Positions 1 to 64,000 of a stretch of 64,000 bases of DNA are shown here, in pieces. The translations under genes and the position numbers were made by a program. Positions within the stretch are counted from its first letter, which is position 1. Each line of letters begins with the position of its first letter. The stretch is from Arthrobacter sp. Leaf337 (GTDB taxonomy: Bacteria; Actinomycetota; Actinomycetes; Actinomycetales; Micrococcaceae), in assembly GCF_001423745.1 (NCBI RefSeq), contig NZ_LMPC01000031.1:62474-126473 (forward strand), written 5' to 3'. Under the pieces are notes generated by a model. That model did not search any database, was not told where the DNA came from, and worked only from the letters and a program-made list of their open reading frames with translations.

Positions 1-510
1 ATCGGCGGACTCTTCTACCGTGATGCCCTGAGCATCCCCGCGTTCGAATTCTCCCAGCTGGTCTTCGACCCCCTGCGCATCACCGTCGGTTTCCTCATCC
101 TCGTGGGCGGCTTCGCCCTGTTCACCACCACGCTGGTGGCCATCGGCGCCGTAATGCCCACAGCCAAGGAAGCCGGGAATTTCATGGGTGTGATGATTGC
201 CCTGATCTTCATTCCGTTCTATTCGGTCAGCCTGGTGATCTCCGAGCCGCATTCCCTGATCGTGCAGGTGTTCACCTACTTCCCCTTCTCGGCGCCGGTC
301 ACGGCGCTGTTGCGGAACGCGTTCGGATCGCTGGGCGTCCTGGAAGCCGCAGTCGTGATCGCCATCCTCTACGTCGGCGCTGCACTGATGCTCCGTGTGG
401 CCGTGCGGCTCTTCCAATACGGGTCCATCTCCTACACCCGGAAGGTCAGCATCAGGACCGCCCTCAAAGCTGGATCACGGCACGCTGTGGCCGGCCCGGC
501 GGAGAAGTAG
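1..510 (+). CDS. ABC-2 type transporter permease, C-terminal part (5' end outside window)
   Basis: The reading frame is open from base 1 and has no start here, so the gene begins upstream. The visible 169 residues carry three to four hydrophobic membrane segments (around residues 30-50, 62-82, 92-110 and 118-138) and an ABC-2 permease-like pattern, including EAGNFMGVMIALIFIPF, typical of NatB-like sodium or drug efflux permeases. It would sit in the membrane beside an ATPase subunit encoded upstream. The basic tail after the last helix is probably cytoplasmic. The family assignment is good; the substrate cannot be told from this fragment. Confidence 0.75.
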   Translation: MGGLFYRDALSIPAFEFSQLVFDPLRITVGFLILVGGFALFTTTLVAIGAVMPTAKEAGNFMGVMIALIFIPFYSVSLVISEPHSLIVQVFTYFPFSAPVTALLRNAFGSLGVLEAAVVIAILYVGAALMLRVAVRLFQYGSISYTRKVSIRTALKAGSRHAVAGPAEK

Positions 511-540
511 CCGGGACTTTGGCGGGGCGGGAGGCGGACC

Positions 541-1524
541 GTGCGGCTGGTTTTCCTCGGTGACGTGATGCTGGGCCGCCTGGTGAACGAGCGGCTCAGG
601 TCAGCCCCGCCTGCCTACCCCTGGGGCGACACGCTTCCGGTCCTGGCGCAGGCGGACATGCGGTTCGCCAACCTCGAATGCGTCCTGGCCGACGGCGGGA
701 AGCCGCTGCCGGGGAAGGTGTTCCATTTCCGCTCGGACGTCCGGAACGCTGCCGCACTGACTGCCGCGGGTATCGACGCCGTCTCGCTCGCCAACAACCA
801 CGTGCTTGACTACGGGACGGACGCATTCCGGGAGCTGCTGCCTGCGCTGGACCGCAGCGGAATCCTGCATGCCGGAGCGGGGCCGGACCTGGAGGCCGCC
901 CGGCGGCCTGTGATCCGGCGGGTGGGTCCGGCCGCCGTCGGATTCCTTGCCTTCACGGACAACCAGCCGGACTGGGAGGCGGGACCGTTCCGGCCCGGGG
1001 TGTACTACGTGCCGGTGGACGAACGGCACCCGGAAAACGCGAGGGTCCGGGACCTGCTGGGGCTAGTTGGCCGCACCAGGGCACGCACGGACCTGCTGGT
1101 CGTTTCGGCGCACTGGGGCGGCAACTGGGGCGCCGATGTGCCGCCCGCCCACCGGGAGCTGGGGCACGCGCTGGTGGATGCGGGGGCCGACGTCGTGTTC
1201 GGGCATTCGGCGCACATCTTCCGCGGCGTGGAGCTCTACCGCGGCCGGCCGCTCATCTACAGCGCCGGCGATTTCATAGACGACTATGCCGTGGACCCCG
1301 AGGAACGCAACGACCAGTCGTTCATCTTCCGCCTGGAAATCGGCGGCGGCGTGCCCGTCCGGCTGCAGCTCCATCCAACGGTCATCACCGGGTTCCAGGC
1401 GCGGCTGGCCGGAAAAAGCTCACGCCGGATCGCAGCACGGATGCAGGAGCTTAGCGCCCAGCTGGGAACGCAGAGTAAGTGGGTCGATGAAACGAACGTG
1501 CTGCAAATACCGGTGGACAGTTAA
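541..1524 (+). CDS. CapA family metallophosphatase-like protein
   Basis: A 327-residue protein of the CapA/PgsA family (poly-gamma-glutamate capsule synthesis proteins, metallophosphatase fold). Visible hallmarks are GDVMLGR at residues 7-13, NLE at 44-46, LANNHVLDYG at 83-92, SAHWG near 179-183 and GHSAH at 211-215, which supply the usual metal-binding Asp, Asn and His residues. The GTG start is fixed by a strong GGGAGG site and by the family motif starting six residues later. There is no signal peptide, unlike many CapA proteins, so it may be cytosolic. Its stop codon overlaps the stop of the convergent gene in the palindrome TTAA. No capsule genes are nearby, so a true capsule role is doubtful. 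Confidence 0.8.
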   Translation: MRLVFLGDVMLGRLVNERLRSAPPAYPWGDTLPVLAQADMRFANLECVLADGGKPLPGKVFHFRSDVRNAAALTAAGIDAVSLANNHVLDYGTDAFRELLPALDRSGILHAGAGPDLEAARRPVIRRVGPAAVGFLAFTDNQPDWEAGPFRPGVYYVPVDERHPENARVRDLLGLVGRTRARTDLLVVSAHWGGNWGADVPPAHRELGHALVDAGADVVFGHSAHIFRGVELYRGRPLIYSAGDFIDDYAVDPEERNDQSFIFRLEIGGGVPVRLQLHPTVITGFQARLAGKSSRRIAARMQELSAQLGTQSKWVDETNVLQIPVDS

Positions 1525-1727
1525 TCCCGTTTGTCCCGTTCGCTGAATTCCTCATCGAGGTCGAAATGCCTGAATTCGGTCTCCGGGTTCGGTTCGCCCT
1601 CGGCCACGTACTCGTAATCCAGCTGGCGCTGGATCTGGCTGTCGAGGACCTGAAGTTCCGTGTCCTCGACCTTTGAGAGATCTTCCGGAAACTCGTCTTC
1701 CGGGGTGAGATGCAGCTTCTCTGACAT
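1521..1727 (-). CDS. small acidic hypothetical protein
   Basis: A 68-residue, strongly acidic protein (rich in Glu and Asp, ending EEFSERDKRD) with no hydrophobic segment and no motif that I recognise. The ATG at 1727 is preceded by AGAGAGG at good spacing, which favours it over the longer frame that begins at 1781. Codon use matches the neighbours. It converges on the CapA gene and the two share the last four bases. It is probably a real small gene of unknown function. Confidence 0.6.
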   Translation of the reverse strand: MSEKLHLTPEDEFPEDLSKVEDTELQVLDSQIQRQLDYEYVAEGEPNPETEFRHFDLDEEFSERDKRD

Positions 1728-1832
1728 GTCGTGCCTCTCTTGGCCAGGAACTGGGGTGCTGTTCTGGCAGCATCTTGGCATTTTCCAGATTATCCGTACC
1801 TGCCAGCGGGCGGAAGTCCAGTGAGCGGCAGA

Positions 1833-2570
1833 CTAGCCGGCGGAAGCCGGCGCCCCGGCTTTGTCATCCGCTGTCCTCCGCCAGGCCGCCACGAGGAGCC
1901 AGCCGGTCCACCCGAGGATCAGCACTATGCCCGCCAGCGTGGGCAGGCTATTGGATGCGGAAAAGCCCTCGGCACCGATGATCCAGCCCTGCGCCAGGTA
2001 GGCCGCTCCGGACAGCGCCATCAGGTACCCGATGAACCGGGAGACCCTGCGCGTGGCGGCGATGCCACTGCCGAACAGGATGAGCGCTGAACCCAGCATG
2101 AAGCTCTGGTAGCTCCTGACTCCCCACTCAAGCCACCGGATGTCCTCCGCAGCCGCGAAGCGCAGGGCCTTCTCCCCCTCGGCGGCGCCGGCCCAGGCAT
2201 CGACGGCATGTTTGAGCGCAACACCGTCCACACCCTGCAGGACACCGTAGAGGGCGAGCGCGGCAACGGCCGCCGCCGTACCCAGCCGCACGGCCCAGCC
2301 CGCTGGCCCGTGCCGGACGTTGAGGGCATAGGCAAGCACTAGCAGTCCGCAGAGCAGCAGCCCCATGCCAACGAACTGCCCGAGGTGGACCAGGATCCAG
2401 GCGTCACTGGCCGCGTACTCGGCGAACGTCGCAGGGTGGTCGTTGGCGCTGGCCGCGTCCGGGTGCTGGAGTCCGGCCAGCAGCGAGGCCACGACGCCGG
2501 CGAAGAGGAGTGCGGCGGACAGCCGCAGCTCGGGGCGGCGGAGCCCGCCGTCGTTCTTTGTGTCTTCCAT
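1833..2570 (-). CDS. six-helix membrane protein of unknown function
   Basis: A 245-residue integral membrane protein with about six hydrophobic helices (roughly residues 17-34, 58-83, 93-113, 152-172, 180-200 and 208-230) and a charged Lys/Arg/Asp end. The start at 2570 has a GGGAG ribosome site; a much longer frame in the same register reaches 3110 but covers the CPBP gene in the wrong frame and was not used. The gap to the upstream CPBP gene is 29 bases, so the two are probably co-transcribed. No catalytic motif is visible and I do not recognise the family with confidence. Confidence 0.7.
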   Translation of the reverse strand: MEDTKNDGGLRRPELRLSAALLFAGVVASLLAGLQHPDAASANDHPATFAEYAASDAWILVHLGQFVGMGLLLCGLLVLAYALNVRHGPAGWAVRLGTAAAVAALALYGVLQGVDGVALKHAVDAWAGAAEGEKALRFAAAEDIRWLEWGVRSYQSFMLGSALILFGSGIAATRRVSRFIGYLMALSGAAYLAQGWIIGAEGFSASNSLPTLAGIVLILGWTGWLLVAAWRRTADDKAGAPASAG

Positions 2571-2599
2571 GTCCCTAACTCCCTTCCGCCGGCTGACAG

Positions 2600-3481
2600 C
2601 TACGGGTTTGCTGCCCGGTAACGCCGCCGGCGCAGGGCATGTCCGCTGCTGCCCTGGCCGGTGGTCCGGGACCTGACGGCGAGGTACGCCGCGACCGCCG
2701 CGGTCAGCACCGCCACCGCCGGGATGAACTGCCACCAGTCCACCGTGTCCATGCCCTGGGACGCGTTCATGGAACCGTGCAGGAGTCCCAGGATCAGGAT
2801 GCTTCCGCCGGTTCCCAGGAACACCATACCCAGTAGGTAACGCGCTACGGCGGCGAAGCCGAAGAGCACTCCCCAGGACAGGGCAACGTCCGTCCACGGG
2901 GTCGCTGCGAACCCCCGCGCGGCGAAGGCCTGGGGCAAATGGATGAGGGCGAACGGGATGGCAGTCAGCAGTGAGCCTGCGAGCACGCCCTTCCGGTCCA
3001 TCAGCCGGCGCTGGACCACCCCCGCCCAGGCCAGTTCCTCCCAGACGTTGCCCAGCAGGGCGCCGATGACCACTGCCTTCAGCAGGTACAGCCCCGCGGT
3101 TGTTGCCCACCCGGTGCCGGGCTCACGGAGCGTGCCGGTCGCGACGGCGGTCAGGAGAGTCAGCAACGGCAGTGCCAGCAACGCCATGGCATACCAGCCG
3201 GCGCCCACACGCCAGCGGACCACACCGTTGAAGAGGCGCCGGACGCCGGCACGGCCATCCGTCGCCGCCGTCACAAGGACGGCCGTCCCCAGCAGGACCA
3301 GCAGTTCCACCAGGAGCCCGGGAGTAACGTCCTTGAGCAAGACGATGGCAAGACACTGCGCCAGCCAGGCCAGCGGGATGGCAAGGATCAGGAAAGCGGC
3401 GACCGGGTGCGCGGCTATGCGGTCCTTGAGCCGCATGCGGATGCTTCCCGCGGAGTTCGGTGCATTCGATTCAACGCTCAT
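2600..3481 (-). CDS. CPBP (Abi/CAAX-type) intramembrane metalloprotease
   Basis: A 293-residue polytopic membrane protein of the CPBP family of intramembrane glutamic proteases. The three signature motifs are in order: EELAWAG near residue 148 (paired glutamates), FALIH near 167-171 and HGSMN near 235-239. The usual Arg of the EExxxRG motif is replaced by Ala, a variant that also occurs in the family. The ATG at 3481 has GAGG eight bases upstream; the frame could extend to 3508. Members process prenylated peptides or bacteriocin-related substrates, but the substrate here is unknown. It lies upstream of the six-helix protein in one likely transcript. Confidence 0.8.
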   Translation of the reverse strand: MSVESNAPNSAGSIRMRLKDRIAAHPVAAFLILAIPLAWLAQCLAIVLLKDVTPGLLVELLVLLGTAVLVTAATDGRAGVRRLFNGVVRWRVGAGWYAMALLALPLLTLLTAVATGTLREPGTGWATTAGLYLLKAVVIGALLGNVWEELAWAGVVQRRLMDRKGVLAGSLLTAIPFALIHLPQAFAARGFAATPWTDVALSWGVLFGFAAVARYLLGMVFLGTGGSILILGLLHGSMNASQGMDTVDWWQFIPAVAVLTAAVAAYLAVRSRTTGQGSSGHALRRRRYRAANP

Positions 3482-3595
3482 GATGTGCCTCGGTTCAGGC
3501 CAAATCACCAGATGCGAACAGCTGCAGAGTACGCCGGTTGCAACGCTGAATCCATAGTTTCCGGTGCGGGGTTTCCCGAGCGGGCCGCCGGCCCG

Positions 3596-6304
3596 TCAGC
3601 GGCCATGGGTGGTCCTGGCCTTCCTCTTCCGCCCGCCGCGGAGCAGCTGTCCCCGCAGGGGGCGGGCTGCCGGGGTGCTGAAGCGGGCCGCGCGGCGGGA
3701 AATGTGGTGCGTGGGCCGCCGGCGCGGAATGACGGCAGGCCGGACAGGAGGCTGTTGGGCTGTACGGGCAAAGAACCAGCGCTTGGCGAATTCGACCATG
3801 ACCAGATACACCGCCGTCATGCCCAGCAGCGCCAGGAAGAAAGGCGTGGGCAGCGGATCGAACCCCAAAACGCCTGCCAGCGGAGACAGCGGGAGGAAGA
3901 TGCCCAGTGCCACCACGCCCAGGGATGCGCCCAGCAGGCCGGCCGAAGGCCTGCTCCGCATGAATGGAACCCTCCGGGTGCGGATGGCAAAAATGATCAG
4001 TGTTTGCGTGGCGATCGATTCGATGAACCAGCCGGCCCGGAATTCCCCGGGCACCGCGTTGAACGCGAACAGCATCAAGGCGAAGGTGGCGAAGTCGAAC
4101 AGGGAGCTGATCGGTCCGAAGAGGAACATGAAACGCCGGATGAAGCCGATGTTCCAGTGCGACGGGGCCAGCAGCTGTTCCTTGTCCACACGGTCGCCGG
4201 GGATCGCCAGCTGGCCGGTGTCGTAGAGCAGGTTGTTCAGCAGGATCTGCCCGGGCAGCATCGGCAGGAAACTTAGGACGACTGAGGCCGTGGCGGCACT
4301 GAACATGTTGCCGAAGTTGCTGGAGGTTCCCATCAGCACGTACTTGATGGTGTTGGCGAAAATCCTCCGCCCTTCCATCACCCCCTCTGCCAGCACGCCC
4401 AGGTCTTTGTCCAGCAGGACAACATCGGCGGCGTCCTTTGCCACATCGGTGGCGCTGTCCACGGAGATGCCGATGTCCGCCGCGTGCAAGGCCAGCGCGT
4501 CATTGACGCCGTCGCCCATGAACCCGACGGACCCCCCGCTTTGGCGAAGCAGGCGGATGATCCGGGCCTTCTGCTCCGGCGAGACACGGGCGAAGATGCT
4601 CGCCTCGCGGGCCGCTGCTGCCAGCTCGGCATCAGAGAGAGTTTCCACCTCGGCGCCGGTGAGCGTGCCGCCGGAGAGCACTCCGAGCTCGTCACAGACC
4701 TTCTCGGCAACCTTGGCGTTGTCCCCGGTGGCGATCTTGACCGTGATGCCGAGCGCTTCGAGCTGGTCCAGTGAAGCCCTGGCGTTGGCTTTGGGCCGGT
4801 CCAGGAAAACCAGCAGCCCCTCCAGGACCAGGCCCTTCTCGTCGGAGGGTTCAATCGCCGCCATTCCTCCGGCCGGCCGGCTGGCGACGGCCACCACGCG
4901 GGAGCCCGCGTTGAACTGTTCGTCCAGCGTCGCCTGCACGCCCGCCGGGATGTCCACGCAGAGTGCCAGGACATCTTCCGGCGATCCCTTGGTGACCATC
5001 CGCGCCACTCCGCCGTCCTCGCTGACCAGCACGCTGGTCCGGCGCCGGAGGTGGTCGAAATCGATGACGTCGAGCCGCTCGTAGCGGTCCGGCTGGAACC
5101 CCGCCGCGTCGGCGGAGGCCCAGAGAGCCGTGTCCAGCGGGTTCAGTCCCACCATGGAGACCTTCGCTTCCGCGTAGTCCGCTTCCGTGGCGAGAAGTCC
5201 CAGCGTCAACAGGGCGCCCGGGGACAGTCCCTCCCTGGCGGGCAACGCTGCGGTGAAGCTGATCCTGCCTTCGGTGAGGGTGCCGGTCTTATCGGTGACG
5301 AGCACGTCCATGTCCCCGAGGTCCTCAATGCACACCAGCCGTTTGACCAGCACTTTGCGTTTGGCCAGCTGACGCGTGCCCGTCGCCAGGCTGGTGCTCA
5401 CGACGGCCGGCAACAGCTGCGGGGTGATTCCGACGGCGATGGCCAGCGAGAACAGCAGGGATTCAATGACAGGCCGCTGCAACAGGAGGTTGGCGATGAA
5501 GATCAGCGAGGTGAGAACCAGGGCCACCTGCAGCAGCAGGTAGGAGAAGCGTTTCAGGCCGAGCTGGAACTCGGTCTGCGGCTGCCGCTCACCGAGTCCC
5601 AGGGCGATCCGGCCGAATTCGGCCCGCCCGCCCGTGGCCACAACCACCCCTGTGCAGCTCCCCGACTGGATCACGGTCCCCATGAACAGGCAGGACGTCA
5701 GGTCCGCGAGCGCAACGGCACCGGTGACTGGCGCGGGGTCTTTGCTGACCGGCAGGGATTCGCCGGTCAGGATGCTTTCGTCGCAGAGCAGGTCTTTGGC
5801 CGTCAGCAGCCTGATGTCGGCCGGGATGATCGCACCGATGGCCAGATGCACGACGTCGCCGGGCACCAGGGTGGTGACGCCGACTTCATCCATGGTCCCG
5901 TCGCGGAGAACAGCGGCCAGGTGGGTGACCCGCGAGTGCAGGGCCTCGGCGGCGCGTTCGGCCCGGAACTCGTTGGTAAAGCCCAGACCGACGCTGACCA
6001 GCAGGATCACGCCGATCACGATGGAGTTTGTGGCATCCCCCAGGAAGAGCGATAGCCCGGCAGTGATGGCGAGAAGGATCAGGATGGGGCTGCCCAGTTG
6101 CCGGCCCAATACGGCCCATCCGCTCGCTTGATGCGTCCGCACGGCGTTGGGGCCCACGGCAGCCAGCCGTTTGGCGCCTTCCCCGCTGGCCAGCCCACCG
6201 CTGCCGGATTCCAACTGGTCCAGGACCTCTTCCACGGGAAGCTGCGCGGCATGCGCCATCGTCACTTGCCCGGGCAAATGCCCGTGGACCTGGAAGTCCG
6301 GCAC
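3596..6304 (-). CDS. mgtA: magnesium-transporting P-type ATPase, MgtA/MgtB-like
   Basis: A 902-residue P3-type ATPase for Mg2+ import across the membrane. It shows TGES at residues 180-183, the membrane motif TPQLLP near 294-299, the phosphorylated aspartate in DKTGTLT (D338), the nucleotide-binding KGSPED near 439-444 and GDGVND at 597-602. The phrase around CIEDLGDMDVL before the phosphorylation site is typical of MgtA proteins. I chose GTG 6304, which has AGGA seven bases upstream; ATG 6259 is the alternative. The start lies 16 bases after the subtilase stop, suggesting coupling. The C-terminus carries an odd tail of about 55 residues, very rich in Arg and Pro, after the last helix. Confidence 0.9.
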   Translation of the reverse strand: MPDFQVHGHLPGQVTMAHAAQLPVEEVLDQLESGSGGLASGEGAKRLAAVGPNAVRTHQASGWAVLGRQLGSPILILLAITAGLSLFLGDATNSIVIGVILLVSVGLGFTNEFRAERAAEALHSRVTHLAAVLRDGTMDEVGVTTLVPGDVVHLAIGAIIPADIRLLTAKDLLCDESILTGESLPVSKDPAPVTGAVALADLTSCLFMGTVIQSGSCTGVVVATGGRAEFGRIALGLGERQPQTEFQLGLKRFSYLLLQVALVLTSLIFIANLLLQRPVIESLLFSLAIAVGITPQLLPAVVSTSLATGTRQLAKRKVLVKRLVCIEDLGDMDVLVTDKTGTLTEGRISFTAALPAREGLSPGALLTLGLLATEADYAEAKVSMVGLNPLDTALWASADAAGFQPDRYERLDVIDFDHLRRRTSVLVSEDGGVARMVTKGSPEDVLALCVDIPAGVQATLDEQFNAGSRVVAVASRPAGGMAAIEPSDEKGLVLEGLLVFLDRPKANARASLDQLEALGITVKIATGDNAKVAEKVCDELGVLSGGTLTGAEVETLSDAELAAAAREASIFARVSPEQKARIIRLLRQSGGSVGFMGDGVNDALALHAADIGISVDSATDVAKDAADVVLLDKDLGVLAEGVMEGRRIFANTIKYVLMGTSSNFGNMFSAATASVVLSFLPMLPGQILLNNLLYDTGQLAIPGDRVDKEQLLAPSHWNIGFIRRFMFLFGPISSLFDFATFALMLFAFNAVPGEFRAGWFIESIATQTLIIFAIRTRRVPFMRSRPSAGLLGASLGVVALGIFLPLSPLAGVLGFDPLPTPFFLALLGMTAVYLVMVEFAKRWFFARTAQQPPVRPAVIPRRRPTHHISRRAARFSTPAARPLRGQLLRGGRKRKARTTHGR

Positions 6305-6320
6305 GTGGAGTTCCTGCACG

Positions 6321-8414
6321 TCAGGACAGCCGCCACACGTAAGCGTAGGGCTGCGGGAACTGGGTAATCCGGAAGGCGCGGACCAAGATTTTGGCCGGGC
6401 CCGGCGGCATGCCCGTCCAGAGGACCTGCTCCACGTTGTTCCCGTGGTCGAAGCCGGCGGAGGTCCCGGAATTTCCGTGCCGCTCGCTGCCGTCGGCCGC
6501 CTGCACAATGAGGTCGAGGTCGTTCTGCAACTGGGGACCGGGCGGATCGGACCACACGAGGGTGATCTTCAGCGTCACCCCGGCTGCGGTGAGTTCCGGG
6601 TCCCCGAGGGGACCCCGGTGCCGCCTCCCCTTGGCAGCAACCTTGGGGACTTCAGCAGGGATGTCGATGGCGAAGGAGTCCTCCTCCCCCTGCTCCAGCG
6701 GGCCGCCTTCGCCCAGGCCCGCGTTGCCCGGCTGCCCGGGAAGGACCACGGACCGGCCCAGGTTGACCCGGCCCCACCCGGAGTTCCCGTTCGGTGATTC
6801 CCCGGCCTCACTGGGGTTGTACTGTCCCGGCAGCACATCGGCGCCGTTGATAAACAGGGCCTTGATCAAGGCAGCGCTGGGGGCGGCCAGCCCGTTCTTC
6901 ACCAGTGTTTCCCGCAGCACCGCCGCGCAGCCGGCAACCAGCGGGGTTGCCATGGACGTGCCGGAATCGAAGAAGAACAGCGGATCGGTGGAGGTGCCGA
7001 AGGTGCTGCCCATCGGGGCGTTCCGCGACAGCGTGGACAGGATGCTGGTTCCCGGGGCCACGACGTCGGGTTTGATCCGGCCTTCCTTCGTGGGCCCGCG
7101 GCTGGAGAAGGCCACCATCCCGTCCGGGTTGTTGGCCTGTTTGTCCCGCTTGACGGGGTTCGCGGGGAAGTCACCCGGCCAGTACGTGCCGTAGGAGGGC
7201 GCAAAATCCTTGCGGAGGCTTTCGCTGGCTCCCACGGTGATGCAGTTCTTGGCCGCGGACTGGGATCCGATGGAGTTCGAGTCCACCGTGCCGTCGCTGT
7301 TGCCGTCCACGCCGTCGTTCCCGGCTGCAAAGCAGATCACCTGGTCCGGGTGGTTCCATACGAATTCGTCGATCTCCCGCGAGCTCGCGTCGTAGGGCAG
7401 GTTGAGTCCGGGCACGCCCCACGAATTCGTGTGCACGCGGGCGCCGTCGTCATACGTCTTTTGGAAGAGGTCGTTCAGGTTGACCGGGATGCCGCCCAGA
7501 CCGCCGTTGGCGTCGAGCAGGCTTTGCAGGATCAGCATGGCTTCAGGTGCCGTGCCCTCAATGTCCCCGCCCATGGTGGCCGAATTTCCCCGGCCCAGCA
7601 CGGAGCCGGCCACGTGCGTGCCGTGGCCGTGCGGATCGTCCGCCTTGTCCGGCGCCGTGCGGCCCAGCGCATAGAGTGTCTGGACCCGTCCGGTGAACGC
7701 CGGATGCGGATTGGCGGCGTCGCCGGTGTCGAATCCTGTGTCCGCAACGGCCACCGCTTCGCCGTCGCCGCGGTAGACGGTCCCGTTGACCAGCACCTCG
7801 GCATTCAGGATCTGCCGGGCAACGTTGTTGAAGAGCTGGCGCTCCCGGACCGGGTGGATCTCGCGGATCTCGTCGATCTTCGCCAGTTCCGGGAGCTGGC
7901 CCACCGACGTGGTGATGCGCAGCTTTCCCGGCGTCACCGCCACGGCGTCGGGCTCCACCCGGGCCGCCACGGCAACCCGGGCGATCAGGTCCGGGCCGGC
8001 CTCGATGCCCGGGTGCAGCAGCAGGTCCACCTTTTCCAGCCGGCGGTCCGGATGCGGTTCGTGGTCCGCCAGCGACCGGACGTTGCCGGTGTCCGCCCCG
8101 CGCGGCAGCAGGGGCGGCGGGATCTTGAAGACCCTGGAGTAGACGTCGGCCCAGCTCACGAACGGCAGGGCGCGCACCCGGTCCAGGTCTGCCGGCGGGA
8201 ACGCTGCAAGGTAGGTGTTGTCCGATACGTATTCCTGCATCTCGACGTCGATGCCGGCAAGTTCCGCGCGCTGTTCCGCCGTCAGCGGCTCCGCGGTCTG
8301 GATGAGGATGTGGTCCGACTCCGAGGCGTCCTCGGCAACCAGTCCGGCGTCACGCAGGGCACGGTTCTGTTTGATCGGATCAATGGTGATGCCGTTGATG
8401 GTGATGTCAGACAT
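6321..8414 (-). CDS. S8 family serine peptidase (subtilase) without signal peptide
   Basis: A 697-residue subtilisin-type protease. The catalytic triad is visible as D225 (VADTGFD), H264 (HGTHVAG) and S487 (SGTSMATP), with the oxyanion Asn in AAGND near 366. Residues 1-200 look like a long N-terminal prodomain region, and the last 130 residues look like a beta-rich C-terminal domain of the pre-peptidase/P-domain kind, as in KP-43-type proteases. There is no hydrophobic leader at the ATG (8414, AGGGGG upstream), so classical export is not supported. It is followed after 16 bases by the Mg2+ ATPase gene. Confidence 0.9.
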   Translation of the reverse strand: MSDITINGITIDPIKQNRALRDAGLVAEDASESDHILIQTAEPLTAEQRAELAGIDVEMQEYVSDNTYLAAFPPADLDRVRALPFVSWADVYSRVFKIPPPLLPRGADTGNVRSLADHEPHPDRRLEKVDLLLHPGIEAGPDLIARVAVAARVEPDAVAVTPGKLRITTSVGQLPELAKIDEIREIHPVRERQLFNNVARQILNAEVLVNGTVYRGDGEAVAVADTGFDTGDAANPHPAFTGRVQTLYALGRTAPDKADDPHGHGTHVAGSVLGRGNSATMGGDIEGTAPEAMLILQSLLDANGGLGGIPVNLNDLFQKTYDDGARVHTNSWGVPGLNLPYDASSREIDEFVWNHPDQVICFAAGNDGVDGNSDGTVDSNSIGSQSAAKNCITVGASESLRKDFAPSYGTYWPGDFPANPVKRDKQANNPDGMVAFSSRGPTKEGRIKPDVVAPGTSILSTLSRNAPMGSTFGTSTDPLFFFDSGTSMATPLVAGCAAVLRETLVKNGLAAPSAALIKALFINGADVLPGQYNPSEAGESPNGNSGWGRVNLGRSVVLPGQPGNAGLGEGGPLEQGEEDSFAIDIPAEVPKVAAKGRRHRGPLGDPELTAAGVTLKITLVWSDPPGPQLQNDLDLIVQAADGSERHGNSGTSAGFDHGNNVEQVLWTGMPPGPAKILVRAFRITQFPQPYAYVWRLS

Positions 8415-8506
8415 GAAGTTGTGCCCCCTGGCGATCAGCCGGAATTGCGCCGCCGGAAACAGCCTCGGCACCCGGTGGCCGCATGTGCTCTATAAGGAGA
8501 CCCGGA

Positions 8507-8550
8507 CCCCGCCGAGCGGGGCCCCGGAAGGTGAGCGTCAGCATACGCTC
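8507..8550. terminator. possible weak terminator hairpins downstream of the flavoprotein gene
   Basis: Two short perfect stems lie between the leftward flavoprotein stop (8565) and the subtilase start (8414): CCCCGC/GCGGGG (8507-8521) and GAGCGT/ACGCTC (8533-8550). Neither has a T-run, so factor-independent termination is uncertain. Confidence 0.3.
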
Positions 8551-8564
8551 GGCACCCTAGGCGG

Positions 8565-10388
8565 TCAACGGCGGGTGGAAAGCCGCCCCGCAGCGGGCAC
8601 CTCCGCGGGCAGAGTCCCGTCGTCCTCGTACGCGTCCGCTCCGGCGAGGTCGCGGCCGGCGATGTAGCCGAAGGTGAGGGCCGGCCCCAGATTGATGCCG
8701 CCCGCGGGGTAGTGCCCGCCCATGACGTTGGCCTGGTCGTTGCCCGCAACGTAGAGCCCTTCGATCGGCCGGCCGTCGTTGTCCAGGACGCGGCTGCGGC
8801 CGTCCGCCTCCAGTCCGGCGAAGGTGCCGAAGCTGCCGGGAACCACGCGGACCGCGTAGAAAGGACCTTTCTCGAGCGGACCCAGCGAGGGGTTGGGCCG
8901 GTTGCCGGCGTCGCCGCCATACCGGTTGAACGCTGTCTCGCCGCGTCCGAAGTCGGGGTCCACGCCGTCGCGGGCGTTCCGGTTGAACTCCGCCACGGTG
9001 GCTTTGAGGCCGGCGGGGTCGATCCCGCACCTCGCCGCGAGCTCCTCGACGGTCCGCCCCTTCTTGAGGTAGCCGGAGCGAAGGTACGGGAACAGCGGGA
9101 CCGGCAGCGGCTTGGCCATGCCCAGCGGGAACCTGCGGACGAACCGGCTGTCGGCAATCTGCCACGACTCCGCGGTGCCGCCCGCGGGCGTGGCTTCTAT
9201 CAGCGCGGCTACGTAGTCGTAGTAGCCGTTGGCCTCGTTGACGAAGCGCTTGCCGTTCGCGAGGACGCCGATGCTGCCCGGCTTGGCGCGGTCCATGATG
9301 TGCGGGAAGGTGCCTGTGCGGCCGTTGCGGTACGGCACCAGCGACACGGGGCACCACGCCGCGGCGGACTTCACGTCGGTCTTGAACCGGGCGCCCACGG
9401 CCTGGGCCAGGCTGATGCCGTCGCCAGTGGTCTCCGCTGGTGCCAGCGTCCAGTGTTCCCGGCCGGTGGGAGTGTGGGGAAAGAGCTCTTTCCGGCGGTG
9501 GATGTCGTTGGGGAAGCCGCCGGCGGCGAGGACGACGCCGCGTGCTGCGTTGATCTGCAGCTCACCGTTCCGGGAGCCGACGACGGCGCCGGTCACCTTG
9601 CCGTTGTTGTCGGTAAGTAGCCGTTTCGCGGGCGTGGAAACGCGGATGTCCACACCGAGATCGTCAGCGGACTTCAGCAGGCGTCCGGTCAGGGCGGTGC
9701 CGTTGACCAGTTGCATGTTGCGGCGGTGAATCAGCAGGTCCAGGAGATGGAGGCCCATGCGCCAGCCGGCGTGGAAGATGCCCTTCGGGTTGCCCTGCGA
9801 GGCGGAGAGGAATTTGGTGAGGTCCGGTCCGGCCATGATGCCCATGCCCAGGAAGGACGTCTCGTAGAGCTGGTGGCGCATCTTTGCCCGGAGTTCCGGC
9901 CGGATCCGGCGGGCGTTGATCGGCTTGGGGCCCACTGAGCGGTTGCCGGTGCCTGCGCCCGGTACCTTGCCGTAGATGTCATTGATCCTGGTTCCCGGGA
10001 CGAACTGGAGGGACGTCTTGTGCTGGAAGAACCCCACCATGTGCGGCACGGCGTCGAGGAAGGCGTCCACCTTGTCCGCCTGGTACTCCTGCCCCAGGGT
10101 GTGGCGCAGGTAGGTGCGGAACGTTTCCTTGTCCTCGTTCACGCCGGCAGCCCTGGCCAGGGGGTTGCCGGGGGTCCAGGCCCAGCCTCCGGACCAGGAC
10201 GTGGCCCCGCCGCAGACCTCGGCCTTTTCCACCACGATGACTTTGAGGCCGTGATAGGCGGCGGTGACCGCGGCGGACAATCCGCCGGCACCTGATCCGA
10301 CCACCAGGACATCGCAGTCCACGGCGGGAAGCCGGCGGTCCTGTCCAATAGCGGCCGGTGCCGGCGTGGAGTCGGTGCTCGCGTTCAT
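8565..10388 (-). CDS. FAD-binding oxidoreductase, 3-ketosteroid dehydrogenase/fumarate reductase-like
   Basis: A 607-residue flavoprotein with the dinucleotide motif GSGAGG at residues 31-36 after a beta strand (DVLVVG), a conserved glutamate in VVEKAE and a C-terminal FAD motif ending in GGHYPAGGINLGPAL. This arrangement is typical of the succinate dehydrogenase/fumarate reductase flavoprotein superfamily and of 3-ketosteroid-delta1-dehydrogenases, which introduce or remove C=C bonds next to a carbonyl. It is the last gene of the leftward run that starts with the MHS transporter at 16766. The ATG at 10388 has GGAGA upstream; ATG 10400 is also possible. The substrate is unknown; a steroid is not implied. 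Confidence 0.8.
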   Translation of the reverse strand: MNASTDSTPAPAAIGQDRRLPAVDCDVLVVGSGAGGLSAAVTAAYHGLKVIVVEKAEVCGGATSWSGGWAWTPGNPLARAAGVNEDKETFRTYLRHTLGQEYQADKVDAFLDAVPHMVGFFQHKTSLQFVPGTRINDIYGKVPGAGTGNRSVGPKPINARRIRPELRAKMRHQLYETSFLGMGIMAGPDLTKFLSASQGNPKGIFHAGWRMGLHLLDLLIHRRNMQLVNGTALTGRLLKSADDLGVDIRVSTPAKRLLTDNNGKVTGAVVGSRNGELQINAARGVVLAAGGFPNDIHRRKELFPHTPTGREHWTLAPAETTGDGISLAQAVGARFKTDVKSAAAWCPVSLVPYRNGRTGTFPHIMDRAKPGSIGVLANGKRFVNEANGYYDYVAALIEATPAGGTAESWQIADSRFVRRFPLGMAKPLPVPLFPYLRSGYLKKGRTVEELAARCGIDPAGLKATVAEFNRNARDGVDPDFGRGETAFNRYGGDAGNRPNPSLGPLEKGPFYAVRVVPGSFGTFAGLEADGRSRVLDNDGRPIEGLYVAGNDQANVMGGHYPAGGINLGPALTFGYIAGRDLAGADAYEDDGTLPAEVPAAGRLSTRR

Positions 10389-10436
10389 GGGGTTCTCCAT
10401 TGTGGGTCTCTCGGTGTCTCTCAGTGTCGGTAGTGG

Positions 10437-11273
10437 TCAGTGGCCGAAGGTATCTGAATCGAGGCGCGGCGGGGCGCCGGTCTCCAGTGCATTGATGGCG
10501 GCCAGCTGGTCCGCTGTCAGCTCAAAGCCGAAGACGTCCAGGTTCTGCCGCTGACGGGTGTCGCTGGCGGACTTCGGTGTGGCGATGCGGCCCTGCTGGA
10601 CATGCCAGCGGAGCACGATCTGCCCGGGCGTCCTGCCGAGCTCCGGCGCCGCTCCGGTAATGGCCGGGCTGGCCAGGAAGTCGCCGTTGCGGCCGAGCGG
10701 GCTGTACGCACCGGTGGCAATGCCGTGCTCGCGGTGGAAGGCCAGCTGTTCAGGCTGGCCGTGGGCGGGGTCCACCTGCACCTGGTTGACCGGCACCGTA
10801 AGTCCGGCTCTTTCCACTGCAAGCAGGTGGGCGGGCTTGAAGTTGGAGACGCCCCAGGCGCGGATGACGCCGTCGTCCGCCAGCTGCTGGAGGCCTTCGC
10901 AGGCCTCGACGAACCGGCCCTGCGCGGGGTTGGGCCAATGGACCAGGAACAGGTCCAGGTAATCCACGCCGAGTCGGGCCGCCGAGCGTTCAAAAGCGGT
11001 GCCGACGCCGTCCCGGCTGTGCCAGTCCCGGTTGAACTTGGTGGTGATGAAGATGTCCTGCCGGGCGATGCCGCTGCGCCGGATGCCCTCCCCCACCGCC
11101 TCTTCATTGCCGTAGTTCTCAGCAGTATCGATGTGCCGGTAGCCGTTGTTGATGGCGCGGTTCACGGCATCCGCGGCTTCCTCCCCCACCATCGGCCAAG
11201 TGCCCAGCCCGATCAGCGGAACGTGGACGCCGGGGGCAAGCTCCGTCGTCGTGCTTTCCAGTACTTCGCTCAC
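10437..11273 (-). CDS. aldo/keto reductase
   Basis: A 278-residue TIM-barrel NADPH-dependent carbonyl reductase. The catalytic tetrad can be read as D48, Y53, K78 and H111 (HIDTAENYG, TTKF and LVHWP motifs), and the C-terminal cofactor region contains ATPKSAS. The GTG start at 11273 overlaps the stop of the isomerase gene by four bases (GTGA), so translation is probably coupled. It lies between a TIM-barrel isomerase and a KstD-like flavoprotein, which suggests reduction of an aldehyde or ketone made by the same pathway. The substrate is not predictable from the sequence. Confidence 0.88.
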   Translation of the reverse strand: MSEVLESTTTELAPGVHVPLIGLGTWPMVGEEAADAVNRAINNGYRHIDTAENYGNEEAVGEGIRRSGIARQDIFITTKFNRDWHSRDGVGTAFERSAARLGVDYLDLFLVHWPNPAQGRFVEACEGLQQLADDGVIRAWGVSNFKPAHLLAVERAGLTVPVNQVQVDPAHGQPEQLAFHREHGIATGAYSPLGRNGDFLASPAITGAAPELGRTPGQIVLRWHVQQGRIATPKSASDTRQRQNLDVFGFELTADQLAAINALETGAPPRLDSDTFGH

Positions 11274-12106
11274 TTGGTCCCTGCTTCCTGGAGGCTCTCC
11301 GCTGCCGCGAGTACGGCGTCGGAGGCGGCTTTGAGGTTCCGGGCCCAGCCCGGTTCGCCGAGTTCGGCAACCCGCCGGTCCGACGGCGTCTCGACGCTCA
11401 CGGGCGTCCCTGCCGGGAACGCGGCCACCAGCGCGGCGAGATCGAACCCGCCTTCGCCGGGGACACCGCGCTCGGAACGGGACTCGGCCACCAGGTCCTC
11501 GCGGCTGGCGGGCCGCTGCACCGGACCGTCGCACAACTGCAGCAGCGGGACGAGGTCCGCACTGGCTGCCAGCTGGTCGAGCGTGCCGCCGAAGCGGTTG
11601 AAGTGCAGGGCGTCCACCACGATCTTGCATCCCGCCGCCCGGGCCAGCTCGGCCGCGGCGGGGATCGAATGGACCGCCTGGTAGGAGATCGGTTCCAGCG
11701 TGGGCACGATGCCGAAGCCCCGGCCGTCCTCCGTCATACGGGCCAGGGTGTCCGCCAGCCGCGCGGTGTCCGCATCGGCGCCGGCTACGGTCAGCGAGCC
11801 GGCGCCCAGCGCCTGGCCTGCTTCCATCATCCGCAGCCAGGCCTCGCGCTGTTCGCTGCCGTCCAGCAGCAGGAACTCGATGTCCTTCACCGTCACCCCG
11901 GTGTCCCGCATCCGTGCCAGGGTTTCCCTGAGCATGGGTGACCCCGGCTGCAGGTCGTACGCCCGCTCGGCCGCCGTGACCGGCCGCACCCGGGCGCCGA
12001 TGAAGTCGAAGCCTGCCCCGGCGGCGATGGTCACGAGGTCCGGCGGCGCGGTCCCCACGAGGGAAAGCTGGGCCAGGCCCACCTGGCGGCGAGGCGGGGT
12101 GTTCAT
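11270..12106 (-). CDS. sugar phosphate isomerase/epimerase-like TIM barrel protein
   Basis: A 278-residue protein of the xylose isomerase-like (AP endonuclease family 2) TIM-barrel group. Likely metal ligands occur in the order expected for the family: Glu in PTLEPISYQ, Asp and His in VVDALHFNRFGG, Gln in LLQLCDG and Glu in VSVETPS. The family includes sugar epimerases, 3-dehydroshikimate dehydratases and inosose-converting enzymes. It overlaps both neighbours by four bases (ATGA at its start, GTGA at its end), so the three genes are tightly coupled. The exact reaction is unknown. Confidence 0.8.
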   Translation of the reverse strand: MNTPPRRQVGLAQLSLVGTAPPDLVTIAAGAGFDFIGARVRPVTAAERAYDLQPGSPMLRETLARMRDTGVTVKDIEFLLLDGSEQREAWLRMMEAGQALGAGSLTVAGADADTARLADTLARMTEDGRGFGIVPTLEPISYQAVHSIPAAAELARAAGCKIVVDALHFNRFGGTLDQLAASADLVPLLQLCDGPVQRPASREDLVAESRSERGVPGEGGFDLAALVAAFPAGTPVSVETPSDRRVAELGEPGWARNLKAASDAVLAAAESLQEAGTK

Positions 12107-14166
12107 GATGCTGCTCCGTTCAGGGAAAGGTTCGCTGGATCTCGACGGGCTCGGTCGCCGGTGGGACTGGCGGCCAGTGCGGCGGCCACGCGCTGGGCGG
12201 CGTCGTAGCCGCTCTTCACGGCGTTGGACGCGATGGCCGGGGCCTGGTCCACCACCGTTCCGGCGAGGGTCACGGGAACCCCGGCCGCGAAACTCAGCTC
12301 CGCGTCGCGTTCACGGGCCGGCACGGAGCCGTCCAACGGGGCAACCGAACGGGAGACCAGCAGTGGCCCGGGGGCGTCCAGCCACTCGCCGCTGCTGAGC
12401 CGCACGCGGGCGCCGTCGTACTCCTCGATCGCGGCGCCCAGCCGGATCCGGACCCGCGGATTCTGGTCCAGCCGGGGCACGGCCAGGATCTTGGCGCGGC
12501 GGCCGGATTCCGGCGCGATGACGTCCTGCGGCCCTACCAGCAGCACGGCGGCGCCGCGGTCCGCCACTGTGTCCGCCACGCTCATTGCCACTGAGTCGGC
12601 CCCCCAGATGGTCACCGCTGCGGGGACTTCGCCGGCGGACGCACCGCCGTCCAGGACGCCGGGGTGGGCGGCGAGCCATTCGCGCACGTCCAGGACGTTC
12701 GGGGAATCTCCGCCGGTGAACCGGGCGGCCGGGCGCAATCCGCCCGTAGCCAGCACAACAGCGTCGGCGCCGGTTTCGCGGACCAGTGCCGCGACGTCGT
12801 TCGTGTTTACGTGCGTGCCCAGCCGGACGTCGACGCCGAGCCGGGCGTTCTCTTCCGCCGACCATTCGGCGAAACGGTGGAAGTCCGGGGTGGACTTCAT
12901 CCGCTCCGCGAGGGCGAACTGGCCGCCGGGGCGGGCACCGTCGTCGAGCACTGTTACCTGTGCGCCGGCTTCGGCGAGTTCACGGGCGGCGGTGAGGCCG
13001 GCGGGGCCTGCGCCCACCACCACAACGCGGGAGCCTTCACGGACGGCGGGCGTGGGGATCGGGACGCGGGAGCGGCCCACGGCCGGGTTGACGGTGCAGG
13101 TCACCTGGCCGAGTCCCAGGTTGTCGATGCAGACGTTGCAGGCGATGCACGGGCGGTAGCGTTCGCCGTGCAGGACGCCGCCCACAAAGGCGGGGTCTGC
13201 GTGGATGGCGCGGGCCAGGCTGACGAAGTCGCAGGTGCCGTCGCGGAGAACCTCTTCAATGATGGCCGGGGAGTTCAGCCGGCCGGCCATGCCCAGCGGA
13301 AGGCCGAACCGGCGGTAGTCCTTCGCGTAATCGGCCAGGACGCCGGGTTTCCATTCGCCGGACTGGACGATCCATTCGCCGGCCTCGTAGCTGCCGGCGG
13401 AGATGTCCAGGAAGTCGAGATGCTCGAGGTGGGCTTTGGCGATGATGGCCAGCTGCTGTTCCGCGGTGATGCCGTCCGCCGGACCCTCCACCACGGAGAC
13501 GCGCATGCCGATGATGGCATCGGGGGCGGCCTGCCGGACTTCGTCGATCACCAGGTTCATGAAGTGTTCCGGGGCGGCGAATTCGTCGGTGCGGTGGTTG
13601 GAGATGGGGGACATGAACTGGTGGATCAGGTACCCGTGGGCGCCGTGGATGTTGATGACGTCGAAGCCGGCGTCCACGGCGCGGCGGGCAGCCTGGCCGT
13701 AGGCTTCCACGAGGTCGTGGCACTCCCCGAGGGTGAGCTCCCGCGGCACCTCCCCGCCGGCCACCTCGCACGGCACCGGCGACGGCGCCAGGTTCTTGTA
13801 TCCCGATACCGCAGCCTGTGCTGTGCGGCCGCCGTGGTTGATTTCGACGGCGGCGAGCGCGCCCTCGGCATGCAGCGCGTCGGTGAGGGCACGCAGGCCC
13901 GGGACCATGGCGTCGGTGTGCAGGCCCAACTGGTGGGAGCGGCCCTTGCCGTCGGCACGGACGTAGGTGGCCTCGGTGGTCACAATACCCAGCCCGGCCC
14001 TGGCCCGGGTCACAAGGTAGTCGATGTACTGGTCCGTGATCTGGCCGTCGGTGGTGCCGTAGTTGCGTTCCATCGGAGCGGAGGCGAGGCGGTTCCGGAG
14101 TGTCCGCGGAGTGCGGCCGTTGCGGCCGAGGGTCAGCGGCAGGGCTGCGTAGCGTTCGGTGGTCAT
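12103..14166 (-). CDS. NADH:flavin oxidoreductase of the 2,4-dienoyl-CoA reductase/OYE type
   Basis: A 687-residue three-domain flavoprotein. The N-terminal half is an FMN-binding old yellow enzyme barrel (His pair in INIHGAHGYL near residues 174-177). It is followed by the [4Fe-4S] cysteines C340, C343, C346 and C357, and by an FAD/NAD(P)-binding domain with GAGPAG at 385-390. This is the FadH/trimethylamine dehydrogenase architecture, used to reduce C=C bonds conjugated to a carbonyl. It is the third gene of the leftward run and overlaps the isomerase gene by four bases. An alicyclic enone is a reasonable guess for the substrate, but that is inference. Confidence 0.88.
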   Translation of the reverse strand: MTTERYAALPLTLGRNGRTPRTLRNRLASAPMERNYGTTDGQITDQYIDYLVTRARAGLGIVTTEATYVRADGKGRSHQLGLHTDAMVPGLRALTDALHAEGALAAVEINHGGRTAQAAVSGYKNLAPSPVPCEVAGGEVPRELTLGECHDLVEAYGQAARRAVDAGFDVINIHGAHGYLIHQFMSPISNHRTDEFAAPEHFMNLVIDEVRQAAPDAIIGMRVSVVEGPADGITAEQQLAIIAKAHLEHLDFLDISAGSYEAGEWIVQSGEWKPGVLADYAKDYRRFGLPLGMAGRLNSPAIIEEVLRDGTCDFVSLARAIHADPAFVGGVLHGERYRPCIACNVCIDNLGLGQVTCTVNPAVGRSRVPIPTPAVREGSRVVVVGAGPAGLTAARELAEAGAQVTVLDDGARPGGQFALAERMKSTPDFHRFAEWSAEENARLGVDVRLGTHVNTNDVAALVRETGADAVVLATGGLRPAARFTGGDSPNVLDVREWLAAHPGVLDGGASAGEVPAAVTIWGADSVAMSVADTVADRGAAVLLVGPQDVIAPESGRRAKILAVPRLDQNPRVRIRLGAAIEEYDGARVRLSSGEWLDAPGPLLVSRSVAPLDGSVPARERDAELSFAAGVPVTLAGTVVDQAPAIASNAVKSGYDAAQRVAAALAASPTGDRARRDPANLSLNGAAS

Positions 14167-14175
14167 GGGATTCTC

Positions 14176-15345
14176 CTAATTTGCTGCCGGAATGCTGGCG
14201 GCGAGTTCGGCTGCCGGGGCTTCCGGCGCCGATGCCTGGCCGGTGATGCCCCGCTGGTCCACCGCGGCGAAGCGGACCGGGACGCCCGTGCGGGAGGATT
14301 CGTACACGGCCAGCAGGATGCGCAGCGCCCTGGTGGCGTCCTCGCCCGTGATGGCCGGCTCGGTGCCGTCTTCCAGTGCGGCCACGAAGTCGCGGACCTG
14401 GCTGGTGTGGTGCGGGATGAGCTGGCCGTTGATGGTGGCGAGGTCCACGTTGGGGCGGATTCCTGAGGGGTGGACGGCTTCAGTGGTGATGGTTTCGCCG
14501 ACGGCCCACAGGTCCACCCGGCCGTCGCTGCCCTCCGGGAACTCGGTGAGGGATGCCGAGGCGCCGGTCTCGCCGGTGATGCGGATCTGCACGCCCAGGC
14601 TGGGCGACACCGCCGTCGAGGCCTCCAGCGTTGCCATGGCTCCGGAGGTGAAGGTCAGGACCGCTGTGGCGGAGTCCTCCACCTCGATGTTGGCGCCGTG
14701 CTTGTAGCTGTTGATCTTGCCGTAGACCTCCGCGATGTCCCCCATGAACCACTGCAGCAGGTCGATGTAGTGGATGGCCTGCGTCATCAGGACCCCGCCG
14801 CCGTCGTTGGCCCAGGTTCCGCGCCAGGCGTCCTTGGAGTAGTACTCCGGTTCGCGGTGCAGCATCACCGAGCACTGCCCCATGACGGGGCGGCCCAGGG
14901 TGCCGTCGTCGATCGCCGCCCGGATCCGCCGGGCGCCCGGCCAGAAGCGGCGCTGGAAGAGCACGCCCAGCTTCACCCCGGCGTCGGCGCATGCCGCGGC
15001 CATCCGCTCGGCCGAGGCCAGGTCGGTGGAGATGGGCTTCTCGCAGAGCACGTGGACGCCTGCCGCGGCCGACCGCAGCACCACTTCCTCATGGGTGGGG
15101 TGCGGCGTGCAGACCGAGATGATGTCCACGCCGAGATCCAGCAGCTCGCCCACCGTATTCACGGCGTTGGGCACATCCCACGATTCGGCAGTGGCACGGG
15201 CCCGGTCCAGGTCGATGTCGCAGACCCCGACGATCCGGACGTTGTCCAGGGCGCCGAAGGCCTCGAGATGGTTGCGGGAGATGGCGCCGCAGCCAACGAT
15301 GCCGACGCGGAAGGTGCGGGCGGGTGCGGATGCTGATGGAGTCAC
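14176..15345 (-). CDS. Gfo/Idh/MocA family oxidoreductase
   Basis: A 389-residue NAD(P)-dependent dehydrogenase of the glucose-fructose oxidoreductase/inositol dehydrogenase family. It has the Rossmann motif GIVGCGAIS (residues 15-23), the cofactor-positioning EKP (102-104) and the catalytic-helix His and Asp in IHYIDLLQW (H192, D195). The GTG at 15345 is chosen because the Rossmann strand starts only about ten residues later; it lacks a clear ribosome site. A longer frame up to 16014 lies inside the MHS transporter gene and is a shadow. Members oxidise sugars, polyols or cyclitols; its place beside an isomerase and an OYE suits a cyclic polyol. Confidence 0.85.
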   Translation of the reverse strand: MTPSASAPARTFRVGIVGCGAISRNHLEAFGALDNVRIVGVCDIDLDRARATAESWDVPNAVNTVGELLDLGVDIISVCTPHPTHEEVVLRSAAAGVHVLCEKPISTDLASAERMAAACADAGVKLGVLFQRRFWPGARRIRAAIDDGTLGRPVMGQCSVMLHREPEYYSKDAWRGTWANDGGGVLMTQAIHYIDLLQWFMGDIAEVYGKINSYKHGANIEVEDSATAVLTFTSGAMATLEASTAVSPSLGVQIRITGETGASASLTEFPEGSDGRVDLWAVGETITTEAVHPSGIRPNVDLATINGQLIPHHTSQVRDFVAALEDGTEPAITGEDATRALRILLAVYESSRTGVPVRFAAVDQRGITGQASAPEAPAAELAASIPAAN

Positions 15346-15398
15346 GGGAGGATCAACTTTCTGGTGCGTGGGTGGGCGCTGGGCGGAAACCGGGTGCG

Positions 15399-16766
15399 CT
15401 AGGCGGAAACGCGGCGTTTGCGGGGCAGTCCGAGTTCTTCGAGCGGGGTCTTGTGGGTTTCCCTCGCCGTCGCGATGGCGATCGCGGAGACGGTCAGGCA
15501 GACCACCGTGAAGCTGGCCACCGGTATCCAGCCGCCGGGGCCGGGCTGGGCGAGCATTGTGGCGATGACGGGGGCGAACCCGGTGAGGATCAGGCCCACC
15601 TGGCTGCCGATGGCCATTCCCGAGTAGCGGACCGGGGCGGGGAACATCTCGGGGAAGAAGACCGTCCAGACGCCGTTCCAGCAGGAGTAGAACACGGACA
15701 TGTTCAGGAACCCGAAGACAAAGATGAGGGGGACGTTGTGCTCGCTGATGGCCCAGAAGTAGCCGAACGAGGTGGCAGCGCAGCCGAGCGCGCCCACCAG
15801 GAGCACCTTCTTGCGGCCGAACTTGTCCGAGATGATGCCCGCCAGCGGGATGGTGAACATTGACAGGCCGATGGTGACGGCGTTGACGGTGAGCATCAGC
15901 GTCCGGTCCAGCCCGGTGGAGGGACCCGTGGCGTAGGCCAGTGCGTACACGGTGAAGGTGGTCTGCATGACGGAGAACAGCATGACGAGGGCTACGCGCA
16001 GGACGTCGCGCCACTGTGTCTTCAGGACCTCGGCTGCCGGGATGCCCTTGGGCTTGGTCGGATCCACAGCTTCTTCGAAGACCGGCGGTTCCTCCAGGCG
16101 GGTGCGGATCCAGTAGGCGACGCCGAGGACCACAACGGACAGCCAGAACGGTATACGCCAGCCCCAGCTGAGCAGCTGGTCTTCGGGAAGGGCGGCCAGC
16201 GGGATGAAGACCACGGTGGAGAGCACCATGCCTGAGGCGTAGCCGGTCATCACGAAGCTGGTGAAGAAGCCGCGGCGGCCTTCCGGGGAGTGCTCCATGG
16301 TGAGGGTGGACGCGCCGGCGGCCTCGGCACCCGCGGAGAAGCCCTGCGCCAGGCGGCCGACCAGCAGCAGTGCGGTCGCCCAGTAGCCGATTTGGCCGTA
16401 GGTGGGCAGGAAGCCGATGCCGATGGACGCGACGCCCATGATCACCAGCGTGATCATCAGTGCCTGCTTGCGGCCCACCTTGTCACCGAAGTGGCTCATC
16501 ACGATGCCGCCGAGCGGCCGGGCCAGGTACCCGACGCCGAAGGTTGCCATCGCTCCGAGCAGTGCCACCACGGGGTCGCCGCCCGGAAAGAAGATCTTGG
16601 GGAAGACGAGTGCTGCGGCGGTGCCGTAGATGAAGAAGTCGTAGTACTCCAGGGTCGACCCCAGGAAAGAAGCCAGGGCCGCCTTCTTGGGCATCTTTTC
16701 CGGGCGGTTTTCTACGACGGCGGTCTCCCCAAGCTCAAGGGCCGGGGGTTGCTGAACATGTCCCAT
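15399..16766 (-). CDS. MFS transporter, metabolite:H+ symporter (MHS) family
   Basis: A 455-residue transporter with about twelve membrane helices. Family signatures are LEYYDFFIYG near the first helix, FGDKVGRKQ in the loop after helix 2, and RLAQGFSAGAEAAGAS in helix 4. MHS proteins import organic acids and related metabolites (citrate, proline/betaine, shikimate, dicarboxylates) with protons. The start at 16766 has GGAG at good spacing. As the first gene of the leftward run it probably imports the pathway substrate. About 250 bases upstream hold the promoter region shared with the end of the IclR gene; I see no clear operator there. Confidence 0.88.
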   Translation of the reverse strand: MGHVQQPPALELGETAVVENRPEKMPKKAALASFLGSTLEYYDFFIYGTAAALVFPKIFFPGGDPVVALLGAMATFGVGYLARPLGGIVMSHFGDKVGRKQALMITLVIMGVASIGIGFLPTYGQIGYWATALLLVGRLAQGFSAGAEAAGASTLTMEHSPEGRRGFFTSFVMTGYASGMVLSTVVFIPLAALPEDQLLSWGWRIPFWLSVVVLGVAYWIRTRLEEPPVFEEAVDPTKPKGIPAAEVLKTQWRDVLRVALVMLFSVMQTTFTVYALAYATGPSTGLDRTLMLTVNAVTIGLSMFTIPLAGIISDKFGRKKVLLVGALGCAATSFGYFWAISEHNVPLIFVFGFLNMSVFYSCWNGVWTVFFPEMFPAPVRYSGMAIGSQVGLILTGFAPVIATMLAQPGPGGWIPVASFTVVCLTVSAIAIATARETHKTPLEELGLPRKRRVSA

Positions 16767-17019
16767 AGTGTCTCCTCATCGAGTGTCACGGGTTAGGGGT
16801 GGTGGGGGCCGCCGCCACGTTGCGGTGGCACGTTCCGTAAGAGTTTTGGGGCCGGGAGCTTCCGCCAGCCAGCGGGCGGTTGCGTGGCTCCCTGAAGAAA
16901 AACTGTATGAGCGGCATCACAGATTTCAGCGGCAAATCCCATTCAACGGGACGCTTACCGCGGGACGCCTGCCACGGGGCAGCTACAGGGGACGGCGCAC
17001 CGGGACGGGCGGGATCGTC

Positions 17020-17850
17020 CTAGGTCTTCGCGTCCCGGTCCCCCGCGGCCTGGCGGCCCGATTCGAGCCAAGGCCGGTTTCCGTAGGGCCGGCGCTCGGC
17101 ACCCATGGTCCGGGACAGGCCGCGGCCGGCGGCCACCAGCACCGGCAGGATCAGCTGGGGCTTCTCATCCGCGGTGGGAACGACGACGGCGATCGCACCG
17201 ATCACGCTGTTGCCCTCACCGAACACGGGCACGGAATAGGCGGTGTTTTCCGGAACCAGGACGCCGGCCAGCCGGACATAGCCCCGCTCCCGGATCAACG
17301 CCAGGTGTGCGCGGATTTTCACGGGGTCCGTTTCCGTGTTGGGCGTGGTCTTCTCCAGCCGGCCGGCCAGGAAACGCTCCTGAACGTGGCGGGGCATGTG
17401 GGCCATCATGGCGAGGCCCGAGGAGGTGTTGTGGATGTCGAGCCGGCCGGCGACGTCGGCAAGGTTCAGGACGGTGCCGTGCCGGTCGAGGCGTTCGAGG
17501 TACAGGACGCTGCCGGATTCGACGTCGGGGATGGACAGCGAGACGTTCTCGCGGACGGCCGCGTGGACACCTTCCAGGAAGGGAAGCCCCCGGCGCCGGA
17601 ACTCTTCGAGGGGGTTGCTGCGTGAGGCAAGTTCCCACATCTTGACGCCCACGCCGTAGTCCCCGGCGTCGCCGCGGTTGAGCAGCCCGCTGTCTACGAG
17701 GTCGTTGGCCAGGCGGTGCGCGGTGCTGCTGGACATTCCGGTGATGCGGACCAGCTCGGCGAGCGTCAAACGCGGATGCCCCCGGGAGAAGGCATCGAGG
17801 ATCTTCACCACCCGCTGGATGACGGACTCCCCCGATGCGGAGTTCGCCAT
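17020..17850 (-). CDS. IclR family transcriptional regulator
   Basis: A 276-residue regulator with an N-terminal winged helix (residues 10-70, LAELVRITGMSSSTAHRLAND) and a C-terminal IclR effector domain (about 90-255). ATG 17850 has an excellent GGGAGG site, so I preferred it to the in-frame start at 17886. It is divergent from the LysR gene with 152 bases between and lies directly upstream of the MHS transporter run, so it most likely controls that run in response to a pathway compound. Whether it represses or activates cannot be told. Confidence 0.9.
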   Translation of the reverse strand: MANSASGESVIQRVVKILDAFSRGHPRLTLAELVRITGMSSSTAHRLANDLVDSGLLNRGDAGDYGVGVKMWELASRSNPLEEFRRRGLPFLEGVHAAVRENVSLSIPDVESGSVLYLERLDRHGTVLNLADVAGRLDIHNTSSGLAMMAHMPRHVQERFLAGRLEKTTPNTETDPVKIRAHLALIRERGYVRLAGVLVPENTAYSVPVFGEGNSVIGAIAVVVPTADEKPQLILPVLVAAGRGLSRTMGAERRPYGNRPWLESGRQAAGDRDAKT

Positions 17851-18002
17851 GGTTCCTCCCGGTTGTGCCAGCTTTTCTCCTGCCAATATATCCCCGTGCC
17901 GGCAGGACTGCGGGCCCGTGGAAGTAGCCTAGGGTGAACAGGCCTGCACCTGGCGACAGCAACGGGGCAGGCCATCACGGGAACACCGCCTGGAGGAACA
18001 AC

Positions 18003-18899
18003 GTGGAGCTGCGGCAGATCGAGGCTTTCCTGGCGGTGGCCGAGGAACTGCATTTTGGCCGCGCCGCCCACCGGCTTCGCATGGCGCAGTCCCCGCTGAG
18101 CCAGACCGTCAAGAAGCTGGAAAAGAGCCTCGGCACCGACCTCTTCGAACGGAACACCAGGGCCGTCTCGTTGACCACCGCCGGCTTCGCCTTCCTGCCG
18201 CACGCACGGAAAATCCTGGAGGAGCTGGACCTGGCGCGCCGGGCCGCCACCGCGGATGCAGGCGAAGTGTACGGCCGGCTCAGCATCGGGTTTTCCGGAG
18301 CACTCAACCACAAGACCCTCCCCCCGCTCACCCGGGCGCTGCGCAGCAGCTACCCGCACCTGGACCTGACCCTCAGCGGCGGACTGCTCACCCAGGATGC
18401 CCTCGACCAGCTCCGCAACGGGTCCCTGGATCTGTCCTTCATCGGGCTGCCGGTGGATGCTCCCTCCCTGGCCACGCGACGTATCGCCGTGGAGCCGCTG
18501 GGCGCTGCTGTTCCGGAGGACCATCCGCTGGCCGGCCGGCCACAGATTGCCCTGGCCGACCTGGCAGCCGACAACTTTGTCACCATGCCCGCAGCCCAGG
18601 GTTCCACGCTGAGGGAGGCGGTCTTTTCGGCGTGCACAGCTGCGGGCTTCAGGCCGCGCGTGGTGCAGGAGGTCTCCGATCCCTATATGGCCCTCTCCCT
18701 GGTGGCTGGCGGTGTGGGCGTCAGCCTGGTGCCCGACTCCATGGCCGGCATCATGCCCGGCGGCACCGTCTTCATCGCGCTTTCCGGCGCGGCGCCGTTG
18801 CTGGCTTCCGGGATCGCTTGGAATCCTGCCCTCATCTCACCTGCCCTCAAACTGGCACTTGAACTGGCCGATTCCGTGCTGCCCACGCCGTCGCGCTAG
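18003..18899 (+). CDS. LysR family transcriptional regulator
   Basis: A 298-residue LysR regulator: helix-turn-helix at residues 1-60 (ELRQIEAFLAVAEELHFGRAA, with the typical SPLSQTVKKLEK) and a substrate-binding domain from about 90. The GTG start at 18003 is set by GGAGG and by the canonical LysR opening; the frame upstream to 17934 is not used. It is followed by an inverted repeat at 18928-18952 and then by the YciI, dehydrogenase and flavoprotein genes in the same direction, which are the likely targets. Confidence 0.92.
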   Translation: MELRQIEAFLAVAEELHFGRAAHRLRMAQSPLSQTVKKLEKSLGTDLFERNTRAVSLTTAGFAFLPHARKILEELDLARRAATADAGEVYGRLSIGFSGALNHKTLPPLTRALRSSYPHLDLTLSGGLLTQDALDQLRNGSLDLSFIGLPVDAPSLATRRIAVEPLGAAVPEDHPLAGRPQIALADLAADNFVTMPAAQGSTLREAVFSACTAAGFRPRVVQEVSDPYMALSLVAGGVGVSLVPDSMAGIMPGGTVFIALSGAAPLLASGIAWNPALISPALKLALELADSVLPTPSR

Positions 18900-18927
18900 G
18901 ACCTTCGAACTGCTCAGCCCGGCGGTT

Positions 18928-18952
18928 GACTATGTAGTTTTCACACATAGTC
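18928..18952. promoter_or_regulatory. inverted repeat, candidate LysR operator for the YciI-dehydrogenase operon
   Basis: Perfect 8-base arms GACTATGT and ACATAGTC flank a 9-base spacer. The site lies 28 bases after the LysR stop and 91 bases before the YciI start, the expected position for an operator-promoter. The arms contain a T-N11-A-like arrangement, as in LysR boxes. The assignment to LysR is inference. Confidence 0.45.
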
Positions 18953-19043
18953 TCTGACCAAAGAAGTGTTGGACACGTCTCAATCCAGGTCCCACGATGA
19001 AAGGACTCCACTGCACATCACTCAATGAAGAGGACACCGCCCC

Positions 19044-19346
19044 ATGGCAACTTTCGCCGTCACCTATGCCTACTCTGACGCCACGGCCGGCCAACGCGAC
19101 AAGCACCGGCCACGCCACGTTGAATTCCTGAAGTCGCAGTTCGACGGCGGCCGGCTGCTGACGAGCGGCCCCTTCGGCTCCGGCGAATCCCCCGGAGCCC
19201 TGCTGATCCTCACGGGCACTTCCAAGGCCGAGGTCGAGGCACTGATGGACCAGGATCCGTTCTTCAGCAACAACCTCATCCAAGAGCGGACCATCCGGCA
19301 GTGGAACATCTTCTTCGGCGCCGAACGCGTGGACGCGCGATGCTGA
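19044..19346 (+). CDS. YciI family protein
   Basis: A 100-residue ferredoxin-like-fold protein of the YciI family, similar to muconolactone isomerase-like enzymes. It shows the family His-Asp type residues in DKHRPRHVEFLK, and the central GPFGSGESPGALLIL segment. Some members are dehalogenases or isomerases of cyclic lactones; many have no known role. It is the first gene of the rightward run and overlaps the dehydrogenase gene by seven bases, so it probably works on the same substrate. Confidence 0.8.
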   Translation: MATFAVTYAYSDATAGQRDKHRPRHVEFLKSQFDGGRLLTSGPFGSGESPGALLILTGTSKAEVEALMDQDPFFSNNLIQERTIRQWNIFFGAERVDARC

Positions 19347-20443
19347 CCGCCCGCACTGTTGCCAGGGAAACCATCAGCTACGAGGACGTGGCCGAGCCTG
19401 TCCTCGAGCAGGGCCGCGCCCTGGTCCGGGTCCACCATGTCACCCTGTGCGGCACCGACCTCCATATCTGGGAAGACGACTACCCGGCCGAACTGCCGGT
19501 CGTTCAGGGCCACGAGTTCTCCGGCGTCGTCGAAGCAATCGGCTACAACGCTGCGGGCATCCGCGTCGGGGACAGGGTTGCCGTCAGCCCGATGACGTAC
19601 TGCGGAACCTGCCGGCCATGCCTGCAGGGCCGGTTCAACGTCTGCCGCAACATCAGTTGCATCGGCTGCTATTCCGACGGCGCCCTGGTGGAAGTTATCA
19701 GCGTCCCGGCGGACAAGCTGTGCCGGGTTCCCGAGGGCCTGGCGCTGGAACTCGCCGCCATGGCCGAACCCGCCTCCATCGCCATGCAGGCCGTGAACCG
19801 CGGCCGCCCCGCGGCAGGGGAAACCGTACTTGTCCTGGGCAGCGGCCCCATCGGGCTGCTCGCCACCCTGTACCTGACCGACCTGGGCGTGGACGTGGTC
19901 TGCGCGGACACGGAGGTTGACCGCCTGGAGCTGGCACGCGACTTCGGTGCTGTGGACACGCTGCTGGTGGACCCGGTCGGCTTCCCCGACGCCGAACAGG
20001 CTGCGCGCCTGGGGCGGCTGACCGACGGCTACGGCCCCGGCCTGGTGCTCGAGGCCACCGGCGCACCCTCCTCGCTGGAGAACGCCATACGCCTCGTAGC
20101 CAGCGCCGGCCGCATCGTCCAGGTGGGCATTTCAGCGCGCTCGGCCACGGTCTCAATGAAGGACATTCCGTTTAAGGAACTGGACCTTCTGGGCAGCCGG
20201 AACAGCCTCAACCTGATCCCCGACGGGCTGGCCCTCCTGGCGCGCCATCCGGACCAGGCCCGGGCCCTGATGACGCACCGTTTCGGCTTCGCGGACCTGC
20301 AGCAGGCGTACGAACTGATGCGCAACCGGACGGAGAAGGTGGGCAAGGTCCTCATCGAGATGCCGGCAGCCGGCACTTCGGGAGACCGTGCCACTGCCGG
20401 AGCAGCAGCAGCAGCATTCGCACCGGCAGGAGGGCCGGCATGA
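19340..20443 (+). CDS. zinc-dependent alcohol dehydrogenase family protein
   Basis: A 367-residue medium-chain dehydrogenase. Catalytic zinc ligands are C37 (LCGTD) and H58-E59 (GHEF); the structural zinc cysteines are C88, C91, C94 and C102; the NAD-binding motif is GSGPIG near residue 152. The layout resembles sorbitol, threonine and galactitol-1-phosphate dehydrogenases. ATG 19340 is inside the end of the YciI gene; the longer frame from 19301 is not needed. Its stop overlaps the start of the next flavoprotein gene (ATGA). It probably oxidises a secondary alcohol in the same pathway. Confidence 0.88.
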   Translation: MLTARTVARETISYEDVAEPVLEQGRALVRVHHVTLCGTDLHIWEDDYPAELPVVQGHEFSGVVEAIGYNAAGIRVGDRVAVSPMTYCGTCRPCLQGRFNVCRNISCIGCYSDGALVEVISVPADKLCRVPEGLALELAAMAEPASIAMQAVNRGRPAAGETVLVLGSGPIGLLATLYLTDLGVDVVCADTEVDRLELARDFGAVDTLLVDPVGFPDAEQAARLGRLTDGYGPGLVLEATGAPSSLENAIRLVASAGRIVQVGISARSATVSMKDIPFKELDLLGSRNSLNLIPDGLALLARHPDQARALMTHRFGFADLQQAYELMRNRTEKVGKVLIEMPAAGTSGDRATAGAAAAAFAPAGGPA

Positions 20444-22098
20444 ACCCGGTCGCAGACACCCGCGAGACCCACCCGGTGCTCACGCCGGCAGAGGAACTGG
20501 CTCCTGCATACGACGTGGTGGTGATCGGAAGCGGAGCCGCCGGCCTGGTGGCGGCAGTCCGCGCGGCGGACGCCGGGCTGAGCGTGCTGGTGGCCGAGAA
20601 GGCAGCCCTGCTGGGCGGCACCACGGCCGCCGGCGGCGGCGTGATGTGGGCTCCAAACAACCATCTGGCAGCCGAGGCCGGCTACAGCGACAGCCATGAC
20701 CGCGCCGTCGAATACCTCACGGAGGCAGCAGGGCACGCCCTGTCCCCCGAAGAAATCGACTGGTACGTCCGCACCGCACCTCGCGCCGTTGCCTACCTGA
20801 CCGGCAGCACCCGGGTGTCCATGACCCCCATCGCCCGCCCCGATTACCACCTGGAGTGGAACGGAGCGGCCGACGGCGGCCGCGGCCTGGACAACAACGC
20901 CTTCGATCCGTCGGGCTACCCGGGCCTGGCGGAGGCCATCCGGCCGTCGTCGTACTTCCCGCTCCTGACCATGACGGAGCGGGACGAGCTCAACGGCCGG
21001 GCCGCCGATCCTGCCCTTCTCGAGACGAGGGCCGCCACCGGGGTGCGCACCATGGGCGGCGCACTGGTGGGCCGGCTGCTGGCGAGCGCCCTGGACCGGG
21101 GTGTCCACATCGCTGCCGAAGCACCGGTGGAGGACCTGGTCCGCGCCGGAAGTGGCTGGAGGGTCACGCTCGGTACAGCGGCGGGCCGCAACAGGACGCT
21201 GGCGGCTGCCGCCGTCGTCCTGGCCTCCGGCGGGTTCGAATGGAACCGGAGGCTGCGCCAGGCGTTCCTGCCCTTCCCGGTGACGCCCATCAGTGCGCCG
21301 TCCAACGAGGGCGACGGGCTGGAACTGGGCCTCAAGGCCGGGGCTGCGGTGGCTGACATGACGGCCATCTGGGGTGTTCCTGTGATCTCCGTTCCGGCGC
21401 ACCGCTACGACGGCCGGCAGTCCGGCCGGATGGGCAATGTGGAGATGACCCTGCCCGGTTCGATCACCGTGAACGCCGCGGGAAAGCGCTTCGTCAATGA
21501 GGCTCTGAACTACCACGACGCCTGCCGGGTGTTCGCCTCGGTGGACCCCCACACGGGGCGGCAGCTGAACAATCCGGCATGGCTGGTGTTCGACTCCGCC
21601 TACCTGTCCAAGTACCCCGTGGCCGGCTCAACGCCCGGGTCACCGGCGGAATGGATGACCTCGGCCGGAACCGTGGAGGAGCTGGCCGCGAAGCTAGGAG
21701 TGGACCCCACCGGGCTCGGCGAGACCGTGGCCCGGTTCAACAAAGATGCTGCTGCGGGCGTCGATACCGAGTTCCGCCGCGGCGCCACGCCCCAGGACCG
21801 CTTCCTGGGCGATACCGGCAACACCCCCAACCCGTGCCTGGCTCCCCTGGCCACCGGCCCGTTCCATGCGGTGCCGATTTCGGCGGGCGTGCTGGGCACC
21901 TCCGGCGGGCTGGAAACCGACTTCGACGGCCGCGTGCTGGACCGCCGGGGGGATCCGATCCCCGGGCTTTACGCCGCCGGGAACGTTGCTGCCGGCGTGT
22001 TCCGGAACAACTACCCTGGCGGCGGGGCCACCCTGGGGTCCGCCATCACGCGGGCCTTCGCCGTGGGCGAGCACCTGGCTCGGCGCCAGCAGAACTGA
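20440..22098 (+). CDS. FAD-dependent oxidoreductase, 3-ketosteroid dehydrogenase-like (second copy type)
   Basis: A 552-residue flavoprotein with GSGAAG at residues 30-35, a conserved VAEKAALLGGTTAAGGG segment and a C-terminal NNYPGGGATLGSAI segment that binds FAD. It belongs to the same superfamily as the flavoprotein at 8565-10388, but the two are clearly divergent. Its start overlaps the dehydrogenase stop by four bases. It closes the rightward operon and is followed by a strong hairpin terminator. Dehydrogenation next to a ring ketone is the likely chemistry; the substrate is unknown. Confidence 0.85.
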   Translation: MNPVADTRETHPVLTPAEELAPAYDVVVIGSGAAGLVAAVRAADAGLSVLVAEKAALLGGTTAAGGGVMWAPNNHLAAEAGYSDSHDRAVEYLTEAAGHALSPEEIDWYVRTAPRAVAYLTGSTRVSMTPIARPDYHLEWNGAADGGRGLDNNAFDPSGYPGLAEAIRPSSYFPLLTMTERDELNGRAADPALLETRAATGVRTMGGALVGRLLASALDRGVHIAAEAPVEDLVRAGSGWRVTLGTAAGRNRTLAAAAVVLASGGFEWNRRLRQAFLPFPVTPISAPSNEGDGLELGLKAGAAVADMTAIWGVPVISVPAHRYDGRQSGRMGNVEMTLPGSITVNAAGKRFVNEALNYHDACRVFASVDPHTGRQLNNPAWLVFDSAYLSKYPVAGSTPGSPAEWMTSAGTVEELAAKLGVDPTGLGETVARFNKDAAAGVDTEFRRGATPQDRFLGDTGNTPNPCLAPLATGPFHAVPISAGVLGTSGGLETDFDGRVLDRRGDPIPGLYAAGNVAAGVFRNNYPGGGATLGSAITRAFAVGEHLARRQQN

Positions 22099-22139
22099 CA
22101 GCACGAGCAGCGCCAGGAGCGCTGAGCAGAGAACACCAC

Positions 22140-22187
22140 GGCGAGGGGCCGACGGCGGGAGTTTCCGCCGTCGGCCCCTCGCCTTTT
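22140..22187 (+). terminator. factor-independent terminator after the rightward catabolic operon
   Basis: A perfect 19-base stem (22140-22158 with 22165-22183) closes a six-base loop and is followed by TTTT. The stem contains the core CCGACGGCGG, also found with the same loop length in the palindrome at 23048-23099. Confidence 0.85.
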
Positions 22188-22491
22188 GTGCGTGTGACGC
22201 GGGACACAGAAGAAATTCCAGCGAAGTGATTGCCTTCCGGCCGGTCAGTCGGCCACACTTAGGGTGGATCCGCAGGAACGACAAAACGTTCCCGGTCCCT
22301 CCGCCGGATGCATCGCACCGGCCCCGCCCCATCTCAGAATGCCGGGCCCTTCGAATCACCTTCAGCTCGAATCTCCTCCCGCCTCACACGGCACCCTTTT
22401 TGTCCTCCCCGGATTCCCTTATCCGAAGCACGGCCCGGCCCGGCCAACTTCCCTCAACACGCAGTGCCCGCCCCGCGAAAGAGAGCACCCC
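22188..22491. other. intergenic region of about 300 bases
   Basis: Between the terminator and the next small gene. No convincing coding frame, RNA gene or promoter box was seen. A GGCCGGTCAGTCGGCC inverted repeat is present near 22238-22253. It presumably holds the promoter of the 76-residue gene. Confidence 0.4.
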
Positions 22492-22722
22492 ATGATCAAG
22501 CACCATTCCGACATCCTGCTCGAGATCATTGCCCACGATCCCGCAACGATTGAAAACGACCTCAACAGTGCCGTGGACATCGCCCTCCGGCACGCCATGG
22601 AGGAACGCCGCCACGGCGTGCTGGTCACGCAGACCGGCTTCTCCACCTACACCGTGGCCGTCAGCCGCGATGTTCCGTACGGCGAAACCCGGGAGCTGCG
22701 GCAGTGGGCTTCCATCTCCTAG
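22492..22722 (+). CDS. small conserved-looking hypothetical protein (76 aa)
   Basis: A 76-residue soluble protein (MIKHHSDILLEIIAHDPATI...) with mixed charge and a plausible alpha/beta pattern; the end GETRELRQWASIS is compact. The ATG at 22492 is preceded by GAGAG. The longer frame from 22264 has poor, Pro-rich residues and is not favoured. I do not recognise a domain. It is not obviously linked to its neighbours. Confidence 0.6.
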   Translation: MIKHHSDILLEIIAHDPATIENDLNSAVDIALRHAMEERRHGVLVTQTGFSTYTVAVSRDVPYGETRELRQWASIS

Positions 22723-22794
22723 GAAGGTCCGCCGCTGTACGCACCCGGACCCCGCCTGTAGCGTGGGACCACACCGCGAGATCAGGAGCAGCCG

Positions 22795-23031
22795 ATGAGC
22801 ACGGAACACAACGAGGCCGACGACATCGTGAGCGATGGCGTCGAGGACGAAACCAACCCGGTGCCGAGGGAAAAGCCGGCGGACCAGGCGTCCGGCCGCC
22901 ACGCCGGGCCCGGCCCTGTCGATGGCCGCCCTGCCGGTGCGGACGGCACCAAACCCCCGGGACCGGCCGAGGAACAGAACAGCAAAACCCCGGACCACCG
23001 GGGCCTCACCACCGAACCCAGCTCCAGCTGA
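22795..23031 (+). CDS. small disordered hypothetical protein (78 aa)
   Basis: A 78-residue hydrophilic protein made almost only of Glu, Asp, Pro, Gly, Ala and Lys, with no hydrophobic core, so it is probably intrinsically disordered. The ATG has AGGAG at good spacing, which is the main support for calling it a gene. It is followed 17 bases later by a 52-base palindrome that would end its transcript. Similar small acidic-disordered proteins are common in these genomes, but no function is known. Confidence 0.55.
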   Translation: MSTEHNEADDIVSDGVEDETNPVPREKPADQASGRHAGPGPVDGRPAGADGTKPPGPAEEQNSKTPDHRGLTTEPSSS

Positions 23032-23047
23032 CATAGAAAGCGACAAC

Positions 23048-23099
23048 AAAGAGGAGGAGTCCGACGGCGGCAATTGCCGCCGTCGGACTCCTCCTCTTT
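23048..23099. terminator. 52-base perfect palindrome, likely two-way terminator
   Basis: Bases 23048-23073 are the exact reverse complement of 23074-23099, with no unpaired loop in the duplex (a six-base CAATTG would form the hairpin loop). The outer arms are AAA and TTT, giving a short T-run in both directions. It lies between the convergent 78-residue gene and the DJ-1/PfpI gene, so termination from both sides is the simplest role. Confidence 0.8.
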
Positions 23100-23138
23100 A
23101 TGCTTTTCCTGACCAGGTTGCTGACTGCGTTGTGCCGG

Positions 23139-23705
23139 TCAGGCAGTCTGGCCTGCGTGCTCGCCCTCTTCGATCTCTTCCAGCAATTTGTCGTTGAAGG
23201 CCTTGAGGTCCCCGGGGTGCCTGCTGGTGACGAAGCCCTGGTCCACCACAACCTCCTCATCGCTCCAGAGAGCGCCCGCGTTCTTCAGGTCGGTCTGGAG
23301 CGTGTGGTACGAGGTCAGCTTGCGCCCGCGGACCACGCCTGCGTCGATGAGCAGCCAGGGGCCGTGGCATATGGACGCCACCGGCTTGTGCTGTTCGAAG
23401 AAGCTGCGGGCAAAGGCCTGCGCATCCCTGTCCACGCGGAGGTGGTCCGCATTGACCACTCCGCCCGGGATCACCAGCGCATCGAAATCAGCAGCGCGGG
23501 CCTCGGCCGCCGTGATGTCGACGTCGAACTTCTCGCCTTTTTCGGTGCCGTGGAAGCCCTGCAGTTTTCCGGCCTTGGGCGCCACGAGGGTGGGCTCGCC
23601 GCCTGCCTCCTTCACTGCGTTCCAGGGGCTGGTGAGCTCCACCTGCTCCACGCCGTCGGTCAGCAGGAACGCAACCTTCTTGCCTGCAATATTGTGCGCT
23701 GACAT
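23139..23705 (-). CDS. DJ-1/PfpI family protein (type 1 glutamine amidotransferase-like)
   Basis: A 188-residue protein of the DJ-1/PfpI superfamily. The nucleophile elbow Cys is in VASICHGPWLL, and the conserved glutamate is expected in the N-terminal GVEQVEL strand-turn. Members include YhbO/PfpI proteases, chaperones and methylglyoxal-adduct repair enzymes; they often protect against stress. The ATG has GGAGG upstream. It converges on the palindrome terminator and is divergent from the secreted protein gene, with an inverted repeat between them. Confidence 0.9.
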   Translation of the reverse strand: MSAHNIAGKKVAFLLTDGVEQVELTSPWNAVKEAGGEPTLVAPKAGKLQGFHGTEKGEKFDVDITAAEARAADFDALVIPGGVVNADHLRVDRDAQAFARSFFEQHKPVASICHGPWLLIDAGVVRGRKLTSYHTLQTDLKNAGALWSDEEVVVDQGFVTSRHPGDLKAFNDKLLEEIEEGEHAGQTA

Positions 23706-23778
23706 ATGTCCTCCTTCGCCGGATGCCTTACGGCTTTAACACTAGGAACGCCGGAAATAATAAGCAAGCTGACAATTG

Positions 23779-23809
23779 GTTTGTCAGGGACAATCTGCCC
23801 CGGACAAAC
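23779..23809. promoter_or_regulatory. inverted repeat in the DJ-1/secreted protein divergent region
   Basis: Arms GTTTGTCAGGG (23779-23789) and CCCGGACAAAC-type (23799-23809) pair with one mismatch around a nine-base centre. The site is about 74 bases upstream of the DJ-1 gene start and 108 bases upstream of the secreted protein start. It may be an operator for either gene; no regulator is adjacent. Confidence 0.3.
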
Positions 23810-23916
23810 AGTGCTAGCACGGAAGTCAGGGACAAGGCCCCGAGCGGACCATGGAAACACGGCATCAGGAAAGGATTCCTGGCCGAAACCACAATCACCG
23901 CAACAGGAGCAAAAAA

Positions 23917-24411
23917 ATGTCCATGACCGCCGGAACAAAGAAGTCCCGCCCGTCCCGCGCCAAGATCGCACTCGTCTCAGCAATGACGCTGGGACTTGCT
24001 GCGGGCGGCGTCGCCTTGGCCGCACCAGCCCAGGCCGCCGCCACCAACTACGCCTGCACCGTGGTGCCCCTGAAGCCCATCTTCGCGGGCTTCAACTCGT
24101 CCGGCACCAAACTGGTGGACTACCGGATCAACGTCTACTGCGGTGCCAACCGCTACGTCAACATCGAGCAGCAGCGCTGGGAAAGCGACGACTGGCCCAA
24201 CGGTGACGACCACCTCGGCAACTCCTCGTTCAGCCGCTACCTCGGCCCCGCCAACGGCTGGTACACCATCCACAACGTCCGCACCCTGACCAACACCGAG
24301 ATCGGCAACGAGGAGGTCTACCAGAAGGTCCGGCATCAGGAAGGCGTGGGTGGCGTCTGGTCGCCGTTCACCGGCTGGACCGGCAGCGGCACCACGTCCA
24401 TGTCCAACTAG
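23917..24411 (+). CDS. secreted protein of unknown function
   Basis: A 164-residue precursor with a clear Sec signal peptide: basic start (KKSRPSRAK), hydrophobic core (IALVSAMTLGLAAGGVALA) and an AQA-A cleavage site near residue 41. The mature part of about 123 residues is rich in Asn, Trp, Tyr and Gly and has two cysteines (YACTV and VYCGA) that could form one disulfide. ATG 23917 follows AGGAG; ATG 23923 is an alternative. I recognise no domain; a small beta-rich exported protein seems likely. A terminator follows at 24451. Confidence 0.75.
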   Translation: MSMTAGTKKSRPSRAKIALVSAMTLGLAAGGVALAAPAQAAATNYACTVVPLKPIFAGFNSSGTKLVDYRINVYCGANRYVNIEQQRWESDDWPNGDDHLGNSSFSRYLGPANGWYTIHNVRTLTNTEIGNEEVYQKVRHQEGVGGVWSPFTGWTGSGTTSMSN

Positions 24412-24450
24412 TTCCGTATCCAACTGAGTCCGACCAACCAGCAGGCAATC

Positions 24451-24484
24451 CGGCGGCTGTCCCCACGGGGGCAGCCGCCGTTTT
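24451..24484. terminator. hairpin terminator after the secreted protein gene
   Basis: Stem CGGCGGCTG (24451-24459) pairs with CAGCCGCCG (24472-24480), extended inward by a C-run/G-run, and is followed by TTTT. It separates the secreted protein gene from the convergent response regulator gene. Confidence 0.8.
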
Positions 24485-24485
24485 G

Positions 24486-25142
24486 CTAGTGCCGGCGCAG
24501 GTAGGTGAGCACGGCGAGGACCCGGCGGTGGTCCTCGGGTTCGGGTCGCAGCCCCAGCTTCAGGAAGATGCTCCGGATGTGCGCCTCCACCGTCCGCTCC
24601 CCCAGGAACAGGGTCTTGCCGATCGCCTGGTTGGTGCGCCCCTGGGCCATCAGTTCCAGGACGTCCCGCTCGCGGCTGCTGAGCTCGTCCTCCCCCTGGT
24701 GTCCGTTGTGCGGCCGGGCCACCATCCGGGCCACCAGTTCAGGATCGACGGCGGTCCCGCCGGCCGCCACCCGGTACAGGGCGTCGATGAAGTCGTCGAT
24801 GTCGGACACGCGTTCCTTCAGGAGGTAGCCGAGCCCTTTCGCTCCGTTCCCCAGGAGCTGCATGGCGTTCTCCGTCTCCACATATTGGGACAGCAGCAGA
24901 ACCCCCGTCCCGGGCTGGTCGCGGCGGATCGCGGTGGCGGCCTGGATGCCTTCGGTGGTGAAGGTGGGCGGCATGCGGATGTCGACGATGGCAACATCAG
25001 GCTGCTGCGCTGCGATACATCCCAGTAGCTCCTGGGCGTCCGCGGCCTCGCACACCACCTCCAGCCCTTCGGAACTGAGCAGCGCGGCAAGGCCGCGGCG
25101 GAGCAGCGCCGAGTCGTCCGCGATGGCGACGCGCAGTGTCAT
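24486..25142 (-). CDS. NarL/LuxR-type response regulator
   Basis: A 218-residue two-component regulator. The receiver domain (1-120) has the acidic pair D9-D10, the phosphorylation site D54 (VDIRMPP) and K109; the LuxR-type helix-turn-helix is at about 150-212 (SSRERDVLELMAQGRTNQAI). Its ATG overlaps the stop of the kinase gene by four bases (ATGA), so the two are a cognate pair. The target genes are unknown. Confidence 0.93.
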   Translation of the reverse strand: MTLRVAIADDSALLRRGLAALLSSEGLEVVCEAADAQELLGCIAAQQPDVAIVDIRMPPTFTTEGIQAATAIRRDQPGTGVLLLSQYVETENAMQLLGNGAKGLGYLLKERVSDIDDFIDALYRVAAGGTAVDPELVARMVARPHNGHQGEDELSSRERDVLELMAQGRTNQAIGKTLFLGERTVEAHIRSIFLKLGLRPEPEDHRRVLAVLTYLRRH

Positions 25143-26980
25143 GGCAGGTCCTCCATCGGGTCGGCCGAGAAGGGCAGGGTTGCGGCCACGGTTGTTCCGC
25201 GGCCGGCCGGGCTGGTGACCGTAAGGGAGCCGCCCAGGGCCGCCGCCCGGTCGGCCAGCCCCAGCAGGCCGCCGTCGGCGCCGGGACTCGCCCCGCCGAT
25301 CCCGTTATCCGTCACGTGCAGGCTGAGTCCGTCTTCCGTGCCTTTGACGCCGATCTGCAGGTTCGAGGCCCGGGCGTGCTTGGCGGCGTTGGTCACGGCC
25401 TCGGCGCAGATGAAATACGCTGCGAGTTCCACCGGCGGCGGAGGCCTTTGCGGCAGGTCAACGTCCAGCTCGATGGGCAGCGCGGACCGCTCCGCGAGCG
25501 CCGTGAGCGAGCCGCCCAGGCCTCTTTCGCGCAGCGACGGCGGGTAGACGCCCCGGGCCAGTTCACGCAGTTCCGCCAGCGCAACGGCGAGCTCGTCGCT
25601 GGCCTGCGCCACAAGGACTTTCATCTCCTCGGGGCTCGCGGCACGCCGTGCCCTCGCCAGGTCCATGGACACGCCCACCAGACGCTGCTGCGCACCGTCG
25701 TGGAGGTCCCGTTCGAGTTCACGACGCCGGGCGTCCCCGGCGGTGACTATCCGTTCCCGGGAGCGGCGGACCTCGACCAGCTGGTCCCGCAGCTGCTGCT
25801 CCATGTTCTGGTTGTCCAGGGCCAGGGACGTGGCGCTCTGCACTGCCGCCAGCAGCTGGGGCTGGTCCCGGAGTGCTTCGTCGAAAACCAGGGCCCCGAC
25901 GGGCGTGCCGTTACGCTCCAGAACCATGGCCGCCCGCCCGGATCCGTCCTCCGGGACGGCGCGGGGCACGCCGTCGTCGTCCACGAATCCGGACAGCGCT
26001 GGCGACCACCGCCACAGGCTGAGGGTGGGGTCCCGGACCGACCTGCGCAAGGCGCGGATCAGCCGGTCACTGACCGGCGCCGCACCGATCTCCACCAGCA
26101 GCTCGCTCAGCGCGCCGCGGGCGAACCGGTAGCGCCAGAGCCCCAGCAGCACGGCGAGCGGGACGATCGCCGTCGCCGGGTATTGCCACAGCAGTGCCTC
26201 ATTGGACAGTGTGCCGGTCAGCTGGACCACGGCAAGTGACACCCAGACGGTGGAGGCGGTCTTGATGATCACTGCCAGCCACAACGGCAGGAAGGCCGCC
26301 CGGTAGGCGGCTGAGCCGGACTGCCAGCGGGCCACGAGCACGGCCACAATTGCCAACCCGATGCCCACCTGGAGAATGCGGGCAACGTCGCCGATAGCGC
26401 TGGTGAGCTGCGGGCTGTCCCACAGCAGGAACAGGTTCCGGGACGTGGACTCCCCTGCGGCGATGTGCAGCCGGGGGTCGAAGAACGCCCAGCTCGCCAC
26501 GGCAATCACCGCCCAGGCGGCGAAGAAGAAAACCACGGCCGCCCGTTCCGCACGCGAGCGCAGGACTCCGGACGGGAAGCTGAGGGCCAGCTGCAGCAGC
26601 GGAGGCTGGTACATCAGGGTCAGCCCCACCCCCACCGTAAAGAGGACCGGATCACTGGACCGCCGCACGCCGGCCGCCAGCCACAGCAGCCCGGCCACCA
26701 CCAGCAGCAGGCCGGGATTCCGGTTGGGCCGGGTCTGCCACGCGGTCACGCCGGCCAGGACGAAGGCAAGCCCGACGGCGACGAACAGGGAGAGTTCAAA
26801 GACTGAGAAAGGTGCCCGGGCCGGGTTCTCGCCCCAGCGGATGACACCCTGGGCGTTGAGGACACCCAGCGTCCGGGCGGGATCCTGCAGGGCGGCCGGC
26901 TGCCAGTCGATCGAGATCAGCACCAGGGCCAGGACGCCCACGGTGGCAGCCACTACGAATACCAGTTGCTTGGGAGTCAC
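25139..26980 (-). CDS. NarX-type sensor histidine kinase with membrane sensor region
   Basis: A 613-residue kinase. The N-terminal 290 residues hold about eight hydrophobic helices, which is the likely sensing part. A linker with GAF-like features and a short coiled coil leads to the HisKA_3 domain with the phosphorylated His in ERDLHDGAQQRL (about residue 427). The HATPase domain has the N-box EAVTNAAKHA and the G-boxes DNGIGG and GLLGLADR. GTG 26980 has GGAGGGA six bases upstream and is preferred to the TTG at 26998. The signal is unknown; the partner is the overlapping NarL-type regulator. Confidence 0.92.
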   Translation of the reverse strand: MTPKQLVFVVAATVGVLALVLISIDWQPAALQDPARTLGVLNAQGVIRWGENPARAPFSVFELSLFVAVGLAFVLAGVTAWQTRPNRNPGLLLVVAGLLWLAAGVRRSSDPVLFTVGVGLTLMYQPPLLQLALSFPSGVLRSRAERAAVVFFFAAWAVIAVASWAFFDPRLHIAAGESTSRNLFLLWDSPQLTSAIGDVARILQVGIGLAIVAVLVARWQSGSAAYRAAFLPLWLAVIIKTASTVWVSLAVVQLTGTLSNEALLWQYPATAIVPLAVLLGLWRYRFARGALSELLVEIGAAPVSDRLIRALRRSVRDPTLSLWRWSPALSGFVDDDGVPRAVPEDGSGRAAMVLERNGTPVGALVFDEALRDQPQLLAAVQSATSLALDNQNMEQQLRDQLVEVRRSRERIVTAGDARRRELERDLHDGAQQRLVGVSMDLARARRAASPEEMKVLVAQASDELAVALAELRELARGVYPPSLRERGLGGSLTALAERSALPIELDVDLPQRPPPPVELAAYFICAEAVTNAAKHARASNLQIGVKGTEDGLSLHVTDNGIGGASPGADGGLLGLADRAAALGGSLTVTSPAGRGTTVAATLPFSADPMEDLP

Positions 26981-27022
26981 GGTGCTTCCCTCCGCCAAGC
27001 TTAAGAATAGGCGCCCGTCAGG

Positions 27023-27859
27023 CTATTCGGCAGCCATCTGCGGCGCCAGCCGGTAGCCAATTCCCCGCACGGTTTCGACCCACCTGGGCGCGCGCGAGTC
27101 GTCTCCCAGCCGTTTCCGCAGGTTTCCCATGTGGACTTCGACGGTGCGCTCCTCTGCCGTGCTGACGTAGGAGCCGGTGTCGTAGGGTTCGTTCCTCAGG
27201 CGGCGGACCAGGTCGGCCTTGGTCTGAACCAGGCGGCCGTTCTCCAGGAGCACCAGGAGAAGGTCGAACTGGGTCCGGGTCAGCTCAATCCGTAGCCCCT
27301 CGAATTCGGCGGTCCTGGTTCCCTCGCTGAGCGTGAGGCCGTTGTGCTCGAAATCGGCGAGTTCGGGATCGGCAGGCTCACCCTGCCGGAGTGCCGCCAC
27401 GGCCGGGACGGACGACAGTGCGGCATCGTCCGGAGTGTTGAGCGCTCCCCGTGCATCACCGGCCGGTCCCGCCAGCCTGTGGCCAGCCCGCCTCGGCCGT
27501 CGCAGCATGGCGGCGATCCTCGCCCGCAGCTCGCGGGGACGGAAAGGCTTGGTCAGGAAGTCATCGGCCCCTGCTTCGAAGCCCATGATCGCGTCCGCTT
27601 CGTCCACCCGGCCGGTCACAATGACAAGGTAGGCGTCGCTAAACGTGCGGATGCGGCGGGACGCTTCCAGGCCGTCAAAGTCCGGAAGCCCGAGGTCCAT
27701 GGTGACCACCACCGGGTTGTACCGGCGGACCGCCTCAACACCTTCGAGCCCGGAGGCGGTCGCGTGGACGGCGAAACCTGACTGCAGCAGCACCTCCCGC
27801 AGGGAATTCCTGACGTCGTCGTCGTCCTCTACCACAACGGCAATGCCGCGTTCTTCCAT
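27023..27859 (-). CDS. OmpR/PhoB-type response regulator without adjacent classical kinase
   Basis: A 278-residue regulator: receiver domain (residues 1-120, acidic cluster EDDDD at 11-15, phosphorylated D55, K104), an unusually long linker of about 50 residues rich in Ala, Pro and Asp, and a winged-helix DNA-binding domain (about 175-275, ending WVETVRGIGYRLAPQ). A GGGGG stretch precedes the ATG. The kinase at 25139-26980 is of the NarX type and pairs with the NarL regulator, so this protein lacks a clear partner in the window. The divergent ATPase-only protein at 28175 might influence it, which is speculation. Confidence 0.92.
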   Translation of the reverse strand: MEERGIAVVVEDDDDVRNSLREVLLQSGFAVHATASGLEGVEAVRRYNPVVVTMDLGLPDFDGLEASRRIRTFSDAYLVIVTGRVDEADAIMGFEAGADDFLTKPFRPRELRARIAAMLRRPRRAGHRLAGPAGDARGALNTPDDAALSSVPAVAALRQGEPADPELADFEHNGLTLSEGTRTAEFEGLRIELTRTQFDLLLVLLENGRLVQTKADLVRRLRNEPYDTGSYVSTAEERTVEVHMGNLRKRLGDDSRAPRWVETVRGIGYRLAPQMAAE

Positions 27860-28174
27860 CTATGCCCCCATAGTCTTCGGCCAGTCACCCCTTCATATTC
27901 GTCGGCAGGGAGCCCGCGGATGGGTATCTCCACTAACTGGACATATGAGGTTGATGATGAGCCTACACACGGCGGGACAGCGGACATTGCCGTCGAATCA
28001 AATCTTGTGCATCTCTTGAGTTCGCCCCAGGTATCCCCGGGAACTTGAGCCAAAATTGCGTCAAAGTCGCGTCATTCATGATTCCGCCGGTCCACCCTTG
28101 AGTCATACATCCAGGCGGGAACCCAGCACCCGTGAGAAGGAAGCATCACAGGCTGCAAGGAAGCAGGACCGGCC
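27860..28174. other. 315-base divergent intergenic region
   Basis: It lies between the OmpR-type regulator and the ATPase-only protein. The repeated GCGTCA (TTGCGTCAAAGTCGCGTCA near 28055) could be part of a promoter or operator. In the frame of the downstream gene there is a TGA at 28133-28135, so that gene cannot start further upstream. Confidence 0.4.
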
Positions 28175-28648
28175 ATGAAAAAGGCTCAAGCTGCCAATGA
28201 GGTCGCCGCGATCCACGGCGTCATCACCGACCAGGCACCGTTGGATTTTCACGCCCTGGGGCTCGCCGGCTGCATCGACCGGCTCGCCGCCCCGCTGCGG
28301 GAGCAGGGAACCACGGTCCGGTGGGAGACGCCGCACCACGGCGTCGAGATACCGTCCGGCACTGCAGGGCTGCTCTACCACGCCGCCCAGGAGGCCCTGA
28401 GCAATGCGCTCAAATTCGCCGGTGCCACCGAACTGACCGTCCGGCTCGCGGCAGTACATCACGGCATCCGGCTGACGGTGGCCGACAACGGTGCAGGCTT
28501 CGACGGCAATGACCGCACGGGCAACCGCCCGCAGGGATTCGGACTGTTCCTGATGTCCATCGCAGTCCATGACGCCGGCGGCACCGCAACCATTGACAGT
28601 GCGCCCGGCGAGGGTACCCGCGTCACGGTCACGCTTCCGCTGGACTGA
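28175..28648 (+). CDS. histidine kinase-type ATPase domain protein lacking the H-box
   Basis: A 157-residue protein that matches only the C-terminal part of a NarX-type kinase. It begins just after where the phosphorylated His helix would end (DFHALGLAGCIDRLA), then shows the N-box EALSNALKFAGA, the G1 box VADNGAGFD and the G2 box GFGLFLM. No transmitter His and no sensor are present, and an in-frame stop 39 bases upstream rules out a longer protein. It has a good AGGA ribosome site, so it looks intact. It may be an ATP-binding partner, an anti-sigma-like kinase or a remnant; confidence in the domain is high, in the role low. Confidence 0.8.
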   Translation: MKKAQAANEVAAIHGVITDQAPLDFHALGLAGCIDRLAAPLREQGTTVRWETPHHGVEIPSGTAGLLYHAAQEALSNALKFAGATELTVRLAAVHHGIRLTVADNGAGFDGNDRTGNRPQGFGLFLMSIAVHDAGGTATIDSAPGEGTRVTVTLPLD

Positions 28649-28724
28649 CCACACGCTTTTACGGGGGATTACCATGCATATCAGCCCGGGCCGTTGTGCC
28701 CACGGAACCAGCAACCGTCTCCAG

Positions 28725-28730
28725 TATTAT
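28725..28730 (+). promoter_or_regulatory. candidate -10 box for a leaderless transcript
   Basis: TATTAT lies seven bases upstream of the ATG at 28738, and there is no ribosome-binding sequence between. This spacing places transcription start at or next to the ATG, as in the many leaderless mRNAs of actinobacteria. No convincing -35 box was found. Confidence 0.45.
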
Positions 28731-28737
28731 TTTGCCC

Positions 28738-30054
28738 ATGACCAGGCCTGCGGTGAGGGCTCCTATCGCGGACGTGGCCCGCACTGCACTCGATACCGTC
28801 TGGGACCGGATCTTCTTTATGGTCGGTGGTGTCGCCGCCGCGTGGTTGACCTATCTTCTCCTTGAGCTCAGCTTCCAGTGGGGCTGGGGCCAGCTCTGGT
28901 TCACGTTCGTCTTCTGGGCCATGCTCGCCTACCTCGTCCTGCCCAGGCTCCACTCGATCCTGACCCGCGTCTATGTGCCCGACTATTTCATCGGGCGCGC
29001 CCGCACCAGCGACGGCCTGCTCGGCGATCCGGTGAATGTGGCCCTGCTCAGCTCCGAAGCCCAGCTCCACCACGTGATGCGCCGGGCCGGCTGGACCATC
29101 GCCGACGACGTCACCCTGGCCAGCAGCCGGAGGATCATCACCTCCACCCTGCTGCGCCGCAGCTACCTTGAGGCGCCGGTCAGCCCGCTCTTCCTCTTCG
29201 GCCGGCAGCAGGACTTCGCGTACCAGCAGGAAGTGGACGGAACCCCGGGCAAGCGCCACCACGTCCGCTTCTGGCGGTGCCCGCCCGGCTGGCTGCTTCC
29301 CGGCGGCGTGGCCGCGGACTGGCTGGCCGCGGGCACGTACGACCGCAGCGTCGGCTTGTCCCTGTTCACCCTCCAGATCACGCACAAGATCGACGAGCAC
29401 ACGGACGATGAGCGGGACCACATCGTCGCGTCCATTTCCGCCGCCGAACCCTCGGCCGACGTCCGGGTGATCCGGGACTTCTCCACCGGGTACCACACCC
29501 GCAACGGCGGAGGCGATGAAATTGCCACCGACGGCGACCTTCCCATCGTGAACCTGCGGGCAACGCCGGTGCCCGGCGTTGCTGTTCCGCGGCTCCCGAG
29601 CGACAGCAGGAACAGGCGCCCTGCGCCCACCATCATCGGAGCCGCCCTCGTGGCCGGCCGTGCACTCGCCGCGGCGGCACTGGCCCTGTCCGTCCTGCTC
29701 TTTCCCGCCGGGCACCTAAGCGAGGGCCAATCGCAGCTGGTGCTCTACGCCGGGGTGGCAGTACTGGTCCTCTCTGCCCTCGCGGAACTACTGCTCGCCT
29801 GGTTCGTCTTCCTGGGACGGAACTGGGCGCGCACGCTCGCCATGGCCTTGAGCACCGCCGCGATCGGCCTGCAGGTCATTGACGTCGCTCACGGGGGTCC
29901 TGGAATCACGCTGCAGACCAACCTCCCCGGCCTCACCTTGGACATCCTGCTGATCCTCGCGCTGTCCAGCGAGCGGTCCCGCGTCTACGCCCGCCGCGAC
30001 CGCAAGGAGCCAAAACGGATCGCCGCACGGCCCGGCGGCCGCGCAGCGATCTGA
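28738..30054 (+). CDS. LssY C-terminal domain-containing membrane protein
   Basis: A 438-residue membrane protein. Two helices come first (about residues 24-45 and 52-72), followed by a soluble LssY_C-type domain (about 90-270, with HHVMRRAGWTIADDVT and DYFIGRARTSDGLLGDPVN features) and four further helices (about 300-410). The LssY_C domain is found alone or attached to DedA/PAP2 proteins and has no settled function. ATG 28738 is chosen over 28696 because of the TATTAT box right upstream, which suggests a leaderless mRNA. The C-terminus is very basic. Confidence 0.75.
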   Translation: MTRPAVRAPIADVARTALDTVWDRIFFMVGGVAAAWLTYLLLELSFQWGWGQLWFTFVFWAMLAYLVLPRLHSILTRVYVPDYFIGRARTSDGLLGDPVNVALLSSEAQLHHVMRRAGWTIADDVTLASSRRIITSTLLRRSYLEAPVSPLFLFGRQQDFAYQQEVDGTPGKRHHVRFWRCPPGWLLPGGVAADWLAAGTYDRSVGLSLFTLQITHKIDEHTDDERDHIVASISAAEPSADVRVIRDFSTGYHTRNGGGDEIATDGDLPIVNLRATPVPGVAVPRLPSDSRNRRPAPTIIGAALVAGRALAAAALALSVLLFPAGHLSEGQSQLVLYAGVAVLVLSALAELLLAWFVFLGRNWARTLAMALSTAAIGLQVIDVAHGGPGITLQTNLPGLTLDILLILALSSERSRVYARRDRKEPKRIAARPGGRAAI

Positions 30055-30065
30055 CCGCTAGACCG

Positions 30066-30998
30066 TCAGAGCGTGGACGGGTCCGTGTTCGCGCCGCACA
30101 GGATCACGGCCACGCGTTCGCCTTCCGCCGGGACGTAGGCCCCGGAGGTCAGGGCGGCAAACGCCGCCGCCGCGCCGTGCTCCACCACCATCCGGTAGTC
30201 GGCCCACAGCCGCGAGCGCGCGGCGACAATCTCATCGTCGGACACCAGCACGCCAGCTACGCCGGTCCGCACCGCGAGGTCAAAGCCGATCCGGCCGATC
30301 CGGCGCGCTCCCAGCGAGTCCGCGGCAATCCCGGAAACCGCCACATCCACCGGTTCGCCCGCCTTCAGCGCGGCGTGCAGGGTGGGGGCGGTTGCGGGCT
30401 CCACTCCCACCACCCTGGCCAGGCCTTCGACGGCCGCGGCGATCCCGGCCATCAGGCCTCCACCGCCCACCGCCACCAGCACGGTGTCCACTCCGCCCAG
30501 CTGTTCCAGGAGCTCCGAACCGACTGTGCCGGCACCGGCGGCAATTTCGGGCTGGTCGTAGGCGTGGCAGTACACGGCTCCGGTCTCGGCCGCGTAGGCG
30601 GTGGCGGCGTCGTAGGCCACGGCATATTCGGCGCCGCGCTGGATCACTGTGGCCCCGGATTCCCTGAGTTTCTTCACCTTCATGGCGGGGGCTGTCTCCG
30701 GGACAAAGACGGTGGCGGGTACTCCCGCCTGCGCGGCGGCGTAGGCGTTGGCCAGGCCGGCGTTGCCGCCGGAAGCGACCACTATGCCGACGTCCTCCTT
30801 GAGCTCACCACGCTCGCGGCAGGAAAGCACGCGGTTGAATGCGCCCCGGGCCTTGAACGTGCCGGTGTGCTGCATGAACTCGCACTTCAGCCACACCGAC
30901 CCGGGAAAGCTCTCCGGGTCCGCTTCGATCACTGGCGTGCGGCGCACCAGCCCGGCAATCCTGGCGGCAGCTTCGTCGACGTCGGACCGGGTAATCAC
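30066..30998 (-). CDS. threonine/serine dehydratase-like PLP enzyme
   Basis: A 310-residue fold-type II PLP enzyme. The Schiff-base lysine is K49 (GTFKARGAFNR), the substrate loop is ASGGNAG near residues 75-81, and the phosphate-binding loop is VGGGGLMAG near 177. It lacks a C-terminal ACT domain, so it is the short, unregulated type, such as serine/threonine ammonia-lyase, or an epimerase. Its GTG start overlaps the stop of the IclR gene by four bases. It converges on the LssY_C gene with 11 bases between and no obvious terminator. Confidence 0.85.
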   Translation of the reverse strand: MITRSDVDEAAARIAGLVRRTPVIEADPESFPGSVWLKCEFMQHTGTFKARGAFNRVLSCRERGELKEDVGIVVASGGNAGLANAYAAAQAGVPATVFVPETAPAMKVKKLRESGATVIQRGAEYAVAYDAATAYAAETGAVYCHAYDQPEIAAGAGTVGSELLEQLGGVDTVLVAVGGGGLMAGIAAAVEGLARVVGVEPATAPTLHAALKAGEPVDVAVSGIAADSLGARRIGRIGFDLAVRTGVAGVLVSDDEIVAARSRLWADYRMVVEHGAAAAFAALTSGAYVPAEGERVAVILCGANTDPSTL

Positions 30999-31798
30999 CG
31001 CACTCCCCCGGCCGCCGTGCCGGCTGGTGCCGTGGCGCGCCCGCCGTAGTCATGGCCGATCTGGCGTGCGGCGTCCAGCAGGAACGGGACCACCGTCTTT
31101 TCGATGGCTTCCGCCGGAGCCCGGTGGGTCTGCAGGGACACGTTGACCGCGGCAACGACCTCGTGGCCGCGCCAGACCGGGACGGCCACACCGCGGAGGC
31201 CTTCCTCCAGTTCCTGCGAGACCATGGACCACCCCCTGGTCCTGGCTTGTTCCACTTCGGCCTGCAGCTGTTCGAGGGTGCCGATCGACCGCTCGGTGAA
31301 CCGCTGCAGCTGGACGGAGTCGTAGTACGTTTTCAGCTGGGCCTCGGACAACGCACCCAGCAGGACGCGTCCCATGGACGTTGCCCAGGCCGGGAACCTG
31401 GTACCCACACTGATGGAAACGCTGAGGAGGCGGGGCGACGGAACGCACGCGACGTACACGACGTCGGTGCCGTCAAGGATGCACAACGACGTTGTCTCGT
31501 TCAGCTCCGCGGCCAGGGACTTGAGGTGCCGCTCGGCGATTCTGGGGAGCGCAAGGTTTGCCAGGAAGGACTGCCCGATGTCCAGCGAGCGGGGGGTCAG
31601 TTCGAAATGTGAACCTTCGGCCCGCAGGTAGCCAAGGTCGGTCAGCGTCATCAGGAACCTCCGGGCTGAGGCCCTGGTCATGTCAGATTTCGCGGCAACC
31701 TGGGACACCGTCAGGCGGGGTTCGTCCGGAGCGAAGGCGCGCAGTACGTCAAAGGCCTTCTCCACCGACTTCACGAAGTATGCGGGTTGTTCCGCCAT
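30995..31798 (-). CDS. IclR family regulator, PcaR/PcaU-like
   Basis: A 267-residue IclR regulator with an N-terminal winged helix (residues 8-68, VSQVAAKSDMTRASARRFLMTL) and an effector domain (85-255). The opening YFVKSVEKAFDVLRAF and the segment LSVSISVGTRFPAWATSMGRVLLG are typical of the PcaR/PcaU/PobR branch, which controls protocatechuate, quinate and hydroxybenzoate genes. It lies next to a shikimate dehydrogenase homologue and a ShiA-like transporter, whose shared promoter holds two PcaR-like sites (32869-32909). Confidence 0.88.
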   Translation of the reverse strand: MAEQPAYFVKSVEKAFDVLRAFAPDEPRLTVSQVAAKSDMTRASARRFLMTLTDLGYLRAEGSHFELTPRSLDIGQSFLANLALPRIAERHLKSLAAELNETTSLCILDGTDVVYVACVPSPRLLSVSISVGTRFPAWATSMGRVLLGALSEAQLKTYYDSVQLQRFTERSIGTLEQLQAEVEQARTRGWSMVSQELEEGLRGVAVPVWRGHEVVAAVNVSLQTHRAPAEAIEKTVVPFLLDAARQIGHDYGGRATAPAGTAAGGVR

Positions 31799-31953
31799 GG
31801 AATCGCTTGCCCTTCCTGAAGCTCACATCCGGCGCCCGCGGACGCGTGGCCGCCGGCTTGTTTCGATCATATCCGGCCCCTATCCGCCGCACGACCGCGC
31901 AACCCGCAGGGTCCAGCTCCGGTCAGTTCCGGCCAGTTCCCCGCCGCATCCGG

Positions 31954-32790
31954 TCAGCCATCTGCCCGGATATGCGTCAGCGTCCGCCCCAGGAGCGTTC
32001 CCGTCTCCGGCGCCAGGCCAAGAATGGGGATCATGGCCGCCGCCTGCGCCCTAAGGTGGTCCCAGCCGTCGGCGTACGCCAGCCCCTGCGCCTTGGCGCT
32101 GGCGATGGTTGCGGTGGTGTGGCCGGCATAGACGAAGTCATAGACAAAGGCATCCGGCGAGAGCTGCGACTGCCCCCACGCCGGTTCATCATCAATGCCC
32201 TTGCCGAGGGGTGTCGCATTGACGATCAGGGATGCGCCGGGCGCGTGGTCCCGGGATTCGGCCCAGGACACGGCGGCGGCCTCCATGCCCAGGCTGGCAG
32301 CAAGGTCCACCAGTTGCTGCGACGCCAGCAGATCCTTGTCCGTTATCGTGACCCGGTCTGCCAGCCCCGCCAGTGCCACGAGGGTTGCGCGTGCGGCGCC
32401 GCCCGCCCCGAGCATCAGGGCGTGCCGCTGGTGCCGGCCGCCCAGGAGTTCGACGACGGCGGTGATGTCCGTGTTGTGCGCATTCAGCCTCCGGCCGTCC
32501 CGGACCAGGAGGTTGGAGGCTCCGCTGAGCCGGACCGGTCCGGTGACGGTGTCAGCCGTTCCCGCGGCCCACTGCTTGTGGGGCATCGTCACGTTTGCAG
32601 CCACGACGTCGGCCTCCAGCATGGCAGCACGTACGCCGGACATGTCCTGGCCGGCAGGCACGTCCCATGCTTCGTACGTCCAACTGCTCCCGAGCTCTTC
32701 GAAGACCGGGCCCCACAGCCCGGGCGACATGGCGCTTGAAGCAGCCGAGCCGATAAGGAACAAACGGTGTGCGGGCGTTCGGTTCTCCAT
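31954..32790 (-). CDS. shikimate (or quinate) dehydrogenase family protein
   Basis: A 278-residue NAD(P)-dependent shikimate dehydrogenase homologue. Substrate-binding residues are visible as the Ser pair in SSAMSPG (19-23), catalytic K72 in NVTMPHK and D108 in NAHNTD; the cofactor motif GAGGAA is at 128-133. ATG 32790 has GAGAGGG upstream; the frame up to 32883 overlaps the divergent promoter region. Since its context is an IclR regulator and an uptake transporter rather than aromatic amino acid synthesis genes, a catabolic paralogue acting on shikimate or quinate is more likely than biosynthetic AroE. Confidence 0.85.
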   Translation of the reverse strand: MENRTPAHRLFLIGSAASSAMSPGLWGPVFEELGSSWTYEAWDVPAGQDMSGVRAAMLEADVVAANVTMPHKQWAAGTADTVTGPVRLSGASNLLVRDGRRLNAHNTDITAVVELLGGRHQRHALMLGAGGAARATLVALAGLADRVTITDKDLLASQQLVDLAASLGMEAAAVSWAESRDHAPGASLIVNATPLGKGIDDEPAWGQSQLSPDAFVYDFVYAGHTTATIASAKAQGLAYADGWDHLRAQAAAMIPILGLAPETGTLLGRTLTHIRADG

Positions 32791-32868
32791 AATGACCCTC
32801 TCATGTGAAGACGCAGTCGGTTGCCCGGCCAGGAAAGTGTTGTGAGGCACCTCACCCTGCGGTACTCT

Positions 32869-32909
32869 ATTCCATAATCGCATACCGCACAGCTGTTCGG
32901 AATGCGCAC
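32869..32909. promoter_or_regulatory. two PcaR-like candidate IclR sites in the divergent promoter
   Basis: ATTCCATAATCGCAT (32869-32883) and GTTCGGAATGCGCAC (32895-32909) lie 26 bases apart between the shikimate dehydrogenase and transporter genes. Both resemble the PcaR site GTTCGATAATCGCAC as I remember it. A PcaR-like regulator is encoded next to them. Binding is inferred. Confidence 0.4.
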
Positions 32910-32954
32910 AAATGAAAAATCCAGACAGTCTTTCAACGCGGAGGGACCAGCATC

Positions 32955-34283
32955 ATGACCAACACAGCCACGGGCGCCGGCATCGGAGCCGAGCAGCGCC
33001 AGCTCAAGAGGGCCAAGAAAGCAGCCCTGGCCGCGTTCCTCGGCGGCGCCCTCGAGTACTACGACTTCTTCATCTACGCCACTGCGGCGTCGCTGGTCTT
33101 TTCCAAGATCTTCTTCCCGTCGGGGGACCCCACGGTCGCCCTGATCGCCTCCTTCGCCACCTTCGGCGTGGCGTACGTGGCTCGGCCTTTCGGCGCAGTG
33201 GTCTTCGGGCACCTGGGTGACAAGATCGGCCGCAAGAACACGCTGGTACTGACGCTCGTCCTGATGGGTTCGGCCACGTTCCTCATCGGCGTGCTGCCCG
33301 ACTTCAACACCGCCGGCTATTGGGCCCCCGCCCTGCTGGTGCTCCTGCGCCTCATGCAGGGCCTCTCCGCCGGGGCCGAGACGGCGGGCGCCTCGGCACT
33401 GTCCACCGAAGAAGCCCCCGAAGGACGCCGCGGCTTCTTCGCCAGCTTCGCCATGAGCGGCATCTCCGCCGGCATTGTCCTGGCCTCCCTGGCGTTCCTC
33501 CCCGTGGCGGCCATGAGCGAAGCGGACCGCCTGGCCTGGGGCTGGCGCATTCCGTTCTGGCTGTCGCTGCTGGTTCTGATCGTCGCCTACCTTGTCCGCC
33601 GCTCGCTGGAGGAACCGGAGGTCTTCGAGGAGAAGCATGATCACGGCGAACTGGTGAAGCTGCCCTTCGCCAAGATGTTCAAGACCCACCCGGCACAGTT
33701 CTTCCAGGTGGCCCTGATGTCCTTTGAAACCGTCACGAACACGTTTATGCAGTCCTTCGGCCTGGCCTATGCCGTCTCCGTGGGGGTGCCGGCCTCCACC
33801 ATGCTCTGGGTCAGCATCACGGGCAACATCATCGCCGTCATCTCCCAGCCGTTCATGGCCTGGCTCTCCGACAGGTACGGCCGCCGTCCGATCTTCATCA
33901 CCGGCGTCCTGGGTTCAGGCCTGATGATCTTCGTGTACTTCTCCGTGATTTCCACGGGCAACATCCCCATGATCTTCCTGACCAGCACCCTCATCACGGC
34001 AGGCACCTACGCCATGTCCAACGCCATCTACCCCGCCTGGTTCTCGGAGCTGTTCAACGTCAAGGTCCGCTACTCCGGCATGGCCATCGGCCTGCAGGTC
34101 GGCATCCTGTGCGCCGGCTTCACCCCGCTGCTCGGCACCGCCCTCGTCGGCGCGGACAAGGCGAACTGGGGCCCCGCCGCCTGGATCGTGGCTGCATCCT
34201 CGCTCCTGGCCGTGGCCGGTGCTTACTGGGCCCGCGAGACCAGCAAGACCCCGCTGCGCGAACTGGGCAACCCGGTCCGCTGA
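32955..34283 (+). CDS. MHS family transporter, shikimate permease-like
   Basis: A 442-residue transporter with about twelve helices and the MHS signatures LEYYDFFIYATAASLVF, FGHLGDKIGRKN and LMQGLSAGAETAGAS. It is related to, but distinct from, the transporter at 15399-16766. It is divergent from the shikimate dehydrogenase gene with 164 bases between, a pairing that suggests uptake of shikimate, quinate or a related hydroaromatic acid. The ATG follows GGAGGG at rather long spacing. Confidence 0.87.
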   Translation: MTNTATGAGIGAEQRQLKRAKKAALAAFLGGALEYYDFFIYATAASLVFSKIFFPSGDPTVALIASFATFGVAYVARPFGAVVFGHLGDKIGRKNTLVLTLVLMGSATFLIGVLPDFNTAGYWAPALLVLLRLMQGLSAGAETAGASALSTEEAPEGRRGFFASFAMSGISAGIVLASLAFLPVAAMSEADRLAWGWRIPFWLSLLVLIVAYLVRRSLEEPEVFEEKHDHGELVKLPFAKMFKTHPAQFFQVALMSFETVTNTFMQSFGLAYAVSVGVPASTMLWVSITGNIIAVISQPFMAWLSDRYGRRPIFITGVLGSGLMIFVYFSVISTGNIPMIFLTSTLITAGTYAMSNAIYPAWFSELFNVKVRYSGMAIGLQVGILCAGFTPLLGTALVGADKANWGPAAWIVAASSLLAVAGAYWARETSKTPLRELGNPVR

Positions 34284-34297
34284 CGAATCGCCCCGGC

Positions 34298-34335
34298 GGT
34301 TGAGCCTGTCGAAACCGCATGGCCCAGGCTCAACC
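34298..34335. repeat. stem-loop with a dispersed-repeat-like arm
   Basis: GGTTGAGCCTG (34298-34308) pairs perfectly with CAGGCTCAACC (34325-34335). The sequence GGTTGAGCCTGTCGAAACC resembles an intergenic element that I recall as highly repeated in Micrococcales genomes. It sits between convergent genes and lacks a T-run. Confidence 0.45.
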
Positions 34336-34344
34336 ACAGGGGCA

Positions 34345-34794
34345 CTACCGGCGACGGAGGCGGGCCAGCAGCGTCGCGGCGAGCAGCGCCGTCGTGATTT
34401 CCAGGGCGACGACGGCGAGCAGCCCGCCGGCGCCGGTGCCAGCCACAGCCGGCACCCCGGGAACCCCGTGACTGTGGGCGTGCGGGCCGCCGCCGGACGC
34501 TGTCCCCAACAACAGGAAAGCGTGCAGCGCCGTCATGGCCAGCGCGCACGCCATGACCTGGTGCAGTGACCCAACCCGGCCCTCGCGCCAGATGTGCACG
34601 GCGCACGGCAGGCAGACCCCCACCATGGCAAGCATCAGCAGGTTCAGCCACAGCCCGTGGTGGCTTCCCGCCACGAGACCAAGGTGCACCAGGCTTGACG
34701 CGGCGGTCGCCACGGCCACGATGCGCAGGTGTACAACGGGGCGGGGGTGGAGGACGGGGCCGGCGGTCCGGCCCCATCCACGCAGGGCGGTCAT
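34345..34794 (-). CDS. small four-helix membrane protein, His-rich loop
   Basis: A 149-residue membrane protein with four hydrophobic helices (about residues 20-40, 47-66, 78-98 and 120-142). The loop between helices 3 and 4 is short and contains HAHSHG, with further His residues near helix 2 (GSHHG) and Cys in VCLPCAVH, which could bind a metal such as copper. It lies 9 bases downstream of the copper amine oxidase gene on the same strand, so a role in copper supply to that enzyme is attractive but unproven. Confidence 0.65.
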   Translation of the reverse strand: MTALRGWGRTAGPVLHPRPVVHLRIVAVATAASSLVHLGLVAGSHHGLWLNLLMLAMVGVCLPCAVHIWREGRVGSLHQVMACALAMTALHAFLLLGTASGGGPHAHSHGVPGVPAVAGTGAGGLLAVVALEITTALLAATLLARLRRR

Positions 34795-34803
34795 GGCGCC
34801 TGC

Positions 34804-36729
34804 CTAGCCGTGGCAGTGCCCGCCGGCGGCGGGCCTGGTGTTCGGGTTGGCCGGCACATCCAGCACGGGGCTGCGGTCGAAGAACCCTTCGGGCCGGAGC
34901 TTGAAGCCGACCGTGTCCACCGGCATGATGGGCCAGTCCTCGATCCGGGGGAAGTGGGTCAGCCCGAAGGTGTGCCACACCACGATGTCCTGGCCGTCGA
35001 TCTCGCGGTCCTGGGCGATGTAGGCCGGCAGGCCCGCTCCCCCGGAATGCTGGTTCACGAAGTCGCCGGTAGGGTAACGCTCGTCCTCCGCGAACCGGGT
35101 GACCCACAGGTCCTTGGTGGCGAACGCCGCCCGGCGGGCAATGGAGGAATCCGGATCGGCCAGGAGCGTGGGCTGGCCCTGGGCATGCAGCTTGTAGCCG
35201 ACCGGTTCGCCCAGGCGGTTGCGTGATTCCGGGTTGGAGATGATCCAGGTCCGGCCGCTGCGCGCGTCGGCTTCCCGGACGGCTTCGGACTCCCGGGCCA
35301 GGACGGTCCGCTTCCGGGAGAAGGCGTTTCCGCGTTCGTTGCCCTCACCGATGGGCTGCCGGACCACGTCCTCCTCCTCAACCCGGTTGCTGAAGCCGTC
35401 GATCGCCATGTCCAGGCGGGCGCTGAAGAGGTGCTGGTGGAACGGCGCGCCGAGCCCGGGTGCGAGCTGGGAAATGTTGGCTGAGCCTCCTTCGGGGAAT
35501 GCGCTGGTGAAAACGACGCCGGTGGCCTTGGCCTCGAATTCGATGGTGCCGTCGAGGTACAGGTACCAGTAGAAGCCGTAGTCGTAGTTGCCGATGGTGG
35601 TGAAGAAGGAGATGACCAGGCGGCGGTTGCGGCGGGTGTAGTTGATGCCCGTCCAGAGGTCGCTGTGCTTGGCCAGGATGCCCCAGTCCTCCTCGTGCAT
35701 GCAGATGCCGTTGCGGATTTCGCGGGGATTGCCGAACGCGTCGCTGATCACGGGGCTGAGGTAGGTGATCTCGCCGAGGCAGTCACAGCCCAGTTCAAGC
35801 GAGTTGGCGTACTGGCCCACCAGGTATTCGCCGGTGTCGAAGTAGTTCTGCCAGGACCGGATGGGCGACGGGTCGCCGTAGGGAACCACCATCTCGGCGA
35901 TGGACGCGCGGTTGATGATGGGCCGCTTCCGCCCGGCGTCCTGGAAGGCCAGGTTGTGCAGCACCACGCCCTCACGGACGTCGAAGCCTACGTCCACGCT
36001 CCACTTTTCCCACTCGACGTGGTTACCGCCGGTGACTGTGAAGCTGGGGCCCTCGGGCTGGGTGATGTGGAGCGGCTTTTGCGTGGTGCGGAGCGGGCCG
36101 GTGAGCTCGGGGTCGGTGTAGTTGCCGTGCTCGGCGGGAATCGGGACGACGCCGGTGTCCAGGACCTGCGTGACTTCCTTGCCGACGACGTCGACGTACG
36201 CCACCAGCCCGTCCACGGGATGCGCCCAGGCGCTGTCCTCGGGAAAGTCCTGCACGAAGGCCAGGCCGCGGAGGATGCGGCGGCCTTTCTCCTCCGGGTA
36301 TTCGAAGACGCCGGCGGACAGCGGGGCAACGCGGACTGTGCCGACGTCCAGGTTCCGGTCCGCCAGGGCCTTCAGCCACCGTTCGTCGGAGGCCAGGAGT
36401 TCCTCGACCACCTCGAATTCCTCTTCCAGCACGGGCAGTTCGCCGGCGACGGCGGTGTCCAGTTCGACGGCGGAGGTCACCTCGCCGCGGGTGGCGGAGA
36501 CCGTCACATCGAGGGGGCGGCCGCCGGAGACATCGTGGATGAACACGCGGAAGCGCCGGTCCTCGGAGTCCCTGGAACTGTCCCGGGCCGGGTCCCGCAG
36601 GCCCAGGTAGGCGATCCGCTTTTCCGGGCCGAGGAGTCCCCCGGCGCGCAGGATGCCCTGGACTTCAGTGATCTCAGCGGCCGCTGCCAGGCGGTACGGG
36701 GCGGCTGTGTCAGTTGGTGCGAGTGTCAT
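34804..36729 (-). CDS. copper amine oxidase, phenylethylamine oxidase (AGAO) type
   Basis: A 641-residue quinoprotein that oxidises primary amines such as phenylethylamine or tyramine to aldehyde, ammonia and H2O2. It lines up with the Arthrobacter globiformis enzyme without shift through the core: catalytic base D298 (YFDTGEY), topaquinone precursor Y382 (GNYDYG), copper ligands H431, H433 (FHQHLF) and H592 (LTHFPR). It also shares the C-terminal CHG. There is no signal peptide, so it is cytoplasmic. A TetR gene is divergent and a FeaR-like AraC gene follows that one. The small His-rich membrane protein gene lies directly downstream. Confidence 0.95.
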
Positions 36730-36775
36730 GAGCGCTGCCTTTGTCCGGGACCGTGTTGGGGTCGGGATTTTTATT

Positions 36776-36793
36776 TTCTATAGTTGTAGAGAA
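36776..36793. promoter_or_regulatory. imperfect palindrome in the amine oxidase/TetR divergent promoter
   Basis: TTCTATAGTTGTAGAGAA is an A/T-rich imperfect palindrome, about 47 bases upstream of the oxidase start and 64 bases before the TetR start. Its length and position suit a TetR operator that controls both genes. Confidence 0.4.
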
Positions 36794-36856
36794 TAAGCGG
36801 TCCGTAAGATGGATCACAAGGGTTCGATACAAAAAAGTTCCGGGGGGATCACCAGA

Positions 36857-37453
36857 GTGCCAAAGATTGTTGACCATGATGAACGGCGCCTGGAGCTGGT
36901 GGATGCGACCTGGCGGATCATCGCCAGGCTGGGCATCGAAGGCGCCACGATGCGGGAGATCGCCCTCGAGGCCGGCTTCGCCAACGGCGCACTGAAGCCC
37001 TACTTCCCCACCAAGGACACGCTGCTGACGTTTGCCTTCCGGCACGTCTTCAACAGGACCAACGAGCGCATCCGGGAGGTCACGGCGGGCAAGGCCGGGA
37101 TTCCGGCGCTCCGGGCTTTTTGCGTCGAGGTGCTGCCGCTGGACTCCGAGCGGGTCAATGAAGCGCGGATCGTGGTCCCGTTCTGGCAGAAGGCCATCAA
37201 CGATCCGGAAAAAGCCGCCATCCACCGCGAGTCCATGGACCAGTGGCGCGCTGCGATCCTCGGGTACCTGGCAGAGGCCAGGGCGCAGGGGGACGTGGGT
37301 GCCGCCGTCGACGATTCAGCCGTTGCCGGCCACCTGCTGAACATGCTGCTGGGGGCGCAGATAGCAGCCGCCCTCGCCCCGGACAACGAGACGGACCTGG
37401 GCCTGGGCGACCAGCTGGAAGCATTCCTGACCTTGCTTCAGGCGGGCTCGTAA
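36857..37453 (+). CDS. TetR family transcriptional regulator
   Basis: A 198-residue TetR regulator: helix-turn-helix at residues 10-60 (IIARLGIEGATMREIALEAGF, then YFPTKDTLL) and an all-helical ligand domain. GTG 36857 is set by a GGGGGG stretch and by the normal TetR length; the longer frame from 36809 is not used. It is divergent from the amine oxidase gene and probably represses it and itself. The ligand could be an amine or an aldehyde. Confidence 0.88.
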   Translation: MPKIVDHDERRLELVDATWRIIARLGIEGATMREIALEAGFANGALKPYFPTKDTLLTFAFRHVFNRTNERIREVTAGKAGIPALRAFCVEVLPLDSERVNEARIVVPFWQKAINDPEKAAIHRESMDQWRAAILGYLAEARAQGDVGAAVDDSAVAGHLLNMLLGAQIAAALAPDNETDLGLGDQLEAFLTLLQAGS

Positions 37454-37454
37454 T

Positions 37455-37482
37455 TCTTTTTTCGACGTTGGGCGAAAAAAGA
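37455..37482. terminator. A/T-rich inverted repeat after the TetR gene
   Basis: TCTTTTTTCG (37455-37464) and CGAAAAAAGA (37473-37482) are perfect complements with an eight-base loop. The stem itself supplies the T-run, so this could act as a weak terminator for the TetR gene or as an operator for the AraC gene starting 99 bases later. Confidence 0.4.
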
Positions 37483-37581
37483 TGACAACGCCTGGCATCA
37501 CCGCTAACCTGAAATAACTGTGTCGCAGGACACAGCCTGGGGGACCAACTTTCAGATGGCTATCCGGCGTCAGGAACATCC

Positions 37582-38541
37582 ATGTCTGCAACCACAGCCC
37601 GCCCGGCGGGCCAGGAACTCATCTCCAGCGAGGCCACCTCATTTGAGCACTGGCGGCACCTTGTGGCGGAGTCGTTCGTGCCGCTGGCCGCCGACACGGA
37701 TCATCCCGACACCTTCCGCGGCCGGATGCGCTCCAGGGTCCTGGACCGGCTGTGCATCGTGGAGGTCACTGCCACGGGCCACAACGTCCACCGCACCCCG
37801 GCCCTGGTGGCCCGGCCCGGCCAGCGCTATTTCAAACTCAATCTCCAGCTGGAGGGCACCGGGCTCCTCATCCAGGACAACCGCGAGGCAGTGCTGCGCC
37901 CCGGCGACCTCGCCATTTACGACACCAACCGTCCCTACACGCTGGCCTTCGAAGAGCAGGCGCGGGTCATGGTGGTCATGTTTCCGCACGACTCCCTGTC
38001 CCTGCCGCCGGATTACGTCGGGCAGCTCGCGGCCGTCCGACTGGCAGGCGGGCACGGCCTGACCGGCATCGTGGGCCCGTTTATCGCCCAGCTGGCGGAG
38101 AACCTTGAAGCCCTCAGCGGCCCCAGCGGATCACGGCTGGCCGCCAACGCCCTGGACCTCGTGTCCACCATGCTGCACTCGGAACTGGACATGGCTCGGG
38201 ACAGCATGAAGCCGCAGGTGCTGCTGGCATCGTCCGTGCGCGAATACATCGAGGCCAACCTCGCCGATCCACAGCTCTCGCCGGCCGGCATTGCGGCGGC
38301 ACACTTCATCTCCACCCGGCACCTGCACAACATCTTCCACGAATCCGGAGCCACTGTTGCCAGCTGGATCCGGAGCCAGCGGCTGGAACGCATCCGCCGC
38401 GACCTGAGGGATCCGCTGCACCACAGCACTTCCGTGGGGGCGGTCGCCGCCCGCTGGGGGTTCCTTGACGCGGCGCATTTCAGCCGCACGTTCCGGGATG
38501 CCTACGGCGAATCCCCCAGCGACTGGCGCCGCGGCGCCTAG
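37582..38541 (+). CDS. AraC family regulator, FeaR-like
   Basis: A 319-residue activator. The N-terminal cupin-like domain (about 40-180) is of the AraC-binding-like type seen in FeaR, and the C-terminal double helix-turn-helix (about 220-316) has ISTRHLHNIFHESG and GFLDAAHFSRTFRDAYGESP. In Escherichia coli FeaR activates the tyramine/phenylethylamine oxidase and phenylacetaldehyde dehydrogenase genes, which matches the amine oxidase here. A perfect small repeat CTGTGTC-GCAG-GACACAG lies at 37518-37535 just before the gene. The ATG follows AGGA. Confidence 0.88.
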   Translation: MSATTARPAGQELISSEATSFEHWRHLVAESFVPLAADTDHPDTFRGRMRSRVLDRLCIVEVTATGHNVHRTPALVARPGQRYFKLNLQLEGTGLLIQDNREAVLRPGDLAIYDTNRPYTLAFEEQARVMVVMFPHDSLSLPPDYVGQLAAVRLAGGHGLTGIVGPFIAQLAENLEALSGPSGSRLAANALDLVSTMLHSELDMARDSMKPQVLLASSVREYIEANLADPQLSPAGIAAAHFISTRHLHNIFHESGATVASWIRSQRLERIRRDLRDPLHHSTSVGAVAARWGFLDAAHFSRTFRDAYGESPSDWRRGA

Positions 38542-38597
38542 TCTGTGCAGGGCTCACCGGCCGGGTCCAGCCGGGGCGCACGCCAGGGCGTCAGCCC

Positions 38598-40007
<1,410 letters not shown>

Positions 40008-40138
40008 TCAACCTACCAATTGTGACTGCACGGGCCGCGCATGGCCAATCGGCCTTCCACTAACCTCCGTATTGTGACATTTAATTTCCATGAAACGAAA
40101 ACTCTGGCCAAGGGTCGGGGTAAGGCGGGGGACTTCTG

Positions 40139-40861
40139 ATGGCCCACATCTGCCTGCTTCTCTCCGGGGCCGCGCTCCTGCTCAACGGCCTCGCCGCGTT
40201 GGATCTCCTCCCCCGCCGGGATGCGGCCGTGTTCAGCCTGGTCATCGGCAGCACCCAGCTGGTCCTCGCCGTTGCGTACCTGGGGATTACCGGCGACGGG
40301 GTCCTGCACCTGTTGCTCGAGGCATCCGGGATGTTCCTGTTCGGGCTGACCTACGTCTACGTCGGGTTGGATTTCCTGCTGGAACTCGGGTCCCGGGGCC
40401 TTGGCTGGTTCTGCGGGATGGTGGGCGCGTGCGGCCTCCTGCTCGCCGCTGCCTGGTCCGGGGAGGACCCACTCCTGGCCGTACTCTGGCTCTGCTGGAC
40501 GTACCTGTGGCTGCTGTTCTTCCTGCAACTGGCCCTGGGGTTCCAGCGACTCACGCCGCTCATTGGCTGGTCCCTGGTCCTCACGAGCCAGGCATCGGCC
40601 ACGGTCCCGGCGCTCCTGGGCGTCACGGGGCGCTGGCCCAATGATCCCGAGACGGCGACGACGGCGGCGGGCGCCGCAGCCGCGCTGGCCGTACTCCTGC
40701 TGCTGGCCGGCTGCCTCGCGTGGCGGGCCGGCCCGGCCCCCACGCGCAGGCGCGGGCGGCAAACCGCCGCCCGCGCCGTTGCGGATCCCGCCGCCGTCGG
40801 CTCCTCCGTTGTCTGTTCTGATGTCCCAGACAGACTGCTACCCGGCGAACTCAAGCTCTGA
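40139..40861 (+). CDS. AmiS/UreI family channel-like membrane protein
   Basis: A 240-residue protein with six hydrophobic helices in the first 200 residues. Segments such as LLLSGAALLLNGL, FGLTYVYVGLDFLL, LGWFCGMVG and LAVLWLCWTYLWLLFFLQL resemble the AmiS/UreI family of proton-gated urea and short-chain amide channels. After the last helix comes a hydrophilic tail of about 40 residues not usual for the family. Its final 24 bases overlap the end of the convergent APC permease gene. Next to glutamate dehydrogenase and ammonium genes, urea or amide uptake is plausible. No urease or amidase gene is in the window. Confidence 0.75.
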   Translation: MAHICLLLSGAALLLNGLAALDLLPRRDAAVFSLVIGSTQLVLAVAYLGITGDGVLHLLLEASGMFLFGLTYVYVGLDFLLELGSRGLGWFCGMVGACGLLLAAAWSGEDPLLAVLWLCWTYLWLLFFLQLALGFQRLTPLIGWSLVLTSQASATVPALLGVTGRWPNDPETATTAAGAAAALAVLLLLAGCLAWRAGPAPTRRRGRQTAARAVADPAAVGSSVVCSDVPDRLLPGELKL

Positions 40862-42313
40862 CGCCCGGATCTGCTTCTCCACCCGGATCTCCACCAGGAC
40901 GCCGGCCAGGAACAATGCGGGGACGGCCGCCAGCAGGCCCACGGCCGTTTCCGTGCTGCCTCCGATGAGGGACGTGAAGTTGCTGACCACCAGGTACAGC
41001 ACCCACGCCAGCAACACGGAAGCCAGCACCGGGGCGATGAACGTCTGCCATTGCTGACCTGTCACCTTTTCCCGGCGGAAATAGGCGACGACGGCAAGGG
41101 AGGACAGCATGTACAGCACCAGCAGTGCCGCGACGGCGAGGCCGCTGAACCAGGAGAAGAGGGTCAGCACCGGGTCCAGCCCCAGCAGCGCGAACGGTGC
41201 CACCAGCAGGACAGCCACCACTGTCTGGATCCAGGCCGCCGCAGCCGGGGCGCGGTGCTTGTTGGTCCGGGCAATGACTGCCGGCATGGAGCCGCGCAGG
41301 GCCAGCGAGTGCAGGTAGCGGTTGATGCCGTTGTGGAAGGCAATGATGCCTGCCAGAAGCGAGGTCACCAGCAGGATTCCGGCGGTGATCCCTGCCCAGG
41401 GTCCGAACATTTCAACGATGGGGCCGATCACGAACGATGTGGCGTCACCCGATTCCAAGGCTGCACCCGCAGCATCCACCACGTGGGAGGGCCCGTAGAA
41501 ACTGACCAGCATCCAGGTGATGAAGGAGAAGAAGACAGCGATGATGCCCACGGACAGATAGGTGGCCCGTGCAACCGTCCTGTGCGGGTCCTTGGCTTCC
41601 GCGGAGTAGATGGCCGTGGATTCGAAACCGAACATGGAGGCCACCGCGAACATGATGGCGACGCCGGGGGCTCCGCTGGCGATGGCTTCGGGAGCGAACG
41701 ACGCGGCGAAGTCGAGCCCTTCGGGGCCGCCGCCGTGGAACAGCACGGAGAATCCGAACATCAGCAGGATCGCCACTTCCAGGCCCACCAGGACAGCCAG
41801 GACACGGGCACCGAGCTCGATGTTCTTGGATCCCAGGACCTGGACGCCCGCCATGGTGATTACGGCGAGCAGCCACCACGGAACAGTCATTCCAGCGGAT
41901 GCCAGCAGGCCGGAGAACGCCGCTCCGTACAGCCCGTACATGGCCGCCTGCACGGTGCTGTAGGCCAGCAGGGCAAGCCAGGCCGCTCCGGCACCGGTCT
42001 TGCGTCCGAACGCCGCGGTCACGTAGGCGTAAAAGGCGCCGTTGGTCTGCACTTTCCGGCTCATGGCCACGAAGCCGACGGCGAAGATGACAATGACGAT
42101 GCCGACCACAAGGTAGGCACCCGGTGCGCCGGCGCCGTTGCCGAGCGCGGCCGCGAGCGGCGCGGCTCCCACGATGCCGGTCAGCGGGGCCTGGGCGGAG
42201 AGGACAAAGAACAGGATGCCCAGGACTCCGATGCTTCCTGCGCGCAGGGCGGTGGAGTGTTCCTGGCGGGAACCGGGTTCTGCGGTCCGGGGTTCGGGAT
42301 TCGAAATACTCAT
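40838..42313 (-). CDS. APC family amino acid/amine permease
   Basis: A 491-residue transporter with about twelve helices. The first helix contains the APC pattern GSIGVLGILFFVLSAQAPLTG, and helix 6 contains FGFESTAIYSAEAKDPHRTV. ATG 42313 with AAGGA upstream is preferred; the frame further upstream is non-coding in character. The gene is divergent from an aldehyde dehydrogenase and lies between amine oxidase and glutamine synthetase-like clusters, so an amine or amino acid substrate (for example putrescine, methylamine or ethanolamine derivatives) is possible, but this is inference. Confidence 0.87.
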   Translation of the reverse strand: MSISNPEPRTAEPGSRQEHSTALRAGSIGVLGILFFVLSAQAPLTGIVGAAPLAAALGNGAGAPGAYLVVGIVIVIFAVGFVAMSRKVQTNGAFYAYVTAAFGRKTGAGAAWLALLAYSTVQAAMYGLYGAAFSGLLASAGMTVPWWLLAVITMAGVQVLGSKNIELGARVLAVLVGLEVAILLMFGFSVLFHGGGPEGLDFAASFAPEAIASGAPGVAIMFAVASMFGFESTAIYSAEAKDPHRTVARATYLSVGIIAVFFSFITWMLVSFYGPSHVVDAAGAALESGDATSFVIGPIVEMFGPWAGITAGILLVTSLLAGIIAFHNGINRYLHSLALRGSMPAVIARTNKHRAPAAAAWIQTVVAVLLVAPFALLGLDPVLTLFSWFSGLAVAALLVLYMLSSLAVVAYFRREKVTGQQWQTFIAPVLASVLLAWVLYLVVSNFTSLIGGSTETAVGLLAAVPALFLAGVLVEIRVEKQIRASELEFAG

Positions 42314-42640
42314 TGGATCCTTCTTAACGGTCATGAGTGCTGGGGAAAAGAGCTGGCGGGAAATTCGTGGTCCAGTTGCCGGGCCCGGGCAAAGGTGCCC
42401 GTGAGCTGCACCGTGAAATCCAGCATGGCAGTCGCCGCCGGACCCGGCTTGTCGTGCAGCGATCAGTTGTTGTTCCTGAGCGCAGTGTGGTTCAGGTTGC
42501 GGGCAGCACGTACTGTTCGCCACCGGTCAAGTGCCGTACGCGGATACACAAGACCCGCGGCGCCTGGCGGAGCACGCTTAAAGCAGCGCTGTTAGGCCGT
42601 TCCGGCCGCGTTCTCTGACCTACTCGAAGTGGAGTACCCC
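42314..42640. other. 327-base divergent intergenic region
   Basis: It lies between the APC permease and aldehyde dehydrogenase genes and must hold both promoters. A CCTGA...TCAGG inverted repeat at about 42475-42495 is the only symmetrical element I noticed; the XRE-cupin regulator encoded at 44100 is a candidate binder. No gene or RNA was seen. Confidence 0.35.
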
Positions 42641-44050
42641 ATGGAAACCTACGATGCCCTGCTGGCCTCGATCACCCCGGATACCGGCGAAACCCGTACC
42701 ATCCTGGACCCTGCCACCGGGGAACCCGTGGGCGAGGCGCCGGTCCACAGCGTCCAGGACCTCGAGGCGGCCATCGCCGCCGCGGCAGCCGCCCAGCCCG
42801 CGTGGGCAGCCCTGGGCCACGACGCCCGGAGCGCCGCGCTCCTCAAAGCCGCCGACGCCGTCGAACGTTCCGCCGAAGAACTCGCCCGGTTGCTCTCCCG
42901 CGAGCAGGGCAAACCGCTGAACGGTCCCAACGCCCGCTTCGAAGTGGGCGCCTGCGCCGCGTGGCTGCGCGTCGCCGCCGGCACGCCGCTGGACCCGGAA
43001 ACCGTGGTGGACGACGGCGAAACGCGCGCCGAGCTGCACTACCGGCCCATCGGCGTCGTGGGCGCGATCGGCCCGTGGAACTGGCCCATGATGATCACCG
43101 TCTGGCAGATCGCCCCCGCCCTGCGGATGGGAAACGCCGTGGTGGTGAAGCCCTCCGAATACACGCCGCTCTCCGTCCTGGCGCTGGCTAAGGTCCTCAA
43201 CGAGGAACTGCCGGAAGGCCTCCTGACCGTGGTCTCCGGCGGGCGCGACGTCGGAGCCCGGCTGGCCGAACACCCCGCGATCGGCAAGGTCATGTTCACC
43301 GGCTCCACCGCCACCGGCAGGGCGATCATCAAATCCTCCGCGGACACCGTCAAGCGCCTCACCCTGGAGCTCGGCGGGAATGACGCCGGCATCGTGCTGC
43401 CCGACGCCGATCCCAAAGCCATCGCCGAAGGCCTCTTCTGGGGCGCCTTCATCAACACGGGCCAAACCTGCGCCGCCCTCAAACGCCTCTACGTCCACGA
43501 TTCTCTGTATGAAGCCGTGTGCGAGGAGCTCACCAAGGTGGCCGCCGCGATGCCCATGGGCAACGGCCTGGACGAGAACAACGTCCTGGGCCCGCTGCAG
43601 AACCGGCAGCAGTACGACATCGTGGCCCGGCTCGTCGAGGCCGCCCGCGACTCCGGCGCCCGCATCCTGCTCGGCGGCAACCCGGACACGGACCAGCCCG
43701 GACACTTCTACCCCGCCACCCTCGTGGCGGACATCGACAACGGCAACCCGCTGGTGGCCGAGGAGCAGTTCGGCCCGGCCCTGCCGATCATCCGCTACGG
43801 CACCGTGGACGAGGCTGTCACCATGGCGAACGCGCTCGACGTCGGGCTCGGAGCCTCCGTCTGGTCCCCAGACCCCGCCAGGGCACGCGAGGTGGCCGTC
43901 CGCCTCGAGGCCGGCACGGTGTGGATCAACAAGCACGGCGCCGTGGACCCGCGCATCCCGTTCGGCGGCGCCAAGCAGTCCGGCTACGGCCTGGAATTCG
44001 GCGTCGAAGGCCTCAAGGCCCTGGGCGTGCCGCAGGTGATCAACGGCTGA
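42641..44050 (+). CDS. aldehyde dehydrogenase family protein
   Basis: A 469-residue NAD(P)-dependent aldehyde dehydrogenase. Catalytic residues are N147 (PWNWP), K170, E243 (LELGGN) and C277 (NTGQTC). The sequence around the active site is of the AldA-like, short ALDH group and does not fix the substrate. ATG 42641 has GGAG upstream. It is divergent from an APC permease and followed by a terminator. It could oxidise aldehydes from amine oxidation (for example phenylacetaldehyde), since the FeaR-controlled pathway needs such a step. Confidence 0.9.
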   Translation: METYDALLASITPDTGETRTILDPATGEPVGEAPVHSVQDLEAAIAAAAAAQPAWAALGHDARSAALLKAADAVERSAEELARLLSREQGKPLNGPNARFEVGACAAWLRVAAGTPLDPETVVDDGETRAELHYRPIGVVGAIGPWNWPMMITVWQIAPALRMGNAVVVKPSEYTPLSVLALAKVLNEELPEGLLTVVSGGRDVGARLAEHPAIGKVMFTGSTATGRAIIKSSADTVKRLTLELGGNDAGIVLPDADPKAIAEGLFWGAFINTGQTCAALKRLYVHDSLYEAVCEELTKVAAAMPMGNGLDENNVLGPLQNRQQYDIVARLVEAARDSGARILLGGNPDTDQPGHFYPATLVADIDNGNPLVAEEQFGPALPIIRYGTVDEAVTMANALDVGLGASVWSPDPARAREVAVRLEAGTVWINKHGAVDPRIPFGGAKQSGYGLEFGVEGLKALGVPQVING

Positions 44051-44063
44051 GTTGCGTGCTTGG

Positions 44064-44100
44064 AAACGGTGTCCCGCCTTCAGAGGCGGGGCACCGTTTT
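44064..44100. terminator. two-way terminator between the aldehyde dehydrogenase and XRE-cupin genes
   Basis: AAACGGTGTCCCGCCT (44064-44079) pairs with AGGCGGGGCACCGTTT (44084-44099) with one G-U pair and a four-base loop, followed by a T. The AAA on the left arm gives a T-run in the other direction too. Confidence 0.85.
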
Positions 44101-44720
44101 CACTTCGCGGCGATGGCCAAGAACCTGATGGGCAGGTCCAGCAGTTCCAGCGGGCCGTGGGGGCCTTCGCCGTCGAGAAGCAGGGAGTCTCCGGCCTCCA
44201 TGGTGTATTCGTACGCGCCGTGGCCGTAGACCATCCTGCCGGAGAGCATGTAGATGAATTCGGTGCCGGGGTGTTGGAACAGCGGGAAGACGTCGGAGGC
44301 GTCCGTCAGCGTTACCAGGGTCGGTTCGAGGGCGTCGGTGCGGCCTTTCAGGGTGCCCAGCACACGGTACTCGTGGCCGTGCTGTGTACCGCTCCGGACG
44401 GTCAGGCTGCCCTGGCCGTTCTTGGTGAAGGTGGCATCACGGTCCGTGTCGGCGCCCCTGAAGAGCGCGGTGACGGGTATCTTCAGCCCATCTGCCAGCC
44501 GCTGCAAAGTGGTCAGCGAACAGGACGTGCTGGCGGATTCGATTTTGGAGATCATCGCCTTGGACAGTCCGGTCCTGACGGCGAGTTCGGCGGACGAGAG
44601 CCCGTTCGTGGTCCGGTAGTGGCGGACCTGCCCGGCGATGACCCGCTCAAGTTTGCCGGGCCCCTCGTCAGCCGCGGACCGGTCGGCTGCGGCTCTTTCG
44701 TCGCCAGTCTGGTTCGTCAT
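44100..44720 (-). CDS. XRE family regulator with C-terminal cupin domain
   Basis: A 206-residue regulator. The N-terminal helix-turn-helix (about residues 25-80, LAVRTGLSKAMISKIESA) is followed by a cupin domain (about 130-200, with FQHPGTEFIYMLSGRMVYGHG and the EAGDSLLLD turn). This architecture (as in PuuR and SutR-type proteins) often controls amine and amino acid breakdown genes. It precedes the leftward amine cluster's end and is convergent with the aldehyde dehydrogenase gene. It likely represses part of this cluster. Confidence 0.87.
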   Translation of the reverse strand: MTNQTGDERAAADRSAADEGPGKLERVIAGQVRHYRTTNGLSSAELAVRTGLSKAMISKIESASTSCSLTTLQRLADGLKIPVTALFRGADTDRDATFTKNGQGSLTVRSGTQHGHEYRVLGTLKGRTDALEPTLVTLTDASDVFPLFQHPGTEFIYMLSGRMVYGHGAYEYTMEAGDSLLLDGEGPHGPLELLDLPIRFLAIAAK

Positions 44721-44765
44721 CCTGCCATCTTAGGTGGCTGTCCGGTTCCTACCCGAGCACGGTTC

Positions 44766-46022
44766 CTACCCGAGCCTCCGGGCTTCACCCACCAGGCCTG
44801 CCAGGGTGTCGGCCAGGGCCCGGGCTCCTGCTTCCGCGTCGGCATCCTCCACCAGCTCCTCGGGCGAATGTGAAATGCCGGTGGGGTTCCGGACGAACAG
44901 CATCGCGGTGGGGATGTGGCCGGCGAGCACACCGGCGTCGTGCCCGGCTCCGGTATCCAGGACCGGCGCATCCGGGAGCAGGGTCCGGAGCTGGTCCCGC
45001 AGGCCGGTGTCGAAGTGCACGGTGGGGCTCAGTGATTCGACGCCGAAGCTCACCGTGCACCCTTCCTCGGCGGCTATGACCTGGGCGTTAAGGTGGATGG
45101 ATTCCACCAGGGCTGCTGTCACTTCGTCCCGCGGGTGCCGGACGTCGATCCACATATCCACCCGGGAGGCGATCACATTGGTTCCGCCGGGCACAGGCTG
45201 CATCCGGCCGACGGTGGCCCGAGCGTCCTTGTAGTTCCTGGCGGTGTCCCGGATGCCGATCATGATTTTGGCTGCGGCAATCATCGGATCCCTCCGGTCC
45301 TTCATGAGCGTAGTTCCGGCGTGATTGCCCTGGCCGGTCACCGAGAGCTTCCACCGGCCGTGGCCCAGGATGGAGGAGCCGATGGCCACCGGCTGGCGAA
45401 GGTCGATGAGGCCCCTCCCCTGTTCGACGTGGAGTTCCACGAACAGACCCAGCTGCTGGAGGGTTTTGTGGTCAGCGCCGATGAACCGGGGGTCCTGCCC
45501 GTTGGCCGCGGCCACGTCGGCGTAGGTGTTGCCGTCCGCGTCTTTGAGGTTGCGCGCCTTGTTCGGGTCCACGGCGCCGGTGAGCAGCCGGGAGCCCAGG
45601 CAGGCGACGCCGAAGCGGGAGCCTTCCTCTTCGGGGAAGACGGCGATTGCCAGGGGCTTCCGGGGGCGGAGGCCCCGGTTCTTCAGGATGTCGAAGGCGA
45701 CCAGCGCCGACGCCACACCCAGGGGACCGTCGTACTCGCCGCCGCCGGGGACGGAATCGAGGTGGCTTCCGGTGACGACGGCGTCCCTGCGCGTGCCAGT
45801 GGCAGTGTCCCACCAGGCCCAGATGATCCCGTTGTTGTCCGTGGTGACGTCCAGCCCGCGCCGCCCGGCCTGCTCGATGAACCAGCTCCGCAGGTCGGTT
45901 TCGGCGTTCGAGAAGACCGGGCGGGAGTATCCGCCGCGGCGCGAGTCTGTGCCGACGCCGGAGATGTCCCGCATCAGGCCGGCGACGGTGTCGGTTGCAG
46001 GTTTGGTCGCAGGAGAGGTCAC
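44766..46022 (-). CDS. M20 family Zn-dependent hydrolase (allantoate/N-carbamoyl amino acid amidohydrolase type)
   Basis: A 418-residue binuclear zinc amidohydrolase. Metal-binding segments are TGSHLDSVPGGGEYDGPLGV, FPEEEGSRFG and ELHVEQG, with TGAGHDAG and NPTGISHSPEE near the end; these are typical of the hydantoinase/carbamoylase and AllC group. The GTG at 46022 overlaps the stop of the oxidase gene by four bases, so the frame up to 46148 is not used. In this operon it might cleave an N-carbamoyl or N-acyl amino acid, or a gamma-glutamyl-type amide. The exact substrate is unknown. Confidence 0.87.
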   Translation of the reverse strand: MTSPATKPATDTVAGLMRDISGVGTDSRRGGYSRPVFSNAETDLRSWFIEQAGRRGLDVTTDNNGIIWAWWDTATGTRRDAVVTGSHLDSVPGGGEYDGPLGVASALVAFDILKNRGLRPRKPLAIAVFPEEEGSRFGVACLGSRLLTGAVDPNKARNLKDADGNTYADVAAANGQDPRFIGADHKTLQQLGLFVELHVEQGRGLIDLRQPVAIGSSILGHGRWKLSVTGQGNHAGTTLMKDRRDPMIAAAKIMIGIRDTARNYKDARATVGRMQPVPGGTNVIASRVDMWIDVRHPRDEVTAALVESIHLNAQVIAAEEGCTVSFGVESLSPTVHFDTGLRDQLRTLLPDAPVLDTGAGHDAGVLAGHIPTAMLFVRNPTGISHSPEELVEDADAEAGARALADTLAGLVGEARRLG

Positions 46023-47179
46023 GGGCTGGTCCGTTCTAGGAGTGTGGTTGCCGGGCGGAAGCGGGCCGGAACGTCGGCGGCGCCGGTGGCCAGGCCTGCC
46101 GCCCACTGCCCGATCAGCGGCGCGAACTTCGCACCGTGCCCCGAGCACGGGGACAGAATGGTGATTCCGTCCGCCCGGTCGACGAGGAAGTCGTCATGAG
46201 GCGTGTTGGTGAACAGGCATGTGGTCTCGGCATACGGTTCCGGGTCAAGACCGGGGAGGTACTTCTGCACGTAGTCCACCACCCGTCGCCGGTTGTCCGG
46301 GTCCACCAGGCCGGTTTGCTCGGCGGCAGACGGGATCAGGCCGCCGCCGTTGTACTCGGCCACCTTCTGCCCGGCAAAGCCGGCATCCCGCCCGCCGGGC
46401 AGTCCATAGGTCTGGATGGCGGCACTCTTGTGGATGAACGTGGGCCAGGCGGCGCCGTCCGGATCGCGGTAGCGGAAGTGGAAGGCCTGCTCCTGCCGGA
46501 CGGTGATCTCCGGCAGTCCGGCAAGGAACCCTGCCGGGAGATCCAGCTGTCCCAGCAGTGAAGGCAGCCAGCCGCCGGCGCTCACAACGACGTTCCCGGC
46601 GTCAATCGCTTCTCCTGCTGCCGAGTGCACACGGTAGCCGGTGCCCCTCCGTTCCACGCGGGCGACGTTCCAGCCGGTCAGCAGCCTGGCTCCCTGCTTC
46701 ATCGCCTGGTTGATCATGGCGTTGACCGAGCTCTCGGCGTCGATCACCCCGGCGCCCGGGTGCCAGAGCACCGGGGTGTCGAAGGAGAACTGCGGCCACC
46801 GCTCCCGAGCCTCAGCCGCGCTGAGGAGTTCGTGCTCCACGCCGGCGCCGGCGAGGACCCGGGCGAGATGCTCCGGCTGCCTCTCCGGGCCGTAGTCCAC
46901 GGCGCCGAAGGGGGTGATCAGATGCAGTCCGCTGGCCCGGTCCAGTTCGTCCCAGAGAACCTTGGACTCCTGGACCGCCCGCGTGTAGAACTCGTCCGGG
47001 TAGGCGTAGCGGAAGATCCGGGCCGAGCCGTGGGAGCTGCCGTCATGCGCTGCCGGGACTGAGCGCTCCACGATGGTGACGTCGTGGCCCTGCAGGGCGA
47101 GCTGCCAGGCGGTGGCAGCGCCGGCCAGGCCAGCGCCCACCACCACAAAGTCTGACGAGTCAGGAAAAGCGTCAGTCAT
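46019..47179 (-). CDS. FAD-dependent amino acid oxidase, monomeric sarcosine oxidase/N-methyl amino acid oxidase type
   Basis: A 386-residue flavoprotein of the MSOX/MTOX (SolA) family, which oxidises N-methyl amino acids to the free amino acid, formaldehyde and H2O2. The FAD motif GAGLAG is at 15-20, the conserved HGSARIFRYAY at 50-60 and the covalent-flavin cysteine is C321 in TTCLFTNTP, followed by the FLVD and SGHGAKFAP motifs. The ATG at 47179 shares one base with the stop of the glutamate synthase-like gene (TGATG). Its placement suggests that it oxidises the product made by the upstream synthase, for example N-methylglutamate. Confidence 0.87.
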   Translation of the reverse strand: MTDAFPDSSDFVVVGAGLAGAATAWQLALQGHDVTIVERSVPAAHDGSSHGSARIFRYAYPDEFYTRAVQESKVLWDELDRASGLHLITPFGAVDYGPERQPEHLARVLAGAGVEHELLSAAEARERWPQFSFDTPVLWHPGAGVIDAESSVNAMINQAMKQGARLLTGWNVARVERRGTGYRVHSAAGEAIDAGNVVVSAGGWLPSLLGQLDLPAGFLAGLPEITVRQEQAFHFRYRDPDGAAWPTFIHKSAAIQTYGLPGGRDAGFAGQKVAEYNGGGLIPSAAEQTGLVDPDNRRRVVDYVQKYLPGLDPEPYAETTCLFTNTPHDDFLVDRADGITILSPCSGHGAKFAPLIGQWAAGLATGAADVPARFRPATTLLERTSP

Positions 47180-48537
47180 CACTGTGCTCCCGGGATCCAG
47201 CTGGTTCCGGCGAGGGGAACGCGTGCCATGGCGGACGCTTCGATGGTCAGTGCCACGAGGTCCTCGGGTTCGAGGTTGTGCAAGTGGGACTTGCCGCATG
47301 CCCGGGCGATGGTCTGGGCTTCCATGGTCAGGACGCGCAGGTAGTTGGCGAGCCGGCGGCCGCCCTCGACCGGGTCCAGGCGGGAGGAGAGTTCCGGGTC
47401 CTGGGTGGTGATGCCGGCGGGGTCGCGGCCGTCCTGGAAGTCGTCGTAGTAGCCGGCGGCCGAGCCCAGGGCTGCGTATTCGGCGGCGTAGCGGGGATCG
47501 TTGTCGCCCAGTGCGATCAGCGCCGCGGTGCCAATGGCCACCGCATCGGCACCGAGGGCCATGGCCTTGGCGACGTCGGCTCCCGTGCGGATGCCGCCGG
47601 AAACGATGAGCTGGACCTTCCGGTGCACACCCAGCTCCTGGAGCGCCTGGACTGCCTGCGGGATGGCGGCCAGGGTGGGGATCCCCACGTTTTCGATGAA
47701 GACCTGCTGCGTGGCGGCGGTGCCCCCCTGCATGCCGTCGACGACGACGACGTCGGCTCCGGCCTTCACGGCCAGGGCGGTGTCGTAGTACGGGCGGGAC
47801 GCGCCGATCTTGACGTAGATCGGGGTCTTCCAGTCGGTGATTTCGCGCAGTTCGCCGATCTTGATTTCCAGGTCGTCCGGGCCGGTCCAGTCCGGGTGGC
47901 GGCTGGCGGAGCGCTGGTCGATGCCGACCGGCAGGGTGCGCATCCCGGCGACGCGTTCGGTGATTTTCTGGCCCAGCAGCATGCCGCCGCCACCCGGCTT
48001 GGCGCCCTGGCCGAGCACGATCTCGATGGCGTCCGCCTTGCGCAGGTCGTCAGGGTTCATGCCGTAGCGGGAGGGCAGGTACTGGTACACGAGGTGCTTG
48101 GACTGGCCTCGCTCCTCAGGCGTCATGCCGCCGTCGCCCGTTGTTGTGGAGGTGCCCACCTCGCTGGCGCCGCGTCCCAGCGCTTCCTTGGCGTTGGCCG
48201 AGAGCGCACCGAAGCTCATGCCCGCGATGGTCACCGGGGTCTGCAGGTGCAGCGGCCGGCTCGCGTGCCGGTCGCCGAGGACGACGTCGGTATCGCACTT
48301 TTCGCGGTAGCCCTCCAGCGGGTAGCGGGACATGGAGGCGCCGAGGAACAGCAGGTCATCGAAGTGCGGGACCTTGCGCTTGGCACCCCAGCCGCGGATG
48401 TCGTACACGCCGGTTGCGGCCGCGCGCTGGATGTCCGCGATGGTGGCGCGGTCGAACGTTGCCGATTCGCGCAGGCCGAGCGCATCGATGTCCTGGGCGG
48501 GAGCCTGGGCGGGGGCGGGCAGTGAGGTGATGGTCAT
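47179..48537 (-). CDS. glutamate synthase-like FMN subunit (GlxD/MgsC type), Fe-S cysteines replaced
   Basis: A 452-residue stand-alone FMN-barrel homologue of the central part of glutamate synthase. Typical segments are SFGALSANAKEAL, EIVLGQGAKPGGGGML and VDGMQGGTAAT. In N-methylglutamate synthase the related MgsC subunit forms the active site. The stretch that normally holds the three [3Fe-4S] cysteines is replaced by ALGDNDPRYAAEY..., with the following GITTQDPEL retained; only two Cys are present in the whole protein (about residues 81 and 425). So the protein appears to lack the cluster. It is co-directional and almost contiguous with the GXGXG, amidotransferase and ligase genes. Confidence 0.85.
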   Translation of the reverse strand: MTITSLPAPAQAPAQDIDALGLRESATFDRATIADIQRAAATGVYDIRGWGAKRKVPHFDDLLFLGASMSRYPLEGYREKCDTDVVLGDRHASRPLHLQTPVTIAGMSFGALSANAKEALGRGASEVGTSTTTGDGGMTPEERGQSKHLVYQYLPSRYGMNPDDLRKADAIEIVLGQGAKPGGGGMLLGQKITERVAGMRTLPVGIDQRSASRHPDWTGPDDLEIKIGELREITDWKTPIYVKIGASRPYYDTALAVKAGADVVVVDGMQGGTAATQQVFIENVGIPTLAAIPQAVQALQELGVHRKVQLIVSGGIRTGADVAKAMALGADAVAIGTAALIALGDNDPRYAAEYAALGSAAGYYDDFQDGRDPAGITTQDPELSSRLDPVEGGRRLANYLRVLTMEAQTIARACGKSHLHNLEPEDLVALTIEASAMARVPLAGTSWIPGAQ

Positions 48538-48547
48538 GGGGTTGTCC

Positions 48548-49294
48548 TTAGTACGACGTCGAGTTGTGGACGCTGAAGTGGTAGAGGTTCCGTGCCGATC
48601 CGTAACGCCTGAAGTCCGCAGGGTTGTCGGTGCGGCCGGCCGCGGCCAGCAGTTCGCCGAGTTCAGCCAGGTGCTCGTCCTTCAGGGGCTTTTCGATGCA
48701 GTCCGCGCCGAGCGAGGCCACGGTGCCCTTGACGTAGATCCGGGCTTCGTAGATCGAGTCGCCCAGCGCTTCGCCCGCGTCACCGCAGACCACCAGGCGT
48801 CCGGCCTGCGCCATAAACGCGGACATGTGGCCGATGTTGCCTCCCACCACGATGTCCACTCCCTTCATCGAGATGCCGCAGCGGGCGCTGGCGTTGCCGT
48901 CGATGACCACGAGCCCGCCATGCCCGGTGGCGGCGGCCGACTGGGAGGCGTCGCCCTTGACATGGACGCGGCCGGACATGATGTTCTCTGCCAGTCCGAC
49001 GCCGGCATTGCCGTTGATGGTCACGTCGCCTTTTTGGTGCATCCCGGCCGCGTAGTAGCCGGCGTGGCCGTTGATGGTGACCGTGACGTCCGTGTTGATG
49101 CCCACGGCCAGGCTGTGCTTGCCTTCGGGGTTGGCGACGGTCCAGGACTGCCCGTCCACAGCGTTGTGGAGGGCCTGGTTGAGTTCGCGAACGGGGCTGC
49201 CGGCCAGATCCACGCTGAAGGAATCAGCGCTGACGGCGGGCCGGGTTGCTTCGGCGTTCATCGTGCTGGTTTCGGGGGCTGTCAGAGTGACCAT
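48548..49294 (-). CDS. glutamate synthase GXGXG-domain subunit (GlxC/MgsB type)
   Basis: A 248-residue protein equivalent to the C-terminal beta-helix of glutamate synthase alpha subunit. The repeated GxxGxxxG-type turns (TINGHAGYYAAG, TINGNAGVGLAENIMSG, VIDGNASARCG, VVGGNIGHMSAFM) are characteristic. It is structural, helping to hold the ammonia tunnel between amidotransferase and FMN parts. ATG 49294 with AAAGG upstream overlaps the amidotransferase stop by 13 bases. Confidence 0.87.
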   Translation of the reverse strand: MVTLTAPETSTMNAEATRPAVSADSFSVDLAGSPVRELNQALHNAVDGQSWTVANPEGKHSLAVGINTDVTVTINGHAGYYAAGMHQKGDVTINGNAGVGLAENIMSGRVHVKGDASQSAAATGHGGLVVIDGNASARCGISMKGVDIVVGGNIGHMSAFMAQAGRLVVCGDAGEALGDSIYEARIYVKGTVASLGADCIEKPLKDEHLAELGELLAAAGRTDNPADFRRYGSARNLYHFSVHNSTSY

Positions 49295-50190
49295 GTGTAG
49301 ACCTTTCCGGGTTCCGGTTCAAAGATGCGGGCGTTTTCGATGCCGGGCAGGGCTGCCAGGGCACGGTATTCGGAGGCCATAGCCACGTAGTCGTCCGTTT
49401 CGGCGATGATGGCCGGCTTGCAGGCGATGGGGTCCCGGACCACGGCCATGCTGTCCGCGGTGGTGACCACCAGTGTGTAGAAACCGTCCAGGACCTTGCC
49501 CAGGTTCACGAGCGCCTCTTCGAGGGTGTCACCCTGCTGCAGGCGGGAGGCGACGTAGCGGGCGCCCACCTCAGTGTCGTTTTCGGAATCGAACACCACG
49601 CCCTCGCGTTTGAGGTCGCGGCGGACGGTGGCGTGGTTGGAGAAGGAGCCGTTGTGGACCAGGCACAGGTCGTCGGCCACGGAGAACGGGTGGGAGCCGC
49701 CGGCGGTCACGGCGGACTCGGTGGCCATCCGGGTGTGGGACAGGCCCTGGCTGCCTGACATGGCCTCGAGCCCGTGCTCGGCGGCGATGTCCATCGGGTG
49801 GCCCACGCTCTTCATCACGGCCACGTGCTCGCCGCGGCCAATGATGGTGGAGCCCGGAAGGGTTTCGCTGACCGCTTTCACCAGGAGATCGGTTCCGACG
49901 GCGGCGCTCACCAGGGTGGTGTCACCCACCACGCGTACTGCGGCGGCGGCATCGGCCGGAAGCATCGCGTCAAGGGAGGCCTTGACCTCCGGGAGGGCAA
50001 TGCCCTGGTCCTTGCCCAGCAGGCTGAGGGTGGAGGTTCCGGCCGAGACCAGGCCGGGGGTGTTGTAGACGGCGAGGCCGGCTGAATCCGGTCCGCGGTC
50101 CACGATCTGGCACATCATGGAGGACAGCAGGCTGCCCATCTGGGGGTGCAGCAGGGGGTTGCGCAGCTGCAGCGCGGCGATTCCGCACAT
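49282..50190 (-). CDS. class II glutamine amidotransferase subunit (GlxB/MgsA type)
   Basis: A 302-residue Ntn-type amidotransferase. The N-terminal MCGI exposes the catalytic Cys after Met removal; DRGPDSAG, SHTRMATES and LVHNGSFSNH are the usual glutamine-binding and oxyanion segments. In this gene set it corresponds to the N-terminal domain of glutamate synthase and would release ammonia or methylamine from a gamma-glutamyl amide. It follows the ligase gene after 29 bases. Confidence 0.9.
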   Translation of the reverse strand: MCGIAALQLRNPLLHPQMGSLLSSMMCQIVDRGPDSAGLAVYNTPGLVSAGTSTLSLLGKDQGIALPEVKASLDAMLPADAAAAVRVVGDTTLVSAAVGTDLLVKAVSETLPGSTIIGRGEHVAVMKSVGHPMDIAAEHGLEAMSGSQGLSHTRMATESAVTAGGSHPFSVADDLCLVHNGSFSNHATVRRDLKREGVVFDSENDTEVGARYVASRLQQGDTLEEALVNLGKVLDGFYTLVVTTADSMAVVRDPIACKPAIIAETDDYVAMASEYRALAALPGIENARIFEPEPGKVYTWSL

Positions 50191-50219
50191 GGTGGGATTC
50201 CTTTGCTTAGTGGAGGTTG

Positions 50220-51614
50220 CTAAATCGAGGTGAGGTACGTGCGGATTTCCCAGTCGCTGACCTGGTTGTGCCAGCTGAGGAATTCCTCTTCCTTGGCGTC
50301 CGCGTAGTACTTGCCGATCTCCGCGTCGCCGCTGAGGCTGGCCAGGATCACCGGGTCCCGGCGGAGGGCCTCCACGGCGTGCAGCAGGGTGGCCGGCAGC
50401 AGGTGGGCGTCGGGTTTCGACTCGCCCGGGCCCGACGGGTGCCCCGGATCCGCCGACTTTTCCACGCCGTCCAGGCCTGCCGAGATGGCCGTGGCAATGG
50501 CGAGGTAGGGGTTGGCTGAACCGTCACCCGAGCGAAGTTCGATCCGTTTGTTGTCCGGGACGCGGATCATGTGCGTGCGGTCGTTGCCCCCGAACGAGGC
50601 CTTCCGGGGAGACCAGGTGGCACCGGACGAGCTGGTGGTGGCGCCCGAGCGCTTGTACGAATTGACGGTGGGGGCCAGGAATGCCTGCAGTGCCGGCGCG
50701 TGGTCCAAAATGCCGCCGATGAAGGAGTAGGCGAGGGCCGAAAGCCCAAGTCCCCTGCCGCCGTCGTCCGCTCCGTTGTCAACCGGGAACAGCGCCTCGG
50801 CGCCGGACCACAGCGACAGATGGAAGTGGAGGCCCGTGCCCGTGCGGTCGGTGAAGGGCTTGGGCATGAAGGTGGCGGTCATGCCGCGCTGTTCGGCGAG
50901 GACATTCAAAATGTAGCGCAGGGTGACCACGCGGTCGGCCGTGGTGAGGGCGTCGGCGTAGTTGAAGTTCTGCTCGAACTGCCCGGCGGCGTCCTCATGG
51001 TCGTTGGCGTAGTTGCCCCAGCCCAGGCCGTTCATTGCCTCCGAGATGGAGGTGAGGTGCTCATACATGCGGGTGACGCCGCGTGCGTCGTAGCAGGGGC
51101 GGGGCGAGTCATCGCGGGGGTCGGCCGTGCTCAGGGAACCGTCGGGGTTCTTGTTGACGAGGAAGTACTCCACTTCCGCACCCACCTTCGCCTGCATTCC
51201 CTGACCGGCGAGGCGGGCGAGCGTGTTTTTGAGGATGATGCGCGGGGCGTAGGGCCAGGGCTTGCCGTCCACGTGCGGGTCGCAGTGGATGACCGCGAGC
51301 CCTTCCTTGATGAACGGCACGGGTGTGAAGGACGCCAGATCAGGAATGGCGATGAGGTCCGAATCCTGCGGCTTCTGCCCGATCAGCCCTGCTGCGTAGC
51401 CGGCAAAGCCCATGGCGCCGGCCTCAAGCTGCTCTGCGGCTTCGACCGGAACGAGCTTGGCGCACGGCTTGCCCGTCATGTCGACGAACGTGGCCAGGAG
51501 GAACCGCACATCATGGGCCCTGGCGATGTCCGCGAGGGAGATGTGGTCAGTCTCGGCCGGCAACGCGGCAGTTGATAGGGCTGAGGCGCTTGGTACTTCA
51601 GGGTTTTGCGACAC
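50220..51614 (-). CDS. type III glutamine synthetase-like ligase (GlnT/gamma-glutamylmethylamide synthetase type)
   Basis: A 464-residue glutamine synthetase fold protein. Motifs include KVGAEVEYFLVNK (metal-binding Glu), TGLHFHLSLW, APTVNSYKR and the ATP-binding and substrate Arg segment RVPDNKRIELRSGDGSANPYL. The group contains GlnT and GmaS, which join glutamate to ammonia or to methylamine and other alkylamines. Directly upstream of three glutamate synthase-like subunits, a gamma-glutamylamide synthetase role is favoured. The GTG at 51614 is the best available start but has no close ribosome site. Confidence 0.85.
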   Translation of the reverse strand: MSQNPEVPSASALSTAALPAETDHISLADIARAHDVRFLLATFVDMTGKPCAKLVPVEAAEQLEAGAMGFAGYAAGLIGQKPQDSDLIAIPDLASFTPVPFIKEGLAVIHCDPHVDGKPWPYAPRIILKNTLARLAGQGMQAKVGAEVEYFLVNKNPDGSLSTADPRDDSPRPCYDARGVTRMYEHLTSISEAMNGLGWGNYANDHEDAAGQFEQNFNYADALTTADRVVTLRYILNVLAEQRGMTATFMPKPFTDRTGTGLHFHLSLWSGAEALFPVDNGADDGGRGLGLSALAYSFIGGILDHAPALQAFLAPTVNSYKRSGATTSSSGATWSPRKASFGGNDRTHMIRVPDNKRIELRSGDGSANPYLAIATAISAGLDGVEKSADPGHPSGPGESKPDAHLLPATLLHAVEALRRDPVILASLSGDAEIGKYYADAKEEEFLSWHNQVSDWEIRTYLTSI

Positions 51615-51645
51615 TGGTCATCGGAACTGTCCTGTTCAATTTGGT

Positions 51646-51817
51646 GTTACCTGCTGGGAAACGTTGTTGAACCACAGTAGTCAAAAGGATGTTACAGGCG
51701 TGCGCCCCGCTTGTTAAATCGGGGTGACGTGCCCAATCGCGATCGCAACCGGAAATTTACGCCCGCGAAACCCACGATCGTTCACTGTCACGAATCATGG
51801 TTTCATCCCACGGTTAC
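51646..51817. promoter_or_regulatory. divergent ligase/AmtB promoter region with GlnR-like half sites
   Basis: GTTAC (51646-51650) followed by GAAAC (51658-51662), a lone GTTAC (51691-51695), and GTTTC...GTTAC (51800-51817) resemble GlnR elements (gTnAC-n6-GaAAC), but the spacers are seven and eight bases, not six. The region lies between two nitrogen genes, so nitrogen control is expected. Confidence 0.25.
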
Positions 51818-51870
51818 TTTTTTGTGCCGCCGTTTCCCCTGGCGGACACCCCTTTTCTGATTGGAGTTCC

Positions 51871-53160
51871 ATGAATTCTGGAGACGTCGCCTGGATCCTC
51901 GCCGCGGGCGCACTGTTGTGCATCATGATCCCCGGCCTTGCCCTGTTCTACGGAGGTATGGTCGGGTCCCGCAGGATCCTGAACATGATGATGATGTGCT
52001 TCGGCGGAATGAGCATCGTGGCCGTCCTGTGGGCCGTGTTCGGCTACTCCATGGTCTTCGGCAATTCCATCGGTGGCGCCGGACTCCTCGGTGATGTCAC
52101 CGAGTACTTCGGCATGGAGAAATTGCTGGCCGAGGACCCGAACGCGCCCATCCCCACGGCCCTGTTCGCAGCCTTCCAGCTGTTCTTTGCCGGCATCACC
52201 ACGGCAATCATCGCCGGAGCTGCCGCCGGACGAATGAAGTTCGGCGCATGGATGACCTTCGCCGCCCTCTGGGCCACCCTGGTCTACTTTCCCGTCGCCC
52301 ACTGGGTCTTCGCCTTCAGCTCGGCGGACGGCTCGGTGACCGGCGGCTGGATCGTCAACAGCCTCAAGGCAATCGACTTTGCCGGCGGTACCGCTGTCCA
52401 CATGAACGCCGGAGTCGCCGCCCTCGCCCTCGCCCTGGTCCTCGGACGCAGCGCCGGCTGGCCCAAGAGCGAACACACCAAACCCCACAGCCGCCCGCTC
52501 GTGCTGGTGGGCGCCGGGCTCCTCTGGGCTGGATGGTTCGGCTTCAACGCGGGGTCTGCACTCACCGCTGGCCAGTCCGCATCCGTGGTATTCCTCAACA
52601 CCGCCGTCGCCGCGTGTGCCGGCCTGCTCGCCTGGACGCTCGTGGAACGCATCCGCCTGGGCAGCGCCAGCAGCATGGGCGCCGCCTCCGGCCTGATCTC
52701 GGCCCTCGTCGCCATCACTCCTGCCTGCGGCGCCGTCAGCCCCCTGGGCGCCCTGGCCATCGGCCTCATCGCCGGCGCAGTCTGCTCGCTGGCCATTGAG
52801 CTGAAGTTCCGGCTCGGCTTCGACGATTCACTCGACGTGGTGGGCGTCCACCTGGTGGGCGGCATCCTGGGAACCCTCCTGATCGGCTTCTTCGCCACCG
52901 AGGCCGCCCCCAACAAGGTGAACGGCCTGTTCTACGGCGGCGGCTTTGAGCTCCTCGGGATCCAGACGGTCGCCACGCTGGCCGTACTCGCCTACTCCTT
53001 CGTGGTTACGTGGATCATCGCCAAGGTCCTCAACATGACCATGGGCCTGCGCATCCACGAGGCCGATGAACTGCGCGGCATCGACATCGCCGCGCACTCC
53101 GAGGCCGCCTACCTCAGCGACGAAGAGCCCGTGGAACTCGGTTCGCCCCACCGCGCCTAA
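51871..53160 (+). CDS. amtB: ammonium transporter AmtB family
   Basis: A 429-residue channel with eleven hydrophobic helices. The signature FYGGMVGSRRILN and the conserved His and Phe in FAGGTAVHMNAG and FNAGSAL belong to the ammonium conducting pore; a short charged C-terminal tail ends the protein. The ATG follows TTGGAG. It is divergent from the gamma-glutamylamide synthetase gene. It probably imports ammonium or methylammonium, which would feed the amide ligase. I see no glnK/PII gene nearby, although amtB is often paired with one. Confidence 0.93.
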   Translation: MNSGDVAWILAAGALLCIMIPGLALFYGGMVGSRRILNMMMMCFGGMSIVAVLWAVFGYSMVFGNSIGGAGLLGDVTEYFGMEKLLAEDPNAPIPTALFAAFQLFFAGITTAIIAGAAAGRMKFGAWMTFAALWATLVYFPVAHWVFAFSSADGSVTGGWIVNSLKAIDFAGGTAVHMNAGVAALALALVLGRSAGWPKSEHTKPHSRPLVLVGAGLLWAGWFGFNAGSALTAGQSASVVFLNTAVAACAGLLAWTLVERIRLGSASSMGAASGLISALVAITPACGAVSPLGALAIGLIAGAVCSLAIELKFRLGFDDSLDVVGVHLVGGILGTLLIGFFATEAAPNKVNGLFYGGGFELLGIQTVATLAVLAYSFVVTWIIAKVLNMTMGLRIHEADELRGIDIAAHSEAAYLSDEEPVELGSPHRA

Positions 53161-53207
53161 GGTCCCCGGGCAGGGCGCGGGAAAAGAAGTTAGCCGCTGC
53201 TCCCGTC

Positions 53208-53276
53208 AAGAATCCGAGGCTTGTCCGCCGCGCCCTTCCGTCAAGGTAGGTGACCGCGGACAATCCTCGGATTCTT
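53208..53276. terminator. long imperfect stem-loop between the amtB and nagB genes
   Basis: A 21-base arm AAGAATCCGAGGCTTGTCCGC (53208-53228) pairs with 53256-53276 with a single mismatch, around a 27-base loop. It ends in TTCTTT. It separates convergent genes and would stop both transcripts. Confidence 0.65.
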
Positions 53277-53285
53277 TGTGTTGTC

Positions 53286-54092
53286 CTAGGCCGGCTGCCG
53301 CAGCCAGGGCCGGGTGGGCGTTTGGCCCAGCTGGTCGTTGAACTCCTGGGCCTCGCGGTAGTAGTCCAGCAGGCTCAGGCGGGAGGCGGCCGCCGGATCC
53401 AGGATGACCACTGCCCGGCGGTGCAGTTGCAGCACCGAAGCCGGGCAGTGTGCGCTGACCGGTCCTTCCACCATGGCCTGGACGGCATCAGCCTTGTTCT
53501 CCCCCATGGCCACGAGCACCGCCAGCCGGGCCTCGCGGATGGTCCCCAGCCCCTGGGTCAGGCAGAGCCGGGGAACGTCGCCGGCCGGGAAGAACCGCGC
53601 GTTGTCGGCGCGGGTGGCACCGGCAAGCGTCTTCACCCTGGTGCGCGAGACCAGTGACGAGGTGGGCTCGTTGAACCCGATATGGCCGTTCGCGCCGATG
53701 CCCAGGATCTGGATGTCCACCCCGCCGGCGGCCGTGATGGCTGCGTCATAGCGGTCGGCTTCCGCGACGAGGTCCGGAGCATCCCCGTGCGGGGTCATGA
53801 GTTTCCCCAGCGGCAGGTCCACGTGGTCGACGAATTCCCGCCGGATGGTGGAGTAGTAGCTCTGTTCGTGCTCCGGCGGCAGCCCGGCGTATTCGTCCAG
53901 TGTGAAGGCTGTGACCTGGCTGAAGCCCAGCTGCTCTTCACGGTGCCGGCGGATCAGCTCCTGGTACGTGGACTTCGGCGAACCGCCCGTGGCGAGCCCG
54001 AGGACGGCCGGGCCCTGGCGGACCCGGGCTTCGATGATGTCAGCGGCCCGGCCCCCTACGTGGTCCGCGGACTCACACAGAATAATCTGCAC
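53286..54092 (-). CDS. nagB: glucosamine-6-phosphate deaminase
   Basis: A 268-residue NagB-type enzyme that converts glucosamine-6-phosphate to fructose-6-phosphate and ammonia. Motifs are LGLATGGSPKSTYQ, the catalytic Asp in TFTLDEYAGL and the His-containing GIGANGHIGFNEP. The GTG start at 54092 has two AGGA-type sites and overlaps the end of nagA by 20 bases. It is the last gene of the ptsIIC-nagA-nagB run. Confidence 0.94.
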   Translation of the reverse strand: MQIILCESADHVGGRAADIIEARVRQGPAVLGLATGGSPKSTYQELIRRHREEQLGFSQVTAFTLDEYAGLPPEHEQSYYSTIRREFVDHVDLPLGKLMTPHGDAPDLVAEADRYDAAITAAGGVDIQILGIGANGHIGFNEPTSSLVSRTRVKTLAGATRADNARFFPAGDVPRLCLTQGLGTIREARLAVLVAMGENKADAVQAMVEGPVSAHCPASVLQLHRRAVVILDPAAASRLSLLDYYREAQEFNDQLGQTPTRPWLRQPA

Positions 54093-55383
54093 GCGTTTTC
54101 CTTTCCTGCGTCAGTGGTGTGCCGGCCCGGTAGACCTGCAGCAGTTCGAGTTTTTCGGTGGTCACCAGGATGTCGGCGCGGTACCCCGTGGTGAGGGAAC
54201 CAATCTGCGCGGATTCCGGCCGGTCCAAGCCCATTAGGCGGGCAGGTGTGGCCGAGGCCGCCGTCACGGCGTCGGCCAGGGGCACGCCCCATTCGACGCA
54301 GCGGCGCACATTTTCCAGCAGCAGGCTCGTTGCCCCGGCGATCGCACCGGGCCGGGCATCACCCTCCGCGGGGACCAGGCGCGCCACCCGGTCCCGGACC
54401 AGCACGTCCAGGCTGCCGAGTGTGTAGTGGCCGTCGGACATTCCCGCCGCTGCCATGGCATCCGTAATCAGCGCGATCGAGCCCGGGCCCACCAGGCCGA
54501 AGACCATACGGACGATCTCCGGGTCCAGGTGCACGCCGTCGGCTACCAGTTCCAGGACCATCCGGCCCGGTGACTGCCGTGCGGCCTGCAGCAGGACGGG
54601 AATGGGTCCGGGTGTCCGGTGGCCCAGTGCGGGCATCCGGTTGAACAGGTGTGTGGCGGACCAGGGACCGTCGTCTCGGGTCACCGGGCCGGCGCCGTCG
54701 TTGTCTAGGGCGCCGCCCAGGGCTTCCCGGGTCCGCGCCGCCGTGGCACCGGTGTGGCCGAGCGACGGAACCACGCGGTAGTCCCGGCACAGGGCCACGA
54801 GTTCGGCAAAGTGCGGTGTTTCCGGTGCCAGCGTGATGGACCGCACCGTACCGTGCCCCGCTTCGAGCCACTCCTGCAGGAGCACCGGGTCGCCGTCGAT
54901 GATGGCCGCCGGGTCCTGCGCTCCGCACATGCTCTTGGTGATAAACGGTCCTTCCAGGTGCAGGCCGGCCAGGGTGCCGTCCTGCACCAGCTCCCGCAGC
55001 GCCGTGATCTGCTCGAGCAGCACATCCGACGGCGCCGAAACGAGCGAGGCGAGCACCGACGTCGTACCCTGCCCGGCGAGGTAACCCGCCGCCCGGCGGG
55101 CGCCGTCGGCATCCGCGGAGAAGGTGTGGCCCACGGCGCCGTGGCAGTGCACGTCCACCAGCCCCGGCAGGATGACCGGAACCTGCGTTGTTTCGACGTC
55201 GACGCCGGCGGGCAGCTCCGCCGTCGGGCCGCACCACGCGACGCTCCCCCCGGCGATCACCACGGTGCCGTCTTCGATCACACCGTCCCCGGCCCGGCCG
55301 GTGACGAGGCGGCCACGCAGCCCCAGCCCGCCGCCGCTCTCTTGCGTGGGCTGATCCGGCCCCACAGCGGGGTCAGCTTGCAT
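54073..55383 (-). CDS. nagA: N-acetylglucosamine-6-phosphate deacetylase
   Basis: A 436-residue amidohydrolase. The HxH metal motif is at about residues 79-81 (LVDVHCHGAVGH); the metal-binding Glu is in HLEGPF; the His in SLGHTGAT and the catalytic Asp in LITDAMAAAG follow. ATG 55383 overlaps the PTS IIC gene by 11 bases; an in-frame ATG at 55419 is also possible. It removes acetate from GlcNAc-6-phosphate, giving the substrate of NagB. Confidence 0.92.
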   Translation of the reverse strand: MQADPAVGPDQPTQESGGGLGLRGRLVTGRAGDGVIEDGTVVIAGGSVAWCGPTAELPAGVDVETTQVPVILPGLVDVHCHGAVGHTFSADADGARRAAGYLAGQGTTSVLASLVSAPSDVLLEQITALRELVQDGTLAGLHLEGPFITKSMCGAQDPAAIIDGDPVLLQEWLEAGHGTVRSITLAPETPHFAELVALCRDYRVVPSLGHTGATAARTREALGGALDNDGAGPVTRDDGPWSATHLFNRMPALGHRTPGPIPVLLQAARQSPGRMVLELVADGVHLDPEIVRMVFGLVGPGSIALITDAMAAAGMSDGHYTLGSLDVLVRDRVARLVPAEGDARPGAIAGATSLLLENVRRCVEWGVPLADAVTAASATPARLMGLDRPESAQIGSLTTGYRADILVTTEKLELLQVYRAGTPLTQERKTRADYSV

Positions 55384-56647
55384 CGGCTTTGGCCATCGAA
55401 CCGTTCTCGTCGGTTTCATCTTCGCGCCCCATGGTGCGGAGGTTCCAGCGCCTGATCACGAAGCGGAACACCACGTAGTACACGGCCGCGTAGCCCAGGC
55501 CGATGGGCACCAGCCAGAGCGGATTCTGCGCGATCCCGAAGTTGAGGACGTAGTCGATAGCACCGGCGGAGAAGCCGAACCCGTGGTGGATCCCCAGGAA
55601 GTTGACCAGCATCATGGACGTTCCGGTCAGGACGGCGTGGACGATGTAGAGCGGCCAGGCCACGAACATGAAGGAGAATTCCAGCGGTTCGGTGATGCCG
55701 GTGAGGAAGGCGGTGAGGCCGGTGGAGAGCATCACGCCGCCGACGATCTTCTTCTGGGAGGGCTTGGCTTCGTGCCAGATGGCGAGCGCGGCCGCGGGCA
55801 GGGCGAACATCATGATGGGGAAGAACCCGGTCATGAAGACGCCAGCGGAGGGATCACCGGCGAAGAACCGGTTCAGGTCGCCGTGGGCGCCGTTGTAGTC
55901 GCCGATGATGAACCAGACGATCGAGTTCAGGATGTGGTGCAGTCCCAGCGGGATGAGCAACCGGTTGAGCGTGCCGTAAATGCCGCTGCCCACCACCGTG
56001 TTGTCCGCCACCGTGTTGCCCACGGCTGTCAGTCCGGAGTTGAACAAGGGGTAGATGAGGGCCATGACCACGCCGATGATGATGGCGGCAAACGAGGTCA
56101 GGATGGGCACCAGGCGGCGGCCGGCGAAGAATCCAAGCCAGTCCGGCAGGGTGGTCCGGTGGAACTTCTGCCACAGCCACGCCGTGGTCAGGCCCATCAC
56201 GATGCCGGCGAGCACGCCGTAGTTGATGACCGGATCCTTGCCGCCCTCCGGGGCGGCGCCCAGCACCAGCGGCGCCATGACTTTGAAGACGTTGGTCAGG
56301 ACCAGGAAGCCGACGACGGCGGCCAGCGCCGTTGATCCGTCGCCCTTCTTGGCGAAGCCGAAGGAAATGCCGACGGCGAAGAGCAGCGGAAGGTTCTCAA
56401 ACAGGGCGCCGCCGGCGGCGCCGATCACCTGGGCAACGGTGGTCAGGCCTTCGAACCTGCCCAGCAGGTCGTCCTGGCCCAGGCGCAGGAGGAGCGCTGC
56501 GGCGGGAAGGGCGGCGATGGGGAGCATGAGGCTGCGGCCGAAGCGCTGGAGGTTCTGCAGCGCTTTGCCGCTGCCCTTGGCCTTGCCCGGGGCCGGTGCG
56601 GCCAGCGGGCCTGCCCCGGCGGAAGCGGACGGGTTTTCCGTGGACAT
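55373..56647 (-). CDS. PTS system IIC component, N-acetylglucosamine/glucose type
   Basis: A 424-residue IIC permease with about ten helices. The conserved GITEPLEFSFMF motif, the start LQRFGRSLMLPIAALPAAALLLRLG and the HHGFGFSAGAIDY segment are typical of the glucose/GlcNAc superfamily. It lacks IIB and IIA domains, which are encoded separately by the two divergent genes. Given the nagA and nagB genes downstream, GlcNAc is the probable substrate. The ATG follows GAGGA. Confidence 0.93.
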   Translation of the reverse strand: MSTENPSASAGAGPLAAPAPGKAKGSGKALQNLQRFGRSLMLPIAALPAAALLLRLGQDDLLGRFEGLTTVAQVIGAAGGALFENLPLLFAVGISFGFAKKGDGSTALAAVVGFLVLTNVFKVMAPLVLGAAPEGGKDPVINYGVLAGIVMGLTTAWLWQKFHRTTLPDWLGFFAGRRLVPILTSFAAIIIGVVMALIYPLFNSGLTAVGNTVADNTVVGSGIYGTLNRLLIPLGLHHILNSIVWFIIGDYNGAHGDLNRFFAGDPSAGVFMTGFFPIMMFALPAAALAIWHEAKPSQKKIVGGVMLSTGLTAFLTGITEPLEFSFMFVAWPLYIVHAVLTGTSMMLVNFLGIHHGFGFSAGAIDYVLNFGIAQNPLWLVPIGLGYAAVYYVVFRFVIRRWNLRTMGREDETDENGSMAKADAS

Positions 56648-56710
56648 GGGTTCCTCGTTTCGAAAAGGCGGTGCTTGTGCGGGGATGCGGGATTCAGTAG
56701 AGTTTTGCTA

Positions 56711-56726
56711 ACTGGTTATAACCAGT
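56711..56726. promoter_or_regulatory. DasR/NagR-like operator (perfect palindrome)
   Basis: ACTGGTTATAACCAGT is a perfect 16-base palindrome close to the DasR responsive element ACTGGTCTAGACCACT. It lies between a possible -35 TTGCTA (56705-56710) and -10 GACAAT (56727-56732) for the IIB gene, and 64 bases upstream of the IIC gene. A GntR/UTRA regulator is encoded in the same locus. Confidence 0.8.
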
Positions 56727-56831
56727 GACAATCATCACTGTGAAGTGCACCGGGCTTAGTTGTCAACCTCAGGCAGGAAAAAAGCTTCAGAGCCGGCCGG
56801 ACTCACCGCGAAACGACCAACAGGAGTGGAC

Positions 56832-57062
56832 ATGTCCAAAGCAGAAATCATCCTCGCCGCCCTGGGCGGGGCAGAGAACGTTGAAGAGATCGAAGGGTGC
56901 ATCACCCGCCTGCGCACCGAAGTGGTGGATGCCGGAAAGGTTGACGAGGCAGCCCTCAAAGCCGCGGGCGCCCACGGCGTGATGATGTCCGGCACGGTGG
57001 TCCAGGTTGTGGTGGGCCCCGAGGCGGAAAGCCTGGCAGAAGACATCCAGGACCTGATGTGA
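56832..57062 (+). CDS. PTS system IIB component, glucose/GlcNAc type
   Basis: A 76-residue IIB domain as a separate protein. The phosphorylated cysteine is C23 in EIEGCITRLR. ATG 56832 has AGGAG upstream, and the length equals a complete IIB domain. It receives phosphate from the IIA protein encoded next and passes it to sugar bound by IIC. Its stop overlaps the IIA start (GTGA). Confidence 0.93.
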   Translation: MSKAEIILAALGGAENVEEIEGCITRLRTEVVDAGKVDEAALKAAGAHGVMMSGTVVQVVVGPEAESLAEDIQDLM

Positions 57063-57601
57063 GCACGCCTGAGGTAAGCACGGCTGAGGTAAGCGGGGCC
57101 GCACCCGCCGGGGCCACGCAGAAGGGGGCCATCAGTGTGGCCTCGCCCCTGCCCGGCCGGCTCATCCCGCTCAGCGAAGTGCCGGACCCGGTGTTCGCCA
57201 AGGGGCTTGTCGGCGGAGGCGCCGCGGTCATTCCGGACGACGACGCCGGGGTGCTCACCGCCGTCGCGCCCCTGGACGGCAAGGTCATCAAGGTCATGCC
57301 GCACGCCTACATCGTCCAGCACGCCTCGGGGCCGGCAGTGCTGGTCCACGTGGGCATCGATACGGTCGGGCTGAAGGGCGAGGGCTTCAGCGTGCTGGCG
57401 CAGAAGGGCGACCAGGTGCGCGCCGGCGACCCCATGATCAGCGTTGACGTCGCGTTTGTCCGCTCGAAAAACCTCAGCATGTGCAGTCCTGTGGTGATCC
57501 TGGACAGCGCACCGGACGCCATTGAACCTCCGGCTTCAGGCGGCCGGGTGGAAGCCGGCGGGCACCTGTTCAGTCTGCCCGGGAAAATTCCGGAAAAATA
57601 G
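57059..57601 (+). CDS. PTS system IIA component, glucose type
   Basis: A 180-residue Crr-like IIA protein with a 25-residue flexible start. The two active-site histidines are H82 (PHAYIV) and the phosphorylated H97 (VLVHVGIDTVGLKG). The GTG start overlaps the IIB stop. In addition to sugar uptake, such proteins may have regulatory roles, but that is not visible here. Confidence 0.92.
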   Translation: MSTPEVSTAEVSGAAPAGATQKGAISVASPLPGRLIPLSEVPDPVFAKGLVGGGAAVIPDDDAGVLTAVAPLDGKVIKVMPHAYIVQHASGPAVLVHVGIDTVGLKGEGFSVLAQKGDQVRAGDPMISVDVAFVRSKNLSMCSPVVILDSAPDAIEPPASGGRVEAGGHLFSLPGKIPEK

Positions 57602-57605
57602 GGAC

Positions 57606-58325
57606 ATGGATACGGCAGGGGAACTCAAACACGTCTGGGTGCGCAGGCAGCTCCAGGACCTGGTGGCCACCACGTTGCGGCCCGGGGACGCCCTGCTGGG
57701 CGAACGCCAACTGGAGGAGCAGTTCGGGGTCTCGCGCATCACGGTGCGCCGGGCCATCTCGGACCTCGTCCAGGACGGAGCCCTGGTCCGGATCAAGGGC
57801 AAGGGGACCTTCGTCTCGCACGGACTGGTCCGCTCAACCCTGCACCTGGCCTCCTTCAATGAGGACATGCGGGCGGCCGGCTTCGAACCCAGCACCCGCG
57901 TCATTACTGCCTCCACCGAGGAGCCGCCCGCGGCGGCGTCCGAGCACCTGGGACTGCCGCCGGGGCAGGAGGCCTACCAGGTCCGTAGGCTGCGCCTGGC
58001 AAACGGGGCGCCCGTCAGCGTGGACGAATCCTGGCTGCCGCCCCGGCTCCTGCCGGACCTGCTCTCGGAGGACCTGACCGGGTCGCTGTACCGCGTCCTC
58101 GCCGCGTCCGGCCATCCGGTGCAGCATGTGGAACAGACCGTGGAGGCCGCCGCCGCCCCGGAGGACACGGCGGCCCTGCTGGACATCGAGCCCGGGGCAC
58201 CGGTGCTCCTCTTCAGGCGCCGTTCGTTTACCGGCCAGGAAGACCCCGGCACACCCATCGAGTACTCCATTTCGACGTACCGCTCGGACCGGTACCAGGT
58301 CTCGATGCGGCTGGCGCTCGGCTGA
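57606..58325 (+). CDS. GntR/HutC (UTRA) regulator, NagR/DasR-like
   Basis: A 239-residue regulator: winged helix at residues 1-75 (LEEQFGVSRITVRRAISDLVQDG, then IKGKGTFVS) and a UTRA ligand domain (about 85-235). It follows the IIA gene after four bases. DasR-type members bind glucosamine-6-phosphate or GlcNAc-6-phosphate and repress nag and PTS genes through the palindrome found at 56711-56726, which makes this the obvious partner. The ATG has only a weak GGGA site. Confidence 0.9.
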   Translation: MDTAGELKHVWVRRQLQDLVATTLRPGDALLGERQLEEQFGVSRITVRRAISDLVQDGALVRIKGKGTFVSHGLVRSTLHLASFNEDMRAAGFEPSTRVITASTEEPPAAASEHLGLPPGQEAYQVRRLRLANGAPVSVDESWLPPRLLPDLLSEDLTGSLYRVLAASGHPVQHVEQTVEAAAAPEDTAALLDIEPGAPVLLFRRRSFTGQEDPGTPIEYSISTYRSDRYQVSMRLALG

Positions 58326-58351
58326 GCCAGGACCGGCCCAGTCCCCAACTG

Positions 58352-58401
58352 ACTCGCATTTAACGTCGTGAAACCCCCGAATGGCGACGTTAAATGCGAG
58401 T
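58352..58401. repeat. perfect inverted repeat, possible dispersed intergenic element
   Basis: ACTCGCATTTAACGTCG (58352-58368) and its exact complement (58385-58401) flank a 16-base spacer. It is less GC-rich than its surroundings and lacks a T-run, so it is not a classic terminator. It lies between the GntR gene and the prephenate dehydratase gene. Confidence 0.6.
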
Positions 58402-58442
58402 TACTTGGGCGCGCGGGGGCAGGTCGTGAAACCATACGGATC

Positions 58443-59300
58443 GTGACCCAGAAAATTGCGTACCAGGGCGAGCCCGGCGCCAACTCAAATATCGCGTGCA
58501 TGCAGATGTTCCCGGAAGTGGAAAGCGTTCCGTGCGCCAGCTTTGAAGATGCCTTCGAACTGGTGTCCACGGGAGCCGCCGATTTCGCCATGATCCCGAT
58601 CGAGAACTCGATCGCCGGCCGGGTGGCGGACATCCACATCCTGCTGCCGCAGTCCCGCCTGCAGATCGTGGGCGAGTTCTTCCTGCCCATTCACTTCGAC
58701 CTGCTGGGCATCCCCGGCAGCACCATCGAAGCGGCCACCGAGGTCCACAGCCACATCCACGCCCTGGGACAGTGCCGGCGGCTCATCCGCGAAGCCGGGC
58801 TGCGCCCCGTTATTGCCGGAGACACCGCAGGTTCCGCCCGGGAAGTCCGGGAGTGGAACGACCCCGCCAAGCTGTCCCTCGCTCCCCCGCTCGCAGCCAG
58901 CATTTACGGTCTGGAGGTGCTGGCCTCCCGGGTTGAGGATGACCCCTCCAACACCACGCGCTTCGTAGTCCTGGCTCCTGAAAAGGAACTGCCGACCAGG
59001 GAGGAACTGTCCGGACCGGCTGTGACCAGCTTCCTGTTCCGGGTCCGCAATGTTCCGTCCGCCCTCTTCAAGGCGCTGGGCGGGTTCGCCACCAACGGCG
59101 TGAACATGACGCGGCTGGAAAGCTACATGGTGGGCAATGAGTTCGCCGCCACCATGTTCATGGCCGACGTCGAGGGCCACCCGGAGGACCTGCCGTTGAA
59201 GCTCGCCCTGGAGGAACTGGACTTCTTCACCACCGAGGTGCGCATCCTGGGCGTCTACGCAGCCGCAGACTACCGGACGGCTCAGGCCACCGCGGTCTGA
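58443..59300 (+). CDS. pheA: prephenate dehydratase
   Basis: A 285-residue enzyme that makes phenylpyruvate from prephenate in phenylalanine synthesis. The catalytic domain (about 4-180) has PIENS (52-56) and the TRF motif at 172-174; an ACT domain (about 195-275) has the phenylalanine-binding segments GGFATNGVNMTRLES. No chorismate mutase domain is fused. The GTG at 58443 gives the usual length; its ribosome site is weak. It is not part of an amino acid operon here and converges on the hydroxylase gene with 11 bases between. Confidence 0.94.
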   Translation: MTQKIAYQGEPGANSNIACMQMFPEVESVPCASFEDAFELVSTGAADFAMIPIENSIAGRVADIHILLPQSRLQIVGEFFLPIHFDLLGIPGSTIEAATEVHSHIHALGQCRRLIREAGLRPVIAGDTAGSAREVREWNDPAKLSLAPPLAASIYGLEVLASRVEDDPSNTTRFVVLAPEKELPTREELSGPAVTSFLFRVRNVPSALFKALGGFATNGVNMTRLESYMVGNEFAATMFMADVEGHPEDLPLKLALEELDFFTTEVRILGVYAAADYRTAQATAV

Positions 59301-59311
59301 CGGGGCCACGC

Positions 59312-61213
59312 CTATGTGGCGGGGACGGGCTTGCCTGCCGCCAGGATCGGCGCGAAGAACGCGGCCAGCTCGGCTGTTGCCGTCAGGGGCAGGACATTCG
59401 CCACGTACTGGTCCGGCCGGACCACCACCATCACGCCGCCGCGATCAATGCCGCGCAGTTCGAAAATGTCCGACGCCGGAATGGTGCCGTAGACCTTCTC
59501 CAGGTACGTGAGCTTGAACGGCCCCACCTGGGGCTTGAAGACGGCCGGCACCGTGTTGATGTCGATGTTCGTGTGGTCCTGCTGGTAGATCACCTTCACA
59601 TCGAACCAGGCGTCCGGGTCGGCTCCCGACGGTGTTGCGGCCAGCGGGGAGTCTGGCGCGGTGGCCAACCATTCGGCAAGGTCGGCGGTGGGCGACTGTT
59701 GCCCGGGCGCGGCCCCGTCAGCGAAGACGTAGATTCGCCAGCGGCCGTCCGCCGAGGCCTGGTGGCCGAGCTGCAGCGGGTTCGTGTCGCAGACACGCAC
59801 CGCCGGCGCAGACTTGAAGCGTTTGCCGATGGTGAATCCGGCGGCCAGTTCCTGGTGCGCGGGCTCGCCGATCAGCATCGAAGGAACGTACTGTGTCATG
59901 AAGCCGGCCGGGAATTCGGCAGTGCTCACGTAGAAGTCCTCGAGCTCCGAGGGGGACGCGAATTCTTCGGGCTTCTTCGCCATGAGTGTGGACCACTCTT
60001 TGTCGAAGTCGATGAGGTTCTTCGCGATGACCTGGCGTTCGGCGGAGTAGGTGGACAGCAGGGTTTCCGGACTGCGGCCCTCCAACACGTGGCCCAGCTT
60101 CCAGCCGATGTTGAAGCCGTCCTGCATGGAGACGTTCATGCCCTGGCCCGCCTTGGCACTGTGCGTGTGGCAGGCGTCGCCGGTGATGAACACGCGGGGC
60201 GTCCGGGTGCCGAGTTCCTCCGGGCGGACGTCGTCGAACCTGTCGGTGAGGCGGTGGCCCACCTCGTAGACGCTGTGCCATGCCACGTTGCGCACGTCGA
60301 CCTTGTACGGGTGGACGATCGCGTTGGCCTTGGCGATGATCTGTTCAATGGAGGTCTTGCGGACGGCCCCGCGGTCGTCCGCGGCCACCTCGCCGAGGTC
60401 CACGTACATGCGGAAGAGATGGCCGCCCTCCCGCGGGATAAGCAGGATGCTGCCGCCGTCGTGGGACTGGATGGCGCACTTCAGGCGGATGTCCGGGAAG
60501 TCGGTGTTGGCGAGTACGTCCATAACGCCCCAGGCGTGGTTGGCCTGGTCGCCGGCCATGGTGCAGCCGATCGAGTCCCGCACCTTGCTGCGCGCGCCGT
60601 CCGCGCCCACCACGTACTTGGCCCGGACCACACGTTCCCGGCCTTCGTCGGCGCCGGAGGTGTGGACCAGCGTCACAGCAACGGGGTACTCCCCCTCGCC
60701 GACCTGGAGTGCGCGGAACTCGTATCCGTAGTCCGGCGTCATGCGGGTGGGGGCGTTCGCCATGACTTCGGCGAAGTAGTCGAGAACACGGGCCTGGTTG
60801 ACGATCAGGTGCGGGAACTCACTGATCCCGTGCGGATCATCCAGGGTGCGGGCCGCACGGACGATGTTCGCCGGATTCTGCGGGTCCGGCTTCCAGAACG
60901 CCATTTCAGTGATCCGGTAGGCCTCGGCAATAATCCGCTCTGCGAAGCCGAAGGCCTGGAAGGTTTCGACGCTGCGCGCCTGGATGCCGTCGGCCTGGCC
61001 GATCTCGAGGCGTCCGGGGCGGCGCTCCACGATGCGGGTGGTGATGCCGGGGAACTGGGACAGCTGCGCGGCGGTAAGCATGCCCGCGGGCCCGGTACCC
61101 ACAATGAGAACGTCCACTTCGTCGGGAAGCTGCTCGGGCCGGTTGATGCCGACGCCGGCGGCCGGCTGGACTCGCGGGTCACCGGATACGTAGCCGTGGT
61201 GGTGGAAATGCAC
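59312..61213 (-). CDS. FAD-dependent aromatic hydroxylase, 3-hydroxybenzoate 4-monooxygenase-like
   Basis: A 633-residue group A flavin monooxygenase of the phenol hydroxylase family. It has GTGPAG at residues 39-44, the DG motif in VVGADGARSKVRDSIG, the GD motif in FITGDACHTHSAKAGQGMN and a C-terminal thioredoxin-like domain (about 480-620). Length and features suit MobA-type 3-hydroxybenzoate 4-hydroxylase, which forms protocatechuate, or a phenol hydroxylase. It is divergent from a homoprotocatechuate-type operon, so a hydroxyphenylacetate substrate is an alternative. The ATG is well placed in the divergent region. Confidence 0.88.
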   Translation of the reverse strand: MHFHHHGYVSGDPRVQPAAGVGINRPEQLPDEVDVLIVGTGPAGMLTAAQLSQFPGITTRIVERRPGRLEIGQADGIQARSVETFQAFGFAERIIAEAYRITEMAFWKPDPQNPANIVRAARTLDDPHGISEFPHLIVNQARVLDYFAEVMANAPTRMTPDYGYEFRALQVGEGEYPVAVTLVHTSGADEGRERVVRAKYVVGADGARSKVRDSIGCTMAGDQANHAWGVMDVLANTDFPDIRLKCAIQSHDGGSILLIPREGGHLFRMYVDLGEVAADDRGAVRKTSIEQIIAKANAIVHPYKVDVRNVAWHSVYEVGHRLTDRFDDVRPEELGTRTPRVFITGDACHTHSAKAGQGMNVSMQDGFNIGWKLGHVLEGRSPETLLSTYSAERQVIAKNLIDFDKEWSTLMAKKPEEFASPSELEDFYVSTAEFPAGFMTQYVPSMLIGEPAHQELAAGFTIGKRFKSAPAVRVCDTNPLQLGHQASADGRWRIYVFADGAAPGQQSPTADLAEWLATAPDSPLAATPSGADPDAWFDVKVIYQQDHTNIDINTVPAVFKPQVGPFKLTYLEKVYGTIPASDIFELRGIDRGGVMVVVRPDQYVANVLPLTATAELAAFFAPILAAGKPVPAT

Positions 61214-61260
61214 GGGGATTCCTCACTTCGTTGTGTGGCTGTCTTTTGGCCGTCAAATGT

Positions 61261-61295
61261 GTTCGATATCAGAACTGCTAGTTCGATAATAGAAA
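61261..61295. promoter_or_regulatory. tandem GTTCGATA repeats upstream of the hydroxylase gene
   Basis: GTTCGATATCAGAAC (61261-61275) and GTTCGATAATAGAAA (61281-61295) are direct repeats 20 bases apart, i.e. two helical turns. They lie about 50-80 bases upstream of the hydroxylase start and resemble IclR-type PcaR sites. The cognate regulator is not known. Confidence 0.45.
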
Positions 61296-61371
61296 TCTAC
61301 TGCTCATTCGAAACTGTACGCAGATATGACCTGCGTTACAAGTGCCCCTAAAGCCCCCCGGAAATCAGGGG

Positions 61372-61413
61372 TTGACGCCGGCGAGCTCCTAGGTGATAGT
61401 TATCGTATACGAT
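61372..61413 (+). promoter_or_regulatory. promoter and GntR-type operator of the FAH-RraA operon
   Basis: A possible -35 TTGACG (61372-61377) and -10 GATAGT (61395-61400) have a 17-base spacer. The perfect palindrome ATCGTATACGAT (61402-61413) follows at the expected transcription start. The central GTATAC is typical of FCD-type GntR operators, and such a regulator is the second gene of this operon, so autorepression is likely. Confidence 0.6.
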
Positions 61414-61437
61414 TTCGTACTCGATGAGGAGTAACAC

Positions 61438-62964
61438 TTGGAACAGGTCACCGACCACATCCTGGCCGCGGCCCGCAAGGTCATCGCGGTGCACATCAAC
61501 TACCCCAGCCGGGCAGCCCAGCGCGGCCGCACCCCGGAGCAGCCCTCCTACTTCCTGAAGCCGTCGTCCTCGCTGGCAATCGGTTCGGCGGAAGCCCCCT
61601 CAACGGTGGAACGGCCCGCCGGCTGCGAACTCCTTGGTTTCGAAGGCGAGATCGCCCTGATCATCGGCAAGCCGGCCCGCCGCGTGGGCATTGCGGACGC
61701 CTGGAGCCACGTCGAGTGGGTCACGGCCAGCAACGACCTGGGCGTCTACGACCTCCGCTACGCGGACAAGGGATCCAACCTCCGGTCCAAGGGCGGGGAC
61801 GCGTTCACGCCGGTGGGCCCGGGACTGATCGCAGCGGACGCCGTCGACCCCGCAGAACTCCGCGTCCGCACGTGGCACAACGGCAGCCTGGTCCAGGACG
61901 ACACCACCGAAGACCTGCTCTTCCCGTTCGCGCGGCTCGTCGCGGACCTCTCCCAGCTGCTCACCCTCGAAGAGGGCGACATCATCCTGACCGGCACCCC
62001 GGCCGGCGCCTCGGTGGCCAAGCCGGGCGACGTCGTCGAGGTTGAAGTCAGCACCAGTACGACGACGGCGGGCGGCACTGCCGCCGGCCTCACCACCGGC
62101 CGCCTGGTCACCCGGGTGGAGGAAGGCACGACGCCGTTCGCGGACTTCGGCGCGCGGCCCAAGACCGATGATCTCCAGCGGGAGGAAGCGTACGGTTCCC
62201 GCGAAGCGGCCGGCCTCTCAGCGCAGCCAGCAGAGGCGGCGGCTGCCGCCGTCGGGCCCGTCCTCTCCCCCGGTCTGAAGGCCAAGCTGGAAAGCGTCTG
62301 CACCGCCACCCTGTCCTCCCAGCTGCGCAAACGCGGACTGAACAACGTCAGCATCGACGGCCTGACCTCCACCCGGCCGGAGAAGCGGATCGTGGGTCTG
62401 GCCCGGACCCTGCGCTACGTACCCAACCGCGAGGACCTCTTCAAGACCCACGGCGGCGGATTCAACGCCCAGAAGAAGGCCATCGATTCGGTCAACGAGG
62501 GCGAGATCCTGGTGATGGAAGCCCGCGGGGAAAAGGGCACCGGTACCATCGGCGACATCCTGGCCCTCCGTGCCCAGGTCCGCGGCGCCGCCGCCATCAT
62601 CACCGACGGCGGCGTACGGGACTTCTCCGCGGTGGCGGCCATGGACATGCCCACGTACTATGCCAACCCCCACCCCGCGGTGCTGGGCCGCCGGCACATC
62701 CCGTGGGACACCGACATCACCATCGCCTGCGGCGGCACCACCGTGCAGCCCGGTGACATCATCGTGGCCGATTCGGACGGCATCCTGGTGATCCCGCCGG
62801 CACTCGCCGAAGAGCTTGCTGACGATTCCATCGCACAGGAACGCGAGGAGGTCTTCATCGCCGAAATGGTGCAGCAGGGCCACAGCGTGGACGGCCTCTA
62901 CCCGCTGAATGCTGAGTGGCGCGGCAAGTACGCGCAATGGGAAGCAGGCAAAGCAAATGACTGA
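61438..62964 (+). CDS. fusion of FAH-family isomerase/decarboxylase and RraA-like aldolase domains
   Basis: A 508-residue two-domain protein. Residues 1-240 form a fumarylacetoacetate hydrolase-type domain with metal ligands in GFEGEIALIIGK (E69, E71) and D100, as in HpaG/HpcE. A linker rich in Ala and Glu (about 240-275) leads to an RraA/HMG-aldolase-type domain (about 278-480) with GD at 372-373 and the DGGVRD motif at 390-395. The start is TTG 61438, with AGGAG six bases upstream. In homoprotocatechuate breakdown HpaG is normally two FAH repeats; here the second is replaced by RraA, suggesting a combined decarboxylase/isomerase and aldolase. Confidence 0.85.
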   Translation: MEQVTDHILAAARKVIAVHINYPSRAAQRGRTPEQPSYFLKPSSSLAIGSAEAPSTVERPAGCELLGFEGEIALIIGKPARRVGIADAWSHVEWVTASNDLGVYDLRYADKGSNLRSKGGDAFTPVGPGLIAADAVDPAELRVRTWHNGSLVQDDTTEDLLFPFARLVADLSQLLTLEEGDIILTGTPAGASVAKPGDVVEVEVSTSTTTAGGTAAGLTTGRLVTRVEEGTTPFADFGARPKTDDLQREEAYGSREAAGLSAQPAEAAAAAVGPVLSPGLKAKLESVCTATLSSQLRKRGLNNVSIDGLTSTRPEKRIVGLARTLRYVPNREDLFKTHGGGFNAQKKAIDSVNEGEILVMEARGEKGTGTIGDILALRAQVRGAAAIITDGGVRDFSAVAAMDMPTYYANPHPAVLGRRHIPWDTDITIACGGTTVQPGDIIVADSDGILVIPPALAEELADDSIAQEREEVFIAEMVQQGHSVDGLYPLNAEWRGKYAQWEAGKAND

Positions 62965-63631
62965 GACGGCCACCGCCGGAACCGGGCTGGCAGGCAGCAA
63001 GTCCGAGCAGGCCTACATGGCAGTCAAGGCACGGATCGTGGACGGCACCTACTCCCCCGGCTACCGGCTGGTGCTGGCCAAGATCGCCGAGGACCTGGGC
63101 GTCAGCGTCGTGCCGGTCCGCGAAGCCATCCGCCGCCTCGAAGCCGAAGGCCTGGTGAAATTCGAGCGGAACATCGGCGCCACGGTCTCCGGGATTGACC
63201 CCACCGAATACCTCTACACCATGCAGACCCTGAGCATCGTGGAAGGCGCCGCCACCGCCCTGTCCGCGCCGCTGATCGGGGCGGCGGACGTGGCCCGGGC
63301 CCGGGCCGTGAACGAGGAAATGCGCGACTGCCTGCAGCACTTCGACCCCGTCCGTTTCACCCGGCTGAACCAGGACTTCCACAGCGTCCTGTTCGAGCAC
63401 TGTCCCAACCCGCACATCCTGGACCTCGTCCACCGTGGCTGGAACCGGCTCGCGTCCCTTCGCTCCTCCACGTTCCGGTTCGTGCCCGGCAGGGCGCACG
63501 ACTCGGTTGACGAGCACGAGGCCCTCCTGAAGCTCATCGAAACCGGCGCCGACGCCGACACCATCGAAAAAGCAGCACGGCTCCACCGCAGCGCCACCCT
63601 GGACGCCTACCTCGCACAAACCAAGCAGTAA
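62957..63631 (+). CDS. GntR family regulator, FCD type
   Basis: A 224-residue regulator: winged helix at about 12-75 (KIAEDLGVSVVPVREAIRRLEAEGLV) and an FCD effector domain (about 85-215) with metal-binding Asp and His residues in RLNQDFHSVLFEHC and DSVDEHEALL. ATG 62957 overlaps the fusion gene by eight bases; the frame to 62909 is not used. It probably binds the GTATAC palindrome at 61402-61413 and is released by a pathway intermediate. Confidence 0.9.
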   Translation: MTETATAGTGLAGSKSEQAYMAVKARIVDGTYSPGYRLVLAKIAEDLGVSVVPVREAIRRLEAEGLVKFERNIGATVSGIDPTEYLYTMQTLSIVEGAATALSAPLIGAADVARARAVNEEMRDCLQHFDPVRFTRLNQDFHSVLFEHCPNPHILDLVHRGWNRLASLRSSTFRFVPGRAHDSVDEHEALLKLIETGADADTIEKAARLHRSATLDAYLAQTKQ

Positions 63632-63650
63632 TGACCACCGTTAGGACTCA

Positions 63651-64000
63651 ATGATGACGACTGCCGCAGAAACCACAGCCCACTACGTCCCGCAGGACCT
63701 TCCCACCCACATCCAGCACTACATCAACGGTGAATTCGTTGACTCCGTGGGCGGCAAGACCTTCGACGTCCTGGACCCGGTGTCCAACACCAACTACGCC
63801 ACCGCCGCCGCCGGGCAGAAAGAGGACATCGACCTCGCCGTCGCCGCGGCCCGCGAAGCCTTCAGGAACGGGCCCTGGCCGAAGATGAAGCCGCGCGAAC
63901 GCGCCCGCATCCTGAACAAGATCGCGGACGCCGTCGAAGCCCAGGAGGAGCGCCTGGCCGAACTCGAAACTTTCGACACCGGCCTGCCCATCACCCAGGC
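63651..64000 (+). CDS. aldehyde dehydrogenase, HpaE-like (3' end outside window)
   Basis: The first 116 residues of an aldehyde dehydrogenase. The opening HYINGEFVDSVGGKTFDVLDPVSN and the segment REAFRNGPWPKMKPRERARIL match 5-carboxymethyl-2-hydroxymuconate semialdehyde dehydrogenases (HpaE) of homoprotocatechuate breakdown. Two adjacent ATG codons (63651 and 63654) follow AGGA. The catalytic Glu and Cys lie beyond the window. With the FAH-RraA fusion it supports a meta-cleavage operon that continues to the right. Confidence 0.82.
   Translation, partial: MMTTAAETTAHYVPQDLPTHIQHYINGEFVDSVGGKTFDVLDPVSNTNYATAAAGQKEDIDLAVAAAREAFRNGPWPKMKPRERARILNKIADAVEAQEERLAELETFDTGLPITQ

Follow-up and report, generated by a model that had tools for sequence, protein, structure and literature searches.

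The closest described relative of the locus studied here is the Proteobacterial N-methylglutamate (NMG) pathway, made up of GmaS, MgsABC and the four-subunit MgdABCD, and papers on this route, in the portions accessible to us, pair gmaS and mgs genes with either mgdABCD or soxBDAG. An ammonium transporter lies nearby, and amtB is named in a R. pomeroyi figure legend in the available part of PMC5520151. For Mycobacterium sp. 141 and 155, the available text of PMC5023230 describes an actinobacterial ligase and MgsABC as consecutive genes, and assigns MgdA-D to a distant gene set. In a literature collection lacking most subscription journals and holding some papers only in part, we found no assignment of N-methylglutamate oxidation to a single-chain oxidase. 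The available part of PMC3160333 lists a monomeric sarcosine oxidase gene, SAR11_1304, with its role left open.

Here we describe an operon that shares the ligase, the three synthase subunits and a nearby ammonium transporter with the Proteobacterial pathway, but differs from it in encoding a single-chain oxidase of the monomeric sarcosine oxidase (MSOX) kind and an additional M20 amidohydrolase. We consider it likely to be an actinobacterial variant of the NMG pathway for methylamine, used mainly as a nitrogen source. The pathway would thus be a known one, and what is new is probably the single-chain oxidase in the place of MgdABCD, together with the M20 enzyme.

Gene content and conservation of the operon

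The window, a 64,000-nucleotide stretch of Arthrobacter sp. Leaf337 DNA, holds seven genes on the minus strand from 51614 to 44100. The first encodes a GmaS/GlnT-type ligase (GSIII), a probable gamma-glutamylmethylamide synthetase (50220-51614; TIGR03105, 580 bits against a cut-off of 470), and is followed by genes for an MgsA-like Ntn glutamine amidotransferase subunit (49282-50190; GATase_6/7, with an N-terminal MCG supplying the Ntn cysteine), an MgsB-like GXGXG subunit (48548-49294; PF01493, 38.9 bits, cut-off 32.5) and an MgsC-like FMN subunit without 3Fe-4S cysteines (47179-48537; Glu_synthase, 309 bits). Downstream lie the single-chain MSOX-like flavin oxidase, a probable N-methylglutamate oxidase (46019-47179; DAO, 164 bits), the M20 amidohydrolase, a probable N-formyl-L-glutamate deformylase (44766-46022; NF006770, 610 bits), and a PuuR-like XRE-cupin regulator (44100-44720; HTH_3/HTH_31 and Cupin_2). 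A divergent ammonium transporter occupies 51724-53160 of the plus strand (PF00909, 384 bits), with its ATG likely near 51871. The amidotransferase and GXGXG genes overlap by 13 bases, the FMN subunit and MSOX-like genes share TGATG, and the MSOX-like and M20 genes share GTGA, where the inferred GTG start of the M20 gene overlaps the oxidase stop.

The initial annotation had listed six tightly ordered genes, the MgsABC set in order among them, with AmtB divergent, and every one is in place with tight junctions; the regulator is a seventh gene absent from that list. The gene-order comparison that it proposed found all six genes in 20 of 23 stretches from the genus, in several different chromosomal neighbourhoods, which argues that the arrangement is not due to chance. 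The XRE-cupin gene occurs in 22 of the 23 (away from the M20 gene in L046 and L053), and the transporter in 20, downstream or divergent, at a distance of 6 kb in L053. An APC permease (40838-42523) was rejected as a pathway component, being found with the cluster in just one of the 23 stretches (L035).

Across 80 named loci, the oxidase slot is occupied by an MSOX-like enzyme in 19, by another single-chain FAD enzyme in 45 (hereafter FAD-type) and by a SoxB-type enzyme in 8, with no recognised oxidase in the remaining 8; no locus carries two kinds.

A proposed pathway

We infer the following substrate, products, step directions and regulation. Methylammonium would enter the cell, possibly through the ammonium transporter, and GSIII would condense it with glutamate at the expense of ATP to give gamma-glutamylmethylamide, from which MgsABC would pass the methylamino group to a 2-oxoglutarate-type acceptor at the FMN, forming NMG. 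The single MSOX-like chain, with covalent FAD, would then replace the four-subunit MgdABCD, oxidising the N-methyl group with O2 and producing H2O2. In operons that bear the M20 gene, the oxidation product is predicted to reach N-formylglutamate, and M20 would cleave this to glutamate and formate; in those that lack it, formaldehyde would presumably be freed and handled by other enzymes. The XRE-cupin protein is the putative regulator of the operon.

The M20 amidohydrolase

The M20 gene supports the earlier view that the amidohydrolase is a step without counterpart in the known route. It is not confined to MSOX-type loci, being present in 14 of 45 FAD-type loci, nor to the operon: of 21 genus genomes that lack the operon, 5 carry close copies. 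These latter copies led us to HutF. The operon M20 is 67-70% identical to M20 genes adjoining HutF in 9 genus loci, and the two groups are told apart by 7 of 402 columns. HutF adjacency is a property of these close relatives and not of the operon M20 itself, which is coupled to an oxidase in place of HutF. Histidine utilisation through HutF involves an N-formylglutamate deformylase, and the PF05013 deformylase family has no match in the 9 genus genomes with a HutF-adjoining M20, in a search covering PF05013 only and not the arginase-type HutG. HutF also adjoins M20 in L203 and L206, outside the 9 genomes covered by that search. Because its close relatives adjoin HutF in genomes without PF05013, the operon M20 probably acts as an N-formylglutamate deformylase. 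This reading alters the expected end product and suggests a course from N-methylglutamate through N-formylglutamate to glutamate and formate. No paper naming both "N-formylglutamate" and "N-methylglutamate" was found in literature lacking most subscription journals.

By name, the protein could instead be an allantoate amidohydrolase or an N-carbamoyl amino acid hydrolase, the operon then being one for general nitrogen scavenging to which this enzyme was added. It exceeds the NF006770 (allantoate amidohydrolase) cut-off of 372 bits by a wide margin, and is related to the N-carbamyl-L-glutamate amidohydrolase ErtE, whose model gives 269 bits against a cut-off of 520. However, NF006770 also takes in M20 genes that directly adjoin HutF and lie close to HutU, a setting that calls for an N-formylglutamate deformylase, and only by the NF006770 name does any operon gene belong to allantoin breakdown. 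We regard this reading as unlikely, and genomic context argues against allantoate as the substrate.

With M20 read as a deformylase, the extra hydrolase may allow release of formate in place of toxic formaldehyde. NikD, of the same family as MSOX, carries out a four-electron oxidation. By extension, a formaldehyde-free methylamine route is conceivable, if doubtful, in which the oxidase would take NMG through the imine and carbinolamine to N-formylglutamate in two two-electron steps, and M20 would then yield glutamate and formate. The oxidases linked to M20 carry a Y269/F317/N319 set that would be the mark of such chemistry, should that route hold. These residue changes fall in one clade on the tree, and so may reflect a single event and do not constitute a test; the L104 oxidase has Y269 and F317, yet its flanks lack M20. 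The M20 link gives a handle on whether methylamine nitrogen can be taken without freeing formaldehyde, and offers a candidate function for a family that NCBIfam names allantoate amidohydrolase.

Which amine enters the pathway

One-carbon genes beside related clusters, rather than beside the operon, point to methylamine as the substrate. HODM/Dmm-like genes adjoin 12 of 45 FAD-type clusters and are missing from the fetched flanks of the other 33 and of all 19 MSOX-type loci, so the methylamine link comes from the related clusters. A dimethylamine step in this genome was rejected, as the PF11927 dimethylamine monooxygenase family has no match in it. A mycothiol-dependent formaldehyde-oxidising enzyme is found near two FAD-type clusters and in one MSOX-type operon; on a plasmid of Streptomyces NBC_01320, S-(hydroxymethyl)mycothiol dehydrogenase directly follows the MSOX-type oxidase. 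In 11 M20-lacking MSOX-type loci, the flanks contain no close mycothiol dehydrogenase.

The operon might handle another primary amine, such as ethylamine, isopropylamine or an amino alcohol; the aldehyde that the oxidase frees from the N-alkylglutamate would then be a longer one. In 86/86 actinobacterial ligases, Ala stands in place of the amine-pocket residue Q175 of RhGmaS, and RhGmaS itself takes ethylamine and propylamine (PMC7948447, Table 1, in the part available). An aldehyde dehydrogenase (42629-44050) adjoins the operon here, as one does in L035, and in Sinomonas L066 a copy of 80% identity adjoins Amt; at 60% identity or more this gene accompanies the cluster in one of 23 genus stretches, and distant aldehyde dehydrogenases (38-40% identity) lie near four genus clusters. 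Yet the same Ala is found in 13 ligases from Dmm-like loci, where methylamine is the expected product, a formyl-glutamate hydrolase suits only a one-carbon group, and the mycothiol enzyme noted above oxidises formaldehyde. We therefore hold a different amine to be improbable.

The oxidation step

The closest solved chain to the oxidase is sarcosine oxidase 7exs (148 bits), and by sequence family, covalent Cys, K265, R52 and K348 it resembles the MSOX, N-methyltryptophan oxidase and NikD family. MSOX C315, K265, R52, K348, H45 and R49 are all kept; among these we take the roles to be covalent-flavin Cys, O2-activating Lys, and carboxylate-binding Arg and Lys. The covalent-flavin cysteine that had been placed at C321 is indeed residue 321, aligned with MSOX Cys315. 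The oxidase departs from MSOX in H269Y, Y317F, F342C and E247K, and operon-type oxidases form a clade of their own (SH-aLRT 99). K247 occurs in 41 of 43 of these, and our guess is that it could be a ligand of the gamma-carboxylate. Scores fall below the curated cut-offs of both SolA (NF008425, 226 bits against 257) and soxA_mon (TIGR01377, 190 against 480), so the family does not give the substrate. A structure model built from the one sequence had a mean pLDDT of 39 and was set aside.

An ortholog of the oxidase is present in 24/24 genus genomes with the operon and 0/21 without it, counts uncorrected for relatedness; in G058, G091 and G093 it sits with M20 as a pair away from the operon. Operon content and this linkage uphold the proposal that a single-chain MSOX-like enzyme stands at the oxidation step instead of MgdABCD. 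The accompanying claim that MgdABCD is absent holds for the operon, beside which no SoxBDAG-type frames were found, but not for the genome, where contig C3 carries a SoxBDAG-type set that includes the sole SoxD match (SoxD was assigned by profile, alpha and gamma by eye, and the SoxB-like frame because it clusters with other SoxB).

It is conceivable that this set oxidises N-methylglutamate, leaving some other N-methyl amino acid as the substrate of the MSOX-like enzyme. SoxD matches occur in 40/40 genus genomes tested, operon-bearing or not, which weakens the argument from MgdABCD absence in this genome, and in the available text of PMC5023230 the Mycobacterium MgdA-D are assigned to such a set lying apart from the cluster. 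SoxD is nevertheless just as present without the operon and does not track it, whereas the MSOX-like gene does. Moreover, 6 of 17 MSOX-type genomes from other taxa (completeness not given) have no SoxD match, and there the argument from absence holds; 17 of 20 FAD-type genomes likewise have none. We judge a role for the SoxBDAG set in this step quite unlikely.

In the mycobacterial loci that we fetched, MgsC is usually followed by a single-chain FAD enzyme that is SoxB-like rather than MSOX-like. PurU lies in the flanks of 6/8 SoxB-type loci versus 0/19 MSOX-type loci. If two kinds of single-chain flavoenzyme do fill the actinobacterial oxidation step, surveys that require mgdABCD would misplace that step, as would those borrowing unlinked soxBDAG.

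The ligase and synthase

The best solved relatives of the ligase are RhGmaS (7cql, 388 bits) and a glutamate-methylamine ligase (9qur, 328), followed by glutamine synthetase at 184. RhGmaS catalytic D177, E186 and R312 and pocket K30, Y147 and Y174 are conserved, with Q175 replaced by A; D177, Y174, Y147 and K30 are kept in 86/86 actinobacterial ligase rows, while positions 177 and 174 are H and E, respectively, in the two GlnA-like genes of this genome. These scores and residues agree with the initial annotation in setting the ligase apart from true glutamine synthetases, an identity we judge unlikely for it. That GSIII and MgsABC are an ordinary glutamine synthetase and glutamate synthase for ammonia assimilation, as the adjoining AmtB and the NCBIfam name "type III glutamate--ammonia ligase" might suggest, is very improbable given the GmaS pocket, an MgsC without cluster ligands, two stronger glutamine synthetase genes on contig C9 (PF00120, 448 and 418 bits) and a separate cysteine-bearing GltB.

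The Puu putrescine pathway resembles the operon in its GS-like ligase, DAO-family oxidase and PuuR-like regulator, the last a weak match (37 bits against a cut-off of 211). It was rejected: the gamma-glutamylputrescine synthetase model GGputSyn gives the ligase 212 bits against a cut-off of 650, and we know of no place for MgsABC in that pathway. At the three columns holding the 3Fe-4S cysteines of GltB, the MgsC-like subunit has D, A and D, in a loop whose alignment contains gaps, and this lack of cluster ligands fits an FMN exchange that is redox-neutral, rather than an NADPH glutamate synthase.

The operon is real and conserved, and forms a novel version of the N-methylglutamate pathway. 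All six genes and the divergent ammonium transporter (Amt, 51724-53160, plus strand) described in the initial annotation are identified in the window in that order, with one additional gene. From 51614 downward on the minus strand, these are a GmaS/GlnT-type ligase (GSIII, 50220-51614), the MgsABC set of Ntn amidotransferase, GXGXG protein and FMN glutamate-synthase-like protein (47179-50190), a single-chain MSOX-like oxidase (46019-47179), an M20 amidohydrolase (44766-46022), and the additional XRE-cupin regulator (44100-44720). Stop and start codons overlap at the FMN/MSOX and MSOX/M20 junctions, an arrangement that probably links translation of the oxidase and hydrolase to that of the synthase.

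The genome comprises 5.2 Mb in 31 contigs, with the window on contig 31. GSIII matches at the set limit occur in 25 of 121 genus genomes, and across the 23 genus stretches around close copies, a count that excludes the window, the gene set recurs: GSIII and MgsABC are present in all 23, MSOX and M20 in 20, XRE in 22, and Amt in 20. Of the three stretches that lack MSOX, one (L057) lies at a contig end. Chromosomal neighbors of the operon vary from group to group. An APC permease and aldehyde dehydrogenase (40838-44050) adjoin the window's operon, a pairing found in one of the 23 stretches (L035), and an 80% copy of the dehydrogenase also adjoins the cluster of Sinomonas (L066).

In the available portions of PMC5023230, two Mycobacterium strains have Gma-MgsABC with MgdA-D assigned to unlinked genes; three Arthrobacter strains there lack Gma-MgsABC. 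The accessible text of PMC11446756 gives mgsABC-gmaS-mgdABCD for Aminobacter. The SAR11 route comprises glnT, glxBCD and soxBDAG, and what a monomeric sarcosine oxidase gene does there is left open (PMC3160333, in part), and dmmABC is given in PMC5520151 (in part). Neither the oxidase replacement nor the M20 step is described in the portions of these four papers that were available.

Oxidase linkage and sequence

Replacement of the MgdABCD step by the MSOX-like oxidase is well supported by linkage. Among 45 genus genomes, an MSOX ortholog (67-100% identity) occurs in 24/24 with a close operon and in 0/21 without one (20 listed genomes plus G010), remaining matches being at most 39% identical (one-sided Fisher p ~3e-13, a value uncorrected for kinship). 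The match in G083 spans one TAG. Three genomes (G058, G091, G093) carry the ortholog away from the operon, paired with M20. In G093, M20 and GSIII are each split into two pieces or frames (L175 around 9700-10890 and L057 3828-5080, respectively), through either decay or sequencing error, and the oxidase is whole; urease-like frames, read by eye, precede the oxidase gene of L175.

SoxD (TIGR01374) is found in 40/40 genus genomes, operon present or not. We also searched 40 genomes of unstated completeness behind named loci outside the genus (17 MSOX-type, 20 FAD-type, and L067, L108 and L122). At that unstated completeness, SoxD had no match in 6/17 MSOX-type genomes (L069, L082, L085, L089, L104, L120) or in 17/20 FAD-type genomes; it was found in L108 and, under cut-off, in L122, with no match in L067. 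The model does detect cluster-linked delta subunits (L122 at 1e-24, L134 at 5e-16).

Against solved chains, the top phmmer scores belong to sarcosine oxidases (7exs, 148 bits; 1el5, 116), followed by N-methyltryptophan oxidase (106) and NikD (80). We aligned the window's oxidase with 42 operon-type oxidases (20 genus operons, 19 named loci from the best 80 of 593, and 3 separate pairs). The covalent-flavin cysteine claimed at the outset (C321 of the window's oxidase, C315 in MSOX numbering) is kept in all of them, as are K265, R52, R49, H45 and K348. K247 is present in 41/43 and is E or D in two aligned sarcosine oxidases. At position 269, all 30 rows classed as M20-linked carry Y or F; the 12 rows classed as not M20-linked, one of which (L175) actually has a split M20 after the oxidase, carry H (9), Y (2) or F (1). 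On a tree with flagged long branches, the operon-type oxidases make up a single clade (SH-aLRT 99), inside which the M20-linked sequences are again a single clade (97).

Ligase and synthase

The GmaS-like identity first proposed for the ligase is supported: among solved proteins it matches RhGmaS (388 bits) and a glutamate-methylamine ligase (328) best, ahead of a glutamine synthetase (184). Ligase rows were long enough from 95/103 loci, 86 actinobacterial and 9 from other phyla. With reference residues from the available part of PMC7948447, D177, E186, R312, E122, E124, E179, Y174, Y147, K30 and N188 are kept in 86/86 actinobacterial rows, and the same 86 have A in place of Q175 and F in place of W189. 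Positions 177 and 174 are H and E, respectively, in the two GlnA-like genes of the window's genome and in the C29 paralog. All 13 ligases from actinobacterial loci that carry Dmm-like genes likewise have Ala at the Q175 site, which by itself is therefore no argument against methylamine. The proposed substrate of the pathway is probable. Distant GSIII copies, one additional to the close copy in G100 and the only one in G010 (L058, L059; about 41-43% identity), have Amt nearby, no MgsABC match beside them, and aligned S at the Q175 site and N at 237; they perhaps encode another amine ligase.

In the FMN subunit, columns of the 3Fe-4S cysteines of the genome's own GltB hold D, A and D. These columns are approximate because the loop aligns with a long gap; among 103 related sequences Cys occurs in 5, 0 and 2, respectively, and any Cys in the loop in 10/104. 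Pollock and Hersh reportedly described N-methylglutamate synthase as catalyzing a redox-neutral exchange, which a subunit apparently free of 3Fe-4S cysteines would fit.

M20 and histidine degradation

M20 is present at 72-100% identity in 24/24 operon genomes among the 45 searched. Additional copies (67-70%) occur in 9 genus genomes, 5 without the operon, and their neighbor genes all (9/9) cluster with that of L190, a locus where profile scans identify formimidoylglutamate deiminase (HutF, 545 bits), urocanate hydratase (871 bits) and a histidase-like protein under cut-off. The M20-HutF pair recurs in Arthrobacter StoSoilB13 (L206) and Nonomuraea (L203), the latter with HutU near it. The deformylase PF05013 was found in 0/9 genomes with M20-HutF and 1/45 genus genomes, in a search leaving out arginase-type HutG; among 14 control genomes it was recovered from Caulobacter. 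MSOX-type operon M20 and hut M20 differ consistently at 7/402 columns, none charged, and all three groups share 132 conserved columns. In the tree, the hut M20 are a single clade (100); its position among operon M20 has support of 84, short of the 95 mark.

HutF pairing, PF05013 absence and near-identical columns together make N-formyl-L-glutamate the probable M20 substrate, which agrees with the related N-carbamyl-L-glutamate hydrolase model. The HutF-linked proteins (L190-L198, L203, L206), named allantoate amidohydrolase by NCBIfam in the two scanned (L190, L203), are probably misnamed N-formylglutamate deformylases. Pairing such a hydrolase with an N-methylglutamate oxidase points to a methyl group taken to the formyl level while still attached to glutamate, and M20 would then cut it off as formate; we offer this formate branch as a testable proposal.

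The oxidase slot in other taxa

Scanning with the FMN subunit gave at least 593 confirmed stretches, the best 80 forming the named loci, so the survey is biased to close relatives. Kinds assigned by tblastn with reference proteins among these best 80 were MSOX (19), another FAD enzyme (45), SoxB (8) and none (8), with no locus having two kinds in its flanks. M20 accompanies 8/19 MSOX, 14/45 FAD, 0/8 SoxB and 0/8 none-type loci of this set, and PurU 0/19, 2/45, 6/8 and 0/8. The FAD type is a SoxB-like single chain (two examples score 134 and 151 bits with TIGR01373, cut-off 529), seen in L073 (11311-12507), L071 (5312-6499) and 43 other loci of the best 80, from mycobacteria, Gordonia, Nocardia and Rhodococcus. 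It is apparently another replacement of MgdABCD.

Among the operons without M20, that of Streptomyces NBC_01320 has an oxidase 46% identical to the window's with S-(hydroxymethyl)mycothiol dehydrogenase directly after it; close copies also occur near L115 and L118, both of the FAD type. None was found in the 42 M20-bearing loci of the 105 searched, nor in 11 M20-lacking MSOX-type loci among the best 80 of 593. Weak zinc-dehydrogenase matches (29-34%) in L078, L101 and L140, the first two with M20, were left uncounted; the contrast with M20-bearing loci thus rests on three cases. These mycothiol dehydrogenase results, like the aldehyde dehydrogenase in Sinomonas, tell against the reading proposed here.

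Haem-dependent oxidative N-demethylase (HODM)-like genes adjoin 12/45 FAD and 2/8 none-type loci, and 0/19 MSOX and 0/8 SoxB loci, of the best 80. Pfam assigns that of L074 to PF11927 (227 bits) and the reductase neighbor in L073 to Fer2 with a DmmA-like domain. A EutQ-like cupin (one verified) accompanies several; EutQ is also found with methylated-amine genes in the available text of PMC5023230. In Gordonia and Nocardioides (L068, L073, L081, L083, L100), tandem HODM-like and reductase genes, two of each, adjoin the ligase cluster, possibly serving two methylated amines.

The FMN subunit is encoded on 243 plasmid records, most of them bearing the names Rhizobium (138), Sinorhizobium (28) and Acinetobacter (20); in one R. 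phaseoli record soxBDAG, glnT and purU adjoin its gene. A Streptomyces cadmiisoli plasmid (L204, 8920-10047) is another context for the MSOX-like family: there the oxidase's 41% relative adjoins a SolA-like gene and a Glu/Leu/Phe/Val dehydrogenase-domain protein, in a stretch where no GSIII is annotated.
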